Below, in pieces: positions 1-64,000 of a stretch of DNA of 64,000 nucleotides; the first letter of the stretch is position 1, and each line of letters opens with the position of its first letter. The stretch is from positions 200,232 through 264,231 of the forward strand of contig NZ_LT707059.1 of assembly GCF_900155735.1 (NCBI RefSeq), read 5' to 3'. This DNA is from Intestinibacillus massiliensis (lineage in GTDB: Bacteria > Bacillota > Clostridia > Oscillospirales > Butyricicoccaceae). The notes under the pieces are model-generated. The model was not told the origin of the DNA, did not search any database, and was given only the letters and a program-made list of their open reading frames with translations. Made by a program: the position numbers and the translations under genes.

Positions 1-1517
1 TTAAACAGCTGCGCAAAATTTTTGGTGGACGCGATGCCCACCGCGTCGCAGATTTCGCGGATGCTCTTGCTGGTATCGCTGAGCAGCTCTTGCGCCTTGC
101 TGATGCGCAGCTTTGCCAGGTATTGTGTCACGCTCTCGTTCATCTCCTGCTTGAACAGGGTGCTGAGGTACGAGGGGTTTTTCTTGAGGGTCAGGGCGAC
201 TACGTTCAGGTTGATGTTCCGGGCATAGTTTTCCGAAAGGTATTGCAGCATTTGCAGGACGATGGATTGCTGTGGCGATTTCTGGATGCATTTGCGGCAT
301 TCCAGGCAGAGCTTGTCGATCCGCGCCTGCATCAGCGCGAGCATCTCGTCCGTGTTCCAGAACAGGTCGATGGTCGGGATCGCCTGCCCGCAGCTCCCCT
401 TTTGCGTATTGGTACACACCCAGTCCACGATAAAGCGGATACTGTCACAGAGCTGGTACAGCTTGGGGAACGAGTGCTTCGCCTTTTCGATTTCCGCCGC
501 CACCATCTGGTTGGCGCCGCGGTTGTCGTTCATCATGAGGCGGATATACAGGTTCATTTCCAGATGCGTATTCAGGATCAGGTTGTTGTTGCTGTCGGAA
601 GATTTGCTCCACACGTAAAACGGCTTGCTGAGCCCCGCGATTTTGCGGCAGGACGCGTACTTGGCCGTGCGGTAGGACACGTAGAGGATTTCGTTGCTGT
701 TGACGACCCTGCCCGCGCCGAGGAAGAGCTTCAGGCCGGGGTTTTCGCGCAGCAGCCCGGCGAGCGCACGGAAAAGGGACTGCACCTCCTGCTCCAGCCG
801 CTCGATGGAGGGGCCGCCGAGCAGGATGATAAACTCATCGTCTGAAATGGAGTCGAACGACGCGATATGCGGCAGCTCCAGCGCCTCGGTTAGCCTGTCC
901 AGGATCTGCTGGTAGCGCTGGTCGGCCAAAGTGTAATTCTGCCCGGTACTCAGTTTGGCGTCAGACACTGGGATGATGACGCACTGGTAGTACGGCGTGT
1001 CGAAAAAATACCCGCTGGCGCGCAGGATATTTTCCGCTTTTTTGCGCTGGCCGGCTTCGTGGCTGTGGAGCAGGGTATAGAAGGGCATCTCGCAGTCCTT
1101 GCGGCTCCGGTGCGCGGGCAGGAAGAAGCTGCTCGACCGGCTCTCCTTCAAATGCTTCAGCGCGCCGTCAAACGCCTCGTAAAACTGCGCGTCGTGCAGC
1201 GGTTTGAGCAAGTAGGCGAATACGTGCAGGTTCAGCGCGGTTTGAAGCGTTTTGAAGTCCTGGCGGGTGGAAAAAAGGATGAAGATCGGGTAGGAGCTAT
1301 TTTGCCGAAGACGGATTTGGCGGACAAGCTCAAGGCCGGAAAACGGCGTAAGCTCCATGTCCAGCAGCATAATATCGGGCGTGTCGCGGTCGCAAGCGTC
1401 GAGCGCCTGCGTGCCGTCGGGGAGGAAGCTGCAGGAAAGCTGCTGGTAACGCTGCAGGGATTCCCCAATTGCGTGCGAAAAGCGGGGGTCAGACGTTACA
1501 ACGGCGATTTTGAGCAT
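1..1517 (-). CDS. YesN-type response regulator, REC plus AraC HTH (3' end cut by window)
   Basis: The reading frame runs leftward from the ATG at 1517, preceded by GGAGG seven bases upstream, and leaves the window at position 1. The N-terminus is a receiver domain with phosphoacceptor Asp53 in LLDMEL and the conserved Lys in LLKPL. A long middle region resembles those of YesN-like regulators. The visible C-terminal part is the first half of an AraC-type helix-turn-helix (NYARNINLNVVAL, then KNPSYLSTLFKQEM). Such proteins are usually paired with a YesM-like sensor kinase and control sugar uptake genes. The neighbouring sugar dehydrogenase, IolE-like protein and sugar-binding lipoprotein fit that. 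The kinase partner is not in the window. Confidence 0.88.
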   Translation of the reverse strand, partial: MLKIAVVTSDPRFSHAIGESLQRYQQLSCSFLPDGTQALDACDRDTPDIMLLDMELTPFSGLELVRQIRLRQNSSYPIFILFSTRQDFKTLQTALNLHVFAYLLKPLHDAQFYEAFDGALKHLKESRSSSFFLPAHRSRKDCEMPFYTLLHSHEAGQRKKAENILRASGYFFDTPYYQCVIIPVSDAKLSTGQNYTLADQRYQQILDRLTEALELPHIASFDSISDDEFIILLGGPSIERLEQEVQSLFRALAGLLRENPGLKLFLGAGRVVNSNEILYVSYRTAKYASCRKIAGLSKPFYVWSKSSDSNNNLILNTHLEMNLYIRLMMNDNRGANQMVAAEIEKAKHSFPKLYQLCDSIRFIVDWVCTNTQKGSCGQAIPTIDLFWNTDEMLALMQARIDKLCLECRKCIQKSPQQSIVLQMLQYLSENYARNINLNVVALTLKKNPSYLSTLFKQEMNESVTQYLAKLRISKAQELLSDTSKSIREICDAVGIASTKNFAQLF

Positions 1518-1570
1518 TGGCCTGTCCTCCTATATCGGGATATGGGTTTCGGGACCTTGTTTAGGATGTG

Positions 1571-1606
1571 CAAAAATCTCTTGCTTAAAGAAGCAAGAGA
1601 TTTTTG
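1571..1606 (-). terminator. Bidirectional rho-independent terminator
   Basis: A perfect 16-bp inverted repeat (1571-1586 with 1591-1606) with a 4-base loop; its arms begin and end in A/T runs. It lies just past the stop of the dehydrogenase gene and before the YesN-like gene, so it most likely ends the leftward sugar operon and insulates the regulator. Confidence 0.85.
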
Positions 1607-1632
1607 CGGTATAAGGAGAGAGTTGAAGAGGG

Positions 1633-2769
1633 TTACATGGGTTCACATTCCGAGACTTTGACCCAGCGGTGCTCCTGGTCGGATTTCAGCATCGCGTCGA
1701 TCAGGACGTTGACCTCAAAGCCGCTTTCGATATCGGGCTTGACCGTTTTGCCTTCCGCAACCGCAGTCAGGAACTTATGCGCCTGGATCGTCATAAGGTC
1801 GATGTAGCTGATGCCCAGCCCGGCCTGGGTGCAGAACACGCCGTATTCGCCGTGTTCCGGCATGCCGCGGATCAGCTTGAAGCCCTGGTCGTCCGGCGCG
1901 TCGGTGTGATAATAGACCTCAAGCTCGTTCATGCGCTCCTGGTCGAAGCGGACGGCGCCCTTGGTGCACTGCACTTCAAAGCGTTCGCCGACCTTGTTGC
2001 CCGGGGCGACGCGGCTCGTGACGAGATTGCCGAGCGCGCCGTTCTCATAGGTGTATATGACGTTGAAAATATCGTCGTTGCCGACGGGAAGCATCTTGGA
2101 TGGGTCGTCCGCCGACGGGCGCTCGGTAAAGACCGTACTGCTTTTGCCGCAGACCTCCGTGATTTTGGAGCCGACGACAAAATCGGACAGCGCCAGCATG
2201 TGCGCGCCGATATCGCCGAGCGCGCCCGAAATCGCGTCGTAATCGCGCCAGCGGTGGGGGATGCTGGGGTCGGCGCTGTATTCCATATCGTACTGGCCGT
2301 GGAACGAAACCACCTTGCCGAGCTTGCCGGACTGGATCAGCTCGCGCGCCTGCACGACCATGGGGTTATGCGTGTAAATAAAGCCGACCATGGACGTCGT
2401 ATGGTTTTTCCGTACGGCGTCCAGCGCCTTTTTCGCATCCGCGCCATCCATGCCAAGCGGTTTTTCACAAAATACCGCTTTGCCCGCGGCCGCCGCTTTC
2501 TCGACAAGCTCAACGTGGAACTTGTTGGGCGTCGTGATGACGATGACGTCGATATCGGGGTCGCTGATCGCGTCGTCCGGCTGGGTGCTCCAGCGGTTAA
2601 AGCCATACTGCTCGCATACCTTCTGCGCCTGTGCCTCAAAAGCGTCCACGATAATTTCAAGCTCGGGCACGACAGCCGTGCCGTAATGCTGCTGGATGTT
2701 ATTATATGCCCGGGCGTGGGTGGTGCCCATCCAGCCCGCGCCGATGATGCCGATCTTCAGTTTTTTCAT
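1633..2769 (-). CDS. Gfo/Idh/MocA family NAD(P)-dependent oxidoreductase
   Basis: The N-terminus holds a Rossmann nucleotide-binding motif (GIIGAGWMG, about residues 6-14) and later the family signature CEKPLG that carries the catalytic-site Lys. Length (378 residues) is normal. ATG at 2769 is preferred because AAAGGG lies eight bases before it; a GTG at 2778 would add three residues but lacks a site. Members oxidise inositols, sugars or their derivatives. It follows the IolE-like gene by 26 bases, so the two probably form an operon for polyol or keto-inositol metabolism. The exact substrate cannot be read from the sequence. Confidence 0.93.
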   Translation of the reverse strand: MKKLKIGIIGAGWMGTTHARAYNNIQQHYGTAVVPELEIIVDAFEAQAQKVCEQYGFNRWSTQPDDAISDPDIDVIVITTPNKFHVELVEKAAAAGKAVFCEKPLGMDGADAKKALDAVRKNHTTSMVGFIYTHNPMVVQARELIQSGKLGKVVSFHGQYDMEYSADPSIPHRWRDYDAISGALGDIGAHMLALSDFVVGSKITEVCGKSSTVFTERPSADDPSKMLPVGNDDIFNVIYTYENGALGNLVTSRVAPGNKVGERFEVQCTKGAVRFDQERMNELEVYYHTDAPDDQGFKLIRGMPEHGEYGVFCTQAGLGISYIDLMTIQAHKFLTAVAEGKTVKPDIESGFEVNVLIDAMLKSDQEHRWVKVSECEPM

Positions 2770-2795
2770 GGTTTTCACCCTTTCGCGCGCTTCCG

Positions 2796-3689
2796 TTATT
2801 TAAGGCTGCCGAGGCCGATGCCCTCGAGGTACTTGCCCGTGCGGGACTGGATGACCTTGGGCACGGCGAAGTCGGCGGGGTAGCAGTCGTGCTCGATGAC
2901 GGCGAAACCATCAAAGCCGATCTTTTTCAAAATCCCGCTGTAACGCGGCCAGTCGATCTGCCCCTTGCCGATCTCGGCAAAGACGTTCATCTTGGTCGCG
3001 GTCGCGTAGGGGATGCCCTGCGCCCACATCTTTTCCTTGGTCTCGGGCACCAGGTCCTTGAGGTGCAGGTACTCGATCCGGTCGCCGTGCTGCTCCGTAA
3101 AGGTATATACGTCGTTGCACTCGCAGAAGATGTGGTGCCCGGTATCAAGGCACAGCGTCATCTCGTCCTTTGTGGTCTGGGACAGGACGCGTTCGATCTG
3201 GCCTTCGTATTCGACGTGCGTGCCGCCGTGCGGATGGAACACGAGGCGTACGCCGTAGCTTTTGGCGATCTCGCCGATCTTGATGTAATTGCGCACAAAG
3301 CTATCAAACTGCGCGTCGGTCAGCGTCTTGGGCAGGGTCTGCTCGTCCGTGATCAGGTCGGTGTACATGCCGTCGTACAGCACATAATACTTTGCGCCGA
3401 GCGCCTGCAGCAGCTCGCACGCGCGGTGCGCCTTGCCTTCGACCTCGGGCATCTGGCTGTCGTCCTCAATGTCGAAGCACAGCGTGCCGCCGACCGGCAC
3501 CAGGCCGCGCTGATCCAGCTCCGCTTTCAGCACCTTTGGGTCGGTCGACATGTAACTGTACGGCCCGATCTCGGTGTATTTGTAGCCCGCTTCCGCAACC
3601 TCGTCCAGGTATTGGCGCCAGTCCATCTGGCGGTCGTCGTGTTCAAACCATACGCCCCACGAATCTGGGCAGTTACCGATTTTGATCAT
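2796..3689 (-). CDS. IolE-like sugar phosphate isomerase/epimerase (TIM barrel)
   Basis: This 297-residue protein starts with MIKIGNCPDSWGVW and has the xylose-isomerase-like TIM-barrel pattern with metal-site segments such as TEIGPY, VFHPHGGTH, CLDTGHH and EHDCYP. The family includes myo-inosose dehydratases (IolE) and various epimerases. The start at 3689 has GGAGGTG seven bases upstream; further upstream starts would run into the promoter. It is first in a two-gene operon with the Gfo/Idh/MocA enzyme, the pairing typical of inositol or related polyol pathways. Substrate assignment to inosose is an inference. Confidence 0.87.
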   Translation of the reverse strand: MIKIGNCPDSWGVWFEHDDRQMDWRQYLDEVAEAGYKYTEIGPYSYMSTDPKVLKAELDQRGLVPVGGTLCFDIEDDSQMPEVEGKAHRACELLQALGAKYYVLYDGMYTDLITDEQTLPKTLTDAQFDSFVRNYIKIGEIAKSYGVRLVFHPHGGTHVEYEGQIERVLSQTTKDEMTLCLDTGHHIFCECNDVYTFTEQHGDRIEYLHLKDLVPETKEKMWAQGIPYATATKMNVFAEIGKGQIDWPRYSGILKKIGFDGFAVIEHDCYPADFAVPKVIQSRTGKYLEGIGLGSLK

Positions 3690-3748
3690 TGTGGTACACC
3701 TCCAAAAAGTAATTGGGAAAATCAAGAGCTGGTTTATGAATTGACCTT

Positions 3749-3777
3749 ATCGTACTGAAATTTCAGGGGTTTGTCAA
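3749..3777 (-). promoter_or_regulatory. Promoter of the sugar operon with a palindrome in the spacer
   Basis: Read leftward: TTGACA (3777-3772), a 17-base spacer, TACGAT (3754-3749). The spacer contains the perfect 12-bp palindrome CTGAAATTTCAG (3755-3766), placed where a repressor would block RNA polymerase. Start codon is 60 bases downstream. Confidence 0.8.
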
Positions 3778-4142
3778 TAAAACGGGAAACTGGCATAAAA
3801 GTTGCAAAAAATGTAGATGTTTTGACGTTTGTACGAGATTATACCGTAGGATGATTTCGGATCATAGCTTTCTAAAAAAGGCCGCAATGATTTACGCCCC
3901 TTAACCTAAAAAATACGAACCTATTCCGCCTGCTTTTCCCGGCCTTGCGGCGCAGCCACCGAGGCGGCCGCCCAATATGCGTTTTTGACCCTAAAATATA
4001 AGATATGCGAACCCCGTCGGTTTTTGTCATCTTATATAATAAGGGCAAGAATCAAGAGCGTATGAATTGTGCAACTAGGACAAGCACAGATGAGAAAGTG
4101 AAGGACAGGACATCTTGGAATGGAATAGGAGGCGGAATTTCT
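3778..4142. other. Divergent intergenic region
   Basis: No gene is seen in this stretch between the leftward sugar operon and the rightward binding protein. A TATAAT at 4035-4040 with no good -35 box may serve the binding-protein gene; a TTGACC at 3985-3990 is not correctly spaced to it. Confidence 0.4.
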
Positions 4143-5174
4143 GTGAAAAAGGCTTTATCGAGTGTGTTAGCGGCGCTTATGCTGTCAACGGCGCTATTCG
4201 GGTGCAATGGCGCGCAGGACGGCGCGACAGCGCAGGATACCAAACAGGACGCCGGCACATCGGCTAAGGGCACGGCGCCGGCAGCGGACAAAAAAGTGAA
4301 GATCGGGATTACCCTGGCTACGCAGAACGAATTCAACACCGTACTACAAAACGGCTGCGAGAACCGCGCAAAGCAAAACGGCTATACCATAGACGTGCAG
4401 ATTGCGAACGAAGATATGTCGACCCAGATTTCACAAATCCGCACATTCGCTTCAAGCGGGTGCGACGCGATCGTAATACAGGCGGTACTGAACGACAGCG
4501 TGGGCGAGCTGCTGGACGCGGCGGGAGACGTGCCGGTCGCACTGGTAAACCGCATGCCGACCGACCTTTCCGTGCTGGACGGCCAGAGTTCGGTCTATGT
4601 CGGTTCCAACGAGCATGATTTTGGCTATTACCAGGGGCAGTATCTGGCGGAAATGCTCAAGGCCGACGGCGTGAGCGAGGCTAAGGTATGCCTGTTCCGC
4701 GGCCCGTTAGGGCAGGATTCCGTCCGCCTGCGTTCGGAAGGCGCAGACGAGGCGCTGAAGGACGCGGGGCTGGCGGTTACCTATGTATTCGACGATACGG
4801 CGGAATGGGACCGCGCCAAGGCGTTGGACAAGATGGTACAGTTCATCGGCACGGGCAAGGAATACAACTGCGTCGTCTGCAATAACGACGAGATGGCGCT
4901 GGGCGTCATCGAGGCCTATGTATCGAGCGGCATCAGCGAGCCGCCCGTCCCGGTCTGCGGGATCGATGCGACGGAAAACGGCTGCCAGGCCATTAAGGCC
5001 GGCACGCTGGCATGCTCCGTATTCCAGGACGCCGCAGGCCAAGGGGCGATGGCAGTAGACGCGGCGGCCGCCCTGTTCAGCGGGGAAAAGCCGGAAGGCA
5101 TGTCGGACGACAATATTGTCTGGGTGCCGGTCGTAGCGGTTTCCCCCGACAATGTAGATGAATTCATTCAGTAA
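4143..5174 (+). CDS. Sugar ABC transporter substrate-binding lipoprotein (periplasmic binding protein type 1)
   Basis: The protein has a lipoprotein signal peptide ending in the lipobox LFGC (residues about 18-21), a short Gly/Ala/Asp-rich linker, and a RbsB-like fold: KIGITLATQNEFN, then SSGCDAIVIQ, NRMP, GSNEHDFGYYQG and CNNDEMALGVIEA. Start is GTG at 4143, ten bases after AGGAGG; an upstream in-frame ATG at 4005 would bury the signal peptide. No permease or ATPase gene adjoins it, so it either works with a transporter encoded elsewhere or acts as a sensor subunit. Its neighbours suggest a sugar or polyol ligand. Confidence 0.9.
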   Translation: MKKALSSVLAALMLSTALFGCNGAQDGATAQDTKQDAGTSAKGTAPAADKKVKIGITLATQNEFNTVLQNGCENRAKQNGYTIDVQIANEDMSTQISQIRTFASSGCDAIVIQAVLNDSVGELLDAAGDVPVALVNRMPTDLSVLDGQSSVYVGSNEHDFGYYQGQYLAEMLKADGVSEAKVCLFRGPLGQDSVRLRSEGADEALKDAGLAVTYVFDDTAEWDRAKALDKMVQFIGTGKEYNCVVCNNDEMALGVIEAYVSSGISEPPVPVCGIDATENGCQAIKAGTLACSVFQDAAGQGAMAVDAAAALFSGEKPEGMSDDNIVWVPVVAVSPDNVDEFIQ

Positions 5175-5183
5175 AAAACGGAT

Positions 5184-5218
5184 AAAAAGGGCGCTGTGAT
5201 TGCCACAGCGCCCTTTTT
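5184..5218 (+). terminator. Rho-independent terminator after the binding-protein gene
   Basis: A perfect 15-bp inverted repeat (5184-5198 with 5204-5218), loop of five, ending in TTTTT. It begins ten bases after the stop codon. Confidence 0.92.
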
Positions 5219-5294
5219 ATCCGCCATACGGAAGGATTGTTGGATTATATAAAAATACGCGAATGCATTTGTGAAAAAATTTTTCCAAATAGGT

Positions 5295-5323
5295 TTGACA
5301 AAACGGGATTTTGCGTGTATTTT
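5295..5323 (+). promoter_or_regulatory. Promoter of the desulfoferrodoxin gene
   Basis: TTGACA (5295-5300), 17-base spacer, TATTTT (5318-5323), followed 33 bases later by AGGAGG and the start codon at 5374. Confidence 0.75.
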
Positions 5324-5373
5324 AAATATAGTAATTATTATTGATTCATTGACATCCATAGGAGGTTATACGC

Positions 5374-5754
5374 ATGAGTGAAGTACGCTTTTTTATTTGC
5401 AAACATTGTGGGAACCTGGTAGGCATGATCCATGACGCCGGCGTGCCGATGGTTTGCTGTGGCGAAAAAATGACGGAGCTGGTGCCGGGCAGCGTGGACG
5501 CGAGCGCGGAGAAGCACGTACCGGTAATTTCCGTGGAAGGGGACCGCGTGACGGTCGCGGTCGGTTCGGCCGAGCATCCGATGGTAGAGGCGCATTATAT
5601 CGAGTGGATCTACCTGCAGACCGACCGCGGCGGGCAGCGCAAGTGCCTGGAACCCGGCGCAGCGCCCAAGGCCGTCTTTGCCCTGGCGGACGAAAAGCCG
5701 GTTGCGGCGTATGCATACTGCAACCTGCACGGGCTTTGGAAGGCTGAGGTATAA
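5374..5754 (+). CDS. dfx: Desulfoferrodoxin (2Fe superoxide reductase)
   Basis: Reduces superoxide to hydrogen peroxide in the cytoplasm of anaerobes, with electrons usually from rubredoxin. At 126 residues it has the full family length. The N-terminal desulforedoxin-type centre I has Cys9, Cys12, Cys28 and Cys29. Centre II ligands are all present: His48, His68, His74, Cys116 and His119 (in CNLHGLW), with the conserved EKH around 46-48. It stands alone between two strong terminators with its own promoter, so it is a monocistronic oxidative-stress gene. No rubredoxin gene adjoins it. Confidence 0.97.
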   Translation: MSEVRFFICKHCGNLVGMIHDAGVPMVCCGEKMTELVPGSVDASAEKHVPVISVEGDRVTVAVGSAEHPMVEAHYIEWIYLQTDRGGQRKCLEPGAAPKAVFALADEKPVAAYAYCNLHGLWKAEV

Positions 5755-5781
5755 AACCAGCCTGATAGTAGGTTCGGGAAA

Positions 5782-5819
5782 AAAGGGAGGGGCGCGCCGT
5801 AAGGCGCGCCCCTCCCTTT
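5782..5819. terminator. Bidirectional rho-independent terminator
   Basis: A perfect 17-bp GC-rich inverted repeat (5782-5798 with 5803-5819) with loop GTAA, sitting between the convergent desulfoferrodoxin gene and the leftward DUF2589 operon; it probably ends both. Confidence 0.9.
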
Positions 5820-5825
5820 ATATGC

Positions 5826-6392
5826 TTATGTGGAGCCGCCGGTTTCAATCGGTTCCATGACGGAAGCGAACAGGGCGGTGAGTTTTGCCATGCCCTCAGC
5901 CGGGGGCTGCTGGGCTGCGCGCGCGAAAATATCGTACTTGGCCGATTGGTCGGAGGTGCGCGTGTTGTCGTGCGAGGCGGAAACCTTGCCTTGCACGCTG
6001 GAACTGAATCCCCAGGCGGAAAACTTCGCGGTCGTATCCAGCGAGGATTTGCTGCCGGTCTTGTCGGTTACGACCTCCTTGATTTCCATGGTAAACTGCA
6101 CCGTTGTTTCATCCATCGTAAATGCCGGCACGGGAACGAGCGAAAGCAGCGGCGCTTCGACGTCGTATGTAACCGGTTTGACGTCCCCTTCCGGCGTCAC
6201 GATTTGACGCTGGAGCTGGAATTTGACGCTGTTGATGCCCTTGGACGGGTCACCGTCCTTGAACGCCAGCTGGAACAGGTAATCCAGGTATACCCTGCAC
6301 AGTTCGCTTTGCCCTTTTGCAACTTCCACGATTGGGCCGCAAATCAGTTGCCCTAGGGGCAGGCTTTCAAAGCTTTTTCCGATATCCGCCAT
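5826..6392 (-). CDS. DUF2589-type protein
   Basis: A 188-residue soluble protein with no signal peptide or membrane segment. Its middle carries the segment APLLSLVPVPAFTMDE followed by an alternating beta-strand stretch, the pattern I associate with DUF2589 proteins, whose function is unknown. Start has AAGGAGG eight bases upstream. It is the last gene of a tight leftward operon (18 bases after the preceding gene), which also contains a shorter relative. The C-terminal part is Ser/Thr/Lys-rich (SKSSLDTTAKFSAWG) and may be flexible. The family assignment is from pattern memory and not from a search. Confidence 0.72.
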   Translation of the reverse strand: MADIGKSFESLPLGQLICGPIVEVAKGQSELCRVYLDYLFQLAFKDGDPSKGINSVKFQLQRQIVTPEGDVKPVTYDVEAPLLSLVPVPAFTMDETTVQFTMEIKEVVTDKTGSKSSLDTTAKFSAWGFSSSVQGKVSASHDNTRTSDQSAKYDIFARAAQQPPAEGMAKLTALFASVMEPIETGGST

Positions 6393-6410
6393 GCCTGTGA
6401 CCTCCTTCTG

Positions 6411-6848
6411 TTACAAGAATTTGTTTAACTCCGTATTGACACGTGCGACGCCCTCCGTCGGGTCGCCGCAGCGAAAACACAGCTCCATTTCGGTCAGCAC
6501 GCCGGGCAGGCCGTCGGGTTCCGGCGCGTTGACGTCGACCAACATGCGCCCGTCTTCCGCGGACGCGAGCGATGCGTGCAGCTTGATGCGCACGTTTTCC
6601 AGCTCCACCGTGTTGTGGTGCGCCATCGTGACCAGCGGCACCTCGACCAGGTTTTGCCGGGTGCCGTCCGGCGAGGGGATGAGCACCGTGGCCGTTTGCG
6701 GGTGATGTTCGGCGGATGCCGCATCCGGTGCGTCCGCCGTACGGAAGTAGCTCAAGTAGTTTTGGATGCCGCGCGCTTCTACGGCCTTTTGCGCTTCGGA
6801 TACGTCCTGGCCGATGGCTGCGATCAGTTCACCGAGTCCCAGTTGCAT
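6411..6848 (-). CDS. DUF2589-like protein, shorter paralogue
   Basis: This 145-residue protein opens with a helical segment (LGELIAAIGQDVSEAQKAVE) and then has VEVPLVTMAHHNTVELENVRI, which matches in pattern the core of the protein encoded just downstream. It ends in a possible strand-rich segment with CFRCG. No signal or membrane segment. It starts three bases after the stop of the preceding small gene, with GGGGG eight bases upstream of the ATG. I infer that the two paralogues form a hetero-oligomer or act together, because they are adjacent; function is unknown. Confidence 0.65.
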   Translation of the reverse strand: MQLGLGELIAAIGQDVSEAQKAVEARGIQNYLSYFRTADAPDAASAEHHPQTATVLIPSPDGTRQNLVEVPLVTMAHHNTVELENVRIKLHASLASAEDGRMLVDVNAPEPDGLPGVLTEMELCFRCGDPTEGVARVNTELNKFL

Positions 6849-6851
6849 TGG

Positions 6852-7088
6852 TCAGACCCCCTTCACGCCGAGCAGGCACACCCGCTCTTCCGGTATCCTG
6901 TATTTTGCCATAAGCGCCGTTAGGTCGCCGCCCACTTCTACGATCTGGTGCCGGTCGCTTTTCCGGATGGGCGCCCACACCGCGTAGCGCCCGACGGTAA
7001 AGCCGCCGCCCGGCGCGTCTGCGTGCTGCTCCGCCCCGAGGTCGGTGATGAACAGCTTCCCGCCCATCAGTTGTTTCCACTCTGCCAT
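6852..7088 (-). CDS. Small hypothetical protein in the DUF2589 operon
   Basis: A 78-residue protein, not recognised. It has a Gly-rich segment (GGGFTVGRY) followed by KSDRHQIVEVGGDLTALM and ends in ERVCLLGVKGV, giving an alternating-strand appearance. Its start has AAGGAGG nine bases upstream, and it is packed between two operon partners (17 and 3 bases), which is the main argument that it is real. Confidence 0.6.
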   Translation of the reverse strand: MAEWKQLMGGKLFITDLGAEQHADAPGGGFTVGRYAVWAPIRKSDRHQIVEVGGDLTALMAKYRIPEERVCLLGVKGV

Positions 7089-7105
7089 TTTAAGGTTCCT
7101 CCTTT

Positions 7106-8014
7106 TTACAGCGGGTTTGGTCTACTGCCCGGGATATAGTTTGAAAAACAGATCCAGCGTAAGCCGTTTGCCCCGGCAGATCCCATATCTTGAACCGTAT
7201 GGAAACAGGGCCGCAAAGCTTGGTAGTTCCGCACGGCGGTGTCGAGGGGGCTGGCCGTCCACCGCCGCGGCGGTACGGAAGGGGCGCGCGCCCTTGCCCT
7301 GGCTGCCGGAACCTGCACTGCGCGGCGGCGCGGTGCGCGGTTTCCCTGCGGCGGGAATAGCGGGGGCGCGGGCGGGTGAACCGCGTGCGCCTGCTGAAGC
7401 GTGGGGAGCGCCGACCGGCCTGCGATGGTTTCGTCCAGCTTTTGCTTGGAATAGGGGAACAGGCACCACACGCTTTCCAGGTCTGACATGCTGACGGAGC
7501 CATAAATCCCGACTTCGGCGCTGCCGCGTGTTGTCCGGCCAAGCGCATGGATGTCATGCAGCGCCTTCCACTGCGCCGTCTGCGAAAACGGCGTTGTGTT
7601 GACCTGCCCCATACCGTCCATGGTATTGACATAGCCGCCGCTGGAATTTGTCCAGATGCGGGGGAAGAACTGCATGCGCACCTTGTACTCCTGTAGGGAA
7701 GACCCCACGCTGTTAAACGCCATGGTCGCCGGGGTCTCGCCCCCGTACATCACCCGGAAATACACGTAATATGCGCCGGTCTTTCCAACGTCGCGTACAA
7801 TCCCAGCCCCCATTGTCGCAATGGGGCGCAGTTGCTGCTGATCCAGCGCCTTGTGTAGGGTGTTCAGATGCTCGCCCTCGACGAACCCTGAAATGCTTTG
7901 CGGCAGCGAGCAGTTCGGTACCAGCTTGCCTTCTCTCACCAGGCCTTTAAACGTTCCCTCATCTTTGGATCCTCTCCATGTTTGGATTGCGTCGGTATGA
8001 TCAATTAACGGCAT
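7106..8014 (-). CDS. Hypothetical protein, first gene of the DUF2589 operon; possible frameshift near the 3' end
   Basis: A 302-residue protein that I do not recognise. Residues 1 to about 205 look like a normal globular protein (for example GKTGAYYVYFRVMYGGETPATMAFN is strand-rich). After about residue 205 the frame becomes Pro/Ala/Arg-rich, and another frame of the same strand ends in the more protein-like KRLTLDLFFKLYPGQ at 7124. This may be a genuine disordered linker or the mark of an indel. ATG at 8014 is chosen because AGGTG lies nine bases upstream; GTG codons just before it could also serve. It is the first of four tightly spaced genes. Confidence 0.6.
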   Translation of the reverse strand: MPLIDHTDAIQTWRGSKDEGTFKGLVREGKLVPNCSLPQSISGFVEGEHLNTLHKALDQQQLRPIATMGAGIVRDVGKTGAYYVYFRVMYGGETPATMAFNSVGSSLQEYKVRMQFFPRIWTNSSGGYVNTMDGMGQVNTTPFSQTAQWKALHDIHALGRTTRGSAEVGIYGSVSMSDLESVWCLFPYSKQKLDETIAGRSALPTLQQAHAVHPPAPPLFPPQGNRAPRRRAVQVPAARARARAPSVPPRRWTASPLDTAVRNYQALRPCFHTVQDMGSAGANGLRWICFSNYIPGSRPNPL

Positions 8015-8082
8015 CCGCCTCACCACCTTTGTCCCATTTTATGTGGAGGGTTTGCCGGATATGCCGCGGGACGGCCGGCGGC

Positions 8083-8113
8083 AAAAAAAACGCGCCCCTT
8101 GCAGCAGGGCGCG
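8083..8113 (-). terminator. Rho-independent terminator of the XRE-regulator pair
   Basis: Leftward: a 7-bp GC stem (8113-8107 with 8097-8091), 9-base loop, then eight T (8090-8083). It separates the regulator pair from the DUF2589 operon, so the latter needs its own promoter within the 69 bases before 8014 (a TAAAAT-like element is there, but no clear -35). Confidence 0.8.
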
Positions 8114-8173
8114 CGGAAAGGGGCGGTGTATTTTAAAATGGATGGCGCATAACCTGGATATACTTCTCTAGGT

Positions 8174-8512
8174 TTACGGACGACCGAACCAATCCTCAAT
8201 GATTTCGTAAAAATGGAGCTCCGATGCCTGGCCGCGGTTGAGCAGGTTGGCCAAAGCCTCGACCTCCCCGCGGTTTGCCGAGAGCTCCCGCGCAATGACG
8301 TTGTCGCCTACGATCCCGTAATATGGGCGGCCTGCGGCCCGTGTGTCCAGCACGGCGTACCGTGCAGCGGCGGCTTCGCGGACAAAGTCCGCGTACCCAG
8401 GCGCCATATCCACCGCACACTGCTGTACTTGCTGCAGCAGGGCGCTGCGATCCTCCGCGGCGATGTAACGGTCGAAGCCGCCGCGGTCAACGTAAGTAAT
8501 CACTATCATCAT
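8174..8512 (-). CDS. Small hypothetical protein overlapping the XRE regulator gene
   Basis: A 112-residue protein of unknown function with alpha-helical character (LLQQVQQCAVDMAPGYADFVREAAAA) and an acidic C-terminus. Its start (ATGATG at 8512/8509) lies inside the last 26 bases of the regulator gene in another frame, with GGTGA just upstream, suggesting translational coupling. It has no signal peptide. The overlap and the shared terminator are the main support that it is expressed with the regulator; a role as antitoxin or accessory protein is possible but unsupported. Confidence 0.55.
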   Translation of the reverse strand: MMIVITYVDRGGFDRYIAAEDRSALLQQVQQCAVDMAPGYADFVREAAAARYAVLDTRAAGRPYYGIVGDNVIARELSANRGEVEALANLLNRGQASELHFYEIIEDWFGRP

Positions 8513-8855
8513 TCACCCGCACCAGTAATCGTAGGATAGACAACACCCGCGTTTGCTCGCCGGGCGGTAGGCGGTTAAACGCGGGCTGCATTACAGAAAG
8601 GGGGAATGTATCCGTTTGCCCGGTTATATCGAATAATTTACCAATCGTCACACCCAGCGCATTTGCGATCCGTTCTATCGTGACGAGCGTGGGGTTATGT
8701 TCGCCGCGCTCGATGGCGCGTAGGTGCTTGACGTCCACATCCGCGTCGATCGCTAGCTGAAATTTGCTCAGCCCCGCAAGCTTGCGGTATCGCTCTACAT
8801 TCGCGCCAAAAACCTTTTGGGCGTTTGGGCAAGTGGTCGTTCCCAGCTTCGTCAT
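8487..8855 (-). CDS. XRE-family transcriptional regulator
   Basis: A 122-residue protein with a Cro/CI-type helix-turn-helix at about residues 15-75: FGANVERYRKLAGLSKFQLA, then VKHLRAIERGEHNPTLVTIERIANALGV. The rest is a short helical tail, so it is likely a DNA-binding dimer without a ligand domain. AGGA precedes the ATG by ten bases. It is cotranscribed with the overlapping small gene downstream. The neighbouring DUF2589 operon is an obvious candidate target, but no operator was identified. Confidence 0.85.
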   Translation of the reverse strand: MTKLGTTTCPNAQKVFGANVERYRKLAGLSKFQLAIDADVDVKHLRAIERGEHNPTLVTIERIANALGVTIGKLFDITGQTDTFPLSVMQPAFNRLPPGEQTRVLSILRLLVRVNDDSDYLR

Positions 8856-9044
8856 AATGTTGTCGTCCTTTTTTTGACAGTATATAACAAAATCATCGAT
8901 GGGAGGTAGTGACTATAAGCTTGGCATATAAGCCCTGTCGGATATAGGCCGCGGCGTAGGGGGGGGGCAATGGATATAAAATCAATTCCCCATAAATATT
9001 ATGATACATTTTATGTATTGTGGTTTCTTACCGGATTGGCGGAA
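8856..9044. other. Intergenic stretch upstream of the XRE regulator
   Basis: No gene is visible. A TATATA-type element close to the regulator gene (about 8880-8890, leftward) may be its -10 box, but no matching -35 is present. A run of nine G occurs near 8959-8967. Confidence 0.35.
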
Positions 9045-9092
9045 AAAATAAAAAATTTGCCCCCCTCCATCCCATTGGGGACAGAGGGGGGC
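9045..9092 (-). terminator. Rho-independent terminator of the symporter gene
   Basis: Leftward: a 9-bp GC stem (9092-9084 with 9067-9059) enclosing a smaller CCCA/TGGG pairing, then AAATTTTTTATTTTTT. It begins 26 bases past the symporter stop codon. Confidence 0.85.
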
Positions 9093-9117
9093 GTATCAAG
9101 GGGATCGCAGGATGGGG

Positions 9118-10773
9118 TCACCATGCCTGCGCGTACCCCCAGGTGCCGATGCCGATAGGCGAGAAGGCCGCATAGACGGCGATGATACAGATGATGATCA
9201 GGGCGGTCGCCACCCAACGGTATTTCCATGGGGTCAGGTCGACCGCGCCCGCGTCCTCCTGTTTCCAGGCGAGGGCGTGGTTCTTTTTCTTGTTGTAGCG
9301 GTTCATGAAGAACATGAGTAGCAGTTCCAGCGGCAGCAGCACCAGTACGGCATACAGGTAGTGGAAGCGGTCGCCGAGGAAGAGCAGGAACGAGCCATAC
9401 AGGATGACATGGACAAGCAGGATAACCTTTGCGGAATACTTCGGCAGATGCTTAAAGAAGAAGCCGCCGAACACGGCCGACAGCACCGGGAGGGCGATCA
9501 GCATCACGAGCGAATCCAGGAAGGTCTTTAACCCCGCGGGGAAGAAATAGATCAGTGGGCCGACAATTGTTGTGAGCACGGCAAAGACGATGCCGGCCTT
9601 TTTGCCCACCTTGACCAGCTTGGCTTCGGAGGCCTTCTGATCCACAAATTCTTTGTAAATATCCATGGTGAACATCGTATCGACGGAATTGAGCACAGAA
9701 TTAAACGACGACAGGATCGCGCCGAGCATTACGGCTGCAAAGAAGCCCATCAGCGGCGCGGGGATGACCTGTGTGACAAGCTGGGGATACGCTTCGTCCA
9801 TCATGGAAACCTGGTTGCCCTGGGCCTGGAACAGCGCGAAGGCGATGACGCCGGGCAGCGCAAGGTACATAAAGCCGATAATCTTCAGGAACGCGCAGTA
9901 CAGCGCGCCCTTTTGCGCTTCCTTGAGGTTTTCCGCCGCAAGCACGCGCTGGATAAAGGACTGGTGGGTGCACCAGGATTGTAGTCCCAGGAAGAGCAGG
10001 CCGGTGAATACGGTCGGCCACGGCACTGCAGGCGGCAGGGAATCCGCCGGCGCGATGGAGTTGAGCATATTCGAATGGTTCGCGACCAGGAAACGCATGC
10101 CGTCGACGATGCCGAGCCCGTCGCCGCCGGTTGCGCGCCCCAGCACGCTGAGCGCGAAGAAGGGGATCATAAAGCCGCCGATCAGCAGGCCGACGCCGTT
10201 GACCGTGTCGGACACCGCGACGGCCTTCAGGCCGCCGAAGATGGCATAAATCGAGCCGATTACACTGATGACGATACAAAGGACGATCACGGCCTGGAAT
10301 TTTGTAATCCCCAGGATGCTGGATACGCCGAAAATGTTTTCAAACACCAGGGAGCCGGAATACAGGATGACCGGGATCTGGACGACAATGTACAAAAGGA
10401 TATAGGCAATGGAAAACCAGAGCTTGGTGTTGCGGTCATAGCGCAGGCCGATCAGCTCCGGTATGGTAGTGATGCCGCTTTTGAGGTAGCGCGGCGCGGC
10501 GAACAGCGCGAGGATGATACAGCACGGCGCGGCGACGATCTCGAACGCCATCGGGCTCATGCCGACGCTCCAGGTTTGCCCGTTGGTGCCGACAAGCTGC
10601 TCTGCCGACAGGTTTGTCAGCAGCAGCGAACCGGCGATTACGAAGCCTGGCAGCCCCCGCCCCGCCAGGAAATAGCCGTCGGCCGTCGTCTGGTCGTCCC
10701 CTTTGGTTTTAACATAAGAAATCACAGCGACAAGGATTGTAAATCCTACAAATGTCGCGAATGTCCAAAGCAT
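9118..10773 (-). CDS. Sodium:solute symporter family (SSS) transporter
   Basis: A 551-residue polytopic membrane protein with about 13-14 hydrophobic segments spread over its length, starting with an N-terminal helix (LWTFATFVGFTILVAVISY) as in SGLT-like carriers. Conserved SSS features include GYFLAGRGLPGFVIAGSL, the loop NLSAEQLVGTNGQ and GAILSSFNSVLNSV. The family imports sugars, amino acids, sialic acid or other solutes with Na+. GGGGG lies six bases before the ATG. It is transcribed alone: dapA upstream has its own terminator. The substrate cannot be decided; similarity in style to SglT-like sugar carriers is only suggestive. Confidence 0.93.
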   Translation of the reverse strand: MLWTFATFVGFTILVAVISYVKTKGDDQTTADGYFLAGRGLPGFVIAGSLLLTNLSAEQLVGTNGQTWSVGMSPMAFEIVAAPCCIILALFAAPRYLKSGITTIPELIGLRYDRNTKLWFSIAYILLYIVVQIPVILYSGSLVFENIFGVSSILGITKFQAVIVLCIVISVIGSIYAIFGGLKAVAVSDTVNGVGLLIGGFMIPFFALSVLGRATGGDGLGIVDGMRFLVANHSNMLNSIAPADSLPPAVPWPTVFTGLLFLGLQSWCTHQSFIQRVLAAENLKEAQKGALYCAFLKIIGFMYLALPGVIAFALFQAQGNQVSMMDEAYPQLVTQVIPAPLMGFFAAVMLGAILSSFNSVLNSVDTMFTMDIYKEFVDQKASEAKLVKVGKKAGIVFAVLTTIVGPLIYFFPAGLKTFLDSLVMLIALPVLSAVFGGFFFKHLPKYSAKVILLVHVILYGSFLLFLGDRFHYLYAVLVLLPLELLLMFFMNRYNKKKNHALAWKQEDAGAVDLTPWKYRWVATALIIICIIAVYAAFSPIGIGTWGYAQAW

Positions 10774-10933
10774 TCTTTTCCCCCGTTTCCAATAAGTAAA
10801 TCATCAGGCTCATTTCGCTTGCTTTTTAAATTTGCGTATAAAGTAGCGGGTATATGAGGCTGATAGGTGCAAAAATCCCATCGAAATATGAGGATTGTTG
10901 CGAAAAACAGGCTTTGGCCAAAGCTGCATGCTA

Positions 10934-10962
10934 ATTATAGCAACCATGGGTCTCTCGTGTAA
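10934..10962 (-). promoter_or_regulatory. Probable promoter of the symporter gene
   Basis: Leftward: TTACAC (10962-10957), 17-base spacer, TATAAT (10939-10934). It implies a leader of about 155 bases before the start codon. The rest of the 385-base gap (10774-11158) holds no gene that I can see. Confidence 0.6.
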
Positions 10963-11119
10963 ATATGCAGTCTTGTCAGAAAATTCATCGGTTTTGCTGT
11001 ATATCGGCAAGCGCAAAAGGGAAAGGCCGGGGCGTGCGTAGATCGTGTGCTTGAAAATTAGGCGCTGGGGGATGGCCGGGAAACGCACTGTGCGAGCCAT
11101 GGGTTAAGGTACACAGGGA

Positions 11120-11154
11120 AAAGCCCCCCGAACCGTATATGCTCGGAGGGCTTT
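11120..11154 (-). terminator. Terminator after dapA
   Basis: A 12-bp stem with one mismatch (11120-11131 with 11143-11154), followed leftward by CTTTTCCC. It begins five bases after the dapA stop. The T run is short, so efficiency may be moderate. Confidence 0.65.
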
Positions 11155-11158
11155 GCGG

Positions 11159-12118
11159 TTAATGGGAATTGCGCGGTAAAAGCATGGCCTCCGGCCGTTT
11201 GCTTGTCCTTGTCCCCATATGGGAAGGCAGCGGGCAAAGGCCGTATTTCGCCAGTACCAACTGGAGATGTTCCGCAGCTGCAGGCTCCATCCCGCATAGC
11301 GGGAGGCGGCAGGGGCCTACGTCCCAGCCCATAAAACGCAGGGCTTGTTTGATGGGGATCGGGTTGATATCGCTGAACAGCGCCTCGATAAGTTCCAAGT
11401 AATGCAGTTGCAGCGCGTCGCTTTTTGCGGCGTCCCCGTCAAAAAACGCCGTGCAGAGATTGTGCGTGCCTTCCGGTACAAGGTGGGACAGCACGGAAAC
11501 CACGCCTTGGGCGCCTAGCGCGAGCGCAGAGGTGATTTGGTCGTCATTGCCAGTGTAAATGGCAAGCCTGGAGCCGCACAAACCTGCAATTTTGGCCAGT
11601 TGCGAAAAGTTGCCACTCGCTTCCTTGGCGGCCACGATGTTTTCGATGTGGCTCAGGCGCCCGTAAGTAGCGGGGCTGATGTTCACCCCTGTGCGCGATG
11701 GGACGTTATATAGGATAACCGGAAGCGCAGTCGCCTCCGCGCAGGCTTTAAAATGGAGGAACAGGCCTTCCTGCGGCGCTTTGTTATAATAAGGGGTGAC
11801 ATGGAGCAGGGCGTCCGCACCCGCCCGCTCCGCCTGCCGGGATAACCATACCGCATGCGCCGTGTTATTACTGCCCGCGCCTGCAATCACGGGAATACGG
11901 CCTTTGATACGGCGCACGGCATAGGAAATTAAGTTAATATGCTCTTCGTCCGTTAACGTGGCGCTTTCCCCGGTGGTGCCGGCCACGACGACGGCGTCCG
12001 CCTTGTTTGCAACCTGTTCGTCCAAGAGCTGCCCAAACAGACCGTAGTTGATCGAAAAGTCGTCGTGCATCGGCGTAACCATGGCCGTCGCCGCGCCTGT
12101 AAAAATCAGCGGTTTCAA
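11159..12118 (-). CDS. dapA: 4-hydroxy-tetrahydrodipicolinate synthase
   Basis: Condenses pyruvate with aspartate semialdehyde in lysine and diaminopimelate synthesis. The class I aldolase features are all present: GTTGES for substrate binding, Tyr in HVTPYYNK, Schiff-base Lys in AAKEASGN, and YNVPSRTG, whose Arg is typical of true dihydrodipicolinate synthases as opposed to sialate lyases. The start is TTG at 12118, which overlaps the stop of the upstream small gene (ATTGA), with a GGGGGG run upstream. It is 319 residues, longer than the usual 290-300, because of a C-terminal tail ending in LLPRNSH. Confidence 0.93.
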   Translation of the reverse strand: MKPLIFTGAATAMVTPMHDDFSINYGLFGQLLDEQVANKADAVVVAGTTGESATLTDEEHINLISYAVRRIKGRIPVIAGAGSNNTAHAVWLSRQAERAGADALLHVTPYYNKAPQEGLFLHFKACAEATALPVILYNVPSRTGVNISPATYGRLSHIENIVAAKEASGNFSQLAKIAGLCGSRLAIYTGNDDQITSALALGAQGVVSVLSHLVPEGTHNLCTAFFDGDAAKSDALQLHYLELIEALFSDINPIPIKQALRFMGWDVGPCRLPLCGMEPAAAEHLQLVLAKYGLCPLPSHMGTRTSKRPEAMLLPRNSH

Positions 12119-12480
12119 TGGGGCTGCCCCCCTTGGGTATGGCCGCTCTGGATATGCAATTCCAATTCCGGGACAAGTACGCTGCCCGGCGCCGCCTCCC
12201 CGCATTCCAGCACGACCAGCCCGTCCTTGACATAGGCCGCGGATTGTATCCCCAGGGCGCAGCAATCGGCGGTCGCGCACATCGCGTAGAACGGTGTATG
12301 CGTTTGCTGCAGGAAAGGGGGGAGCCTGTGCGCCCGCGCGGCGGACGAAGCTTTGCTCAGCTGTGGGATTAAAAAATGATAGCTTTCCAGCAGTGGGGCG
12401 GGAAGGGCGACAGGGTTTTCTTCTGTTTCCAGCAATAGAACCTGCGGGGCGCCCGCGGTTCCGGCCTCTAACATGTCCAT
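12115..12480 (-). CDS. Small hypothetical protein translationally coupled to dapA
   Basis: A 121-residue protein of unknown function. Its ATG at 12480 has GGAGG nine bases upstream, and its stop overlaps the TTG start of dapA by four bases, which argues that it is genuine. It contains no signal peptide. Visible features are an N-terminal QVLLLETEE segment, a Cys-containing middle (AMCATADCC) and a C-terminal strand-like SVLVPELELHI. Proximity to dapA suggests a link to lysine/DAP metabolism, but nothing in its own sequence shows it. Confidence 0.65.
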   Translation of the reverse strand: MDMLEAGTAGAPQVLLLETEENPVALPAPLLESYHFLIPQLSKASSAARAHRLPPFLQQTHTPFYAMCATADCCALGIQSAAYVKDGLVVLECGEAAPGSVLVPELELHIQSGHTQGGQPH

Positions 12481-12556
12481 AGTTGTTTTCCTCCTGCAAA
12501 ATAACATGGCGTTTTGCGCCATAGGGGGATGTGTGTTTTTGTCCCCTTTTATGAAC

Positions 12557-12584
12557 ATTATAGGGGGATATGGGGGAAAAGCAA
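12557..12584 (-). promoter_or_regulatory. Promoter of the small gene-dapA operon
   Basis: Leftward: TTGCTT (12584-12579), 16-base spacer, TATAAT (12562-12557). On the plus strand the motif ATAGGGGGAT occurs at about 12521 and again at 12560, flanking this promoter; it may be a regulator site. Confidence 0.65.
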
Positions 12585-12669
12585 TCAAAAACGCGTCAAT
12601 AGTTCCTGTGCGGCGTTAATACTTCATAAAAAGCGTACGCCGCAAAAGGGGCGGGTTCCGCTGCGTTTT

Positions 12670-12698
12670 GGTAAAAATATAACTTGACAATATTTACC
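12670..12698. promoter_or_regulatory. Imperfect palindrome over a promoter -35 box
   Basis: GGTAAA (12670-12675) and TTTACC (12693-12698) form an inverted repeat with A/T-rich inner arms that straddles the TTGACA at 12684-12689, an operator-like position. Confidence 0.5.
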
Positions 12699-12711
12699 AA
12701 TCTGTTACAAT
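12684..12711 (+). promoter_or_regulatory. Strong promoter without an adjacent ORF
   Basis: TTGACA (12684-12689), 16-base spacer, TACAAT (12706-12711). An intrinsic terminator follows 30 bases later, so a transcript of about 50 bases, or an attenuated leader for the AraC-like gene at 12954, is expected. Confidence 0.7.
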
Positions 12712-12717
12712 TACATA

Positions 12718-12769
12718 GACACTCAAAAACATCCTATTTTGCCGCCCTTCATGGACGGCTCTTTTTTTT
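12718..12769 (+). ncRNA. Candidate short RNA or attenuated leader
   Basis: Starts about seven bases after the -10 box at 12706-12711 and ends at a terminator: stem GCCGCCC/GGACGGC (12741-12747 with 12753-12759, one mismatch), loop TTCAT, then TC and eight T (12762-12769). There is no reading frame of note inside. It could be a small RNA or a leader that limits read-through into the AraC-like gene. The other 180 bases before that gene show no feature beyond a weak TATGAT near 12921. Confidence 0.5.
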
Positions 12770-12953
12770 AGGCCGTCGCTGTGCGCGAAATCCCCCTATG
12801 GGGCTGCGGTGTTTGTGGTTTCGCGTGAAATATAGTATGATGCAGGTAAAACGGTTTTTGTTGCAGGGCGGCGTAACACCGGACCGCACGCAATGTCAGG
12901 AAGCGTGGGATGGTTTCCGCTATGATAGGTATAGACGGAGAGAGGGGTTAGCG

Positions 12954-13832
12954 ATGGATTGGATTACAGGGGTTCAGAGGGCAGTGGATTACGTAGAGGC
13001 GCATATGACGGAACCGATTGATTATGAAGAAGTGGCGAAGCAGGCCTATTCGTCCAGCTTTCATTTTCAGCGGGTGTTCAGTATCCTGTGCGGTTTCACC
13101 CTGGGCGAGTATATCCGCATGCGGCGGCTTTCCCTGGCTGGGAGCGAATTGGCCGCATCTGCGGTACGGGTGATCGACGCTGCTGTGAAGTACGGGTACG
13201 ACTCGTCCGAAAGCTTCAGCCGCGCGTTTACCCGGTTCCATGGGGTCACGCCATCCCAGGCAAAGCATGGGGGCGCGGCGCTCAAATCCTTTTCCCCGCT
13301 TTCCGTAAAACTAATTTTAGATGGAGGCAATACTATGGATTACAGGATTGAGACAATGGGCGCGTTCCAATTAATCTGCAAAAAGAAGCAGGTTTCGGGC
13401 AAGGAGGAAATGACGACGGAGGAAATCACCCGCTTTTGGCAAGCGTGCAATACGGACGGGACGATCCCCGCACTCTGCAAGTATATTCCGGCTGATAATG
13501 TGTTCGGGAACTGCATTGTCGGCGCCTGCTTCGGGAAGGACGCGGCGGATAACGAATTCCCCTATGCGGTCGGGGCGCATTATAACGGCATGCCGGTGGC
13601 CGAGGACGGGCTGGCTGTAGTGGAAATCCCAGCCCATACCTATGTGGCGTTCCCCTGTGTCGGCAGTATGCCGGAAGCGTTTGAAAGGCTGTATCAGCAG
13701 ATATACAGTGAGTTCTTCCCCACTAGCGAATACCAGCCCTGCGGCGGGACGGATTTTGAAGTGTATCCCTCGGCCGACGTCGATAACCCAAACTACACCT
13801 GCGAAATCTGGATTGCAGTGGAAAAGAAATAA
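12954..13832 (+). CDS. AraC-family regulator with GyrI-like effector domain
   Basis: Residues about 5-105 form two AraC helix-turn-helix motifs: VAKQAYSSSFHFQRVFSILCG and AAVKYGYDSSESFSRAF, ending in FHGVTPSQAK. From about residue 125 the protein matches the GyrI/Rob effector-binding type (MDYRIETMGAFQLICKKKQVSG; then AHTYVAFPCVG). The ATG at 12954 has GAGAGGGG about eight bases upstream; extension to 12684 would pass through the promoter-terminator cassette and is rejected. Such proteins often sense small hydrophobic or cationic compounds. No obvious target adjoins it. Confidence 0.9.
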   Translation: MDWITGVQRAVDYVEAHMTEPIDYEEVAKQAYSSSFHFQRVFSILCGFTLGEYIRMRRLSLAGSELAASAVRVIDAAVKYGYDSSESFSRAFTRFHGVTPSQAKHGGAALKSFSPLSVKLILDGGNTMDYRIETMGAFQLICKKKQVSGKEEMTTEEITRFWQACNTDGTIPALCKYIPADNVFGNCIVGACFGKDAADNEFPYAVGAHYNGMPVAEDGLAVVEIPAHTYVAFPCVGSMPEAFERLYQQIYSEFFPTSEYQPCGGTDFEVYPSADVDNPNYTCEIWIAVEKK

Positions 13833-13838
13833 TGCGGA

Positions 13839-13871
13839 AGAGGGGGCGCACATGTGCGCCCCCTCTTTTTG
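13839..13871 (+). terminator. Rho-independent terminator after the AraC-like gene
   Basis: A perfect inverted repeat (13839-13850 with 13855-13866) around CATG, then a T run to 13870. It starts six bases after the stop codon. Confidence 0.92.
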
Positions 13872-14020
13872 GTGCGGCCAGGCGCAAAACCGTCCCCCAG
13901 GCCTGCGCCCGTCGCGGGTGCACCCCAGCATAAAATCATACTAACTGCCCGCCTATGATTAAAGGGATGGTTAGCCTTGCTGTTCCGGGGGGACGGGCGA
14001 CAGGATGCAAGTAAGAATAA

Positions 14021-14052
14021 AAAAGCACCGAATCATTTGATTCGGTGCTTTT
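14021..14052 (-). terminator. Terminator of tRNA-Ser
   Basis: A 15-bp inverted repeat (14021-14035 with 14038-14052) with A/T ends and, leftward, a T-rich tail. It lies directly downstream of the tRNA 3' end. Confidence 0.88.
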
Positions 14053-14054
14053 AC

Positions 14055-14145
14055 TGGCGGAGAGTCAGGGATTTGAACCCTGGGTGCGCTCATCACGCAC
14101 ACACGATTTCCAATCGTGCGCCTTCGACCACTCAGCCAACTCTCC
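14055..14145 (-). tRNA. tRNA-Ser, anticodon GGA
   Basis: A 91-base class II tRNA with encoded CCA (leftward 14057-14055). The acceptor stem pairs GGAGAGT with ACTCTCC. The anticodon stem ACGAT/ATCGT encloses the loop TGGAAA-type with GGA at its centre, reading UCC and UCU. A long variable arm with GCGTGATGAGCGC and the T arm GGTTCAAATCC are present. It has its own promoter and terminator, so it is transcribed alone. Confidence 0.98.
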
Positions 14146-14193
14146 ATCTTGATTTAGTTTTTTGCTGACCGATCAGGTCAAGCAGCGATATTT

Positions 14194-14222
14194 ATTATAT
14201 AACAGCATCCAACATTCGTCAA
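14194..14222 (-). promoter_or_regulatory. Promoter of tRNA-Ser
   Basis: Leftward: TTGACG (14222-14217), 17-base spacer, TATAAT (14199-14194). It is near consensus, as expected for a stable-RNA gene; the tRNA begins about 48 bases beyond the -10 box. Confidence 0.88.
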
Positions 14223-14268
14223 GATATTTCCGTAAAAAATCAGGAAAAATTTTATAAGAAATTTTTAA

Positions 14269-14301
14269 CGCCATATTACCCCCAAATAAAGCCATATGGC
14301 G
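14269..14301 (-). terminator. Possible weak terminator after the IscR-like gene
   Basis: An 8-bp stem (14301-14294 with 14276-14269) with a 17-base loop, followed leftward by TTAAAAATTT. The long loop and broken T run make this uncertain. Confidence 0.35.
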
Positions 14302-14321
14302 CTAAAAACCCTTGGAAAAGT

Positions 14322-14759
14322 TTAAATGCTATAGTCGTTGCCGATTTGCGCACGCTGGATTTCCACAAGGTCCTCCAGGGTGATGCCGTCCACCACGCCG
14401 TTAATTGCGTCGTTCAGTTTGTTCCAGACGTGTAGCGTGGCGCATGTCGCCTGGCGGTCGCAGGGCGTGGCGCCGTCGTCCAGGCAGGCGACGGGGGCAA
14501 GGCTGCCTTCCGTCAGCCGGAGGATCATACCCACGGTATAATCCTTGGGCTGGCGTGTCAGCCGGTACCCGCCGCGCGCGCCGCGCGTGGAGCTTACAAA
14601 GCCCGCACGGGTCAGCAGCGCGATGATCTGTTCCAGGTATTTTTCAGAGATATCCTGCCGGGAGGCGATTGCCTTGATCGGGACGGCAGCCCCGGTGTCA
14701 TGCAGGGCTAGGTCAAGCATCAGGCGTAACGCATAACGGCCTTTGGTAGATATTTTCAT
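14322..14759 (-). CDS. Rrf2-family regulator, IscR-like with three cysteines
   Basis: A 145-residue winged-helix regulator: KISTKGRYALRLMLDLA at the start, the recognition helix around SEKYLEQIIALLTRAG, and the wing STRGARGGYRL. Cys92, Cys100 and Cys106 lie in the dimerisation-loop region where IscR holds a [2Fe-2S] cluster, so it is probably cluster-sensing and not a cysteine-independent CymR. It lies 34 bases downstream of ilvA on the same strand and is probably cotranscribed with it. No iscS/iscU genes adjoin it, unlike many clostridial IscR genes. Confidence 0.88.
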   Translation of the reverse strand: MKISTKGRYALRLMLDLALHDTGAAVPIKAIASRQDISEKYLEQIIALLTRAGFVSSTRGARGGYRLTRQPKDYTVGMILRLTEGSLAPVACLDDGATPCDRQATCATLHVWNKLNDAINGVVDGITLEDLVEIQRAQIGNDYSI

Positions 14760-14793
14760 GTAAAAACACCTTCCCGTATTTTAATAATCGCTG

Positions 14794-16005
14794 TTAAAAG
14801 GGGTGGGACATGATTGTATAGCCGCCCGCCGTCAACGCGCGCAGGAGGCGCTGCCCGTGCTCCTTGCCGCCGACCTCACAGACAACCTGGACGATCGCCT
14901 CGTCGATATCCAGGTCGGCCTGCACGCGGTCGTGCTGGAACATGATCACGTTTGCGTTGCACTCCGCCACGATTTCGGAGAAGCCCGCCAGGGAGCCGGG
15001 CACATCCGGCATAATGGTGGAGAATTTCATATGGCGGCCGCGGGTGACAAGACCCTTTTCCACAACCTTGTGGATAAAGGATACGTCGATATTGCCGCCG
15101 GATAGGACGCACACGACCTTTTTGCCCTTGACGTCCACCTTGCCTGCGAGCAGGGCGGCCAGGGAGGCGGCGCCAGCGGGCTCGACGACCTGCTTGGTGC
15201 GTTCGAGCAGCAGCAGGATGGTCGAAGCAATGTCCGCGTCGGATACGGTGATCATCTGGTCGACGTACTGGTTGATGTATTCCATGGTCTTGGCGCCGGG
15301 GGTTTTGACGGCAATGCCGTCCGCAATGGTGTGCACATGGTCGCAGGGGGCGGCGTCCGCGTTGTGGAAGGCGTTAGCGATTGCGGGGGCGCCCGCCGCC
15401 TGTACGCCGATGATCTCCACGCGCGGGTTGATCTGCTTGGCGCAGGCCGCGATACCGGAGATCAGGCCGCCGCCGCCGGCCGGGACAAAAATCATGTCCA
15501 CGCCGGGGAGGTCGCGCAGGATTTCCAGCGCAATCGTGCCCTGGCCGGCCATCACGTCCTCGTCATCGAACGGATGGATGAACTCCGCGCCGGTCTCTTC
15601 CATGATTTCGCAGGCCTTGGCATAGGCCTCGTCATAAATCGAGCCGGCGAGGACGACCTCCGCGCCGTAGCCCTCGGTCGCAGAAACCTTGGCGATCGGG
15701 GTGGAACGCGGCATGACGATCGTCGACTTGACGCCGACCGAGCTTGCGGCAAAGGCAACGCCCTGCGCGTGGTTGCCCGCGGAGGAGGCGACGACGGCGT
15801 GGAGGTCGCCCTCCTCAAAGCGCTTCATAATTTTATTGTAGGCGCCGCGCACCTTAAAGGAGCCGGTTTTCTGCTGGTTTTCAAATTTAAGATAGACTTC
15901 CGCGCCCGTCATGTTGGAGAAGGTTTGGGAAGTGCTTAATGGGATGATGTGGATGACATTTTTCAAACGGCCGGCGGCCGCTTCAAAATCTTTTATCGTC
16001 AGCAT
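14794..16005 (-). CDS. ilvA: Threonine ammonia-lyase (threonine dehydratase) with ACT domain
   Basis: A PLP enzyme that deaminates threonine to 2-oxobutanoate, the first step to isoleucine. The PLP Lys is in KTGSFKVRGA (about residues 52-61); the Gly-rich phosphate loop is PAGGGGL. Residues from about 325 form one ACT-like domain (STIMPDVPGSLAGFSEIVAE), so the 403-residue length matches the short ilvA/tdcB-type enzyme and not the long E. coli IlvA with two ACT-like modules. The ATG at 16005 has AAGGAG seven bases upstream. It leads an operon with the IscR-like regulator. Confidence 0.95.
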   Translation of the reverse strand: MLTIKDFEAAAGRLKNVIHIIPLSTSQTFSNMTGAEVYLKFENQQKTGSFKVRGAYNKIMKRFEEGDLHAVVASSAGNHAQGVAFAASSVGVKSTIVMPRSTPIAKVSATEGYGAEVVLAGSIYDEAYAKACEIMEETGAEFIHPFDDEDVMAGQGTIALEILRDLPGVDMIFVPAGGGGLISGIAACAKQINPRVEIIGVQAAGAPAIANAFHNADAAPCDHVHTIADGIAVKTPGAKTMEYINQYVDQMITVSDADIASTILLLLERTKQVVEPAGAASLAALLAGKVDVKGKKVVCVLSGGNIDVSFIHKVVEKGLVTRGRHMKFSTIMPDVPGSLAGFSEIVAECNANVIMFQHDRVQADLDIDEAIVQVVCEVGGKEHGQRLLRALTAGGYTIMSHPF

Positions 16006-16041
16006 GGTGTCGCTCCTTATCAATCGGTTAAATTCTCCTTC

Positions 16042-16070
16042 AGTTTAGCACCGAACGGGGGCGAATGCAA
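16042..16070 (-). promoter_or_regulatory. Promoter of ilvA
   Basis: Leftward: TTGCAT (16070-16065), 17-base spacer, TAAACT (16047-16042). The start codon follows 37 bases later, which leaves no room for a T-box leader. Confidence 0.72.
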
Positions 16071-16140
16071 GTTCTTCGCGTGCGCAAGAGGGCATTTCGC
16101 GCGTATATAACGAAAAAAAGCAACCGGAAAGCGATGCCTA

Positions 16141-16169
16141 TTGTGTTTTTGCTGCGCTTTTGGTATAAT
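16141..16169 (+). promoter_or_regulatory. Promoter of the DivIVA-like gene cluster
   Basis: TTGTGT (16141-16146), 17-base spacer, TATAAT (16164-16169), 67 bases before the start codon at 16237. Confidence 0.7.
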
Positions 16170-16236
16170 TAACTGCGTATAACAGGAATTATGTCGGGAA
16201 CGGGCGTGCCCGGCGCGTCCGGCGGAGGATAAAGGC

Positions 16237-16983
16237 ATGTACGAGGAGACCAAAGGGTTTAAGACAGCGGTCGTCGGCGGTTTCAACCGCGAGGACGTAC
16301 TGAAATATATCGAGCAGGCCGCCAAGGAAAGCGGCGAGAAGCTCGAGCAGATGCGCACGGAGGCGGAGCGCGTACAGGCGGAGGCCGCCGAACTGCGGGA
16401 GGAGCACGTCGCGCTCAGCGAGAAAAACGCCGAGCTGCTGGAGCGCTTGGGCGAAATGACGGTCGAGGGCGACCAACTCCGGCAGGAGGCCGAGCAGGCG
16501 CGCGCGGAAGCGGCGCAGGGCGCTGCGGACGTGCAGGCGCTGCGCGACCAGGTGCGCAGCCTGGAGGAAGAAAATGCGCAGCTGCGCAGCGAAGCGGCGC
16601 TGCTGCGGCAGCAGAACCAGGATTACCAGGAATCCAAGGAGCGCCTGGCGGAAATCGAGCTGTGCGCTTACCGCCGCGCCAAGGAAGTGGACGAGCGGGC
16701 GCAGCAGGACGCGCAGCGCATCCGGGTACAGTCGGCCGAGCTGATCAGCCAGGTCAAGCGGGAGCTGGCGGCGGTAGCTGAAAAATACCGCGGCGCGCAC
16801 AAGCGGGTCGCGGCGGAGACGGAAGCCGCGGCGCGGCGCGCGGAAGAGCTGCTTGGCCGTGTCGACCAGGTGGTGCTGGCGCTGGACGAGGTAATGGTCG
16901 GCGAACTGTCGAGCGGCCAGCCCGACGCGCCGGAGCGCCCTAAAATGTCGGACGCGGCAGAACTGCTGAAGGGGGAAGGATAA
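16237..16983 (+). CDS. DivIVA-like coiled-coil protein
   Basis: A 248-residue protein. The first 25 residues (FKTAVVGGFNREDVLKYIEQ) resemble the N-terminal membrane- and fold-defining segment of DivIVA/GpsB proteins. Residues about 30-150 are a long Glu/Ala/Arg-rich coiled coil, and a second helical stretch runs to about 225. Such proteins mark curved membranes or septa in Firmicutes. GGAGG lies before the ATG. It is followed after two bases by the fumarase beta gene, so it heads a three-gene run with no evident functional link. Confidence 0.8.
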   Translation: MYEETKGFKTAVVGGFNREDVLKYIEQAAKESGEKLEQMRTEAERVQAEAAELREEHVALSEKNAELLERLGEMTVEGDQLRQEAEQARAEAAQGAADVQALRDQVRSLEEENAQLRSEAALLRQQNQDYQESKERLAEIELCAYRRAKEVDERAQQDAQRIRVQSAELISQVKRELAAVAEKYRGAHKRVAAETEAAARRAEELLGRVDQVVLALDEVMVGELSSGQPDAPERPKMSDAAELLKGEG

Positions 16984-16985
16984 CC

Positions 16986-17537
16986 ATGCATTATGATTTA
17001 AATACTGCGGATTTACAGGAAGCCGCGCCCAAGCTGCGCGCCGGGGACACGGTGTCCCTGACGGGTACGGTCTATACCGCGCGGGACGCGGCGCACAAGC
17101 GTATTGTGGCGGCGATGGAGGCGGGCGGGCCGCTGCCGTTCGACCTGCGAGGCGCGGCAATCTATTACGCCGGCCCGACGCCAGCCAAGCCCGGGCAGGT
17201 GATTGGCTCCTGCGGGCCTACGACCTCGGGGCGGATGGACCCCTTCGCGCCGCGCCTGCTGGACGCCGGGCTGTGCTGCATGATCGGCAAGGGCGTGCGG
17301 GGCGACGCCGTGGCGGAGGCCATGGCGCGCAACGGCGCGGTCTATATGGTCGCCGTCGGCGGCGCGGGCGCGCTGATCGCGGGCGCGGTCAAGGCGCTTG
17401 AGGTCGTGGCGTATGACGACCTGGGCTGCGAATCGGTCAAGCGACTGACGGTGGAAAACTTCCCGGCGATTGTCGCGATGGACTGTGCGGGCGGCAGCCT
17501 GTACCGCGACGGTGCGGCGGCATGGAAAGAAAAATGA
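16986..17537 (+). CDS. fumB: Class I fumarate hydratase beta subunit
   Basis: A 183-residue Fe-S hydro-lyase C-terminal domain: GDTVSLTGTVYTARDAAHKRI, IYYAGPTP, the family signature GPTTSGRMDPF, and GKG. In two-subunit class I fumarases and L-tartrate dehydratases this subunit complements an alpha subunit that binds the [4Fe-4S] cluster. No alpha gene is adjacent here: upstream is the DivIVA-like gene and downstream a phosphatase. Symbol choice follows the fumA/fumB naming of two-subunit enzymes; activity on tartrate or another hydroxy acid is possible. Confidence 0.85.
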   Translation: MHYDLNTADLQEAAPKLRAGDTVSLTGTVYTARDAAHKRIVAAMEAGGPLPFDLRGAAIYYAGPTPAKPGQVIGSCGPTTSGRMDPFAPRLLDAGLCCMIGKGVRGDAVAEAMARNGAVYMVAVGGAGALIAGAVKALEVVAYDDLGCESVKRLTVENFPAIVAMDCAGGSLYRDGAAAWKEK

Positions 17538-18226
17538 CGGTATTTTTGGATTTGGACGGCACGGTGCTCGATTTCGCGCAAAGCGAGCGCCATGCCTTCT
17601 TTACTGCCATGGCGCGGCTGGGTATCCCGGCCGACGAAGGGGATTTTGCCCGTTACCACGAGATCAACCAGTCGATGTGGGCGGCGATCGAGCGTGGGGA
17701 GGCCACGGGCGAGGAAATCCGCCCGCTGCGCTTCCAGCGCCTGCTGGAAGCGCGCGGCCACTGGGACTGGGATCGCGTCAACGCGCACTATATCGCGGCG
17801 CTCGCCGAGGCGGGCATCCCGTACCCGGGGGCGGTGCCGTTCGTCGGGGCGTTGCACCGGGAGCATAAGGTTTGCGTGGTGACGAACGGCCTGCGCCGCT
17901 CGCAGCAGAGCCGCCTGGAACACGCCGGCCTTGCCCCGTATACCGACCTCATGCTGACAAGCGAGGAAGTTGGCGCGCCAAAGCCCGCGCCCGATATGTT
18001 TTTCGAGGCCATGGCGCGCTTTGGGGACGATAACCCCGCGCATTATATCATGTTCGGCGATTCCCTCACGGCGGATATCGTGGGTGCGCAGGCCGCCGGG
18101 GTGCGCGCGGTCTGGTTTAACCCCTCCGGGAAGGCGCCGTCCTGCGGCGTGCGCCCGGATTGGACGGTGGGGGACTACCAGGGCGCGGCGCAGATCCTGC
18201 TGGACAGCCGCAGCTGGGAGCTCTGA
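17534..18226 (+). CDS. HAD hydrolase, YjjG-like nucleotidase family
   Basis: All four HAD motifs are visible: nucleophile DLDGT (residues about 6-10), VVTNG, the Lys in APKPAPDMF, and GDSLTADI. The insertion after motif I is the helical cap of subfamily C1, and the overall pattern resembles the YjjG-type nucleotidases that clear unusual nucleotides. I chose ATG at 17534 because it shares ATGA with the fumarase stop; an in-frame ATG at 17522 would add four residues. It is the last gene of the cluster. True substrate unknown. Confidence 0.88.
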   Translation: MTVFLDLDGTVLDFAQSERHAFFTAMARLGIPADEGDFARYHEINQSMWAAIERGEATGEEIRPLRFQRLLEARGHWDWDRVNAHYIAALAEAGIPYPGAVPFVGALHREHKVCVVTNGLRRSQQSRLEHAGLAPYTDLMLTSEEVGAPKPAPDMFFEAMARFGDDNPAHYIMFGDSLTADIVGAQAAGVRAVWFNPSGKAPSCGVRPDWTVGDYQGAAQILLDSRSWEL

Positions 18227-18280
18227 AACGGGCGCAGGAATCGCCAGGAACGTAAATTTCCGGAATGTGTGAAAAGGACG

Positions 18281-18309
18281 TTGACAGGCGGCGCAAACCG
18301 TTGTACAAT
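18281..18309 (+). promoter_or_regulatory. Promoter of the hydrogenase gene
   Basis: TTGACA (18281-18286), 17-base spacer, TACAAT (18304-18309), close to consensus. The leader contains a GC hairpin at about 18341-18361 (CCCGCC/GGCGGG). Confidence 0.85.
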
Positions 18310-18383
18310 GGCCTTGTTAAAAAAATATCAATTCGGGGATTGCCCCGCCGCAGCGGCGGGATACTGAGAGAGGCGGAGACAGA

Positions 18384-19817
18384 TTGAGATCCTTTGAAAC
18401 CGATGTGCAGTTGCTCAAGTACCGTATCCTGAAGGAAGTGGCGGAGCGTGCATTTGCCGGCAACCTGATGGAGTCCTATTACGAAATTCCCAAAATTATC
18501 TCACCGGGGCCCAAGCCGACGATGCGTTGCTGTATTTATAAGGAACGCGCCATTGCGCAGGAGCGCGTGCGCCTGGCGATGGGCGGCGACAGCCGCAACC
18601 CCAACGTGATTGAAATCATCCCGCTCGCGTGCGACGAGTGCCCGGTCGAGCGTTACACGGTCAGCCAGTCCTGCCGCGGCTGCATTTCACAGCGCTGCAT
18701 CAAGAACTGCCCGAAAAACGCGATTACGAAGGATAAAAACGGCAAGGCTTTCATCGACCCGGATATTTGCATCGAGTGCGGCCGCTGCGCCAAGGTCTGC
18801 CCTTACGGCGCGATTACGGAAAACGTGCGCCCCTGCGAGCGGAGCTGCAAGGTCGGCGCGATCCATATGAACGAAGAAAAGAAGGCCGAGATCGACCCAG
18901 AGAAGTGCATCGCCTGCGGCGCGTGCGTTTACCAGTGCCCGTTCGGCGCGGCCATGGACAAATCCTTTATGGTCGACGCGATCAACATCATCAAGAACGC
19001 CGACGGCGGCAAGAACTACAAGGTCGTCGCCATCGTCGCGCCGGCCATCGCCTCGCAATTTACCGACGTCAGCCTGGGGCAGGTGGTCACCGCGATCCGC
19101 CGCCTTGGCATCGACTATGTGGTCGAAGCGGCGATGGGCGCGGACATGGTGGCGGAAAAGGAGGCGGAGGAGCTTGCGGAAAAGGGCTTCCTGACCTCGA
19201 GCTGCTGCCCGGCCTTTGTCAAGTACATTGAAACCGCGATGCCGGATATGGCGCAACATATCTCGCACAACCTTTCCCCGATGGCGGAAATCGGCCGCTA
19301 TGTCAAGATCAACGCCGAAATGCCGGTGCGCACGATCTTTATCGGGCCGTGCACGGCGAAAAAGGCCGAACAGCAGAAGATGACGGTCGACCTGTGGATC
19401 GACTGCGTGCTGACCTTTGAGGAGCTGCAGGCGATGATCGACAGCCAGAACATCGTCATGAGCGTCATGGACGAGACCCCGCTGGAGGACGCCTCCTACT
19501 TCGGCCGCGTCTTTGGCCGTTCGGGTGGCCTGACCGAGGCGGTGCTCGAAGTCGTCAAGGAAAAAGGGCTTGATTTTGAGGTCAAGGCCGAGGCCTGCGA
19601 CGGGATCGAAGCCTGCAAGACCGCCCTTTTGCGCGCCAAGGCGGGCAAGCTGGACAAAAACTTTATCGAGGGCATGGCCTGCGTCGGCGGCTGTGTCGGC
19701 GGCGCTTGCAGCCTCAACCACGAGGTCAAGGGCCGCGCCAAGGTAGACCAATACGGCAAAAAGAGTGAAAAGGAAAGCGTCGGCAACGCAGTCGAGACCT
19801 ATAAGGTAGGCGTCTGA
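18384..19817 (+). CDS. [FeFe] hydrogenase-like protein with ferredoxin domains (group B-type)
   Basis: Catalyses reversible proton reduction at an H-cluster, probably soluble in the cytoplasm. An N-terminal Cys-rich region (CDECP, CRGCISQRC) is followed by two 4Fe-4S motifs (CIECGRCAKVCP; CIACGACVYQCP). The H-cluster motifs are present in altered form: L1 SSCCPAF, L2 GPCTAKK and L3 EGMACVGGCVGG, in place of the M3-type TSCCPGW, MPCTAKK and EVMACPGGC. This matches the poorly characterised group B enzymes. At 477 residues it lacks extra N-terminal domains. Start is TTG at 18384 with GGAG five bases upstream. No maturase genes are in the window. Confidence 0.85.
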   Translation: MRSFETDVQLLKYRILKEVAERAFAGNLMESYYEIPKIISPGPKPTMRCCIYKERAIAQERVRLAMGGDSRNPNVIEIIPLACDECPVERYTVSQSCRGCISQRCIKNCPKNAITKDKNGKAFIDPDICIECGRCAKVCPYGAITENVRPCERSCKVGAIHMNEEKKAEIDPEKCIACGACVYQCPFGAAMDKSFMVDAINIIKNADGGKNYKVVAIVAPAIASQFTDVSLGQVVTAIRRLGIDYVVEAAMGADMVAEKEAEELAEKGFLTSSCCPAFVKYIETAMPDMAQHISHNLSPMAEIGRYVKINAEMPVRTIFIGPCTAKKAEQQKMTVDLWIDCVLTFEELQAMIDSQNIVMSVMDETPLEDASYFGRVFGRSGGLTEAVLEVVKEKGLDFEVKAEACDGIEACKTALLRAKAGKLDKNFIEGMACVGGCVGGACSLNHEVKGRAKVDQYGKKSEKESVGNAVETYKVGV

Positions 19818-19837
19818 CGCCAGCGCGAATATCGCCG

Positions 19838-19887
19838 CCCCTGCGGACATATCTATGAATGGAGATGTCCGTGGGGGTGGTTTTTTT
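19838..19887 (+). terminator. Terminator after the hydrogenase gene, overlapping the next start
   Basis: CCCC (19838-19841) and CGGACAT (19844-19850) pair with ATGTCCG (19865-19871) and GGGG (19873-19876), then TGG and seven T (19881-19887). The peptidase start codons lie within this hairpin and its tail. Confidence 0.75.
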
Positions 19888-20881
19888 GTTGTTCTGGACG
19901 GTTCGCGCACGGCGCCTTCTGGCGGCCGGGCTATGCCTGCTTGCCGGGCTGGCGGCGGTTTCGGTCTGCGCGGTGCATTCGCGGGCGGCGGATAGCTATA
20001 TCAAGTATGTGGAGTTTAACGTACCGTATGCCGCTCTGCACAAGGCGATGGAGGACGATATTTCCTGCGGGGGCAAGGTGAGCTGGATCGATACGCTGGC
20101 CTACCTTGCGGCAAAGTACGGGGGCGAGTGGGGAAGGTACAAGGCCGCGGATATGGATGCGGTCCTGGAAAAGCTGCACGGCGGTGAGGACATTGCGGGG
20201 CTGACGCGCGGCATGAAGTATTTCCCCTATTTCCGGGAGGCGTACGGCGCGGTATTGGGCGGGCTCCTGGGAGACTATGTGCAGGAACTGCCCGGCGAGG
20301 AGGGCGAGGAGCCGGCCTGGACAGCGCGGTATGGCCTGCGCGCCTACTCCCCGGTCGCGGAGGGTTACTACTATAATGATTTCGACGACTTCGGGGCGAG
20401 CCGCTCCTACGGCTTTGCGCGCCAGCATATGGGGCACGACCTCATGGGTTCGGTCGGCACGCCGATCGTGGCCGTGGAAACCGGTACCGTGGAAGTCATG
20501 GGCTGGAACCAGTACGGCGGCTGGCGGATCGGCATCCGCAGCCTGGATCAGAAGCGTTACTGGTATTATGCGCATCTGCGCAAGGACCATCCGTTCCAGG
20601 AGGGGCTGCGCGAGGGCGACCGCGTGACGGCGGGGCAGGTGATCGGTTATCTCGGCCAGACCGGGTATTCCAGCAAGGAAAACGTCAACGGGATTGAAAC
20701 GCCGCACCTGCACTACGGGCTTGAATTGGTGTTCGACGAGAAACAGAAGGAGTCGAATAACGAGATATGGGTCGACCTGTACGCCCTGACGCGCCTGCTT
20801 TCCGAGCACCGCAGCACGGTGTACCGGGAGGGCAAGGAATACTACCGTATGTACGATATGATCTGGTGCGGCACGGAATAA
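19871..20881 (+). CDS. M23 family metallopeptidase, membrane-anchored or secreted
   Basis: A cell-wall hydrolase of the LytM type. An N-terminal Arg-flanked hydrophobic segment (RRLLAAGLCLLAGLAAVSVCAV) is a signal peptide or anchor. Zinc-site motifs are HMGHDLMG (HxxxD type) and HLHYG, with GQVIGYLGQTGYS between them. The region before the peptidase domain (about residues 40-165) is not recognised. GTG at 19871 has GGAG six bases upstream; ATG at 19859 or 19865 are alternatives, all inside the preceding terminator hairpin. The next gene, a deacetylase, follows after 12 bases, suggesting joint work on peptidoglycan or sporulation. Confidence 0.85.
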   Translation: MGVVFLLFWTVRARRLLAAGLCLLAGLAAVSVCAVHSRAADSYIKYVEFNVPYAALHKAMEDDISCGGKVSWIDTLAYLAAKYGGEWGRYKAADMDAVLEKLHGGEDIAGLTRGMKYFPYFREAYGAVLGGLLGDYVQELPGEEGEEPAWTARYGLRAYSPVAEGYYYNDFDDFGASRSYGFARQHMGHDLMGSVGTPIVAVETGTVEVMGWNQYGGWRIGIRSLDQKRYWYYAHLRKDHPFQEGLREGDRVTAGQVIGYLGQTGYSSKENVNGIETPHLHYGLELVFDEKQKESNNEIWVDLYALTRLLSEHRSTVYREGKEYYRMYDMIWCGTE

Positions 20882-20893
20882 CGGGAGGGGAGC

Positions 20894-21754
20894 ATGAAGA
20901 AAACCATATTACAGATGGCGGCGACCGTGCTGGCGCTCTGGGGCATTTTTACCGCCAACAGCATGGTCGCGGGGCAGCAGGTCATGGCCTCGGCGTCCGC
21001 GGACGCCGGCGTGCAGGTGCCGGTCCTGATGTATCACAGCATCCTGAAGGATTCGGCGCGCACGGGGAAATACGTGCTGCCGCCCGACGCCTTAAAGGCG
21101 GATCTCGCCTATTTAAAGGAGCACGGGTATGAAAGCGTCACCGTATCCGACCTGCTGGCCTATGTGCGGGAGGGCGCGCCGCTGCCGGAGAAGCCGGTCA
21201 TGATTACTTTCGACGACGGCTACTATAACAATTACCTGTACGCCTACCCGATCCTGAAGGAACAGGGCATGCGCGCGGTGATTTCCATTATCGGCAGCCA
21301 GACCGCGCTGTTTACGGAAAACGGGCAGGAAAACGCGTATTGGTCGCACCTGACAACCGAGCGGTGCCGTGAAATGGCGGCGGACGGCACGGTGGAGATA
21401 CAAAACCACTCGTACGACCTGCATACCTACGGCAACCGGCGCGGCTGCCTGCGCACGCGCGGGGAGGACGAGGCGAGCTACCGCGCCTTCCTGCAGCACG
21501 ATACCCGGGAGGCGCAGGAGCTGATCACCGGCGCGGGGCTGCCGGAGCCGACCTGCTATACCTACCCGTTCGGCTCGCTGTCCAAGGAGAGCGAGGTGAT
21601 CCTGAAGGAGATGGGGTTCCAATGTACGCTTGGGTGCGAGGAAGGCGTCAACACCGTGACGCGCGACCCGGACTGCCTGTACCAGATGAAACGGTTCAAC
21701 CGCCCGGCTGGGATATCGACCGGCGCCTTTATGAAAAAGGCGGGGATTACGTAA
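20894..21754 (+). CDS. Polysaccharide deacetylase (NodB homology, CE4)
   Basis: A secreted 286-residue enzyme with a signal peptide (residues 1-34, ending near ASA). The NodB metal and catalytic motifs are TFDDG (motif 1, Asp pair) and NHSYDLH (motif 2, His ligands), with YTYPFG as a motif 3 equivalent. Such enzymes remove acetyl groups from peptidoglycan or other N-acetylglucosamine polymers outside the cell. GGAGG precedes the ATG. It sits between the M23 peptidase and the YlmC/YmxH gene in one rightward run. Confidence 0.93.
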   Translation: MKKTILQMAATVLALWGIFTANSMVAGQQVMASASADAGVQVPVLMYHSILKDSARTGKYVLPPDALKADLAYLKEHGYESVTVSDLLAYVREGAPLPEKPVMITFDDGYYNNYLYAYPILKEQGMRAVISIIGSQTALFTENGQENAYWSHLTTERCREMAADGTVEIQNHSYDLHTYGNRRGCLRTRGEDEASYRAFLQHDTREAQELITGAGLPEPTCYTYPFGSLSKESEVILKEMGFQCTLGCEEGVNTVTRDPDCLYQMKRFNRPAGISTGAFMKKAGIT

Positions 21755-21766
21755 GGGGGGAGCGAT

Positions 21767-22054
21767 ATGCAGGGCTGCCGGATTGCCGAGCTGCGTATGA
21801 AAGAGGTTATCAATATCTGTGACGGCGCACGGCTCGGTTACGTGGGGGATCTGGAGGTCGATATCCTGTGCGGCCGCGTGGTGGCGCTGGTCGTCCCCGG
21901 CACGTGCTGGTTTTTCGGCCTATTTGGGCGCGGGGAGGAATATGTAATCCCCTGGGACGCGATCGACAAGATCGGGGACGACATTATCCTCGTGCGGTGG
22001 GAAACGACGCGCCCGCACCGCGAAAAGGAAAAACGACGCTTCTTCCGCGTATAA
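21767..22054 (+). CDS. YlmC/YmxH family PRC-barrel protein
   Basis: A 95-residue protein with the family pattern CRIAELRMKEVINICDGARLGYVGDLEVD and PWDAIDKIGDDIILV. In Bacillus and clostridia YlmC/YmxH proteins are tied to sporulation; their biochemical role is unresolved. Start ATG at 21767 follows GGGGGGAG by a few bases and lies 12 bases after the deacetylase stop, so the three genes from 19871 form a likely operon. The C-terminus is very basic (REKEKRRFF). Confidence 0.9.
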   Translation: MQGCRIAELRMKEVINICDGARLGYVGDLEVDILCGRVVALVVPGTCWFFGLFGRGEEYVIPWDAIDKIGDDIILVRWETTRPHREKEKRRFFRV

Positions 22055-22080
22055 AATCGGAGAATTTTGCAAAAAATGCT

Positions 22081-22109
22081 TTGACAAACGCGAAATTGCA
22101 TGCTATACT
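22081..22109 (+). promoter_or_regulatory. Promoter of rpsB
   Basis: TTGACA (22081-22086), 17-base spacer, TATACT (22104-22109), near consensus as expected for a ribosomal protein gene. Confidence 0.88.
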
Positions 22110-22143
22110 ATCAAAGCACGATTGAGTGCAGAACAAAACACAC

Positions 22144-22208
22144 ATCCCGTTTATGTCAGCGGCGGGGTGCCTCCCGCAAGGGGGTGCCGCCGGCAGATGA
22201 CACGGGAT
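22144..22208 (+). promoter_or_regulatory. Structured 5' leader of rpsB
   Basis: Nested pairings form one long hairpin: ATCCCG/CGGGAT at the base, TGTCA/TGACA, GGCGG/CCGCC, and CCTCC with GGGGG around CGCAA. It ends about 20 bases before the rpsB ribosome site. Such leaders often bind the encoded ribosomal protein for autogenous control; here that is an inference. Confidence 0.65.
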
Positions 22209-22239
22209 GGAGGGAAACAACCTTGAGGAGGAAACAAAA

Positions 22240-22968
22240 ATGGCAGTAATCTCTATGAAGCAGCTTCTGGAAGCGGGCGTGCACTTTGGCCACCAGACCC
22301 GCCGCTGGAACCCGAAAATGGCGACCTACATCTTCACCGAGCGCAACGGTATCTACATCATCGACCTGCAGAAGACCGTAAAGAAGCTCGAGGAGGCGTA
22401 TTTCTTCGTCCGTGATATCGCGGCGGCCGGCGAGTCCATCCTGTTCGTGGGCACCAAGAAGCAGGCGCAGGACGCGATCAAGGAAGAGGCGGAGCGCTGC
22501 GGCATGTACTTCGTAAACGCCCGTTGGCTGGGCGGCATGCTGACCAACTTTAAGACCATGCGTACCCGTATCGCACGTCTGAACCAGCTCCAGAAGATGC
22601 AGCAGGACGGCACCTTCGACCTGCTCCCGAAGAAGGAAGTTATCAAGCTCCAGCTCGAGATCGCAAAGCTCGAAAAGTACCTGGGCGGCGTCAAGGAAAT
22701 GAAGAAGCTGCCGGGCGCGATGTTCGTAGTTGATCCCCGCAAGGAGAAGAACGCGATCGCGGAAGCCCGCAAGCTGGGCATCCCGGTTGTCGCAATCGTC
22801 GACACCAACTGCGACCCGGACGAGATCGACTATGTCATCCCGGGCAACGACGACGCAATCCGCGCGATCAAGCTGATCTCCGGCACTATGGCCAACGCGG
22901 TGCTCGAGGGCAAGCAGGGCGAGCAGCTCGAGGTTGAGGCCAAGGCTGAGGCTAAGGACGCCGAGTAA
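22240..22968 (+). CDS. rpsB: 30S ribosomal protein S2
   Basis: A 242-residue S2 protein: [23 protein letters not shown] at the start, then [11 protein letters not shown] and [12 protein letters not shown]. It is a primary component of the small subunit. ATG at 22240 is chosen because GAGGAGG lies eight bases upstream; an earlier in-frame GTG at 22207 would overlap the leader hairpin. The C-terminus is Glu/Ala/Lys-rich. It is followed by tsf after 117 bases. Codon choice is strongly biased, consistent with high expression. Confidence 0.98.
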
Positions 22969-22988
22969 TTTAGAATATATTAACGCGG

Positions 22989-23046
22989 AAGGGCGGGGAC
23001 ACTCTGATTTGGCGCATGCCATACAAGGAAGGGCTGCCCCGCCCTT
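22989..23046 (+). promoter_or_regulatory. Intercistronic hairpin between rpsB and tsf
   Basis: AAGGGCGGGG (22989-22998) pairs perfectly with CCCCGCCCTT (23037-23046), enclosing 38 bases; only TTGTT follows. It may be an RNA-processing or partial-attenuation site. Confidence 0.55.
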
Positions 23047-23085
23047 TGTTCACGATGGATTTCAATATACAGGAGGAATTTTAAA

Positions 23086-24018
23086 ATGGCTTTTACTGCT
23101 GCTGACGTAAAGAAGCTGCGTGAAATGACGAACGTAGGCATGATGGACTGCAAGAAGGCGCTGACCGAATCCGACGGCGACTTTGACAAGGCGATCGAGC
23201 TGCTGCGCGAGAAGGGTCTCGCCAAGGCCGCTAAGAAGGCCGACCGCGTTGCGGCGGAAGGCGTCGTATGCGCGACCGTTTGCGGCGACTGCGGCGTGGG
23301 CGCGATCATCGAGGTCAACTCCGAGACCGACTTCGTCGCCAAGAACGCGGACTTCCAGAAGTTCGTTGCCGACCTGGCGGGCGTTGTCATGCAGGACGCG
23401 CCGGCTGACGTGGAGGCGCTCAAGGCCTGCAAGATGGGCGATATCACCGTACAGGAAGCGCTGCAGGAGAAGGTTCTGACCATCGGCGAGAACATCCAGA
23501 TCCGCCGCTTCGAGCGCTACGACGACGCTACTGTGAATGTTGCATACACCCACATGGGCGGCGTAATCGGCGTCCTGGTCGGCCTTGCGGTTTCCGATAA
23601 CCTCAAGGGCAACGCGACCGTTACCGAGCTGGGCAAGGACATCGGCATGCAGGCCGCGGCAATGCGCCCGGCGTTCATGGACAAGTCCGAGGTTGACAAC
23701 GCGACCCTGGACAAGGAGCGCGAAATCCTGATGGCACAGGCGCTCGAGGAGAACAAGGCCGCCGCTAAGCCGAAGCCGGAGAATATCATCGCGAAGATGG
23801 TAGAAGGCCGCGTCGGCAAGTACTATGAGGAAAACTGCCTGCTGCAGCAGGTCTTTGTCAAGGACAGCAAGGCTTCTGTCGAGAAGCACATCGCTGAGGT
23901 TGCCAAGGAGCTGGGCGGCGAGATCAAGCTGGTCAAGTATGTCCGCTACGAAAAGGGCGAGGGCATCGAGAAGAAGCAGGACGACTTCGCTGCTGAAGTT
24001 GCGTCCATGACCAAGTAA
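23086..24018 (+). CDS. tsf: Elongation factor Ts
   Basis: Nucleotide exchange factor for EF-Tu, 310 residues. Diagnostic features are the N-terminal UBA-like region (VKKLREMTNVGMMDCKKALTE) and NSETDFVAKN, the EF-Tu contact. AGGAGG precedes the ATG. In most Firmicutes pyrH and frr follow directly; here a strong terminator follows and pyrH lies about 38.9 kb away. Confidence 0.98.
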   Translation: MAFTAADVKKLREMTNVGMMDCKKALTESDGDFDKAIELLREKGLAKAAKKADRVAAEGVVCATVCGDCGVGAIIEVNSETDFVAKNADFQKFVADLAGVVMQDAPADVEALKACKMGDITVQEALQEKVLTIGENIQIRRFERYDDATVNVAYTHMGGVIGVLVGLAVSDNLKGNATVTELGKDIGMQAAAMRPAFMDKSEVDNATLDKEREILMAQALEENKAAAKPKPENIIAKMVEGRVGKYYEENCLLQQVFVKDSKASVEKHIAEVAKELGGEIKLVKYVRYEKGEGIEKKQDDFAAEVASMTK

Positions 24019-24043
24019 TTAAAGCTGGAAACAGCCCACGTAT

Positions 24044-24088
24044 AAAAAAGAACCAGAAGATACCATCCGTATCTTCTGGTTCTTTTTT
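24044..24088 (+). terminator. Rho-independent terminator after tsf
   Basis: A perfect 19-bp inverted repeat (24044-24062 with 24070-24088), loop of seven, ending in six T. It marks the left edge of the accessory block. Confidence 0.95.
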
Positions 24089-24237
24089 GCTTTTTGCAGG
24101 GTCGTTCCCGCCTTCTGCAGCATTCGCAGCAAAGGAGGCCGTTGCCTGCAAGGCATTTGTGATTTCAAAATCATATCGGTACCGGCCGGATACAGAATAA
24201 GCCGCCTTTGCGCTTGCCGATAAGTGTATATCCAGCC

Positions 24238-25434
24238 TTATGTTGGATTGCAGTCGATCCCGTTTCCCAGTACAACGCAGTTCCGGCCCGAGTTTTTGGC
24301 GCGGTAGAGCGCCTTGTCGGCCTGGTTGTACAGGGTGACAAAGTCGATGGGGGTCTTGGCGGAGGCTGTCCCCACGCTCACCGTCACGCAGCGGTTCACT
24401 GCACCGGTAGCGGCTTCCAGCCCAAGGTTCAAAACCGCCTGCCGCAGCCGCTCGGCCGCAGGAAGGACTTCCACGGCCGGGCAGTCGATAAGGGCCATCA
24501 GGAACTCTTCCCCGCCGATCCGGGCGGCGAGGTCGGCGGAGCCGCGCACGCAACGCCGGAGCGTATTGGCCACCGTTTGGAGGCACACGTCGCCTTGGTT
24601 GTGGCCAAAGCGGTCGTTATAGGATTTGAAAAGGTCGATGTCGACCATTAGGAACACCACGCCGCAACCGTCGCCCTTCTGCGCGAGCGTCTCGCCAAGG
24701 GCTTCCTGGATGCCGCGCCGGTTTAACAGGCCGGTGAGCGGGTCGGTGCGGGCAAGCGCCGACAGCTTTTGGTTGGAGGCTTCTAACAGCCCCAGGGTGA
24801 TGTCGTTGCCCCGGTGCGCGTTGTAGAGGACGCGAGACAGGATCAGGGCGAATAGGGCGATCAGTGGGAGCTGGAGGAGCTGCTGGGGGGTAAAGCCATG
24901 GAATACCGCCACAGTGATGGTAACAACGGCGTCCAGCCCAAAGAGCCAAAACGCTTCCCGCCGGGAGAGCAGGGGGAACGCGGCGGTAAGGATGAGCAGA
25001 TAGAAGTAGTTGTTGGTCAGGTTCCGGGTGACAATCTCCAGGCAGACAAATACCAGCATGTTTATGGTGAAGAGCCACCAAAAGGCCCGGTACAGGCATT
25101 TACAGTGTCGGCGATCCACCATGGAAGCTGTAAGGAACTGGTACGCCAAGACAACGACAACGGCCATCAGCATCATCATGAAGCCACCCGCAGCTAGGTA
25201 TGCCTCATGGACGGCAGGGGAAACGTCCGCCGTGAAAATAACAACCTGGTTCAGGATTTCGATCAAGAAGATCAGCACGGAAAAGGGGACTAAACGGTGC
25301 ACGTTGGTCACGGCATTTTTCGTATCCAGCCGTTCCAGCAGCTCCGGCGGGAGCTGGCGTTGATCGATCTCGCCTTGGCGCAACACTTGCCGCCCGTCTG
25401 AAAGGCTGTCTTTTAGGAATGTGAAAAAATCCAT
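24238..25434 (-). CDS. Membrane-bound diguanylate cyclase (GGDEF)
   Basis: A 398-residue protein. After about 50 cytoplasmic residues come roughly six membrane segments (for example LVPFSVLIFLIEILNQVVIF and FMMMLMAVVVVLAYQFL) up to residue 215, then a GGDEF domain starting at LARTDPLTGLLNRRG. The active-site loop is RIGGEEF, so c-di-GMP synthesis is likely. The RxxD inhibitory site is not in its usual place (GSAD before LAARI), so feedback control may be weak. ATG at 25434 has AGGTG six bases upstream. It is the last gene of the leftward LytTR-kinase operon, 78 bases after the kinase. Confidence 0.92.
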   Translation of the reverse strand: MDFFTFLKDSLSDGRQVLRQGEIDQRQLPPELLERLDTKNAVTNVHRLVPFSVLIFLIEILNQVVIFTADVSPAVHEAYLAAGGFMMMLMAVVVVLAYQFLTASMVDRRHCKCLYRAFWWLFTINMLVFVCLEIVTRNLTNNYFYLLILTAAFPLLSRREAFWLFGLDAVVTITVAVFHGFTPQQLLQLPLIALFALILSRVLYNAHRGNDITLGLLEASNQKLSALARTDPLTGLLNRRGIQEALGETLAQKGDGCGVVFLMVDIDLFKSYNDRFGHNQGDVCLQTVANTLRRCVRGSADLAARIGGEEFLMALIDCPAVEVLPAAERLRQAVLNLGLEAATGAVNRCVTVSVGTASAKTPIDFVTLYNQADKALYRAKNSGRNCVVLGNGIDCNPT

Positions 25435-25512
25435 GCAATGCACCTCTGTTATTGTGGAAAAGCTTGATAGGCGTTTAAATATCCGCATAATTAAAAAACG
25501 GGAAAAATCAGC

Positions 25513-27453
25513 TTATAAATGCAAAATGACGCTGGCTCTAAAAGTATCGCCGACCGTCTCAAAGGACGCCATGCCTCCGTATTTTTTGGTGATCGCCCGT
25601 ACGGAGGCCGTCCCGATGCCTGGCCGTGAACCCTTGCTGGAGAGGAACCCAGACGGGTTCCGCCGCAGGGAGCCGCTGAAGCGGTTTTCAACGGTTATGG
25701 CAAATGCCCCTACGGACGGCCCTGCGCATACATGGATGTACTTACTGCCCTCCTGCTGCCGCGCACAGGCCTCCACGGCATTTTCCAGCAGGTTGCCAAA
25801 GATCACGCACAGATCCACTTCGCTGATGGCGATATCCGCGCCCACTTGGACTGCCGCGGCGAATTCCGCGCCCACCAGCCCGGCACGGGCGGCATAGTGG
25901 CGGATGATCGTATCCACCGGCGCGTTTTCGCAAAAAGCGCCGTCCTGCCGAGGGGGCAGCGCGCCCTCCAGCTTATCGAAGTACCGCTTGAGGGCGTCTA
26001 AATCGTCCGCCCCGGCGAGTTCATGCAGGACGGAGATATGCTGCCGCAGATCATGGCGGAAAGCCCGCTCCTGTGCGATCGCTTCCATCATGGTATGGTG
26101 CTGCTCCTTCTGCATGGCGATGTTCTGACGGGTCAGATGGATATCCTCCTCCAGCACCAGGCTGGTGACAGCGCGGCCATAGATCTCCCGTAGGAGCACC
26201 GCCCCAATGAGCAGTACAAGGCAAAGGCTGGCCAGTTCCAGGAACCACCCCGAGTAAATGGGCTCATAGAGGGGCAGTAGCCGATCCATAGCCAGCGCGG
26301 TGTCAAAGACGGCCATGCCGCACAGGAGCACCTTGGCGTGGGGGGTGGTTTCGTCCGCCTGCCGCAGGCTAAGGACGGCGCCCGCCGTCAGCAGGGCTGC
26401 GCTCAACCATTTATAAAGCGCCATGAGCTTGGAGTAAGAGAGGAGCAGACCCAGGCCGGCTCCCGGCAGGAGCAGGTGGTAGGACACGCAGGCCAGGCAA
26501 ACGGCTGCACCAAACAGGATACCGAAGGTGTTTACCGGGTGCTCCAGGGCAAGGAGTTTCCGCTGTAAGAGGAAAACCAGCAGGATCATGGCACAAAAGG
26601 ACAGGTTTTCTACAAAGTGAAGCCCGCCTAAAGTGGGGAATAGCGTCTTGGCCACCGGGTAGCAGGTATAGCCCAGGAAGGACAGGCACACAAGCGCGTA
26701 AAGGGCGGGCAGGGGATTACCCCGGTTCGCGGCGAAAAGCAGCAGGGCGATGCCACCGATCAGCGCCGTAAGGGTCAAAAGCGCGGTGCGCAGGTTGAGC
26801 CGCAAGGCGGCCATCCAGTCCACAGCGTCGGGCAGCCCCAGGGCGGGCGGGTACACCAGCCCGCTGTAAGTATGGGAATAATCGGAGACGGCAAGCAGGA
26901 GTTCCACCTGACCCGCCGCCTCGAAATAAACGGCCTTTTCCGCCGTTTCCGCCCGGTAGTGCTCGGGGTCGGCCTGCCCGAGGGTCAGCCGCTCCGTGCC
27001 GTTGACATACAGCCGGCAGGCAGAAAAGACCTCGGGCAGGTAGAGGGCATAGGTTTGCGCCCGCTCCGGCAATGTGATTGTGATCCGGTAGCTGGCGCTG
27101 CCGTGGGGCTGGCCGTTTACCGTTTCAAACCCGCCGAGCTGCCCCGCGAACACATAACGGTCAGGCGTGGGGGCGCTGTTCTGAAAATCATGCGGGGTGA
27201 GCAATTCGCCGCCGTAAAATTCCCAGCCGTCTGCCAGCCATACAAGGCCGCGCGGTTCGAACGCATCATCCCCGCGCAAATCCATATTGCCATACGCAGC
27301 GCCTGGGCCGGGGGCGGTATATTTATTATCGTACCGGTATAAAAACGAACACACTGCCGCCGTGAGGATACAGAGCGACAGCAAAAGCAGGGGAAACCCC
27401 AGCTTCACGCGGATGCGCTCCCCTGCCGCCTGCCTGATCCTTATTTCCTGCAT
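25513..27453 (-). CDS. 7TMR-DISM sensor histidine kinase with GHKL ATPase
   Basis: A 646-residue sensor. One N-terminal membrane helix is followed by an extracellular beta-rich domain with the DISMED2-like motif GWEFYGGELLTPHDF, then seven membrane helices (about residues 240-430). The cytoplasmic part has the His box FRHDLRQH, as in AgrC/LytS-like kinases that pair with LytTR regulators, then the N box FGNLLENAVEA and the G box RPGIGTASV. DISMED2 domains are thought to bind carbohydrates. Its ATG shares one base with the stop of the upstream surface-protein gene (TGATG), so the two are translationally coupled. Confidence 0.9.
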   Translation of the reverse strand: MQEIRIRQAAGERIRVKLGFPLLLLSLCILTAAVCSFLYRYDNKYTAPGPGAAYGNMDLRGDDAFEPRGLVWLADGWEFYGGELLTPHDFQNSAPTPDRYVFAGQLGGFETVNGQPHGSASYRITITLPERAQTYALYLPEVFSACRLYVNGTERLTLGQADPEHYRAETAEKAVYFEAAGQVELLLAVSDYSHTYSGLVYPPALGLPDAVDWMAALRLNLRTALLTLTALIGGIALLLFAANRGNPLPALYALVCLSFLGYTCYPVAKTLFPTLGGLHFVENLSFCAMILLVFLLQRKLLALEHPVNTFGILFGAAVCLACVSYHLLLPGAGLGLLLSYSKLMALYKWLSAALLTAGAVLSLRQADETTPHAKVLLCGMAVFDTALAMDRLLPLYEPIYSGWFLELASLCLVLLIGAVLLREIYGRAVTSLVLEEDIHLTRQNIAMQKEQHHTMMEAIAQERAFRHDLRQHISVLHELAGADDLDALKRYFDKLEGALPPRQDGAFCENAPVDTIIRHYAARAGLVGAEFAAAVQVGADIAISEVDLCVIFGNLLENAVEACARQQEGSKYIHVCAGPSVGAFAITVENRFSGSLRRNPSGFLSSKGSRPGIGTASVRAITKKYGGMASFETVGDTFRASVILHL

Positions 27454-29633
27454 CAGCGCCCACCCCGTTTTTTCCGGAGGGTAACCAGCGCGGTCAAACC
27501 GCCCGCAATGCACAGCACGAGGGCAGGCAGGGCAAGCGCGCCACGGTGGGACGGCTCTGCCTGCGGCGCCTGGGCTGGGGCGGGGGGTGGCGTCTCCGCA
27601 TCAGGATTTGGGGTTTCGCCAGTCTCGACGGGGTCAGGCGTCGGTTTCTCCTCCGGTATGTCTAGCCCTGCCTGTGCTGGGGGTTGGGTCTCAGGTACCT
27701 GATCTGGGGCAGAGGCCAGCGTGGCAACGCTGGAATGCGTCTCCTGTGCTGCATGGGGGGAGGGCGGGGATGCCGCTTCCACAGGCAGCCCCGCAGGGGC
27801 GGCTTCCGGCACAGGCGCATCCTCCAGCGTATGAAGGGGCGTATCATGCCCGGGGGGATCCGCGGCTACGCTTTCATTGCCCTGCGGCGTAGGCGTATCA
27901 GCTTCACCGCCATCCGGTTGTGGACTGGGCTTCGTATGGGAGCCAGGGGACGTCCTATCGCCTGAGGGTTCTCCTGAAGGGGCGTTGGGTTCCGCCCCAT
28001 CGGCGGGGCTGCCGCCGCCATGCTGCCCGCCGTCGCCGCCCGGCTGTTCCTCCCGGTCGCCGCCGTCACGGTCGCCGCCGGTGCCGGGGGTGATAACGCC
28101 TTCTTCCCCGGGGGTGAGCGTCACCACGTTGCCCCATCCAGCGCGGTTTTCCAGTACCAGGGAGATGGGGCTGTTTAGTCCCGCCGTGTCCAGGCGGAAC
28201 AGTTCCACGGAATAGCCTTCAGCGCACCATGTCACGGCGTCCCAACCGGTAGCGTCGTGCCAGGTAACGCCGCCGTCGTCGGAGCGCCAAAGCCGCGTCC
28301 CCGGATCCCAGACGCTCCCCGCGGAAATAAAATCATAGGAGGTATAAAAGGTTATAAGGCCGTCCTCCTGCTCCATATCGGCCAGGATGGGCAAGGCCGG
28401 ATCCCGGATCCACACACGGAAGGTGAGGCCGTTTTCCCCTTCCAGCCCAAGCCCCTGTAGGGGTTTGGGCAGAGCCACGGGGATATCCACCGATCCCGGG
28501 ACGGAGGTGTCCAGATGTTTGGCGAAGCCTTCGTCGTAGGCCAGCTCGACGTCCACATAGCTGCCGTCCGTTAGGCGGTAGCGCTGGAGATAGTGAAGCC
28601 CTACGATGCGTTCGATGTCACGGCGGCTCGTCCCCAGGGGGATCTGGGGGTCGATGCCAACCCGGCGGTCGATGCGGGGGCCTTCCGTCTCTGGGGGGAG
28701 GATGGAGCCGTCCGTATTCACCCCGCTTCCCGCCACAGAGCCGCCCGCCCCGGCGGTAAGGGTGCACAGGAAAGCCGCCGTCCCCTCCGGGCCGTCGATG
28801 GCCAGGGCGCCTTCCCCGGAAACGTCGATGTCCAGGCAGTTCACCAGGGCTGGCACGTCCAGCTTCAGCCCCACGGCTCCCATCCCATAGGCATGGATGC
28901 GCCCCCGGGTCCTGTAGTACTCCAGATTGTTGCGGGTTTCGCTGTCCGACGTGACCCGGACGGCCACACCCCCCTGGCCGTCCCGGCCGGAGGCGGTGAC
29001 CTCCTGGTAGGCAAGGATCTCGTTCCAGTCGCTGCCAAAGAACTGGTCGCCCCGGATCTCCAGCACGGGGGCGTCCACCCCCTCGCCCTCTATCTGGAAC
29101 ATCCCTACTTCCTGCCCGATGACGCGGATGCCTTTGCCGTCATAGACCAGGCTGTGGGGCCCGGTGTGGATGACGGCGGGGGCTTCCAGGTTCGCGCCGA
29201 AGTAGGCGACGTCCTCCCAGGTAAGGGTAACGGTGTCCCCCAGGGTGATTTCGCCTCCCTCGGGGCCCAGGCTCCGCATCCAGGCGCACAGCTCCCTGGC
29301 GTTATCCACCGTGCCGTCTGCCCAGGTAGACGGGTCCACCTCCGGTTCGGAGCCTTCCCCGTCTCCCGGCTCGGGATCGGGCGGCTCCCAATCCCCTGGC
29401 CAGAGGATCCCGCCTCCCGGCAGGGATCCATCCCCGCCAGGCCAGAGGTCCCCGCCTCCTGACAGGTCCTGCCCCTCTTCCGGCTCGGGGCCAGGGGGCT
29501 CTCCCTCCGGGCTGGGGCTGTCCTCCCATCCGGGCGAAAAGCCCCAGCCCCCTGGCAGATCCTCCTCGGCCCGCACCGGCAGCGTGCACAGCAGGAGAGC
29601 CAGCAGCAGCGCCGCAATCCGCCACCGCGTCAT
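27453..29633 (-). CDS. Membrane-anchored surface protein encoded between regulator and kinase
   Basis: A 726-residue exported protein not recognised as a family. It has a signal peptide (residues 1-22, ending VRA), a Gly/Pro-rich repetitive segment to about 95, a globular middle (about 100-530) with beta-helix-like strands, then a Pro/Glu/Thr-rich stalk of about 165 residues and a C-terminal membrane helix with a basic tail (VTLRKKRGGR). There is no LPxTG. Its start overlaps the LytTR gene stop (ATGA) and its stop overlaps the kinase start, so it is probably made in fixed ratio with both and may be a co-sensor that presents a ligand to the kinase. Confidence 0.85.
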   Translation of the reverse strand: MTRWRIAALLLALLLCTLPVRAEEDLPGGWGFSPGWEDSPSPEGEPPGPEPEEGQDLSGGGDLWPGGDGSLPGGGILWPGDWEPPDPEPGDGEGSEPEVDPSTWADGTVDNARELCAWMRSLGPEGGEITLGDTVTLTWEDVAYFGANLEAPAVIHTGPHSLVYDGKGIRVIGQEVGMFQIEGEGVDAPVLEIRGDQFFGSDWNEILAYQEVTASGRDGQGGVAVRVTSDSETRNNLEYYRTRGRIHAYGMGAVGLKLDVPALVNCLDIDVSGEGALAIDGPEGTAAFLCTLTAGAGGSVAGSGVNTDGSILPPETEGPRIDRRVGIDPQIPLGTSRRDIERIVGLHYLQRYRLTDGSYVDVELAYDEGFAKHLDTSVPGSVDIPVALPKPLQGLGLEGENGLTFRVWIRDPALPILADMEQEDGLITFYTSYDFISAGSVWDPGTRLWRSDDGGVTWHDATGWDAVTWCAEGYSVELFRLDTAGLNSPISLVLENRAGWGNVVTLTPGEEGVITPGTGGDRDGGDREEQPGGDGGQHGGGSPADGAEPNAPSGEPSGDRTSPGSHTKPSPQPDGGEADTPTPQGNESVAADPPGHDTPLHTLEDAPVPEAAPAGLPVEAASPPSPHAAQETHSSVATLASAPDQVPETQPPAQAGLDIPEEKPTPDPVETGETPNPDAETPPPAPAQAPQAEPSHRGALALPALVLCIAGGLTALVTLRKKRGGR

Positions 29634-30388
29634 ACCCCGGCCCCCACTGCGTGGCTTTCCCGCATGTTCTGGAGCGCAAACAGCTCGTATGCCCGGACAA
29701 CCTGCTTACGGCTGTATTTCGAGATGGGTACGGGCAGCCCCGTATCCATCAGGAAGACGGAGCCGTGCAACGCGGTAATATGGTTCATGTTCACCAGCAC
29801 GCTCCGATGGCAACGCAGGAATTCGGCGCTGCCGCCCGCCTTTTCTATTTCCCGTTCCATATCCTTTAACGTCGTGCGCGTATGGATATCCTCTTTCTTC
29901 AGATGGACGACGCTGATATTCCCAAAGACCTCCACAAAGATGATCTCGCGCAGGAGCACCCTCCGAAGCGTCTTTTCCGTGTGCAGCAGGATAAACTTGG
30001 ATTGCTTTTTGTGGAGCCGCAGGCAGCGGTCGAGCGCCTGCGCCAGTTTAGGGTAGGCTAGGGGCTTTGTCAGGTAATGGGTCGCGTTGACCTCGAAGGC
30101 TTCCAGCATGTGGTCGGCGCTGCGGGTAAAAAAGACGACAGGACAGTCCTGGTCCAGCCGCCGGAGCTCCTGGATTACCTGCATCCCATCTTCGTGTTCC
30201 AAGTAGATGTCCATAAAGATGAGGTCATAGGTCCCTGGCACACAGTGCTCAGAGAACGTAAGACCAGTGGAAAAAATGTCTACCTCAAAGGGCGGCAAAC
30301 TGTTGTCCTGGCAATACCGGTTCATTTGCCCACGGAGGAACTCCGCATCCTTCGGGCAATCTTCACATACCGCGATCTTGATACTCAT
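29630..30388 (-). CDS. LytTR-family response regulator
   Basis: A 252-residue regulator. The receiver domain spans about 1-125 with acid pocket Glu9/Asp10, phosphoacceptor Asp60 in FMDIYL, and Lys in LTKPL. A LytTR DNA-binding domain follows (RRVLLREIIFVEVFGN; FLRCHRSVLVNMNHI). These regulators typically pair with GHKL kinases of the AgrC/LytS type, as encoded two genes downstream. It is the first gene of the four-gene operon, followed by overlapping starts. The Shine-Dalgarno sequence is weak (CGGAA next to the ATG). Confidence 0.95.
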   Translation of the reverse strand: MSIKIAVCEDCPKDAEFLRGQMNRYCQDNSLPPFEVDIFSTGLTFSEHCVPGTYDLIFMDIYLEHEDGMQVIQELRRLDQDCPVVFFTRSADHMLEAFEVNATHYLTKPLAYPKLAQALDRCLRLHKKQSKFILLHTEKTLRRVLLREIIFVEVFGNISVVHLKKEDIHTRTTLKDMEREIEKAGGSAEFLRCHRSVLVNMNHITALHGSVFLMDTGLPVPISKYSRKQVVRAYELFALQNMRESHAVGAGV

Positions 30389-30425
30389 TTCCGAACCGCC
30401 CCACTCATCCTGTTACTTTATTTCT

Positions 30426-30470
30426 ATTTAAGCATAGCGCCGCGGCGATTGTCAACTTGCCGCCGCGGCG
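30426..30470 (-). promoter_or_regulatory. Promoter and repeated palindrome upstream of the LytTR operon
   Basis: Leftward: TTGACA (30455-30450), 18-base spacer, TTAAAT (30431-30426). The 10-bp palindrome CGCCGCGGCG occurs twice, at 30438-30447 (inside the spacer) and 30461-30470 (upstream of -35), 23 bases centre to centre. This arrangement fits a dimeric regulator binding two sites on one helix face. Confidence 0.7.
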
Positions 30471-30614
30471 AAAAGGCCTTTTTCTATCCACGCCGCCTAT
30501 TCGTCACGGGAACGAGGCCACTCGTCACAAAACGCGCCGCAAGCATTTTTATTATGATAAAATCACAAAATACAAGGCAAATACGCAAAACGAGCATGGA
30601 TTCCCTAGGGGATT

Positions 30615-30644
30615 CTTTCGCAATGGGGCGCCCCCATGCGAAAG
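30615..30644 (+). promoter_or_regulatory. Leader hairpin upstream of the pseudo-receiver gene
   Basis: CTTTCGC plus ATGGGG (30615-30628, one bulged A) pair with CCCCAT plus GCGAAAG (30632-30644). It is not followed by a T run, so it is not a terminator. It lies 37 bases before the start codon and may protect or regulate the mRNA of the giant surface protein. Confidence 0.55.
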
Positions 30645-30680
30645 CCTGTTCTGACCACAGAAAGGAGAGTTTGATGCGTT

Positions 30681-31079
30681 ATGACGATCCTGGCGGTGGA
30701 CACGCACCCCGAGGGGCTTACCGGGCTGGCCGATAAGCTGCGGGAAGTTTTTCCCAAAGAGAAAGTCGTGGATTTCAGCGTTCCCGCCTTGGCCGTGCAG
30801 TACAGCTTCCGCGCAGAGGTAAGCATGGTGTTTACGCGTGTGAATATGAAGCGGCTGAGCGGGCTCCGGGTGGCGCAGGGCGTGCGGTTCTATCGGCCCC
30901 ATGCGAAAGTCTTTCTCGTGACGGACGAAAAAACGCCTAGGGGCGTTTTTAAACAAAAGGGGATCAACGGGTTCCTGCCTTACCCCGTTACCGCCGCCGC
31001 GATCCGGGCAGCGGTTGGCGCGGCGGGTAAAGCCGGGCTGGAAGAGGATGCAAAAAGGGAAGTTGAGGGATGGATATGA
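30681..31079 (+). CDS. Stand-alone pseudo-receiver protein
   Basis: A 132-residue protein that follows the receiver-domain pattern but lacks key residues. The first strand keeps one Asp (AVDTHPEG, Asp7); at the phosphoacceptor position in MVFTRVNM there is Arg53 in place of Asp; the Thr in LVTDE (Thr81) is kept; and the conserved Lys is replaced by Tyr101 in FLPYPV. It therefore probably cannot be phosphorylated and may act through protein binding. Its stop codon overlaps the start of the giant SLH protein gene (ATGA), indicating coupled expression. AAAGGAG lies further upstream than usual. Confidence 0.75.
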   Translation: MTILAVDTHPEGLTGLADKLREVFPKEKVVDFSVPALAVQYSFRAEVSMVFTRVNMKRLSGLRVAQGVRFYRPHAKVFLVTDEKTPRGVFKQKGINGFLPYPVTAAAIRAAVGAAGKAGLEEDAKREVEGWI

Positions 31080-34000
31080 GAAAGAGGGAACGTAATTCCT
31101 CGGGAAAACGGGTGGTATCCTTTTGGGTTGCCCTGATGATGCTTGGCACTTGCTTGCCATTCCCGGCCATGGCGGCGGAGGGCTCCATCGAAATCCAGGC
31201 GTTTGAGCCGCTGGCGGAGACGGCGGCGGAACAGAGGGTGCCGCTGGGCACGCTGCAGGAGGATCTCCTTCTGCCGGAGACGCTCACGGCATATGTGGCC
31301 ACACCGGCGGCGCCTGTGCCGCCTCCCGTAGTGGAGGAAGAAAACCCGGCTGGAAGCGAACCGGGAGAAGGCGCACCTGCAGAAAGCGCACCCACAGAAG
31401 CCAAACCTGTGGAGACCGAGCCTGCGGAGACCGACGGCACTTTGCCTCCGGCACCGGGTGACGGGGGCATAAAGGCCGTTCCCATCGTGGCGGGTTGGCG
31501 GGCGTCCCCCGCTTATGACCCGGATACGGCTGGAACGTATGTTTTCACGGCAATATTGCCGCAAGAGTATACTCTTGCAGAAGGCATTACCATGCCTTCC
31601 GTTACAATCATCGTTGAAGACCGGGACATCGTTTCTGGCGGTCAGGACGTTACCGCCGAAGGGCAGGACGTCGTTTCTGGAGGCCAACGCGCCCTAACCC
31701 TGACCCAAACGGTGGATGATATGGAAATCACCCTGACGGCGCAGGCAGGCGTGTTCCCGGCGGACGCCAGATTGCGCGTAGAAAAAATTATAGAAACACA
31801 AAAAATCGAGCAGATTGAAACGGCCATCCAGACCGCGCTGGACGCTTCTGCGCCCGCCCCGCTGGACGGGGATAGTGAAGAGGCTGCCAAGCCCAAGCTC
31901 CTGGAAACTGTGACCTTTGACATCAAGGTAATGGGTTTGGACGCCGAGGGCAGGGAGGTGGAATTGCAGCCAACCCTGCCCGAAGGGATGACTGCGGCCG
32001 AGGCCGTCGCCGTCAGCTTCCGTAATATTGAACTCCCGGCGGCGGGCGGCGGGCAGACAATGGAAGTCTACCATGTGGAGGACGACCTTTCCGCCGCTGA
32101 ACCGGTAGCGGCGGAGGTAAAAGCGGACGAGGGTGAAATCACCATAACTCCCGCGCACTTCTCCCTCTATACGCTGGCACAGGTAAACGCTGCCGCGCCG
32201 GCTGCGGAAAGCGTTGTCCTGGACTTTACCAGGGGCGCCGGCGGTTGGAACTATGGCGCGGCTTTTGGGGGCACAAACACCAATTCATCCAGCCCGGAAA
32301 TGGGCTGGGCATGGTACGGCACCGCGGCGGACGGCTATAGCGCCAAAACCCTGGTGCTGAGCGGCCTTACTTTTACTACCACCAATGACAATGCAATTAT
32401 TCTGCCCAAGGGTTCCACCGTCGTGCTGGCGGACGGCTCGGACAACCGCGTGGTCTCGGGGACAACCGCGATCCGTATCGCGGGAGAGCAGGGCGGCACG
32501 CTGACCTTTAAGGGCGGCTCCGGCAAGCTGTACGCCGAGGCGAGAAGCAACGGGATTTATGTCGGCACAACGACCGGTGGTTCCAGCTCCATTATCAATA
32601 TTGAAGGCGGGCATATCACGGCAATTGCAACCGCCGGGAATGGGCGGGGCGTTTACGCCTATAAGAATATTGCCAGCACCAGTATCTACGCCTCCGTCAA
32701 CATTAAGGGTGGCACGCTGTATGCCAGCGGCAGTTTTGCGCAGGGCTGGAGCAGCGATGTAGCAAAATCCGGCGGGGCGGTGGTTGCCGGCAGTGGAAAC
32801 AGCGGCATTACCCTGGGCGGCAACATGCGCGCCGTCGGCTCTGCCAGCGAGAACGCTTCAATCTTCTCGCTTGAAGAGGTGGCGATCTTTAAGCATTATG
32901 CCGGCGGCAATACCAGCGACGTCCACAATAACCTCTCCTGCTTCAAGGTGACAGACGGCACGCCGGCCATGGCCTCACCCAACGCGGACACCGTCTATGT
33001 CTATCAGGTGCAGGGCTTTACGCTGGACTTCACCGCCGCGCAGGGCGCATGGACATACGGTAAAGCATTCGGCGGCACGGGTGCGAACACCGACGCGCTG
33101 AACGAGGCGGGCTGGGCATGGTACGGCACAGCCGGGGACGGTTACGATGCAAACACCCTTGTTATGGACGGGCTTTTCTTTGAAACCGGTTCGGCCATGG
33201 CGATGAAGCTTCCGGCCAACGCTACCGTTGTGGTAAAGGGCGAAAACAGGGTGGCGTCCCAGTACGCCAGCAATACCAGCCATACGCAGGGGATCTATGG
33301 CGGCAGCAGCACCGGCGAGAGCAACATCACCTTCCGGGGGGACGGCAGCCTGTATGTCAGGGGCGGCCAGGGAATGGCCGGCAGCGACGGCGGCTATAAC
33401 ACAACCGGCTTACAGATTGCGGGCACGCTTACCCTGAAGGAAAACGTCTCCATTACCGCCGCAAGCGGCACGGTCCGTTCGATCACGGTAAGTTCATTTA
33501 CCTATGGCGTGGACTGTAAAGGCCTAATTTTGCAGGATAACGCCACGCTGGCCGCCAAGTCTGAGGACAGCGGATACCTCTCCACCGCGGTCATGATCGG
33601 CGCAATGGGCGGCGAAATCAGCGGCGGGAAGCTGACCGCCATTGCGGGCAACGCGACCTATGCAAGCGCGGCGCAGAGCGGCTCGTACGGCATCCGGATG
33701 CTCAATGGCGGCGATCTGGCCATCACCGGCGGTATCGTGACCGCCACCGCGGGCAACGCGGCGGGCGTTGGGGCAAGCGGGGGAATCGAGAAGCGCGCCT
33801 CATCCCACGGCATCAGCCAGGGGGTCGGAAACCTGACCATCACCGGCGGCGTTGTGACCGCCACGGCGGGTGATGTCACAGGCACACAGAACACTAGCCT
33901 CGACGGATACAGCCTCGGAATCCTGGCTTCGGCCACTGGCAAGACCGCTGTTATCGGCGGGGACGCGGTGGTCAAGGCGACTAGCGGAAAAGTGACCAGC

Positions 34001-37000
34001 AAGGATGGGGTCTCTTACGGGCTTTATATGGTTACCCTGAACATCGGGGACACCGCGCGGGTGGAGATCGCCGCCAAAAGCGGCAAGCAGGTCATGGGGC
34101 TGCGCGGCAATTCCCTGACGATTTCGGGAAACCCCACGGTGACGGTGAGCTCCGAAGGCACGAGCGGCAATTACACCCGCGGCATCAACCTGGCGAATAA
34201 TCTGACCGTTTCCGGCGGTGCGCTGAACGTAACCGCTACGGGCAGCCACGCAACCAGCGATTCCACCGGCATCCATGTGGGCAACGGCGGGGATGCCGAC
34301 GCCATCAAGATTTCCGGCGGCAGGGTCACAGTGAACTGCAACGGAGGCGCCGGGGGCGGCAAGGGTATTTACGCCTACTATAAAACGCAGATGCGCGTGA
34401 CCGGCGGGATCGTCTATGCCACCGGCAACACGACGGCCATCCGCGCGGATACTACTACCGGCGGCCACACGGCAAGTATCACCCTGAACGGGATGACCGC
34501 CAAAGGCTCCCCCACCTATAACACGGCGGAGGCGTCCCTGAATAATACCGCGACGCTGAGCGGCGGTACGCAGTTCGTGGCAAACGGTACAGAACAGAAG
34601 ACCGTAAAGATCACTCCCGCGACGCAGACTTTTACGCTGGACTTTACCAAGAGTGCGAACGCCTGGAACTACGGCGTACCCTTCGGCGGCACGGCCGTCA
34701 ACTCGTCCAGCACGGATAAGGGCTGGGCGTGGTACGGTGCGGGCGGCGGCACCTATGCCGCCAAAACGCTGGTGCTGGACGGCCTGGACTTTACCACCTC
34801 GGCGGCTACGGCGATTACAGTGCCGGACGGGACGACCGTCGTGCTGAAAAACAGCAATCGGGCGACCAGCATTTATAGCGGCACGATCAACACCCACGGC
34901 GTCCACTGTGACGGCTCCCTGACCATCAAGGGCAGCGGCAGCCTGGAGGTGCAGGGCGGCTCCGTAACGAGTTACGTCGACTATTACAGTATCGGCATTT
35001 ATACCAAGAAAACGCTGACCATCGCGGAGACGGCAAACGTCACCGCCAAATGCTCCGCCGCCAGCCGCATGGCCCGGGGCGTGCAATGCGGCTTACAATC
35101 AACCACCGACGCCGATAGCTACAAGGGCATGCTGGTAGTGGAGCGCGGGGCGACGCTGACCGCCGACGCCAGCGCTTCCTCCAATTACGGTTCCTACCTC
35201 TACGGCGTCGTGATCTTCGCGCAGAGCGCAAAAGTGGGAGCCAGCGTGATTTCCGGTACGGTCACCGCGAAAAGCGGCAACGCTCCGGCGGATAAAATGT
35301 CCTGCTCCTACGCCTTTTACGCCGGCAGCGATCTGACGATCGACGGCGGCAGGGTCACCGCCACGGCGGGCAATACCAGCCATACCGGACAATACTCCTG
35401 CAGCAGCGACGGCATTTGTGTGGGCGGCGCCCTGACCATTCAGGGCGACAGCGTGGTGGCCGCCACCGGCGGCAACATCCCCACCGCCCAAACCAACGAT
35501 ACCGGCTATGGGATCGTCTGCGGCAGAGCGATAACCATCCGCGACGGCGCGCGGGTGACGGCGAAGAGCACCGACGCAAGCAGCGGCTACGGAATCCACT
35601 CCACCACGAATTCGATTACGGTCGCCCTCAACGGAAACGGGCAGATCGACTGCACCGCTGTTACCATGGCGATTTCCACCGCCTCGGACGGCGGCATAAT
35701 GAACCTCGACGGCATGGAGCTGAAAGGCTCCACCGCATACAACGCCGCCGAAAGCGCGCTGACCGACGCCTCCCTGCGGTCATCCGACAAGAAAACCATT
35801 GTCGCCGGCACAGCCGGTACTGGCACTGCGGTCAAAACCGCGCGGATCATCGGCACGGGCAGCCCCACGGCGCAGGGCATTAAGTTCTATCGGGCGGGCT
35901 ACAACAGCGATGACGCGCTGATTTTGGAGACGACGGCCATCAGCTACTATAAGAAGCTCTCGTCCGACCTCTACGGCAGCGCCTATGGCGGCTACTACCG
36001 CACAGCCGCCAACAGTGGGAACTGGGCGCCGCTCCTTTTCTCCAACCGGGAGACGGCGGTGCAGGTCATTGGCATCAAGGAGGACGGCACCTCGGTGAGT
36101 AATCCGCAGGCCAACACAGGCGCGAAAACGATGGAATACGGCGGCCAGGCCTACTACTACTCGACTGACGAGGCCGCGGTTCCCGCCGCCAACGCCGTCC
36201 TCGGCCCCGAGGACGGGGCATACCTGGGCGTACACGCCGATTCCAAAGCGGCGGCGAACGACCTACTGACGAAAATCCCGCAGTATACCATCACCTATGA
36301 TGCAGGCGGAGGCAGCGGCGCGACGCTGCCCACCGGCCATAAAAAGCTGGCTGGCCTGCCCTTCACCATCCCAGCCGTGACGGGCCTTGCCAAGGCTGGC
36401 GTTTCCCTCACCGGCTGGATGGATCAGGACGGCCACGCCTATGACTTGGGCGGAGCGATTACAGCGGATAAAGACCTCACGCTCACCGCCCAGTACGACA
36501 CCAACAAGGTGACGGTTACGCTGAACCAAAACGGGGGCACCTCCGGCACGGCGTCGGTTCTGGCGACCGCGGGGCAGATGATGCCCGCCCTCGGCGCCCT
36601 GCCGCTGAAGGAGAACTGCACCTTCGCGGGATACTATGACGCCGGCGGCGTACAGTATTATGACCAAAACGGCGCCCCGCTCCGCATCTATCCACTGTCG
36701 GGCGGCCCTGCCAAGCTCACCGCAAGATGGGCCAGCGGCGAGGGCATCTTCGCCGGGCGGTACAGCCAGTACCAGGTGTTCGACTGCCACCGTACCCCGG
36801 CCTATCCCAGCGCCGGCCAGTCCTTCCGGGTGTTCCAGTTCGCCAACCCCTTTACCGACAGCGGCTTGGTCAAAAACGGGAGCAAGGTTACGATCGGCCA
36901 GATGTCAAGCGCCCAGATCAGCGGCAAGATTTTCTACTTTAAGCCGTCCGGGAACTCCAGCAACCCCTTCATCCTCTGGTTCGCAAGCAGCGTGGAGCAA

Positions 37001-40000
37001 GCGGATGCGGGAGGCGGCGTCCAGGTCTCCAAGGCGGGCAAAATATACTCGTTGGGGGCGGAGGGTTTCCTCTTCACCTCCACCACCGGAAATGACTACG
37101 GCTACTTCATCAGCATGAAGCAGGCATTTAAGCCGGGCGAGGAAATTACATATAAACCTACGAACCCCGGCCCTATCACCCAGGAGGAAGCCGAAAATAC
37201 CCCCGCAGACCCCACCCCGTGGGAGCCGGATGCGTCGTATACGGTGACCTTCGACAGCAACGGCGCGACCGTGGTAGCCACGCCCAGTAAAATTTCGGTA
37301 CGTAAGCCGCAAAGCGGCTCCGTCACCCTGGGAAATCTGCCCGCCAGCCCGGCCAGGACGGGATATACCTTTAACGGCTGGTATACGGCAAAGACCGGCG
37401 GCAGTAAATTCGACGCCTATCAGACCCCCGTCACGGGGAATATGACGGTTTACGCCCAGTGGGTCAAGGCTACTAACACCACTACCAGCATCTCCCTTTA
37501 TAAGGATAACGCGGTGTGGACCGGCCAGGCCGTTAAGGTGCAGCCGGTGGATGCCTCCGGCAATCTGACGGACGCCCCGATTTCCACCACTTACGCTAGC
37601 AGGACCAAGACCTATAATACCGCCAGCGGCGCGGTCAGCGCGCCGGGGAGCTACGCGGTGCTGCTAGGCGGAACCGATACCGGCGTGCGCTTCACCCATA
37701 CGGCCAATGCGGGCGACGATGTGGAAGTTATGTTTTACAGCGTGGCGTACAAGGCCAACGGCGGCACGTGCAGCTTCCCCGCCGGTTCTGTGGCACGGAA
37801 GGGAAGCACCTACAACGTCCTATTCACCCCAGCGCCAGCCAAGGACGGCTATACCTTCGTGGGCTGGACAGACCGCCCCGCCGCGCAGCAGCCGGCGGCA
37901 AACGACGGCTTCCGGCTCTATGAACAGGGCGGTGGTTTTACATCGCTGGAAATAGCCGGCACTACGACATTGATCGCGGTGTTTAAACAGCCCGCGCCCA
38001 CCGTGGGCGACAGCACGGAGGACTTCACCGTTACCCAGCCCGACACGGTGGACGGTATGGGCAGCATCACTTTGAACACAGGGCATGGCGATCCCGGCGA
38101 TTACGAGTATTCCACCGACGGCGGGCTTACCTGGAACCCCTGGCCGGACGGCGGCACGCTGGAAGCCGGGCAGGGCGCCAACGTCCAAATCCGGCGGCCT
38201 GCAATAGGCAGCGACCTCATGAGTGATTCCGTGGTTGTCACTATCAATACCGCCAAGCCGTTTGACAACCTGGTGACGGTCACCGGCTACAAGGGCGTTT
38301 ATGATGGCAAGGCGCACGGCATCGGGATCCTCAAAGCCGGCGACGCCTCCGACGCCACGGTCACCTTCTATGCAGATGATACCTATACGACGGCCATCGC
38401 GGAGCCGACAGCCAAAGATGTGACCATCGCCGATGGGGTCGACACACCGCAGACTGTCTATTACGCCGTATCCAAAGATGGCTATGCAACGCGCAAGGGC
38501 AGCGCCACGATCTCCATTTCCAAGGCGGAGCTGATCGCCACTTACGCCGGTGAGGTCATCACCTTCGGCCAGAAGCCGCAGCTCCTTGTGACGGTCACCG
38601 GATTTGTGGGCGGCGAGACGGCGGAAACTGCCACCGATTACACCGCGCCAACAGTCACATGGCCGCTGAACCGCAATGCCGCCTCCTACCAGAGCGCGGA
38701 GTTGACGCCGGCGGGCGGCTCGGCTAAAAACTACAACTTCAAGTATGTGCCCGGCACGCTGATCGTCCAATACGCCAGCATGGCGGGCGGTGTGATTGCC
38801 AAGGGCAGCGTGGATACCTATAACGGGAACGCGCACAGCATTTCCGTGACGCTTTCCGGCGACGCGGCAAACGCCCAAATTACCTACAGCACCTCGCAGG
38901 ATGGGGAATATACTTCGGCAAATCCCGCGTTCAAGGATGCGGGCGTGTATACCGTCTATTACAAGGTGAAAAAAGAGGGCTATCAGGAGATCACCAGCTC
39001 CGCACAGGTCGTCATCAACCGGAAGGCGGTCTCGGTGGCCGGCGTTTCGGTTGGTACCAAACCTTACGACGGCAACACCTCCACCGCGAACGGCAGCATC
39101 ACGCTGGACGGTGTGGTGGGGAACGATGACGTCACCGCCAAGGGTACCATCGTGTTTACCTCCAAGGATGTGGGGAGCAATAAAACAGTGGATGTGACCG
39201 GGATCGCCCTGTCGGGCAAGGCGGCGGGAAACTATGTGCTGGACAGCACGACGAAATCCGGCGTAAAGACCGGCGCGGAGATCACCGCCAAGGAGGTGGC
39301 GCTGACTTGGGAGAACACAGGCACGAGGACGTATGACGGCAACGCTTCCGACGTGCGGGCGACCGTGACAAGCGGCCTTGTGCCGGGCGACGTGTGCCAG
39401 GTAATAGTAGCGGGTGGGGATAAGGTAAACACCGGGACTTATACCGCTACGGCGAGCCTGTCCAACACCAACTATACCATCCAAGGTAATGCGAATACCC
39501 AAAGCTATACCATCGAAAAAGCCACGCTGACCGCGACCTATGGCGGCGCGACAGTCATCTATTTAGATACCATTCCTGATGCTGCCAAGACCGTTTCCGT
39601 CACCGGCTTTGTAAATGGTGAGACGGCGGCAAGCCTCGGCAACGACTACACAGCACCTACCGTGACGCTACCGGATCTAACGCCCGGTAGTGACGGCACC
39701 CCGGCAAAGCAGGATATAACGCCTGCCGACGGCAGCGCGACCAACTATGAGTTTGCCTATGTTGCCGGTACCTTCACCGTCCTCTCCAGGGAGTTTAACG
39801 TGGTGGTGGTGAAGGATTACGAGGGCGATTACGACGGAGAGAGCCACACTCTGATCGTTGAGAACAAGGATACCGCCGTGAAGCCCAATGAGATCAAGGT
39901 CCAATACAGTATAGACGGCACTAATTGGAGTGAGGAAGTTCCGGCTCGTATCGAGGCCGGCAAGACGGAAGTCCAGTTTAAAGTAAGTGCGAAAGGCTTT

Positions 40001-43000
40001 GATGAACAGGCCGGTGCCGCCACCATCACCATCCACCCCAAAAAGGTGACGCCCACCATAAGCGCCAGCGCAACCCCCACCCGGATATACGATGGAAGCG
40101 TCGACGCTGAGAATCAGGTGAAGCTGGGGCTTACCGGCGTGCTGGATGCCGACAAGGGTTTTGTGACGCTCAACGCGGGCACGGTCGCCTTCGCGGACAA
40201 GAACGTAGGCGAGAAAAAATCCGTTACCGCCGGCAGTCTTACCCTCACCGGAACGCAGGAAAAGAACTACGTGCTCGCTGTTACCACGGTCAGCGGCGGG
40301 GCGGATTTGGGCGTGGGTATCACGCCCCTGACGGCTACGCTGGACTGGGAAGACGCGGGCATCCGCACCTATGACGGCCAGCCGTCCGATATCACCGCCT
40401 CCGTAACCAACTGTGCGGGTTTCGACATTTGCACGGTTACAGTCAGCGGAGGGAAAGAGAAGGACGTGGGCACTCACACGGCGACGGCAACGGCGCTCTC
40501 CAACGGGAATTACAGTTTGCCCGACGCCGCGACAAAGGCATATACTATCAATCCAGCCAAGCTGACGGCTCAATTCAAGGACGAAACGGTGGTTTTCGGC
40601 AACAAGCCCGCATTGGAAATTGCGGTCACCGGTTTCCAGGGCGGCGAGGACGCCACCAGCGCGGCGGATTACATCGCGCCCACGATCTCCACCGATCCGA
40701 TCCCGACCAACGTGACTACGCATACCATCAGCCTGACGGGCGGCAGCGCCAAAAACTACACGTTCGAGCTTAAAACCGGCACGCTCACCATCACAAAAGC
40801 GGATATGAGCGGCGGCGTGAGCAGCCACGGCTATTCCGGCGTTTATGACGGCAAGAGCCATGGCATCACGGTCAACATCCCCAGCGGCGCGACGGTGACG
40901 TATTACACCGATGGGAACCATACAAATTCCAGCAACAACCAGTTTAAAGACGTCACCGATGGCGAAATCACGATCTACTACAAGGTGGAACAGCCCAACT
41001 ACGCTGACGTCTCCGGCAGTGCGCCCATCGTCATCACGGCCAGGAGGGTCACGCCGTCGCTGCAGGCGGGCACGGCCGGCAGCCGGGAGTATGACGGCAA
41101 GCTGGCCACCACCGGCACGCTCGCGCTTTCCGGCGTGGTAACCGGCGAAACGTTGACGGCCAGCGGGAGCGTCGCCTTTACCGACCCCGCGGCGGGCAAG
41201 AACAAGACGGTCGACATCACGGATATCACCCTTTCCGGCGGTACGGCGGACAACTACGTCCTGTCCACGAAGGAGCTCAAGGGTGTAGCCACCAACGCGG
41301 AGATCAGGCCGAGGGAGGCCGTCCTGACCTGGAGCGGCGACACGGGGCTCGTCTATACCGGAACAGAGAAGAGTGTCAGCGCGGCGGTAAGCAACCTCGT
41401 TCCCAACGATTCCTGTGCGGTGACCGTTACCGGCGGGGCGGAGCAGGGCGCGGGCGAGCACATCGCCACCGCCACTGGCCTGGGTAACCCCAACTACAGG
41501 CTGCCCGACCCCGCGCCGGCCAAGGTGTACACCATTGCGCCGGCCACCCTGCCGGCCCCGTATAAGGGCGAGACTATCGGGGCCGCCACGTCTCCGAAAC
41601 TGGAGGTGGAGGTGACCGGCTTTGTAAACGACGAGAGCGCCGCAAACGCAGCGGGATACGCCGCGCCCACCATTACCGGTACCATCCCCACATCTAAGGG
41701 GACGCACGAGCTGACCCCATCCGGCGGCGAGGCCGACAACTACACCTTTACCTATGTGGCGGGCACACTCGCCATTACCGATAACCCCATCAATGGCGTC
41801 ACCGCGAAGGGCTACGAGGGTCTTTACGACCAAAAGATGCACGATGGCGTTACGGTGAGCGGGCTCCAGGAAGGCGATACGGTTCAGTACAGCACGGGCG
41901 AAGGGGAGAACTGGACGAGCGATATCCCCCAGGTCGGCCCGGTGGGAGACACACCCATTCAGGTCAAGGTCACGCGGCCGGGCTTTGAGGAGCTGGTGCT
42001 GAAGGTGACCGCCAGCGTCAAATCCGCGCCCATCATCCAGCTTGATAAACCGCTGTTCGATAAAACGGACTTGCAAAAAGTCACCTTGGGCGGCAGCGTA
42101 CAGCAGGGCGGCTATCCCATCGCCTCCCAGGGCTTTGCGTACCGCAAGGCGGGGGATACGGTTTGGACGCCCTTGAATCCTGGCACGGCTGGTAGTGGTA
42201 AAACCACTTACAGGCAAACGGTGAACGGCCTGGCGGCAGGCGCCGAATATGAGGTGCGGCTGACCGCCACGGACGTGGCGGGCAACACGGCCAGTGAAAC
42301 GCTCCTCTTTAAGACCCAGCCCAAGAATCCGCCCACCGGCGCCATCGAGGGCTCTGTGGAAGATCCGGATAAGGATGCGGTCATAACGGTTACCATTGAG
42401 ATGGGCAATGTCATTGTGGCCAGCCAAGGCGGCCTTCACTCCGGGCAGCATTTTACATTCACGGGCCTGGAGGACGGCGAGTACAATCTGGTCGCTACCG
42501 ACGGGACGCACAAAGTGACCCGGATGGTGACCGTCAAGGACGGCGGGACCACTAAGCTGGAGGTTGTCCGGGTAGGCACCAAGCAGAGCGTGGTCAAGGT
42601 CGAGGGCGACGCGCCCCCGGTGGCCGTGGATAAGCTGGATGACCTGTTCCACACGGATCTCTACACCAAAAACAATGCGGCGCAGGCGGCAATCAACGGC
42701 AGCGGCACGGTGGAAATCAGGCTGACCGCTGCGGAGGCCAAAGCAACGGCGGAGATTACAAAAATCAAGGAAAAGGCTGCCGATAAGGCGCAAGGGCTGT
42801 TGGTCGATCTATCCGTCAGCATGATTATCACGCCGAAGGACGCCCTGAGCACGGTCGAGCCTGTGCCGGTGACGGAAGAACTGCTGAAGATCGCCATCCC
42901 GCTTCCTGATGAGGCGCAAGGCAAAAGCGGCTATCAGCTGTTCCGCTATCACGACGGGCAGGTAGATGAACTGCGGCAAATCGCAGCCAGCGACACGCCC

Positions 43001-43840
43001 GCGGTTGAGAGCTTTTATGTAAGCGGGCGTTACGCCTATGTATTTGCGCGGAAGTTCTCCACCTATGCGATCTATTATGATACGTATACGGGCGGCGGGC
43101 ACAGTTCCGGCAACCACACTTCAAATAAGAAGCCGCAGGATAAAACCGATCCCATTGCCACCCCAGGTGCGACCGGCGCGGATCAGTGGCTGAACGTCCA
43201 GGAGCATATGGCTTACATTGAAGGCCGCTCCGACGGCTTGGTGCATCCCGAAGACAACATCACCCGGGCGGAGGTCGCCATGATTTTCTACCGGCTGCTC
43301 CGGGACGATGTGCGCGCCAAATATGAGGCCTCCAGCAACAGTTTCCCGGATGTGGCGGCGTCCGACTGGTATAACGAGGCCGTCTCCACCCTGACGCGCG
43401 CCGGCATCATCGCCGGGCGGACGGACGGCACCTTTGGTGCGGATTTGCCCATTACCCGGGCGGAATTTGCCGCCATCGCTTCCCGGTTCGCCAGCGAGCC
43501 TTATACCGGCGGCGACCTGTTCCGTGATACGGCCAACCATTGGGCAAGGGATGATATCAACCGCGCGGCCTCCTATGGCTGGGTCAACGGCGCCGGGGAT
43601 GGGGCTTTTGCCCCGGACCGAACCATCACCCGTGCCGAGGCCATTGTGATCATCAACCGTGTGCTTGGGCGACAGCCAGGATCGGAGGAAGATTTATTGC
43701 CCGGCATGAAGGCATGGCCGGACAACGCCGACCCGGGACAATGGTACTATCTGGCCATCCAGGAGGCCACGAACAGCCACAGCTTTGAGCGAAAGAAAAA
43801 TAGTATTTATGAAACCTGGACAGGGCTTGCAAACAAATGA
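31076..43840 (+). CDS. Giant SLH-anchored surface protein
   Basis: About 4,254 residues. Signal peptide (1 to about 33, ending AMA) and a Pro/Glu-rich N-terminal region are followed by three large modules starting near nt 32214, 33010 and 34627, each opening with LDFT, W-Y-G, FGGT and GWAWYG, then beta-helix-like strand repeats. InlB-type repeats (ending TGYTFNGW...YAQW) lie at about 36290-37980, a long array of YDG/MBG-like repeats at about 38270-41960, then a fibronectin-like and a carboxypeptidase-regulatory-like domain. Three SLH domains (about 43170-43780) bind secondary cell-wall polymer. ATG at 31076 overlaps the upstream stop with GAGGG six bases before; ATG 31070 is an alternative. 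Likely an adhesin or matrix protein. Confidence 0.93.
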   Translation: MRKRERNSSGKRVVSFWVALMMLGTCLPFPAMAAEGSIEIQAFEPLAETAAEQRVPLGTLQEDLLLPETLTAYVATPAAPVPPPVVEEENPAGSEPGEGAPAESAPTEAKPVETEPAETDGTLPPAPGDGGIKAVPIVAGWRASPAYDPDTAGTYVFTAILPQEYTLAEGITMPSVTIIVEDRDIVSGGQDVTAEGQDVVSGGQRALTLTQTVDDMEITLTAQAGVFPADARLRVEKIIETQKIEQIETAIQTALDASAPAPLDGDSEEAAKPKLLETVTFDIKVMGLDAEGREVELQPTLPEGMTAAEAVAVSFRNIELPAAGGGQTMEVYHVEDDLSAAEPVAAEVKADEGEITITPAHFSLYTLAQVNAAAPAAESVVLDFTRGAGGWNYGAAFGGTNTNSSSPEMGWAWYGTAADGYSAKTLVLSGLTFTTTNDNAIILPKGSTVVLADGSDNRVVSGTTAIRIAGEQGGTLTFKGGSGKLYAEARSNGIYVGTTTGGSSSIINIEGGHITAIATAGNGRGVYAYKNIASTSIYASVNIKGGTLYASGSFAQGWSSDVAKSGGAVVAGSGNSGITLGGNMRAVGSASENASIFSLEEVAIFKHYAGGNTSDVHNNLSCFKVTDGTPAMASPNADTVYVYQVQGFTLDFTAAQGAWTYGKAFGGTGANTDALNEAGWAWYGTAGDGYDANTLVMDGLFFETGSAMAMKLPANATVVVKGENRVASQYASNTSHTQGIYGGSSTGESNITFRGDGSLYVRGGQGMAGSDGGYNTTGLQIAGTLTLKENVSITAASGTVRSITVSSFTYGVDCKGLILQDNATLAAKSEDSGYLSTAVMIGAMGGEISGGKLTAIAGNATYASAAQSGSYGIRMLNGGDLAITGGIVTATAGNAAGVGASGGIEKRASSHGISQGVGNLTITGGVVTATAGDVTGTQNTSLDGYSLGILASATGKTAVIGGDAVVKATSGKVTSKDGVSYGLYMVTLNIGDTARVEIAAKSGKQVMGLRGNSLTISGNPTVTVSSEGTSGNYTRGINLANNLTVSGGALNVTATGSHATSDSTGIHVGNGGDADAIKISGGRVTVNCNGGAGGGKGIYAYYKTQMRVTGGIVYATGNTTAIRADTTTGGHTASITLNGMTAKGSPTYNTAEASLNNTATLSGGTQFVANGTEQKTVKITPATQTFTLDFTKSANAWNYGVPFGGTAVNSSSTDKGWAWYGAGGGTYAAKTLVLDGLDFTTSAATAITVPDGTTVVLKNSNRATSIYSGTINTHGVHCDGSLTIKGSGSLEVQGGSVTSYVDYYSIGIYTKKTLTIAETANVTAKCSAASRMARGVQCGLQSTTDADSYKGMLVVERGATLTADASASSNYGSYLYGVVIFAQSAKVGASVISGTVTAKSGNAPADKMSCSYAFYAGSDLTIDGGRVTATAGNTSHTGQYSCSSDGICVGGALTIQGDSVVAATGGNIPTAQTNDTGYGIVCGRAITIRDGARVTAKSTDASSGYGIHSTTNSITVALNGNGQIDCTAVTMAISTASDGGIMNLDGMELKGSTAYNAAESALTDASLRSSDKKTIVAGTAGTGTAVKTARIIGTGSPTAQGIKFYRAGYNSDDALILETTAISYYKKLSSDLYGSAYGGYYRTAANSGNWAPLLFSNRETAVQVIGIKEDGTSVSNPQANTGAKTMEYGGQAYYYSTDEAAVPAANAVLGPEDGAYLGVHADSKAAANDLLTKIPQYTITYDAGGGSGATLPTGHKKLAGLPFTIPAVTGLAKAGVSLTGWMDQDGHAYDLGGAITADKDLTLTAQYDTNKVTVTLNQNGGTSGTASVLATAGQMMPALGALPLKENCTFAGYYDAGGVQYYDQNGAPLRIYPLSGGPAKLTARWASGEGIFAGRYSQYQVFDCHRTPAYPSAGQSFRVFQFANPFTDSGLVKNGSKVTIGQMSSAQISGKIFYFKPSGNSSNPFILWFASSVEQADAGGGVQVSKAGKIYSLGAEGFLFTSTTGNDYGYFISMKQAFKPGEEITYKPTNPGPITQEEAENTPADPTPWEPDASYTVTFDSNGATVVATPSKISVRKPQSGSVTLGNLPASPARTGYTFNGWYTAKTGGSKFDAYQTPVTGNMTVYAQWVKATNTTTSISLYKDNAVWTGQAVKVQPVDASGNLTDAPISTTYASRTKTYNTASGAVSAPGSYAVLLGGTDTGVRFTHTANAGDDVEVMFYSVAYKANGGTCSFPAGSVARKGSTYNVLFTPAPAKDGYTFVGWTDRPAAQQPAANDGFRLYEQGGGFTSLEIAGTTTLIAVFKQPAPTVGDSTEDFTVTQPDTVDGMGSITLNTGHGDPGDYEYSTDGGLTWNPWPDGGTLEAGQGANVQIRRPAIGSDLMSDSVVVTINTAKPFDNLVTVTGYKGVYDGKAHGIGILKAGDASDATVTFYADDTYTTAIAEPTAKDVTIADGVDTPQTVYYAVSKDGYATRKGSATISISKAELIATYAGEVITFGQKPQLLVTVTGFVGGETAETATDYTAPTVTWPLNRNAASYQSAELTPAGGSAKNYNFKYVPGTLIVQYASMAGGVIAKGSVDTYNGNAHSISVTLSGDAANAQITYSTSQDGEYTSANPAFKDAGVYTVYYKVKKEGYQEITSSAQVVINRKAVSVAGVSVGTKPYDGNTSTANGSITLDGVVGNDDVTAKGTIVFTSKDVGSNKTVDVTGIALSGKAAGNYVLDSTTKSGVKTGAEITAKEVALTWENTGTRTYDGNASDVRATVTSGLVPGDVCQVIVAGGDKVNTGTYTATASLSNTNYTIQGNANTQSYTIEKATLTATYGGATVIYLDTIPDAAKTVSVTGFVNGETAASLGNDYTAPTVTLPDLTPGSDGTPAKQDITPADGSATNYEFAYVAGTFTVLSREFNVVVVKDYEGDYDGESHTLIVENKDTAVKPNEIKVQYSIDGTNWSEEVPARIEAGKTEVQFKVSAKGFDEQAGAATITIHPKKVTPTISASATPTRIYDGSVDAENQVKLGLTGVLDADKGFVTLNAGTVAFADKNVGEKKSVTAGSLTLTGTQEKNYVLAVTTVSGGADLGVGITPLTATLDWEDAGIRTYDGQPSDITASVTNCAGFDICTVTVSGGKEKDVGTHTATATALSNGNYSLPDAATKAYTINPAKLTAQFKDETVVFGNKPALEIAVTGFQGGEDATSAADYIAPTISTDPIPTNVTTHTISLTGGSAKNYTFELKTGTLTITKADMSGGVSSHGYSGVYDGKSHGITVNIPSGATVTYYTDGNHTNSSNNQFKDVTDGEITIYYKVEQPNYADVSGSAPIVITARRVTPSLQAGTAGSREYDGKLATTGTLALSGVVTGETLTASGSVAFTDPAAGKNKTVDITDITLSGGTADNYVLSTKELKGVATNAEIRPREAVLTWSGDTGLVYTGTEKSVSAAVSNLVPNDSCAVTVTGGAEQGAGEHIATATGLGNPNYRLPDPAPAKVYTIAPATLPAPYKGETIGAATSPKLEVEVTGFVNDESAANAAGYAAPTITGTIPTSKGTHELTPSGGEADNYTFTYVAGTLAITDNPINGVTAKGYEGLYDQKMHDGVTVSGLQEGDTVQYSTGEGENWTSDIPQVGPVGDTPIQVKVTRPGFEELVLKVTASVKSAPIIQLDKPLFDKTDLQKVTLGGSVQQGGYPIASQGFAYRKAGDTVWTPLNPGTAGSGKTTYRQTVNGLAAGAEYEVRLTATDVAGNTASETLLFKTQPKNPPTGAIEGSVEDPDKDAVITVTIEMGNVIVASQGGLHSGQHFTFTGLEDGEYNLVATDGTHKVTRMVTVKDGGTTKLEVVRVGTKQSVVKVEGDAPPVAVDKLDDLFHTDLYTKNNAAQAAINGSGTVEIRLTAAEAKATAEITKIKEKAADKAQGLLVDLSVSMIITPKDALSTVEPVPVTEELLKIAIPLPDEAQGKSGYQLFRYHDGQVDELRQIAASDTPAVESFYVSGRYAYVFARKFSTYAIYYDTYTGGGHSSGNHTSNKKPQDKTDPIATPGATGADQWLNVQEHMAYIEGRSDGLVHPEDNITRAEVAMIFYRLLRDDVRAKYEASSNSFPDVAASDWYNEAVSTLTRAGIIAGRTDGTFGADLPITRAEFAAIASRFASEPYTGGDLFRDTANHWARDDINRAASYGWVNGAGDGAFAPDRTITRAEAIVIINRVLGRQPGSEEDLLPGMKAWPDNADPGQWYYLAIQEATNSHSFERKKNSIYETWTGLANK

Positions 43841-43861
43841 GACGCGCGCCCTGTGATGCGG

Positions 43862-43921
43862 AGGGGGCTATGGCCCCCTTTCGCTCCAAGCCCATCTTCC
43901 TTTCAAGGTGGGTTTGGAGCG
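43862..43921 (+). terminator. Two successive hairpins after the giant gene
   Basis: Stem AGGGGGC/GCCCCCT (43862-43868 with 43873-43879) followed by TTC, then a second 15-bp stem with two G-T pairs (43882-43896 with 43907-43921). Neither has a long T run, so termination may be partial and the GGDEF gene could be expressed by read-through. Confidence 0.5.
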
Positions 43922-43997
43922 AAAAGCATTTCTATGGGAACCGGCTGTTGCGGGAAGCAAGGGCGGTAATTCATATCACAACTGTGAGGTGTACTCT

Positions 43998-45665
43998 ATG
44001 AGATCGATACAAACAAAGTTTATCGCATTGATCCTGAGCTGTGTCCTGCTCTCCGCGGGGGTGATCGGCGGCGCAGGCATCTTGAACGCCCAGCGGGTGG
44101 TCGATGGGGATTCCGCCAGGGTCATGAACCTCCTGTGCGAGGGGAAGGCGCTGGAACTGGATGCGCTCTTATCCCGGATTGAGCAGTCGGTAAAGACGTT
44201 ATCGGTCTATACGCTAGATGAGCTGGAAAGCATGGATCGCCTGAAAACCGATCCCGGTTATGTCGGCCGGTACACACAGAAACTGGAATCGGTGGCGGTA
44301 AACGCGGCGAATAATACGGAAGGCGCGCTGGCCGTCTATGTCCGTTTCAATCCGGAATTCACCCCGCCGACTTCCGGCCTCCTGTGGAGCAAAACGGAGC
44401 GCAGCGGCAGCTTCCAGCAGCTTACGCCGACCGACCTTTCCAGTTTTAGCCCCTCGGATACCGAGCATGTGGGTTGGTATTACATCCCCGTAAAAAATGG
44501 CCAGGCCATGTGGATGGAGCCATACTACAATCAGAATCTCAATGTGCAGATGATCTCCTACGTCATCCCGCTCTATCGGCAAGGCGAAACCGTGGGTGTG
44601 GTAGGGATGGATATTAATTTTGACGTGATCGAGCGGATGCTCGAGGGGATCCGGATTTATGACAGCGGCTATGCGTTCCTTGCTGATAACCAGGGCGTCA
44701 TCATGTACCATCAAGACCTTGCAATGGGGACGGCTATGGGCAGTGTGGACAAAAGCCTGCGCCCGCTGGTGGAGGAGTTGGGGAATGGGACTTCCGGCAG
44801 CACCCTGTATTCCTATGAGGGGAGCGGGGTGAAAAAGGAGCTGGCATTCCGCACCCTGCGGAATGGGATGCATCTGGCCGTCACCGCGCCTGTAAACGAG
44901 ATCAATTCCGGCCGCAACCGCCTTATCCTGCAAAACTGCGTGGCACTCCTGCTCATCTGCTGCCTCTCCGTGGGGCTCACGGCGGTATTTACCCGGCGGC
45001 TCGTCCGCCCGCTGAAGGAGCTCAATACGGCGGCCAAGAAAATCGCCGAAGGCGACCTGTCCGTCACCATCAGCACCCAGACCAAAGACGAAGTGGGCAC
45101 CCTGGCGGACAGCTTCCAGAAGACCGTGGAGCATTTGCAGCAGTATATCAGCTACATCAACGGCCTGGCCTACCGGGACGCCATGACCGGAGTGAAAAAC
45201 AAAACCGCATATCAAGAGGCGGAGCGGTTGATGGAGGATCGAATGCGCACTGGCCGCCCGGAATTTGCCGTGGTGGTGCTGGATATTAACGGCCTAAAGT
45301 ACATCAATGACACCTACGGCCATGACTTCGGCGATATGCTGATCGTGGATGCCTGTCGGCTCATCTGTAAAACGTTCAAGCACAGCCCGGTCTACCGGAT
45401 CGGCGGGGACGAATTTGCAGTGATCTTGGAAAATGATGACCTGAAAAGCTATCCGGTTCTGTTGGAAGACTTCGAAAAGGGAATGGCTGAACACAATCAG
45501 ACCGCGCGGCCGGACAGCCACCTTTCCATCGCCCGGGGGATCGCCGTGTATAACTCGCAGTCCGACCTGGTTTTTGCAAACGTGTTCAAGCGGGCGGATG
45601 ATGCGATGTATCAGAACAAAGCCGCGATAAAAGCACGGGAAAAGCATAGGAGCGAGACCCCGTAA
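43998..45665 (+). CDS. Cache-HAMP-GGDEF diguanylate cyclase
   Basis: A 555-residue membrane protein: membrane helix at about 8-30, an extracellular double-Cache-type sensor (about 31-300, with YYIPVKNGQAMWMEPYYNQ and VGMDINFDVI), second helix near 310-330, HAMP (RRLVRPLKELNTAAKKIAEGD), then GGDEF from AYRDAMTGVKNKTAY with an intact RIGGDEFAVI loop. It should make c-di-GMP in response to an external small ligand. The RxxD inhibitory site is absent (HSPV). ATG at 43998 has GAGGTG six bases upstream; longer starts run into the preceding hairpin. Confidence 0.94.
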   Translation: MRSIQTKFIALILSCVLLSAGVIGGAGILNAQRVVDGDSARVMNLLCEGKALELDALLSRIEQSVKTLSVYTLDELESMDRLKTDPGYVGRYTQKLESVAVNAANNTEGALAVYVRFNPEFTPPTSGLLWSKTERSGSFQQLTPTDLSSFSPSDTEHVGWYYIPVKNGQAMWMEPYYNQNLNVQMISYVIPLYRQGETVGVVGMDINFDVIERMLEGIRIYDSGYAFLADNQGVIMYHQDLAMGTAMGSVDKSLRPLVEELGNGTSGSTLYSYEGSGVKKELAFRTLRNGMHLAVTAPVNEINSGRNRLILQNCVALLLICCLSVGLTAVFTRRLVRPLKELNTAAKKIAEGDLSVTISTQTKDEVGTLADSFQKTVEHLQQYISYINGLAYRDAMTGVKNKTAYQEAERLMEDRMRTGRPEFAVVVLDINGLKYINDTYGHDFGDMLIVDACRLICKTFKHSPVYRIGGDEFAVILENDDLKSYPVLLEDFEKGMAEHNQTARPDSHLSIARGIAVYNSQSDLVFANVFKRADDAMYQNKAAIKAREKHRSETP

Positions 45666-45686
45666 ACTATCCCTAAGAAATACCGC

Positions 45687-45722
45687 AAAGGCCTGCTGCA
45701 GAAATACCTGCAACAGGCCTTT
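45687..45722 (+). terminator. Probable terminator after the Cache-GGDEF gene
   Basis: AAAGGCCTG/CAGGCCTTT outer stem and GCAG/CTGC inner stem (45687-45722) with a two-base internal mismatch. Only TTT follows, so strength is uncertain. Confidence 0.6.
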
Positions 45723-45861
45723 CGTGGGATATATGCCGCTTTGGAAGGGGGGGATCAGCCTAAACGCTGCTTACCACCGCAGCGGCAATGCTGGAAATGG
45801 CTGCACGGGGGATTCAATCAGGCGGATCCAATACAGAAGCCCAACATGTCATGTGAAACGG

Positions 45862-45917
45862 TTGCTATTTGTTCCTGATCTTGCTATACTGAATTATATA
45901 TGTACATGAACTATTGA
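45862..45917 (+). promoter_or_regulatory. Promoter with shared downstream operator-like motif (copy 1)
   Basis: TTGCTA (45862-45867), 17-base spacer, TATACT (45885-45890), then ATATATGTACATGAAC (about 45895-45910) around the expected transcription start. The same -35, spacing, -10 type and downstream motif recur at 50561-50616. It should drive the PAS hybrid kinase gene at 46005. The rest of the 339-base gap shows no gene. Confidence 0.75.
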
Positions 45918-46004
45918 GGGTTTGAAAGGGCGCATGCTCCTTTGTCTGAATCCATTCACCAAAAAAATGTTCATTGTGATTCGTTTAGGATAGGCGGTTA
46001 GATC

Positions 46005-48773
46005 ATGGATAATAAGTGTGTGGCGGGGCAGGATCGAGGGAATATAGAAAGCAGGTGCCCGGCAGCGGTGGATATGCTGAAAACGGGCATATTCTGCTGT
46101 CTGCTGGACGAAAATCTGACCTTTTGCTGGGGGAATACCAGCTTTTTCAGCAGTATCGGATATGCAAGGGAGGGCTTTTGCGCCAAATTCCATGACCTGC
46201 GGCAATACTATGCCGAAGCCCCTGGTGATTTCGCCGCCATCCGGCAGGCGGTGGAAAACGGCAGCCGCGAGATCGAGACGGCCATCCGCCTGCCCCTTAA
46301 AAATGGGGGATTTTCCTGGGCGCACCTGTATGGGACCATTGTGGAAGACCGCGCCGCGGGCGGGCGTGTGCTGCGGGCAGAGCTTGTCCCAATGGACGTG
46401 TTGGCCGCCGAAAAGGAAGGGCTGCAACGGCTTTATCAGCAAAAGCTCCAGTATTTCTACTTTATGCTGGACTCCTATGAGGGCAACGTCTATGTCAGCG
46501 ACATGGAGACCTATGAGCTGCTGTATCTGAACCAGCGCGCCTGCGATGTCCTGGGCATACCCGCCGTAAAGGCGTTGGGGCGGAAATGCTATGAAGTGAT
46601 CCAGGGGCGCACGTCCCCGTGCCCTTTCTGCACCAATAGCAAGCTGTGTGAAGAGGCCTTTTACGAGTGGGAATTTTCCAACCCGGTTTTGGAGCGCACT
46701 TTTATGATCAAGGACCGGGTCATCAACTGGGAGGGGCGCCGGGCGCGCCTGGAGCTGTCCCACGATATGTACAGCACGGAATACAAGCTGGCAAAAAAAG
46801 ACCAGGAGCGGGACGCGCTGATCCGCAGCGTGCCGGGCGGACTGGCAAGGGTGGACGGACGGGATATGCGGACGGTCCTTTGGTACAGCGGCAGCTTTTT
46901 GGAGTTGATTGGCTATACCAAGGAGCAATTCGAGGGGGAGCTGCACTCCCAATATGATTATGTACATCCGGACGACATTGGACACGTCGCCGATGTGATG
47001 CGGCAGTCTAGGGAAACCGGGAAACCTACGGCGGTGGAGAGCCGCATCGTCACACGGGCTGGGGACGTGAAAATCCTGATGGTGACGTACAGCTATGTCA
47101 GCGGGGAGGACAGCTGGGACGGCGTGCCCTCCTATTACAGCGTAGGCGTAGACGTGACGGCGGAGCGCAAGGAGCAGGCGCGGCAGCGGCAGGCGCTGGA
47201 AGACGCCTGCAAGGCGGCACAGGTCGCCAACGACGCCAAGACCAACTTCCTTTCCTCCATGTCCCACGATATCCGCACGCCTATGAACGCGATTATCGGC
47301 ATGTCGGTCATCGCCCAGGCGAACCTGGGATCCCCGGAAAAGATACAGGACTGCCTGAACAAGATCAACGTTTCCAGCCGGCATCTGCTGAGCCTCATCA
47401 ATGAGGTGCTGGACATGTCGAAAATCGAGAGCGGGAAAATCGACCTGCTCTCCGAGCGGGTCTCGTTGCCGGAGCTGATCGAGGACGTCATGGATGTGTT
47501 CCGGCCGCTGGCGGCGGGAAAGCACCAGGAACTGCGTATTAACGCCGACCACGTGCGGCATGAGGCGGTAGTGACGGATCAGAACCGGCTGCGGCAGGTG
47601 CTGGTGAACCTGCTCTCCAACGCGGTAAAATATACACCGGACGGCGGCAGCGTCGGATTGCGGATCCGCGAGGTACCGTCCTTTGCAAAAGGCCGGGGGC
47701 AGTATGAGTTTATTGTCACCGACAATGGGATCGGGATGTCGGAGGCATTTATCCCCCATATCTTTGACCCTTTCTCCCGGGCGGAGGAGACCAAGGCCAA
47801 ACAGATCCAGGGCACCGGGCTGGGCATGGCGATCACGCAAAATATTGTCCGTATGATGAACGGCACCATCGAGGTCAGAAGTACCTTGGGGAAGGGCAGC
47901 CAGTTCATTGTCGCCGTCTCCTTCGACCTGTGCGAGGAGAAGGAGGAGAACGACGAGGAGCTGTCCGGCCTGCCGGTACTGGTGGTGGACGACGACCAGA
48001 TCATCTGTGAAAGCGCGGCGGAAATCCTGGATGAACTGGGTATGCGGAGCAGCTGGGTGCTGTCGGGGAAGGAAGCGGTCCGCCGCGTGGTGGCCGCCCA
48101 TGAAGCACAGGACGGCTTTTTCTCCGTTATTCTGGACTGGAAGATGCCGGGGATGGACGGGCTCGAGACGCTCAAGGCCATCCGGAAAAATCTTGGCAGG
48201 GATGTGCCCATTATTATAGTTTCGGCCTATGACTATTCCGAGATTGAGGAGGAGTTCCGGCAGGCCGGGGCGGACGCCTTTATCACGAAACCGCTGTTTA
48301 AGTCTAAGATTGCCCATACCTTCCACCAGTTCTGCCGTAGTGGGCGCTCAGACGCCGCCGCGCTTCCCGCCGGGACGGCGACCGCCAGCATGGTGGGCAA
48401 ACGGGTTCTGCTCGTGGAGGACAACCAGATCAACCGCGAGATCGCGGCCGAGTTGCTGGCCATGCACGGGTTTCTCATTGATCCGGCGGAGAATGGCAGG
48501 ATCGCCGTGGATAAATTTGCGGCCTCGGCGCCCGGTACATACGACTGCATTTTAATGGACATCCAGATGCCGGTCATGGACGGCTACCAGGCGGCCGAGG
48601 CGATCCGGGCGCTGGGCAGGGGCGATGCGGCGACCATCCCCATCCTGGCGTTGACGGCCAACGCCTTCGCCACGGATATCGGGAAGGCGCACAGCGCCGG
48701 CATGAACGACCATGTGGCAAAGCCGATCGAATTGGATCGGCTGATGGAGACGCTCGAGAGATGGATCAAATAA
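46005..48773 (+). CDS. Cytoplasmic PAS hybrid histidine kinase with two receivers
   Basis: A 922-residue protein with no clear membrane segment. Three PAS-like regions lie in about 20-400; the second holds a Cys cluster (CPFCTNSKLC), possibly for metal or redox sensing. Then HisKA with phospho-His421 in SMSHDIRTP, HATPase_c (NLLSNAVKYTPDGG, DNGIGMSE, GTGLGM), and two receivers with phospho-Asp in LDWKMPGMDG and LMDIQMPVMDG. No DNA-binding domain is present, so phosphate must pass to another protein. Its promoter copies that of the REC-GGDEF-EAL gene, suggesting joint control. Confidence 0.94.
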   Translation: MDNKCVAGQDRGNIESRCPAAVDMLKTGIFCCLLDENLTFCWGNTSFFSSIGYAREGFCAKFHDLRQYYAEAPGDFAAIRQAVENGSREIETAIRLPLKNGGFSWAHLYGTIVEDRAAGGRVLRAELVPMDVLAAEKEGLQRLYQQKLQYFYFMLDSYEGNVYVSDMETYELLYLNQRACDVLGIPAVKALGRKCYEVIQGRTSPCPFCTNSKLCEEAFYEWEFSNPVLERTFMIKDRVINWEGRRARLELSHDMYSTEYKLAKKDQERDALIRSVPGGLARVDGRDMRTVLWYSGSFLELIGYTKEQFEGELHSQYDYVHPDDIGHVADVMRQSRETGKPTAVESRIVTRAGDVKILMVTYSYVSGEDSWDGVPSYYSVGVDVTAERKEQARQRQALEDACKAAQVANDAKTNFLSSMSHDIRTPMNAIIGMSVIAQANLGSPEKIQDCLNKINVSSRHLLSLINEVLDMSKIESGKIDLLSERVSLPELIEDVMDVFRPLAAGKHQELRINADHVRHEAVVTDQNRLRQVLVNLLSNAVKYTPDGGSVGLRIREVPSFAKGRGQYEFIVTDNGIGMSEAFIPHIFDPFSRAEETKAKQIQGTGLGMAITQNIVRMMNGTIEVRSTLGKGSQFIVAVSFDLCEEKEENDEELSGLPVLVVDDDQIICESAAEILDELGMRSSWVLSGKEAVRRVVAAHEAQDGFFSVILDWKMPGMDGLETLKAIRKNLGRDVPIIIVSAYDYSEIEEEFRQAGADAFITKPLFKSKIAHTFHQFCRSGRSDAAALPAGTATASMVGKRVLLVEDNQINREIAAELLAMHGFLIDPAENGRIAVDKFAASAPGTYDCILMDIQMPVMDGYQAAEAIRALGRGDAATIPILALTANAFATDIGKAHSAGMNDHVAKPIELDRLMETLERWIK

Positions 48774-48969
48774 GCCATTTCCCAATACGGACAGGCACGA
48801 TGCTTTTAGCCATGTCCGGCTTCACAAAAGAGGGATCGGCCGGTATCCAAAATAGACATTTTTTAATGCACCATCCGGCACCTGAAAAAGCGGCCTGACC
48901 GCCCTGCGTGGCCGGGTAATGGGGGAAGGCCATCCGTCCAACAGAATAGATTAAAAGCTCTGTACGGCA

Positions 48970-49008
48970 GAGAAAAAGCCCTGGGGATTTTCCGCAGGGC
49001 TTTTTCTC
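48970..49008. terminator. Bidirectional terminator between hybrid kinase and GntR-type genes
   Basis: A 14-bp stem (48970-48983 with 48995-49008) with A/T tracts at both bases. On the minus strand it overlaps the last two bases of the stop codon of the GntR-type gene. The 190 bases between it and the kinase stop show no other feature. Confidence 0.85.
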
Positions 49009-50461
49009 AGGTTTCGCTCTCTGTAGGGACAAATATGTTTTCCACCCCCGCAATGCCAAGCCGGGATAGGATATTCACGTTGCTGCGGAGTTCATAGAGC
49101 ATCAGCCCCTCCAACGTATTGGAAAACTGCGTGTAATCCGATTTTTCCAAGGCTCCGGTTAACGCGTCAAAATAAGGGTCGTAGGTCGCGTTGATGGCCT
49201 CATGGCCGCCTTTCATGCCCAGGAGCGCATAGCCCCAGAAGTGCTGCCGCAGCAGTTCGGCATATATGGTTCGTATCGCCTGATAGGGGGCGTGTTTTGT
49301 GATCAGGTCCAGGATGAAATAGGGCAGGGTCTCCCCGCGCCGCCACCGCTTGTGCGCCTTGAGTTCCTCGCACAGCCCCGCGGCCGAAGCGCCGTCAAGG
49401 GAGGAGAGCGTCAGGAGGGATACCTCCCGGCAGGACAGGGCGAACGCCTGGAGGGCTTCCGCCATATCCAATAGGCGCCGCTGGAGGACAGGGTTTGTAA
49501 AATCGCTGTTCTCTGTGACGCTGTCAAACGGCACAACCCGTGTACCCACATATTTTGCCGATTTCACCGCGCCAACGCTGCCCAGGAGTTCGAGCGCCCG
49601 GCGGGCGGTACTGAGCGAAACGCCGCGCTGCGTTGCAAGCGCCTGTTGGGAGGGGAGCAAGCTCCCGGCTGGATATACCCCGCGGCTGATCGCAATCAGA
49701 AGCTCCATGGCAAAGGTATAACAAAGCTGGCTTTTGGGGTAGGAGCTCCAGGCAAAAGCGATTTGCTGTTCCGGCGGTGGCATGGTGATTTTGGACGCAT
49801 AGAACCGGTTGAGGGCTAGGGACAGCTGATCCATCGCTTGATCCGCCGTAACGCGCAGCGCGGGCCAGTCCTTATGCCGGCAAAGTGCCAGCACCTCCGG
49901 CAGATAGTCGGCAAATTGGTCAAAGTACCACAAATTTTCTTTGATACTGAAAAAGGGGTCGTGCATAAACATAAAGACCTGCCAAACAAGGCGCATGAGC
50001 AGGGTGTTCCCGAGGGCGCTGTATTTTTGGTTGAGATGTTCCAGCATTGCGTAAGGCGCGGCAACGGCCTCCCCGCTGGAAAGCGATTCGATTGCCCGCA
50101 GCGTCTCCGCGGAAGCGTTTTTCAGGCCGGTCCACTGCGCGTTGCCGAACAGGGGGCGCATGGCGCTAGCCAAATCAATGATTGCGGTTTTGCGCAGCGC
50201 AAAGAAGGACTGGATAAACCGTTCCGTCTCTTGGCTGCCATAGTTTACCTTTACCGTAGCGCCAACATTTTTCGACAGGGAAATATACCCCTCCTCTTTG
50301 AGTTTTAGGTATGCGGTGCGGACGGTATCAATCGACACATGGAGCCGTATGCTGGTTTCTTCCATAGTGGGGAGCTTGTCCCCACAGCCGTAAGCGCCAA
50401 ATTGTATCTGGGTCAGTAAAAGGTTGTAGACGACTTTCCGTAATTCCGTGCTGTTTTCCAA
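49007..50461 (-). CDS. Transcriptional regulator with two GntR-type winged helices
   Basis: A 484-residue protein with an internal duplication of DNA-binding domains. The first GntR wHTH is at about residues 1-72 (GCGDKLPTMEETSIRLHVSIDT, LKEEGYISLSKNVGATV). The second is at about 250-318 (AGSLLPSQQALATQRGVSLSTARRALELLGSVGAV, KYVGTRV). The helical regions after each have no recognised enzyme or ligand fold. Two winged helices in one chain could let one protein bridge two half-sites or two operators. It is divergent to the REC-GGDEF-EAL gene and 3' to the hybrid kinase, whose promoters share a motif, making them candidate targets. Confidence 0.85.
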   Translation of the reverse strand: MENSTELRKVVYNLLLTQIQFGAYGCGDKLPTMEETSIRLHVSIDTVRTAYLKLKEEGYISLSKNVGATVKVNYGSQETERFIQSFFALRKTAIIDLASAMRPLFGNAQWTGLKNASAETLRAIESLSSGEAVAAPYAMLEHLNQKYSALGNTLLMRLVWQVFMFMHDPFFSIKENLWYFDQFADYLPEVLALCRHKDWPALRVTADQAMDQLSLALNRFYASKITMPPPEQQIAFAWSSYPKSQLCYTFAMELLIAISRGVYPAGSLLPSQQALATQRGVSLSTARRALELLGSVGAVKSAKYVGTRVVPFDSVTENSDFTNPVLQRRLLDMAEALQAFALSCREVSLLTLSSLDGASAAGLCEELKAHKRWRRGETLPYFILDLITKHAPYQAIRTIYAELLRQHFWGYALLGMKGGHEAINATYDPYFDALTGALEKSDYTQFSNTLEGLMLYELRSNVNILSRLGIAGVENIFVPTESET

Positions 50462-50507
50462 AACATGCCCCTCCAGTCTGCAGCGAAATCCAACTTGCGA
50501 TGGGTCT

Positions 50508-50536
50508 AGTATAGCATTTTTTACCCCACGTTTCCA
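50508..50536 (-). promoter_or_regulatory. Possible promoter of the double-GntR gene
   Basis: Leftward: TGGAAA (50536-50531), 17-base spacer, TATACT (50513-50508). The -35 match is poor. Confidence 0.45.
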
Positions 50537-50560
50537 CAGCCTTCTTACCGCAACGCAAGG

Positions 50561-50616
50561 TTGCTATTGGGAAAGCTATTTGATATAATTCAATATATAT
50601 GTATGTGAACAATTAT
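50561..50616 (+). promoter_or_regulatory. Promoter with shared downstream operator-like motif (copy 2)
   Basis: TTGCTA (50561-50566), 17-base spacer, TATAAT (50584-50589), then ATATATGTATGTGAAC (50595-50610). It matches copy 1 at 45862-45917 in -35, spacing and downstream motif, including GGTTGCTATT and TGAAC.ATT. It drives the gene at 50657. Confidence 0.78.
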
Positions 50617-50656
50617 CGTTTTCACGCCGGCGGGAAAAAAGAGGTGTAAATACGCA

Positions 50657-52321
50657 ATGGCCGCAAAAAGGAACATCCTGGTAGTAGAAGACAATATGCT
50701 AAACCGCAGCCTCTTACGTGAGATATTGAAGCCTGGCTACGACGTTGTGGAGGCGGAAAACGGGCAAGAGGCCCTTGCGCGTTTACACGAGTATGCGGGG
50801 CATTTTTCCCTTATCCTGCTGGATATTGTCATGCCCGTGATGGACGGGTATGCGTTTCTGGCCGCGGTCAAGGAGGATGCCGCATTCGCCTCTATCCCGG
50901 TTATTGTCACCACGCAGAACGACGCGGAGTCGGAAGAGGTGGCGGCGCTGTCCTGCGGCGCGGCCGATTTTGTGGCCAAGCCGTATAAGCCGCAGATCAT
51001 CCTGCACAGGGTCGCCAATATCATCCACCTGCGGGAGACGGCCGCCCTGGTCAACGAGTTCCAGTACGACCAGCTGACCGGGCTGTACAGCAAGGCCTTC
51101 TTCTGCCGGCAGGTGCGGGAGCGCCTTTTCCAGAACCCGGACAAGGGATATGACATTATTTGTTCAGATATCGTCAATTTCAAGCTGGTCAATGACATTT
51201 TCGGCATTGCAACGGGCGACCGGCTCCTGAGGACGATTGCGCAATGCTATCATGAAAATACCTATGGCGAAGGGATTTGCAGCCACTTCCACGCGGATCA
51301 GTTCGCCTGTATGGTCGAACACCATAGTGAATATACCGAAAATATGTTTCAGGATGTCTGCGCCCGGATTAACGAGATGTCCCAGATGCAGAATGTCGTG
51401 GTAAAGTGGGGGATCTATCATGTGAGGGATCGGACTGTCCCGGTGGAGCAGATGTGCGACCGCGCGCTGCTGGCAGCCCGGGGGATCAAAGGGCAGTATC
51501 AAAAGTATTTTGCCTATTATGACGATGTGCTCCGCAGCAAGCTGCTGCGGGAGCAGAAGATCGTCGACAGCATGGAACATGCTTTGGCGGACGGGCAGTT
51601 TGAAATTTACCTGCAGCCGAAATACCGGATAAAAGACAGCCGGATGGTTGGCGCCGAGGCGCTGGTCCGATGGAACCATCCGGAATGGGGGGTGCAGTCC
51701 CCGGCGGTATTTGTCCCGCTATTTGAGCGCAACGGGTTTATCACCCGGCTGGATCAATACGTCTGGGACAAGGCCTGCGCCGTCTTGCGGGACTGGGAGG
51801 GACGCGGCTTGCCCCCGCTGCCCATTTCGGTAAACGTATCCCGGGCGGACATCTATAATGTGGATTTGGCCAATATCCTTAAGGGGCTGATCCATCAATA
51901 CCAACTGCCGCCCTCGCGCCTCCACCTGGAAATCACGGAGAGCGCCTACACCGAAAACCCGCAGCAGATCATCGATACGGTAAGCCATATGCGGGAGATG
52001 GGATTTGTCATTGAAATGGACGATTTCGGGAGCGGCTATTCGTCTTTGCACATGCTCCACAAGATGCCGGTGGACGTCTTGAAGCTGGACATGCAATTCA
52101 TCCAGAGCGAGCCGGTAACGCCGGTCAACCAGGAGATCATGCGCTTTATCATGAACCTTGCGCACCTGATGGAACTGGGCGTGGTGGCGGAGGGCGTCGA
52201 GACGGCGGAGCAGCTGGAGCGCCTGCGCGAGATCGGCTGCGAATGTGTCCAGGGGTACTATTTTGCCAAACCGATGCCGGTGGAAGCCTTTGAGCGCCTA
52301 CGGGCGACGTGCAATGCATAA
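50657..52321 (+). CDS. REC-GGDEF(degenerate)-EAL c-di-GMP phosphodiesterase
   Basis: A 554-residue soluble response regulator. Receiver (about 5-125) has acid pocket EDN, phospho-Asp in [11 protein letters not shown] and Lys in VAKPY. The GGDEF domain is degenerate: the catalytic loop reads HADQF in place of GGDEF, so synthesis is unlikely. The EAL domain is complete: [31 protein letters not shown] and AEGVET, so it should hydrolyse c-di-GMP under phosphorylation control. AGAGGTG lies ten bases before the ATG. It may receive phosphate from the nearby hybrid kinases, which lack outputs of their own. Confidence 0.95.
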
Positions 52322-52722
52322 CAGCCGCAGCGGGTTCCGTAAGGCTATGGATATTTTTGAGACGGCCTATTTTCGGACGGGGTGCCGGGGCGTTGCGGCT
52401 ATACCGTGGGGGATCACAAACGGCTGAGGGGGACGCGGCACAGGCGGCATGCCCCGGAGACAGCACCATGATGGTGGAAAAATCCATATGGTGGCGGGCT
52501 TCAACATAGGGCAGGCATCCGGCTTTGGCTCACGTTCAAGCGTGGCAGATCGGGGGGCGGGACGGCTTCCCCTGTGCCAGTGTGTTATGGATACCTAGTG
52601 GCGTCGCCGTGTGGTAGGCAACGCGCAGTGAAATTATGGGACAATAAGGACCTGTGGGGAATAGCCGGCGGCAGGTATCCAGGCATGGTGGGCGTGCGGC
52701 TGGAATATGAGGAGTAAAAGAG
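52322..52722. other. Non-coding spacer, contents unexplained
   Basis: About 400 bases with no gene I can support and no recognised riboswitch. No promoter of good quality was found for the kinase gene at 52723, though one must be here or upstream. Short GC-rich pairings occur (for example near 52530-52570), but no structure is convincing. Confidence 0.4.
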
Positions 52723-55356
52723 ATGCACAAAACTGTCGAAGAAAAAGAGCAGTCCGTGATCCGGAGCCAGCGGATGAGCGCGATCAGCACAATAATCCTC
52801 ATCCTGTTAATGCTTTTCTATCTGATCATGACTGTCAATACCTCCGCCAGCCTGGCGGCGCAGACGGAAATCATTTCAGACCATCCCTTCGAGGTGGTGA
52901 TCGCCGCCGGGGATGTGAAGCTTTACGTCTCCGAGATGAGCCTGCGCACCGGACGGCTGGAGCGCTACTTCAGCCTTGATGACGTGGAATATGCCAGGGT
53001 CAATCTGGATGAACTGGATCGGCTGCTGGAGGCGCCGGTCGCCCGGATCGGGGAGCTGTATTTGGGTAACGCGGAAGACGTACAGGCGCTAAGGGAAACG
53101 CTGGCGCATTTGCAGACGGAGCGGGAAGCATATTTGGAGTACTGCGCCCGGCTTGATACCACGGGGGAGGAAATAGAGGCCTATGGGCAGGCGCATTTGC
53201 AGCCGCTCTATGACGAGGCGCTGCGCCAGACGGAAGGGATTATTAACGTTGCCCAGGCAAAAAAGGTGGGCTATGGAGAGACGGCGAATGCGCTGCGGCA
53301 GTCCAACCTGACCGCCTCTATCGTGCTGATGGCCTTGATGGTGGCCGTGCTGCTGGCGTCCCAATATGTCCTGCACCGTCAGCGGAAGGAACTGGTGTAC
53401 CGCAGCAAACTTTTTGATAGCCTGTCGCTGAGCATCGACGACGCGTTCATCATCCGCGACGCGGACACCGGCACCATCCGCTACCGCGGGCTTAACCTGG
53501 AACGTATATTGGGCGGGCAGATGGAGGATCTGGAAAGCCTTTACCAAGGCCTGCACGAGGAGGATGCGCAGGCCTTGCGGGAACAGGTCGGCGATCCCGG
53601 GTTTGCCTCGCCCTTTGAAAAGCTCGTGGAGTATACCAAGCCCAACAAGGAAAAATGTTGGATGCTCATCCGGGTCTACCGGGTGGAGGACACCAAAACG
53701 CCGCAGTTTATTACGGTTTTTTCCGACCGCACCGAGGAAGTGCGCGCCCGTCAGGTGCTTCAGGACGCCATGCTGACCGCGGAGCGCGCCAACACGGCGA
53801 AGAGCGATTTCCTATCCCGCATGAGCCATGAGATCCGTACCCCCCTTAACGCCATCATCGGCATGACTACGATTGCGGCCGCGTCGGTCAAGGATCCCGC
53901 CAGGGTGGAGGACTGCCTAGCGAAAATCACCTTCTCCTCCAAGCACCTGCTGATGCTGATCAACGACGTGCTGGATATGTCCAAAATTGAGAGCAGCAAG
54001 ATGATGCTGCAAAACGAGCCTTTTGACATTTTTGAACTTGTCAACGGGTACGTTTCCACCGTTTACGCCCAGGCCAAGGGCAAGGGTATCGAATTTGCGG
54101 AGGCCATGGAGGGCTTTGGGGAGGATACCGTCTTTATCGGCGACTCCCTGCGGCTGAACCAGATCCTCTTGAACCTCAGCTCCAACGCGGTAAAGTTTAC
54201 CGCCCCGGGCGGCAGCATCCGCCTGGATGTCTCCCGGCACAAAAGCGGAAATACGACCGACGTCCTACGGTTTATCCTCTCCGACACCGGCATCGGCATG
54301 ACGAAGGAGGCTGTCGAGCGCATCTTCCAGCCCTTTGAGCAGGCGGACGCATCCATCTCCAAACGCTTCGGAGGTACGGGCCTCGGCATGTCTATCACGA
54401 AAAACCTGGTTGCCCTGATGGGCGGCCAGATCCAGATCGAGAGCGAACCCGGCGTAGGGACTACGTGTATCGTCGACCTGCCCTTTGAAAAGGGCGGGGA
54501 GAGCCGTCTGCCCGAGCCTGATTTTGCGCAGCAAGGGCTGCGCGCGCTGATCGTGGACGACGAGCAGCAGGTCTGTGAACAGACCGCTGTGCTGCTTGAG
54601 AAAATCAAGATTGGCGCGGAGTGGCGCCTGTCCGGCGCCGAGGGCGTGGCGCGGGTGAAGGAGATGCACCGGGAGGGGCGGGATATCGACCTGTGCCTCA
54701 TCGACTGGAAGATGCCGGATATGGACGGCGTCGAGGTGACCCGCCGCATCCGCCGGGAGGTGGGGAATGATGTCCCGATTGTCATGATCTCGGCCTATGA
54801 CATCTCCGAGGTGGAAGAAGAGGCGAGGGCGGCGGGCGTCAACGGCTTCCTCCCCAAACCGCTTTACCGCTCGAGCGTCTATGCCACAATCAAGGCGGCG
54901 CTGGAGCACAAGGGCCAGCCAGCCGGCGCGGGCGAGGAAAAGCCCGCCGGCAAGCCGCTAGAGGGCTTCCACCTGCTGATGGCGGAGGATAACGCCCTCA
55001 ATCAGGAGATTGCGGCGACCCTGCTGCGCATGAGTGGGGCAGATGTGGACTGCGTGGAGGACGGCCAGCAGGCACTGGACGCTTTCCTTGCCTCCAAGCC
55101 CGGCGGCTATGATGCGATCCTGATGGATGTGCAGATGCCGGTCATGGATGGGCACGAGGCCACAAGGCGTATCCGTGCGTCAAACCACCCGCTGGCGCAC
55201 GCCATCCCCATCATCGCCACGACGGCCAACGCGTTTAGCGACGACATCTCCTCGGCGCTGGCGTCCGGGATGGACGCCCACGTCAGCAAGCCGCTGGATG
55301 TGGCGCAGCTTTGCAAAACGCTTGCGGATTGTATCCACAGGGGCGGCCACGGGTGA
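52723..55356 (+). CDS. Membrane hybrid histidine kinase with two receivers
   Basis: An 877-residue sensor. Membrane helices at about 20-42 and 193-215 bracket a helical extracellular domain of about 150 residues. A PAS-like region follows (about 225-345), then HisKA with phospho-His369 in SRMSHEIRTP, HATPase_c (NLSSNAVKFTAPGG, DTGIGM, GTGLGM), and two receivers with LIDWKMPDMDG and LMDVQMPVMDG. Its architecture and the KMP(D/G)MDG pair are like the kinase at 46005, so the two are probably paralogues. GAGGAG precedes the ATG. It is followed after 39 bases by another hybrid kinase. Confidence 0.94.
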   Translation: MHKTVEEKEQSVIRSQRMSAISTIILILLMLFYLIMTVNTSASLAAQTEIISDHPFEVVIAAGDVKLYVSEMSLRTGRLERYFSLDDVEYARVNLDELDRLLEAPVARIGELYLGNAEDVQALRETLAHLQTEREAYLEYCARLDTTGEEIEAYGQAHLQPLYDEALRQTEGIINVAQAKKVGYGETANALRQSNLTASIVLMALMVAVLLASQYVLHRQRKELVYRSKLFDSLSLSIDDAFIIRDADTGTIRYRGLNLERILGGQMEDLESLYQGLHEEDAQALREQVGDPGFASPFEKLVEYTKPNKEKCWMLIRVYRVEDTKTPQFITVFSDRTEEVRARQVLQDAMLTAERANTAKSDFLSRMSHEIRTPLNAIIGMTTIAAASVKDPARVEDCLAKITFSSKHLLMLINDVLDMSKIESSKMMLQNEPFDIFELVNGYVSTVYAQAKGKGIEFAEAMEGFGEDTVFIGDSLRLNQILLNLSSNAVKFTAPGGSIRLDVSRHKSGNTTDVLRFILSDTGIGMTKEAVERIFQPFEQADASISKRFGGTGLGMSITKNLVALMGGQIQIESEPGVGTTCIVDLPFEKGGESRLPEPDFAQQGLRALIVDDEQQVCEQTAVLLEKIKIGAEWRLSGAEGVARVKEMHREGRDIDLCLIDWKMPDMDGVEVTRRIRREVGNDVPIVMISAYDISEVEEEARAAGVNGFLPKPLYRSSVYATIKAALEHKGQPAGAGEEKPAGKPLEGFHLLMAEDNALNQEIAATLLRMSGADVDCVEDGQQALDAFLASKPGGYDAILMDVQMPVMDGHEATRRIRASNHPLAHAIPIIATTANAFSDDISSALASGMDAHVSKPLDVAQLCKTLADCIHRGGHG

Positions 55357-55395
55357 ACGGGCGCCGCTGACCCGCTTAAAGGAGTACAGACGACC

Positions 55396-58206
55396 ATGCG
55401 AAAACGACTGAAAAACTGGATGAGGAGGGGGATCGCCGCGCTCCTGATGATCCCCCTGGCTGCCGTGCCTGCTGCCGGTGCGGCAGCAGGGGGGCAGGGG
55501 TCACGCGTGCTCCGCGTCCCGTTCCCGCAGGTCGCGGGGCTGACCGAGACGGCGGAGGACGGCAGCCGCCAGGGGCTGGTGGTGGATTACCTGAATGAGA
55601 TCGCCAAATACACCGGCTGGGAATACGAATACATCGACACCGACGGCGACCATATGATTGAGGAATTCCTAGATGGCAAGTACGATCTGATGGGGGGCAA
55701 CTATTATTCCCCTGGCTTTGAGCAATACTTTGCCTATCCGGATTACAACATCGGGTACAACAAATCGGTCCTTTTGGCCAGGCTGGATGACAGCAGCATT
55801 AACAGCTACGACCTGCGCAGCCTGGACGGCAAGACCATCGGCGTGTACGAGCGGGCGGAGGAAAACATCCGGCGGCTGCGCGAGTTCCTGTCGATGCACA
55901 ACTTGGATTGTAAAATCCGTACCTATGCCTATGAGCAGCTCCCGGCGGACGGGAAGCTCTACCCCTATCTGGCGAGCGGAGAGATAGACCTGCTGCTTGG
56001 GAATGGGTTTGAAAACCCGGAAGGCTTCCGCGTCGTCGCCGCTTTTGACTCGCAGCCCTATTATATTGTGACCAACGTGGGCAACCAGGAGGTTTTGGAC
56101 GGGCTGAACATGGCCTTGGAAAGGATCGCGGACGCGAACCCGAACTTCAGCGTGGAGCGGTATTCGGCGCATTTCCAGGATCAGAGCGCCATTGACATCC
56201 GGCTCAATGAAGCGGAGCGGGATTATATCGAGGGGCGGGGCGCCATCACCGTGGCGGTTCCTGAAAGTTACCATCCCCTGTTTTGCCTCAATTCGCCGGA
56301 GAACATCCATGATGGCATTGTACCCGACGTCCTTGGCAAGGTGTCGGAGTTTACGGGGCTCGGCTTTACTTATGTTTATGCAGATACTTACAGCGAAGCG
56401 GTCCGCATGTTGCAGCAGGGGGAGGCGGAACTGCTCTGCTTTTATATGGGGTCGGAGGAGGAATCGGTCCGGCAGGGCGTGACTATCACGTCCCCCTATG
56501 CGGCTCTCAACAATATTGTGGTGCGCAACAAAGCAGCAACCTATCCGGACGAAGGCCTGGTTTGCGCCGTCGTCGAAGGGCAGCCGCTGCCCACCGGGAT
56601 TACGGCCGCCGAGGTGCGGATATATCCCACAATTACCGACGCCCTGATCGCGGTGAACAGTGGCGAGGCGGATTTTACCTATGGCCTGGCCAGCCGGATG
56701 GAGTGGGATATCCAGCGCTACCATTTCTCCAACCTGGTGCCCGTGACCCTGGTCAACGACCGCAGCAATATCGGTTTTGCGCTCAGACGGCCGGCCGACC
56801 CTGACCTGCTGACCATCCTCAACAAGGCCATCAACAGCCTTTCTTCCCAGGAGCGCGCCGCAATCCTGGATCGGAACATGGTCTCCATTGGTACCAACAG
56901 TCTCTCGCTGATGGAGCTTATCTACGCCAACCCTATGACCTTCATCGCCGTGCTCTCCCTCTTCCTGCTGGTTCTGGTGGCAGCCGTGCTGGGCATTTAC
57001 CGCGCCCGTATGCGGGCCGCCCTCATGCAGAACAACCTGGAAAAAGCAGAGGCGGAGAGCCGTGCCAAGGGGGAGTTTCTGTCCCGTATGAGCCATGAGC
57101 TCCGCACCCCCATGAACGCCGTGGTGGGTCTCGCAGACCTCACCAGCATGATGGAAGGGACGCCGGCCGACGTGCAGGAGAACCTGTCGAAGCTCCGTGC
57201 TTCCTCCAACTATATGCTCGGCCTAATCAACGACATCCTGGACATGAGCCGCATCGACAGCGGGAAGCTGATCCTCGCCCGCGAACCCTTCTCCCTGGAA
57301 CGTATGTTGGATGAAATCCAGTCGATGATGGCGCCTGAAGCCCAGCGGCGTGGGCTGACGTATTCGCTACAAAAGGAAATTGTCCACTGCGGCTTGGCCG
57401 GCGATGCCATCCGTTTACGGCAGGTGCTCACAAACCTGCTGTCCAACTCCTTTAAATTCACCCCGGCCGGAGGATCGGTCCTTCTGCGCGTAACGGAGGA
57501 TGCCGCATCGGACACGGCGGCCACCTTTACGTTCCAGGTGCGGGATACGGGCACGGGCATCTCACCGGAAGACCAAGGACGTATTTTCGAGAGCTTTGAG
57601 CAGGTTGGCACCAGCCACGCCAAGAGCCAGGGGACTGGCCTTGGCCTGCCCATCAGCAGCAGCATCGTCCAGAAGATGGGCGGCGAGTTGCGCGTCAACA
57701 GCCAGCCTGGCCAGGGCAGCGTGTTCTTTTTTACCGTTACCCTGCTGCTGGGCGATCCCGGGGTACCCCCTGCGGGCGGATGGGAAGGGCAGCCGGAGGG
57801 GATGCTGCTGGACGGCATCCATATTCTCCTGGCGGAGGATAACGACCTCAACGCCGAGATTGCGGCGCAGCTTTTGGAGATCCGGGGCGCAAAAGTATGC
57901 CGGAGCGCGGATGGCCGCCAGGCGCTGGAGCGGTTTTCAGAGAGCCAGTTGGGCGAGTTCCAGGCAATCCTGATGGACATTCAGATGCCCGGGATGAACG
58001 GCTTGGATGCCGCGCGCGCCATCCGGGCGCTGACACGGCCGGACGCGGCCACCATCCCCATCGTGGCCATGACGGCCAACACCTTCAAGGAGGATGTGGA
58101 CGCGGCGATGGCCGCCGGTATGGACGGTTTCGTCCCCAAGCCGCTGGATGTGAACTACCTTTACCGCCTGCTGGACGATTTGTTACATAGCGGCGTTTCA
58201 AGGTGA
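55396..58206 (+). CDS. Hybrid histidine kinase with tandem SBP_bac_3 sensor domains
   Basis: A 936-residue BvgS/EvgS-type sensor. A signal peptide (1-30) leads to two extracellular solute-binding (Venus flytrap) domains: about 38-270 (RVLRVPFPQVAGLTE, KTIGVYERAEENIRR) and 280-500 (AITVAVPESYHPLF, DVLGKVSEFTGLGF). A membrane helix follows at about 515-535, then HisKA with phospho-His567 in SRMSHELRTP, HATPase_c (NLLSNSFKFTPAGG, DTGTGIS, GTGLGL) and one receiver with LMDIQMPGMNG. It lacks the second receiver of its two neighbours. The ligand may be an amino acid or similar small solute. AAAGGAG lies 11 bases before the ATG. Confidence 0.95.
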   Translation: MRKRLKNWMRRGIAALLMIPLAAVPAAGAAAGGQGSRVLRVPFPQVAGLTETAEDGSRQGLVVDYLNEIAKYTGWEYEYIDTDGDHMIEEFLDGKYDLMGGNYYSPGFEQYFAYPDYNIGYNKSVLLARLDDSSINSYDLRSLDGKTIGVYERAEENIRRLREFLSMHNLDCKIRTYAYEQLPADGKLYPYLASGEIDLLLGNGFENPEGFRVVAAFDSQPYYIVTNVGNQEVLDGLNMALERIADANPNFSVERYSAHFQDQSAIDIRLNEAERDYIEGRGAITVAVPESYHPLFCLNSPENIHDGIVPDVLGKVSEFTGLGFTYVYADTYSEAVRMLQQGEAELLCFYMGSEEESVRQGVTITSPYAALNNIVVRNKAATYPDEGLVCAVVEGQPLPTGITAAEVRIYPTITDALIAVNSGEADFTYGLASRMEWDIQRYHFSNLVPVTLVNDRSNIGFALRRPADPDLLTILNKAINSLSSQERAAILDRNMVSIGTNSLSLMELIYANPMTFIAVLSLFLLVLVAAVLGIYRARMRAALMQNNLEKAEAESRAKGEFLSRMSHELRTPMNAVVGLADLTSMMEGTPADVQENLSKLRASSNYMLGLINDILDMSRIDSGKLILAREPFSLERMLDEIQSMMAPEAQRRGLTYSLQKEIVHCGLAGDAIRLRQVLTNLLSNSFKFTPAGGSVLLRVTEDAASDTAATFTFQVRDTGTGISPEDQGRIFESFEQVGTSHAKSQGTGLGLPISSSIVQKMGGELRVNSQPGQGSVFFFTVTLLLGDPGVPPAGGWEGQPEGMLLDGIHILLAEDNDLNAEIAAQLLEIRGAKVCRSADGRQALERFSESQLGEFQAILMDIQMPGMNGLDAARAIRALTRPDAATIPIVAMTANTFKEDVDAAMAAGMDGFVPKPLDVNYLYRLLDDLLHSGVSR

Positions 58207-58273
58207 TGCGCAACTGTGTAAAGCCGCCGGCAGGAGAGGGATACGCAATTTTAGCACAAGGCAATAAGGCGAA

Positions 58274-58320
58274 AAAGAGGGGTTCGGGATAACACGGATT
58301 GTTATCCCGAACCCCTCTTT
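58274..58320. terminator. Bidirectional terminator between convergent genes
   Basis: A perfect 21-bp inverted repeat (58274-58294 with 58300-58320), loop of five, with A/T tracts at both bases. It ends both the rightward kinase and the leftward SLH gene. Confidence 0.92.
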
Positions 58321-58336
58321 AGAATTTTCGCCGTTT

Positions 58337-61300
58337 TTACGCCGGATGCAGGAAGCGCTGCAGCATGGCGGCCGCTTCTGCGCGGGTAGCATGGGCGGCC
58401 GGGTCGAGAATCCCGGAGCCTCGCCCTTGGAGCACCCCTCTGTCGCACGCCCACGCCATGGCGGGTAGCGCCCAGCCGGATATTCGGTCGGCATCTTCAA
58501 AAGGTGACAACACCCTGCCTACATCTGCCGAGACGTCCTGCCCCTTCCATTCAGCCCAGCGGTAGAGGATGGCGGCAAGCTGCTCCCGGGTAATTAAGTC
58601 GTTGGGGCCGCACAGGCCGTTGCCATAGCCCTGCACCACGCCGGTTTCCGTTCCCCACGCCACCGCCTTTTCGTAGTAAGCCCCATGCACTACATCGGTA
58701 AAGGGGACGGCAGCGTCGGCCTCCGGTTCCCCGGCAACCCGCCACAGGATGGTGAACATCATTCCCCGGGTCGTATTCATGCCGGGGGAGAACGCATGGC
58801 CGGAGGTGCCCACCATCAGCCCCTTTTCATAGGCCTCTCGCACGCTGCCGTAAAACCAGTCGTCTTCCGTCACATCGCCGAAGGGGTTCCACGGAAGCCG
58901 CCCTGCGCCGCCTTCTTGGAACAGCGCCCGGATGGTGTGCGCGGCAGCGACCTTCTCGAAGGTGTAACTGTCCACCGCACCTACGCTTTTGCCGTCTACC
59001 AGCACGTCGGATACCACGTAGCCGTCCGCGGGATTTATGGTAAAGGCCTTCCGGCTATTGCGGCTGACACGTACCTTGCCGCTGGGGGAGATGGTCCCGC
59101 CCGTCCCCGCTGTGGCGGTGATGGTATAGCTGGCCGTGCCGCTGCCGCCGGAGGTAGGGGGCGTTGGGGCTGGCGCTCGATATCCAATCGCATAGGTGGA
59201 ATAGCGGTTGGCGTACACATAGAGCATCCCATCCTTCCGGTAAAAGGTACCGTCCTGGCGGGAGGAGGCATCGGGGCGGATCCCCAGGCCTTTCAGCGGT
59301 TCGGCGTTGCCCTTGTGGCAGCGATAAACCGTGACGGCCTGCTTGCCGCTGGAATCGAAGGGGATCACCAGCTCCAGTACAGTGTTCAGCACATCAAGCG
59401 TTTCCGTTTCCGTTTGGATGCCGTCCAGTGTCTGCTTCCATACGGTGAAATCCAGGAATTCCAGTTCCTGCCCTTGCGCCAGGGCTTCGATCTTTCTTAT
59501 TTGATCTTTCGCCGCCGGGTCGCCAGTTTCCCGGGGCTGGGCGGCCACCGCCATGGAGATGGTGACCGTCTTGCCGGGTTCCGCCCGCTGGGCGGCCTCT
59601 TGCTCCAGGCCGCCCACCACCACATGCGGGGTATCGGCGGTGTCCGCCACATCCACCACGCTGTTGATATCGGCCTGCGGCATGGTGATGACCTTCAAAT
59701 CCACGTTGGCGCCGGAGACTGTGACCAGCACGGTCATGGTCTTGCTCCCGTACCCAGCCACCAGGTTGTAGGTACCGTCCGGCACACCCTCAATCGTATA
59801 GGCGCCCCGGCCGTCGGTCACGGTAGAAGGCCACTCGGTGACGCCCTGCTTGAGCGTTACCTTTACGCCTTCCATGGGGTTGCCGTCGCTGCCCTTCACG
59901 GTACCGCTGACCCGGTAGGCGGGCTCCTGGCTCCATATGGCGTAGAGGGTGACATGCCCCAAGGCCGCCCCGGGTGGATTAAGCACACCCTGTCCGTCGC
60001 CGTAGCGCACCGCTCCGGCTGGCGCGGTGCCCCAGCCTGCAAAGTTCCAGCCCGTCCGGGTGAAGGCGTTCGAGGGGAGTGCGGCCACTTGGCCATAGGT
60101 GCAGGGAAGGCTTGCCATCCCGCCGGTGCCGCCATTTGCATCAAAAGCCACAGTATAGGGGTTGGCCGCCCACTGGGCATAGACGGTGAGGTTGTCCAGC
60201 ACCGGCGTATCTTTGGTAAAGGCGGCGCCGGCGCCCGCCGGCTGGGTGAACCATCCCGTGAATGTATATCCGGTACGGGTTGGCACGGGCGGCGTGATGG
60301 CTTCCCCGTAGGCCACGCCGCTTTGCGGCGGCACCGGATCGCCGCCCTGGGGATCAAACGTGACCGTGGAAATATATTGATACGGGTACGCCGCGGCAGC
60401 CACGGCCACGCCGCTTCCCAGGTAAAGCTGGTCTGCATCCTTGCTGCCGTTTGCTTTTGCCTGGAAGGTATAGCTGCCGCTGCCAGCAGCCCGGATCATT
60501 TGGGTAAAGTCGTATTCCTGCGCCACCGCCCTGGGAATGAGCTTCCAATCGCCAACCGCTTCGCCGTCTTTCAATAGCTGTACGCTGGTGGAGCCTGCGT
60601 TGTCCGTATTGACCCATGTGGCCTTGCCGGGCACGAGGGGATCCCAGGAAAGGGTTGAAGGGGGCTGCAGCTGGGTATAAAAGACCAGCCGGACGCTCAC
60701 CCCAAGCCGCTTAGGGTTGATGACGTTTTCCGGCAGCAGGAAAGCCGCCTCTACCTCGACGATGGCTTGCTCCTTCTGGATGGGGTTCAGCGGCGGCCAG
60801 GACAGGCCGAGGACTGCAGGCTGCCCATCCGCTACGGCTTCCGCCGAGGCCGGGAGCATGGGACGTATTTTATCTAAATAGCTGGTACCCTTCGGGTGGC
60901 GCTGGCCGGGGAGCGTTGCATTCGCGATGGACTCCAGCAGATGCAATTCAGGAAGCGCCGCGGGGTCTGATTCCGGGCTGGACAGGCCGCCGCTCCCCAA
61001 GGCTTTCACGCCGCAGGTAAACTGGAACGTGGTCTTGCCTGGGTCTTTTTCCAGTTCCAGCAGCGCCGCCGCGTCAATGGCCTCATTCAGCTTGATGGAC
61101 ACCGTCCCGCTGGTTGCGCCGTTAGACGATACCACGGGTTCGCCCACTGGCTGGCCGTCCTCCCCGTAGAGCTGTACGGAATACCCTGTGGCGTTGCGCA
61201 CTGCCGGAAATGCCACTTCATAGCGCCACTCTGTAGTGGGCAAAAGCTGCTGGGACGAACAGGTGAGGCCTTGCGGCGGATCCAGCGTCCCCACCTCCGG

Positions 61301-62272
61301 CGGCTCCCCTTGCCGGAACACGGGGTATTGCCCCTGTACGAACAGCCAGGCCGTATCGTCCCAGGCGCTGGATAAGGGGCTGCCGGAAGTCAGGTCGGAT
61401 GTGTGCTCAGGAGTGGTAAGCCAAGGCTTATCGTCTTCTCCGATGGCGTCCTGCGCACCCATCTGCACGTAGTAGCACTCCTCCAGGTCTCCAGCGTCGG
61501 TTCGCCAGCCGACCACAGTGCCGATGGAGCCGCCGCCCTCCCTGCCGGTGACGGTCCCTTTGGCGTAGTAACAGCGGGTCAGGCTCCCGCCGTCCATCTG
61601 TCCCACAAGGCCGCCCACAACATCATCGCCGTTCACATCGCTCCAGGAGTAGCAGTCGGTCAGGACTCCGCCCGCCATACAGCCGACGAGGCCGCCCACC
61701 TGCTGCGCGCCGGAGACAGCCCCCTCGCTATAACAGCGGGAGACCGTCCCGTCCAGCATGTAACCCACCAAGCCGCCCGCAGTTAGGTTGTCTTCGCTGG
61801 GGCTGCCGGTCTGCGACACGGTTCCCTTCACATAGCAGTTTTGAATCGTCCCGGCGTCCATGCAGCCGACGAGGCCACCCACCCAGTAGCCGCCGCTGAC
61901 GCCCTCGGGCGCCAGCTCAAGCCCCAGGTTTTGGATGCTCCCGCTGTCCATCTCGCTGATAAGGGCGGCAGGGCCTTCCGTTTCGCTTAGGGCGACCTTC
62001 AGCCCCCGGATCACATGGCCGTCCCCATCCAAGGTGCCGGTAAAGAACGGGTCATTAACGCTGTTCTGAACCGGCAGGGGGATCCATTCTCCATCCAAGG
62101 TAATGTCCTTCGCAAGCTTGTAGCTGCCCGCCGGGTTGCTGGCGATGGCCGAAGCCAGTTCCTCCGCGTTGGAGATCAGGACAGGCTCATCCGCTGCAAA
62201 CGCCGCCATAGGCGTCAGCGTAAGCAGCAAGCTGGTTAGCAGTAGGCAGGATACGATGCGCTTCCGGTTCAT
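58337..62272 (-). CDS. SLH-anchored surface protein with GLUG and InlB-type repeats
   Basis: A 1,311-residue exported protein. A signal peptide ends AAFA (about 26). Residues about 120-290 contain GLUG repeats (VGGLVGCMDAG...CYVKGTV, repeated), followed by Ig-like regions, then two InlB-type repeats (TGYTFTGW...YAQW; TGWNFAGW...YAIW), a carboxypeptidase-regulatory-like domain (GVKVTLKQGV, GVPDGTYNLVAGYGSKTM), and a module ending YANRYSTYAIGY that matches the one before the SLH domains of the giant protein. Three SLH domains close the protein. It is likely an adhesin on the S-layer. GGGAG is seven to eight bases before the ATG. Confidence 0.94.
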   Translation of the reverse strand: MNRKRIVSCLLLTSLLLTLTPMAAFAADEPVLISNAEELASAIASNPAGSYKLAKDITLDGEWIPLPVQNSVNDPFFTGTLDGDGHVIRGLKVALSETEGPAALISEMDSGSIQNLGLELAPEGVSGGYWVGGLVGCMDAGTIQNCYVKGTVSQTGSPSEDNLTAGGLVGYMLDGTVSRCYSEGAVSGAQQVGGLVGCMAGGVLTDCYSWSDVNGDDVVGGLVGQMDGGSLTRCYYAKGTVTGREGGGSIGTVVGWRTDAGDLEECYYVQMGAQDAIGEDDKPWLTTPEHTSDLTSGSPLSSAWDDTAWLFVQGQYPVFRQGEPPEVGTLDPPQGLTCSSQQLLPTTEWRYEVAFPAVRNATGYSVQLYGEDGQPVGEPVVSSNGATSGTVSIKLNEAIDAAALLELEKDPGKTTFQFTCGVKALGSGGLSSPESDPAALPELHLLESIANATLPGQRHPKGTSYLDKIRPMLPASAEAVADGQPAVLGLSWPPLNPIQKEQAIVEVEAAFLLPENVINPKRLGVSVRLVFYTQLQPPSTLSWDPLVPGKATWVNTDNAGSTSVQLLKDGEAVGDWKLIPRAVAQEYDFTQMIRAAGSGSYTFQAKANGSKDADQLYLGSGVAVAAAAYPYQYISTVTFDPQGGDPVPPQSGVAYGEAITPPVPTRTGYTFTGWFTQPAGAGAAFTKDTPVLDNLTVYAQWAANPYTVAFDANGGTGGMASLPCTYGQVAALPSNAFTRTGWNFAGWGTAPAGAVRYGDGQGVLNPPGAALGHVTLYAIWSQEPAYRVSGTVKGSDGNPMEGVKVTLKQGVTEWPSTVTDGRGAYTIEGVPDGTYNLVAGYGSKTMTVLVTVSGANVDLKVITMPQADINSVVDVADTADTPHVVVGGLEQEAAQRAEPGKTVTISMAVAAQPRETGDPAAKDQIRKIEALAQGQELEFLDFTVWKQTLDGIQTETETLDVLNTVLELVIPFDSSGKQAVTVYRCHKGNAEPLKGLGIRPDASSRQDGTFYRKDGMLYVYANRYSTYAIGYRAPAPTPPTSGGSGTASYTITATAGTGGTISPSGKVRVSRNSRKAFTINPADGYVVSDVLVDGKSVGAVDSYTFEKVAAAHTIRALFQEGGAGRLPWNPFGDVTEDDWFYGSVREAYEKGLMVGTSGHAFSPGMNTTRGMMFTILWRVAGEPEADAAVPFTDVVHGAYYEKAVAWGTETGVVQGYGNGLCGPNDLITREQLAAILYRWAEWKGQDVSADVGRVLSPFEDADRISGWALPAMAWACDRGVLQGRGSGILDPAAHATRAEAAAMLQRFLHPA

Positions 62273-62324
62273 ATAGGGTCACTCCCTTTTAAATAAAATC
62301 CGGGTATATTATTGACTTAATTCC

Positions 62325-62353
62325 ATTATAACGAAAAATTGGAGGTTGTACAA
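62325..62353 (-). promoter_or_regulatory. Promoter of the second SLH protein gene
   Basis: Leftward: TTGTAC (62353-62348), 17-base spacer, TATAAT (62330-62325), 52 bases before the start codon. Confidence 0.75.
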
Positions 62354-62571
62354 ACTGTTTTTGTGATATTTTTACAATTATACGGTCACGCTACCGGCCT
62401 AAAGCGTCCTGGGCGGCACATCCATGCCGCATGGGATAGATGTTTCCTTGTACGCGGCAGGCATGGGGCTACCTGCCAAATGGCGCGGTACGCCTGGTAA
62501 CAGGCCGGCTGTTTAGGCGCACCGGGGGATGGGAAAAGCGCTGTTTGGTACGTCAGCACCTGTTGCGGGTG
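62354..62571. other. Intergenic sequence at the right edge of the accessory block
   Basis: No gene is supported here. No direct repeat matching the left edge of the block near 24.1 kb was found by eye. Confidence 0.35.
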
Positions 62572-62600
62572 TTGTCCCCTACCCAAAAACATGCTACAAT
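62572..62600 (+). promoter_or_regulatory. Upstream promoter candidate for pyrH
   Basis: TTGTCC (62572-62577), 17-base spacer, TACAAT (62595-62600). If used, it gives a leader of about 275 bases before pyrH, in which I see no recognised RNA. Confidence 0.55.
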
Positions 62601-62817
62601 TTATGGCAAAAAAAGGCCCTATAGGGACGGTTCGGGATCGGGGCGGCTTTGACACAGGCAGGTTCGCGACACGCCGCAGAAATTCCAGGGGGAAGCGCCT
62701 TGGAAACCCAGGGCACCCTTTTACGCCGGCAGCCCGTTCATATGGTGCGCGGTGCTGCCGCCCGGTTTTGGGTGGTATGGGCGGTTTTACATTCAAGAAA
62801 AATACATGCAAAACCCT

Positions 62818-62846
62818 TTGCATTTATAGAGCGGATAAGGTAAAAT
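62818..62846 (+). promoter_or_regulatory. Proximal promoter of pyrH
   Basis: TTGCAT (62818-62823), 17-base spacer, TAAAAT (62841-62846), 36 bases before the chosen start codon. It lets pyrH be expressed without the rpsB promoter. Confidence 0.7.
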
Positions 62847-62882
62847 AGATACGATAAGTTTAACGGAAGAGAGGGCATAATG

Positions 62883-63605
62883 ATGGAAAGTCCTAAGTAC
62901 AAGCGCGTGCTCATCAAAGTGAGCGGCGAAGCGCTGGCGGGTGAAAAAAAGTTTGGGCTGAATTTCGACGTCATCGGCCCTGTCTGCGACGTCATCAAGC
63001 GCTGCAACGAGATTGGGACCCAGATCGGTATTGTCGTCGGCGGCGGAAACTTTTGGCGCGGCGTAAAGGACGGCGGCGGGAAGATGGAACGTTCCCGCGC
63101 AGACCATATGGGCATGCTGGCTACGGCCATCAATGCGCTTGCGCTGTGCGACGCGTTGGAGCAGCGCGGTGTAGACGTGCGCGTCCAGACTGCCATTGAA
63201 ATGAACAAGGTCGCGGAGCCGTATATCCGCGCGCGCGCCATCCGGCACCTGGAAAAGGGGCGCGTGGTGATTTTTGGTTGCGGCACGGGCAACCCCTATT
63301 TTTCGACGGATACTGCGGCGGTGCTGCGTGCGGCGGAAATCAACGCCGATGTGATCCTGTTGGCAAAGAACATCGACGGCGTATACGATTCCGACCCGGC
63401 CGTCAATCCGGGTGCCAAAAAATACGAACGGCTTTCGTACATGGATGTGCTGAACCAGGGGCTGGGCGTCATGGATACCACGGCGACCTCGCTCTCGATG
63501 GATAACCATATCCCCATCCAGGTATTTGCCCTGGAAGACCCTGAAAATATTTACCGTGTCGTCACGGGTGAAAAAATCGGTACGATCGTACAGGAGGAGA
63601 ATTGA
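62883..63605 (+). CDS. pyrH: UMP kinase (uridylate kinase)
   Basis: Phosphorylates UMP to UDP in pyrimidine nucleotide synthesis; cytoplasmic hexamer. Features of the amino-acid-kinase fold are [49 protein letters not shown] and [12 protein letters not shown] chose the ATG at 62883 because GAGGG lies seven bases upstream and the start MESPKYKR fits the family; the ATG directly before it (62880) is an alternative. frr follows after two bases. Its usual upstream neighbours rpsB and tsf are about 38.9 kb away. Confidence 0.97.
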
Positions 63606-63607
63606 GC

Positions 63608-64000
63608 ATGAAGCCTGATTTTAAGCCATATGAGGATAAGATGAAAAAGACGCTGGATGTGCTTTCGCACGACCTGGCGGCCATCCGCGCGGGACGCGCA
63701 AACCCGGCAGTACTGGATAGGGTCACGATTGACTATTATAACACCCCCACCCCGCTGAACCAGGTGGCGGCGATTTCCACACCCGATCCGCGCACGCTGG
63801 CAATCCAGCCGTGGGATGCGTCGGTGCTCAAGCAGATCGAAAAGGCGATCCAGATGTCTGACGTGGGCATCAACCCGCAGAACGACGGCAAGGTGATCCG
63901 CCTCGGCTTCCCGCCGCTGACGGAGGAGCGCCGCAAAGAGCTGATCAAGCAGGTCTCGAAGACCGGCGAGGAATCCAAGGTCGCCATCCGCAATATCCGC
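63608..64000 (+). CDS. frr: Ribosome recycling factor (3' end cut by window)
   Basis: Splits post-termination ribosomes with EF-G. The 131 visible residues cover most of the family's ~185: [28 protein letters not shown] (first helix with the conserved RAGRA), then [19 protein letters not shown] and [25 protein letters not shown] at 63608 is preceded by AGGAGG eight to ten bases upstream, inside the end of pyrH, so the two are one operon. Confidence 0.97.

Follow-up and report, generated by a model that had tools for sequence, protein, structure and literature searches.

Described repressors of the GntR/FadR subfamily, such as FadR, DhdR, VanR, McbR and PmiR, combine a winged helix with an all-helical effector domain, which in this subfamily is C-terminal and has six or seven helices. 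Operators of this subfamily follow TKGT-N2-3-ACMA, i.e., a GT-N2-3-AC spacing, and those of GntR/HutC follow GT-N4-AC; members with direct-repeat or non-symmetric sites also exist, and NanR, FarR and NagQ are a precedent for non-palindromic GntR sites (PMC4494728). AraR of Bacillus subtilis has the AT-rich consensus At(T/A)tGTaCGTAcaa(A/T)T (PMC4218819). It carries a LacI-type sensor domain, its operator is symmetric, and it controls sugar use, as does TreR of the same species. Known members of the NanR, FarR and NagQ type are single-unit proteins acting on metabolic genes. Among open-licence papers, we found nothing relevant on double or tandem GntR regulators or on GntR control of hybrid kinases. 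The 64-kb window, i.e., the whole stretch of DNA analyzed here, holds a double-GntR gene between two promoters of signalling genes that share an operator-like element, and the double-GntR protein probably controls both.

The regulator is an internally duplicated GntR protein with two winged helices and two helical domains, the second of which looks FadR-like. The GntR family (PF00392) passes its gathering score, with a whole-protein E of 3.9e-22 and two matching stretches. Aligning one half of the protein with the other gives a probability of 97.6% and E 2.8e-12, mainly through the winged helices, which resemble AraR and other GntR domains in a fold search. In the predicted model, residues 326-468 superpose on the effector domains of DhdR (3.2 Å over 140 residues) and FadR (2.8 Å over 138); the model is moderate (mean pLDDT 59), with the first helical domain (~77-244) below 50 and not interpretable. 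No Pfam effector domain was matched in the protein, neither the UTRA domain of GntR/HutC nor the aminotransferase-like PLP domain of GntR/MocR. NCBIfam MocR-type matches cover the N-terminal winged-helix region only, and the best NCBIfam match over wHTH2 is TreR. Judging by this model, the protein would share the winged helix and all-helical effector domain of the FadR-subfamily repressors; unlike them, it fuses two such units in one chain and has no Pfam effector domain. It follows no new principle of regulation.

The conserved element, TGYAnnTGAACA, has GT and AC six bases apart and is no clean palindrome. Assuming that it is the operator, it follows neither the GntR/FadR nor the GntR/HutC spacing, and in this it is again unlike the FadR subfamily. 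The AT-rich AraR consensus resembles ATGTAnnTGAACAAT, but AraR differs in its sensor domain and in the symmetry of its operator, and both AraR and TreR differ in not controlling signalling genes. Unlike NanR, FarR and NagQ, the regulator here is double-unit and its putative targets are signalling genes.

The features of the locus are collected in Table 1. The kinase and regulator genes are convergent, and the regulator and phosphodiesterase genes are divergent. The EAL domain of target 2 is recognized by PF00563 (E 1.7e-67), with the EAL, DDFG and other motifs present in the translation. Since its GGDEF motif is degenerate (HADQF) and its EAL and metal-binding motifs look intact, the product is probably a c-di-GMP phosphodiesterase. 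Of the two further hybrid kinases downstream, the one at 52723-55356 is conserved in all four orthologous loci described below and the one at 55396-58206 is found in full only in Clostridium sp. D33t1 (L044); neither has an operator copy of its own. A Cache-HAMP-GGDEF diguanylate cyclase with an intact GGDEF motif (43908-45665) precedes the kinase, so the cluster has both c-di-GMP-making and c-di-GMP-breaking enzymes. Directly upstream of this c-di-GMP/kinase cluster lies a 4256-aa surface-type protein (31070-43840) that carries repeats and ends in an S-layer-homology-like C-terminus; it may be an output of the pathway.

Table 1. Genes, protein domains and promoter elements of the double-GntR locus (window positions; residues for protein domains).
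Feature	Position	Strand	Evidence
Target 1, PAS-HisKA-HATPase-REC-REC hybrid histidine kinase	46005..48773	+	Pfam
Double-GntR regulator, 484 aa	49007..50461	-	Pfam, two GntR stretches
Regulator domains: wHTH1; helical region; wHTH2; FadR-like helical domain	~5-75; between the winged helices; ~243-315; ~323-468		
Target 2, REC-GGDEF-EAL protein	50657..52321	+	Pfam; motifs read in translation
Two further hybrid kinases downstream (52723-55356, 55396-58206)	52723..58206	+	Pfam, ortholog comparison
Left site: GGTTGCTATT; -10 TATACT; ATATATGTACATGAAC, then TATT	45860-45869; 45885-45890; 45896-45911		
Right site: GGTTGCTATT; TATAAT; ATATATGTATGTGAAC, then AATT	50559-50568; 50584-50589; 50595-50610		
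Kinase promoter TTGCTATT-N12-TGCTATACT, sigma-A-like -35 and extended -10	45862..45890	+	Sequence, cross-species identity
Operator-like element ATATATGTACATGAACTATT, kinase side; TGTA from ~+5	45896..45915	+	Sequence, conservation in 4 species
Phosphodiesterase promoter TTGCTATT-N12-TGATATAAT	50561..50589	+	Sequence, conservation
Operator-like element ATATATGTATGTGAACAATT, phosphodiesterase side	50595..50614	+	Sequence, conservation
Regulator's own promoter TGTGGAAAC...AAAAAATGCTATACT	50508..50538	-	Upstream sequences compared by eye

Both sites in the window, at 45862 and 50561, read TTGCTATT-N12-TGnTATAnT, five bases and then ATATATGTAnnTGAAC. Taking TTGCTA as the -35, the spacer has 17 bases in each case, and both have an extended -10 (TGnTATAnT). 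With the start site taken as seven bases past the -10, the operator spans approximately the first twenty transcribed bases and TGYA begins at ~+5 to +7. A preliminary description of this DNA had reported the shared -35, 17-base spacer, TATA(C/A)T and operator-like motif at these two positions, which proved exact on re-reading; it had also named a PAS hybrid kinase and a REC-GGDEF-EAL gene behind the sites, correctly according to Pfam, and placed the double-GntR gene between them and divergent to the second target, in agreement with the gene layout. The regulator's own promoter is kept in orthologs as TRTAGAAAC...AAAAATGnTATACT, and it contains no operator copy (upstream sequences compared by eye). 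In the window (50539-50560) and in the orthologous loci, the divergent promoters almost abut, and a loosely conserved CGnCAAA-like block separates their -35 boxes.

Searches of the whole 64-kb window with the promoter pattern and with the operator pattern both matched these two places and no others, against ~0.4-0.6 matches expected even with two to three mismatches. The preliminary description had proposed a motif search of the whole genome, which we ran as pattern searches: the full module has two copies in 2.84 Mb, the same with three mismatches, and none in the reversed control. The idea that the motif is common across the genome, at unrelated promoters, was rejected, the full module occurring twice only and the operator part having no additional match within one mismatch; with two mismatches the latter gives nine genome matches vs. 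ten in reversed controls. The -35/-10 part alone, with two mismatches, is found at ~30 places, as expected of ordinary promoters, and therefore the specific signal is the combination of promoter and operator.

One scan of named genomes gave four regulator orthologs of 65-74% identity: in Clostridium sp. D33t1 (L044, 74%), Bacilliculturomica massiliensis (L045, 68%), Neglectibacter timonensis (L046, 69%) and a Clostridia MAG (L047, 65%). The conserved site of the divergent region between regulator and phosphodiesterase in the window recurs in all four loci, and L045, L046 and L047 have the module before the kinase ortholog as well. Whole-genome counts are two modules each in G000, G779, G780 and G781 and one in G778 (zero in reversed controls), all of them beside the double-GntR gene, and the five genomes hold no further operator copy with one mismatch allowed. 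In the divergent position, L045 and L046 have the phosphodiesterase ortholog; in L047 no phosphodiesterase was found. In L044, only the first 41 phosphodiesterase residues are recognizable and a kinase remnant of 66 residues lies beside the regulator; the genome keeps a single module, the site of the decayed kinase being lost and the divergent one kept. These decayed fragments occupy 9431-9804 and 12084-12281 of L044, where the phosphodiesterase start is followed by kinase-type REC sequence in another frame.

Of 394 genomes of the order, four had regulator homologs (E below 1e-20); the same four, out of 375, had homologs of the kinase sensor part. The full pattern matched six genomes of the order, two of which hold the orthologous locus; the matches in G084, G151, G331 and G139 were set aside as off-target, each without the TGAAC half. 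At one of these off-target loci, L055, the site lies at the 5′ end of a 489-aa reading frame resembling a membrane transporter. The other two of the four genomes with a regulator homolog, G123 and G349, have more distant regulators (40-49%), and their promoters keep TTGCTATT-N12-TGCTATACT or a near form with the operator drifted. G349 also has two kinase homologs (65% and 52%) that are not linked to a regulator homolog, both with ordinary -10 boxes and both without the operator. In the L048/L071 paralogs (48-49% identity) the promoter part is kept and the operator is degenerate. More distant double-GntR paralogs give weak operator matches (best p ~0.02-0.06) or, in several cases, none, and we do not claim an operator in the remote paralogs L049, L050 and L072-L078. 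At L073 (10524-10563), a 40%-identity double-GntR gene is accompanied by GTATATAAACAAGGTGGATGTAAACAAGGTGG, which forms a tandem repeat where the operator would lie, ahead of genes for a chemoreceptor and a hybrid kinase.

Conservation is confined to short blocks. In an alignment of kinase promoters from four species, mean pairwise identity is 94% in the -35, 91% in the extended -10 and 81% in the operator, vs. 24% upstream, 39% in the spacer, 34% between -10 and operator, and 36% downstream. The three blocks reach 96%, 82% and 82% at the divergent promoters, with 55% upstream, where part of the stretch is the regulator's own promoter, and 40% downstream. Because its gap to the -10 varies by two bases among sites, the operator appears from these alignments to be an element separate from the promoter. 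The conservation of the -35 block exceeds the need of plain sigma-A recognition, which a repressor model does not account for.

Operator and regulator also vary together. At operator position 8, the window and L045 have T in each of their two copies and L044 has it in its single copy; only L046 and L047 have C (TGTA to TGCA), again in both copies. Nine regulator positions are common to L046 and L047 against a residue shared by the other three species, six of them in wHTH1, including V47A, which falls in the recognition helix, and T32N/M33I, where the preceding helix starts. As a control, the other nine two-vs.-three splits of the five species give 23 such positions, a single one in wHTH1 (6/9 vs. 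1/23, hypergeometric P 6e-4). The changed residues are neighbors of the positions given as base-contacting in FadR and AraR (PMC4494728) but do not coincide with them, with FadR aligned by eye. The tree allows L046 and L047 to be a single lineage, and the co-variation, drawn from five species, may then be one event; even so, a single event would have changed both sites and the DNA-binding domain.

Most likely, the double-GntR protein binds the shared site just past the start. Three observations point to it: the module lies beside regulator orthologs only (five species), paired site changes accompany wHTH1, and the operator is absent at kinase homologs unlinked to the regulator. The same evidence supports the preliminary suggestion that this regulator controls both promoters, which we consider probable, and most likely as a repressor, because the operator sits just downstream of the -10. 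We hypothesize that sigma-A recognizes both promoters (TTGCTA-17-TATAnT, extended -10) and that a single operator, AWATATGYAnnTGAACAATT, covers the first transcribed bases of each. The dedicated local regulator encoded between them would bind this operator at both promoters and block promoter binding or clearance. Release would come from a ligand of its helical domains, leading to joint production of the hybrid kinase and the REC-EAL phosphodiesterase. Given this shared control and the REC domain of the phosphodiesterase, the kinase may then phosphorylate the phosphodiesterase at that domain. A chain with two unlike DNA-binding domains would be a good match for an asymmetric site, in which each domain would read one half and wHTH1 the TGYA half.

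It is possible, although unlikely, that the double-GntR protein binds both sites but activates, or loops between them across 4.7 kb, rather than repressing locally. The -35 TTGCTA departs from TTGACA within an unusually conserved block, and a chain with two DNA-binding domains might connect two sites; on the other hand, the operator has the position expected of a repressor, the inter-site distance is not constant among orthologs and one of the genomes carries one site only. A slightly smaller chance goes to another transcription factor, e.g., a response regulator downstream of the local kinases, reading the element as a true operator. We infer GntR binding for an operator without standard GntR spacing, which leaves room for such a factor, but the module goes with the regulator gene rather than with kinase homologs in general, the co-variation is located in the regulator's wHTH1, and no other DNA-binding gene was seen to be common to the orthologous loci in BLAST against the window proteins only.

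Two further readings do without DNA binding by a shared regulator, and we regard both as very improbable. The element is mostly transcribed, lying approximately at the start site, and could act in RNA as a 5′ leader bound by a protein or small RNA. Identity nevertheless drops to 36-40% directly downstream of it and its co-variation partner is a DNA-binding domain; a riboswitch or leader RNA was rejected, with no Rfam match at gathering score in 43800-53000. Least probable of all is that copying or recombination made the promoters alike. High local similarity inside one genome speaks for such an origin; yet the bases between -35 and -10 are unrelated in the window (1/11 shared; 4-5/11 in other species), the gap from -10 to operator is not the same at all sites, and several families of Clostridia retain the blocks.

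The placing of the double-GntR gene beside a hybrid kinase may belong to a wider habit. More distant double-GntR genes mostly adjoin hybrid kinases as well, and in this genome all three double-GntR genes adjoin a HisKA gene, where chance would place one within 3 kb at no more than ~6% of positions. Hybrid histidine kinases adjoin distant double-GntR genes (18-27% identity) at L049, L050, L051, L074, L077 and L078; at the exception, L076, no kinase neighbor was recognized by BLAST against the window proteins. This neighborhood pattern suggests that the pairing of double-GntR genes with hybrid kinases is family-wide. We tentatively propose, as a possibility short of an expectation, that double-GntR proteins are a distinct class of single-chain, internally duplicated regulators in Clostridia, whose unlike DNA-binding domains read the halves of an asymmetric operator and which, habitually paired with hybrid kinases, may serve as one-component sensors dosing a two-component/c-di-GMP pathway.

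Known regulators or targets are mostly lacking for the hybrid kinases and c-di-GMP enzymes of uncultured and little-studied Clostridia. Here, conservation joins a predicted operator, a regulator and two targets, and the predicted two-promoter regulon is small enough for full testing. If the reading of one half-site per domain is true, it would also show a route by which a GntR dimer turns into one polypeptide chain whose site is asymmetric.
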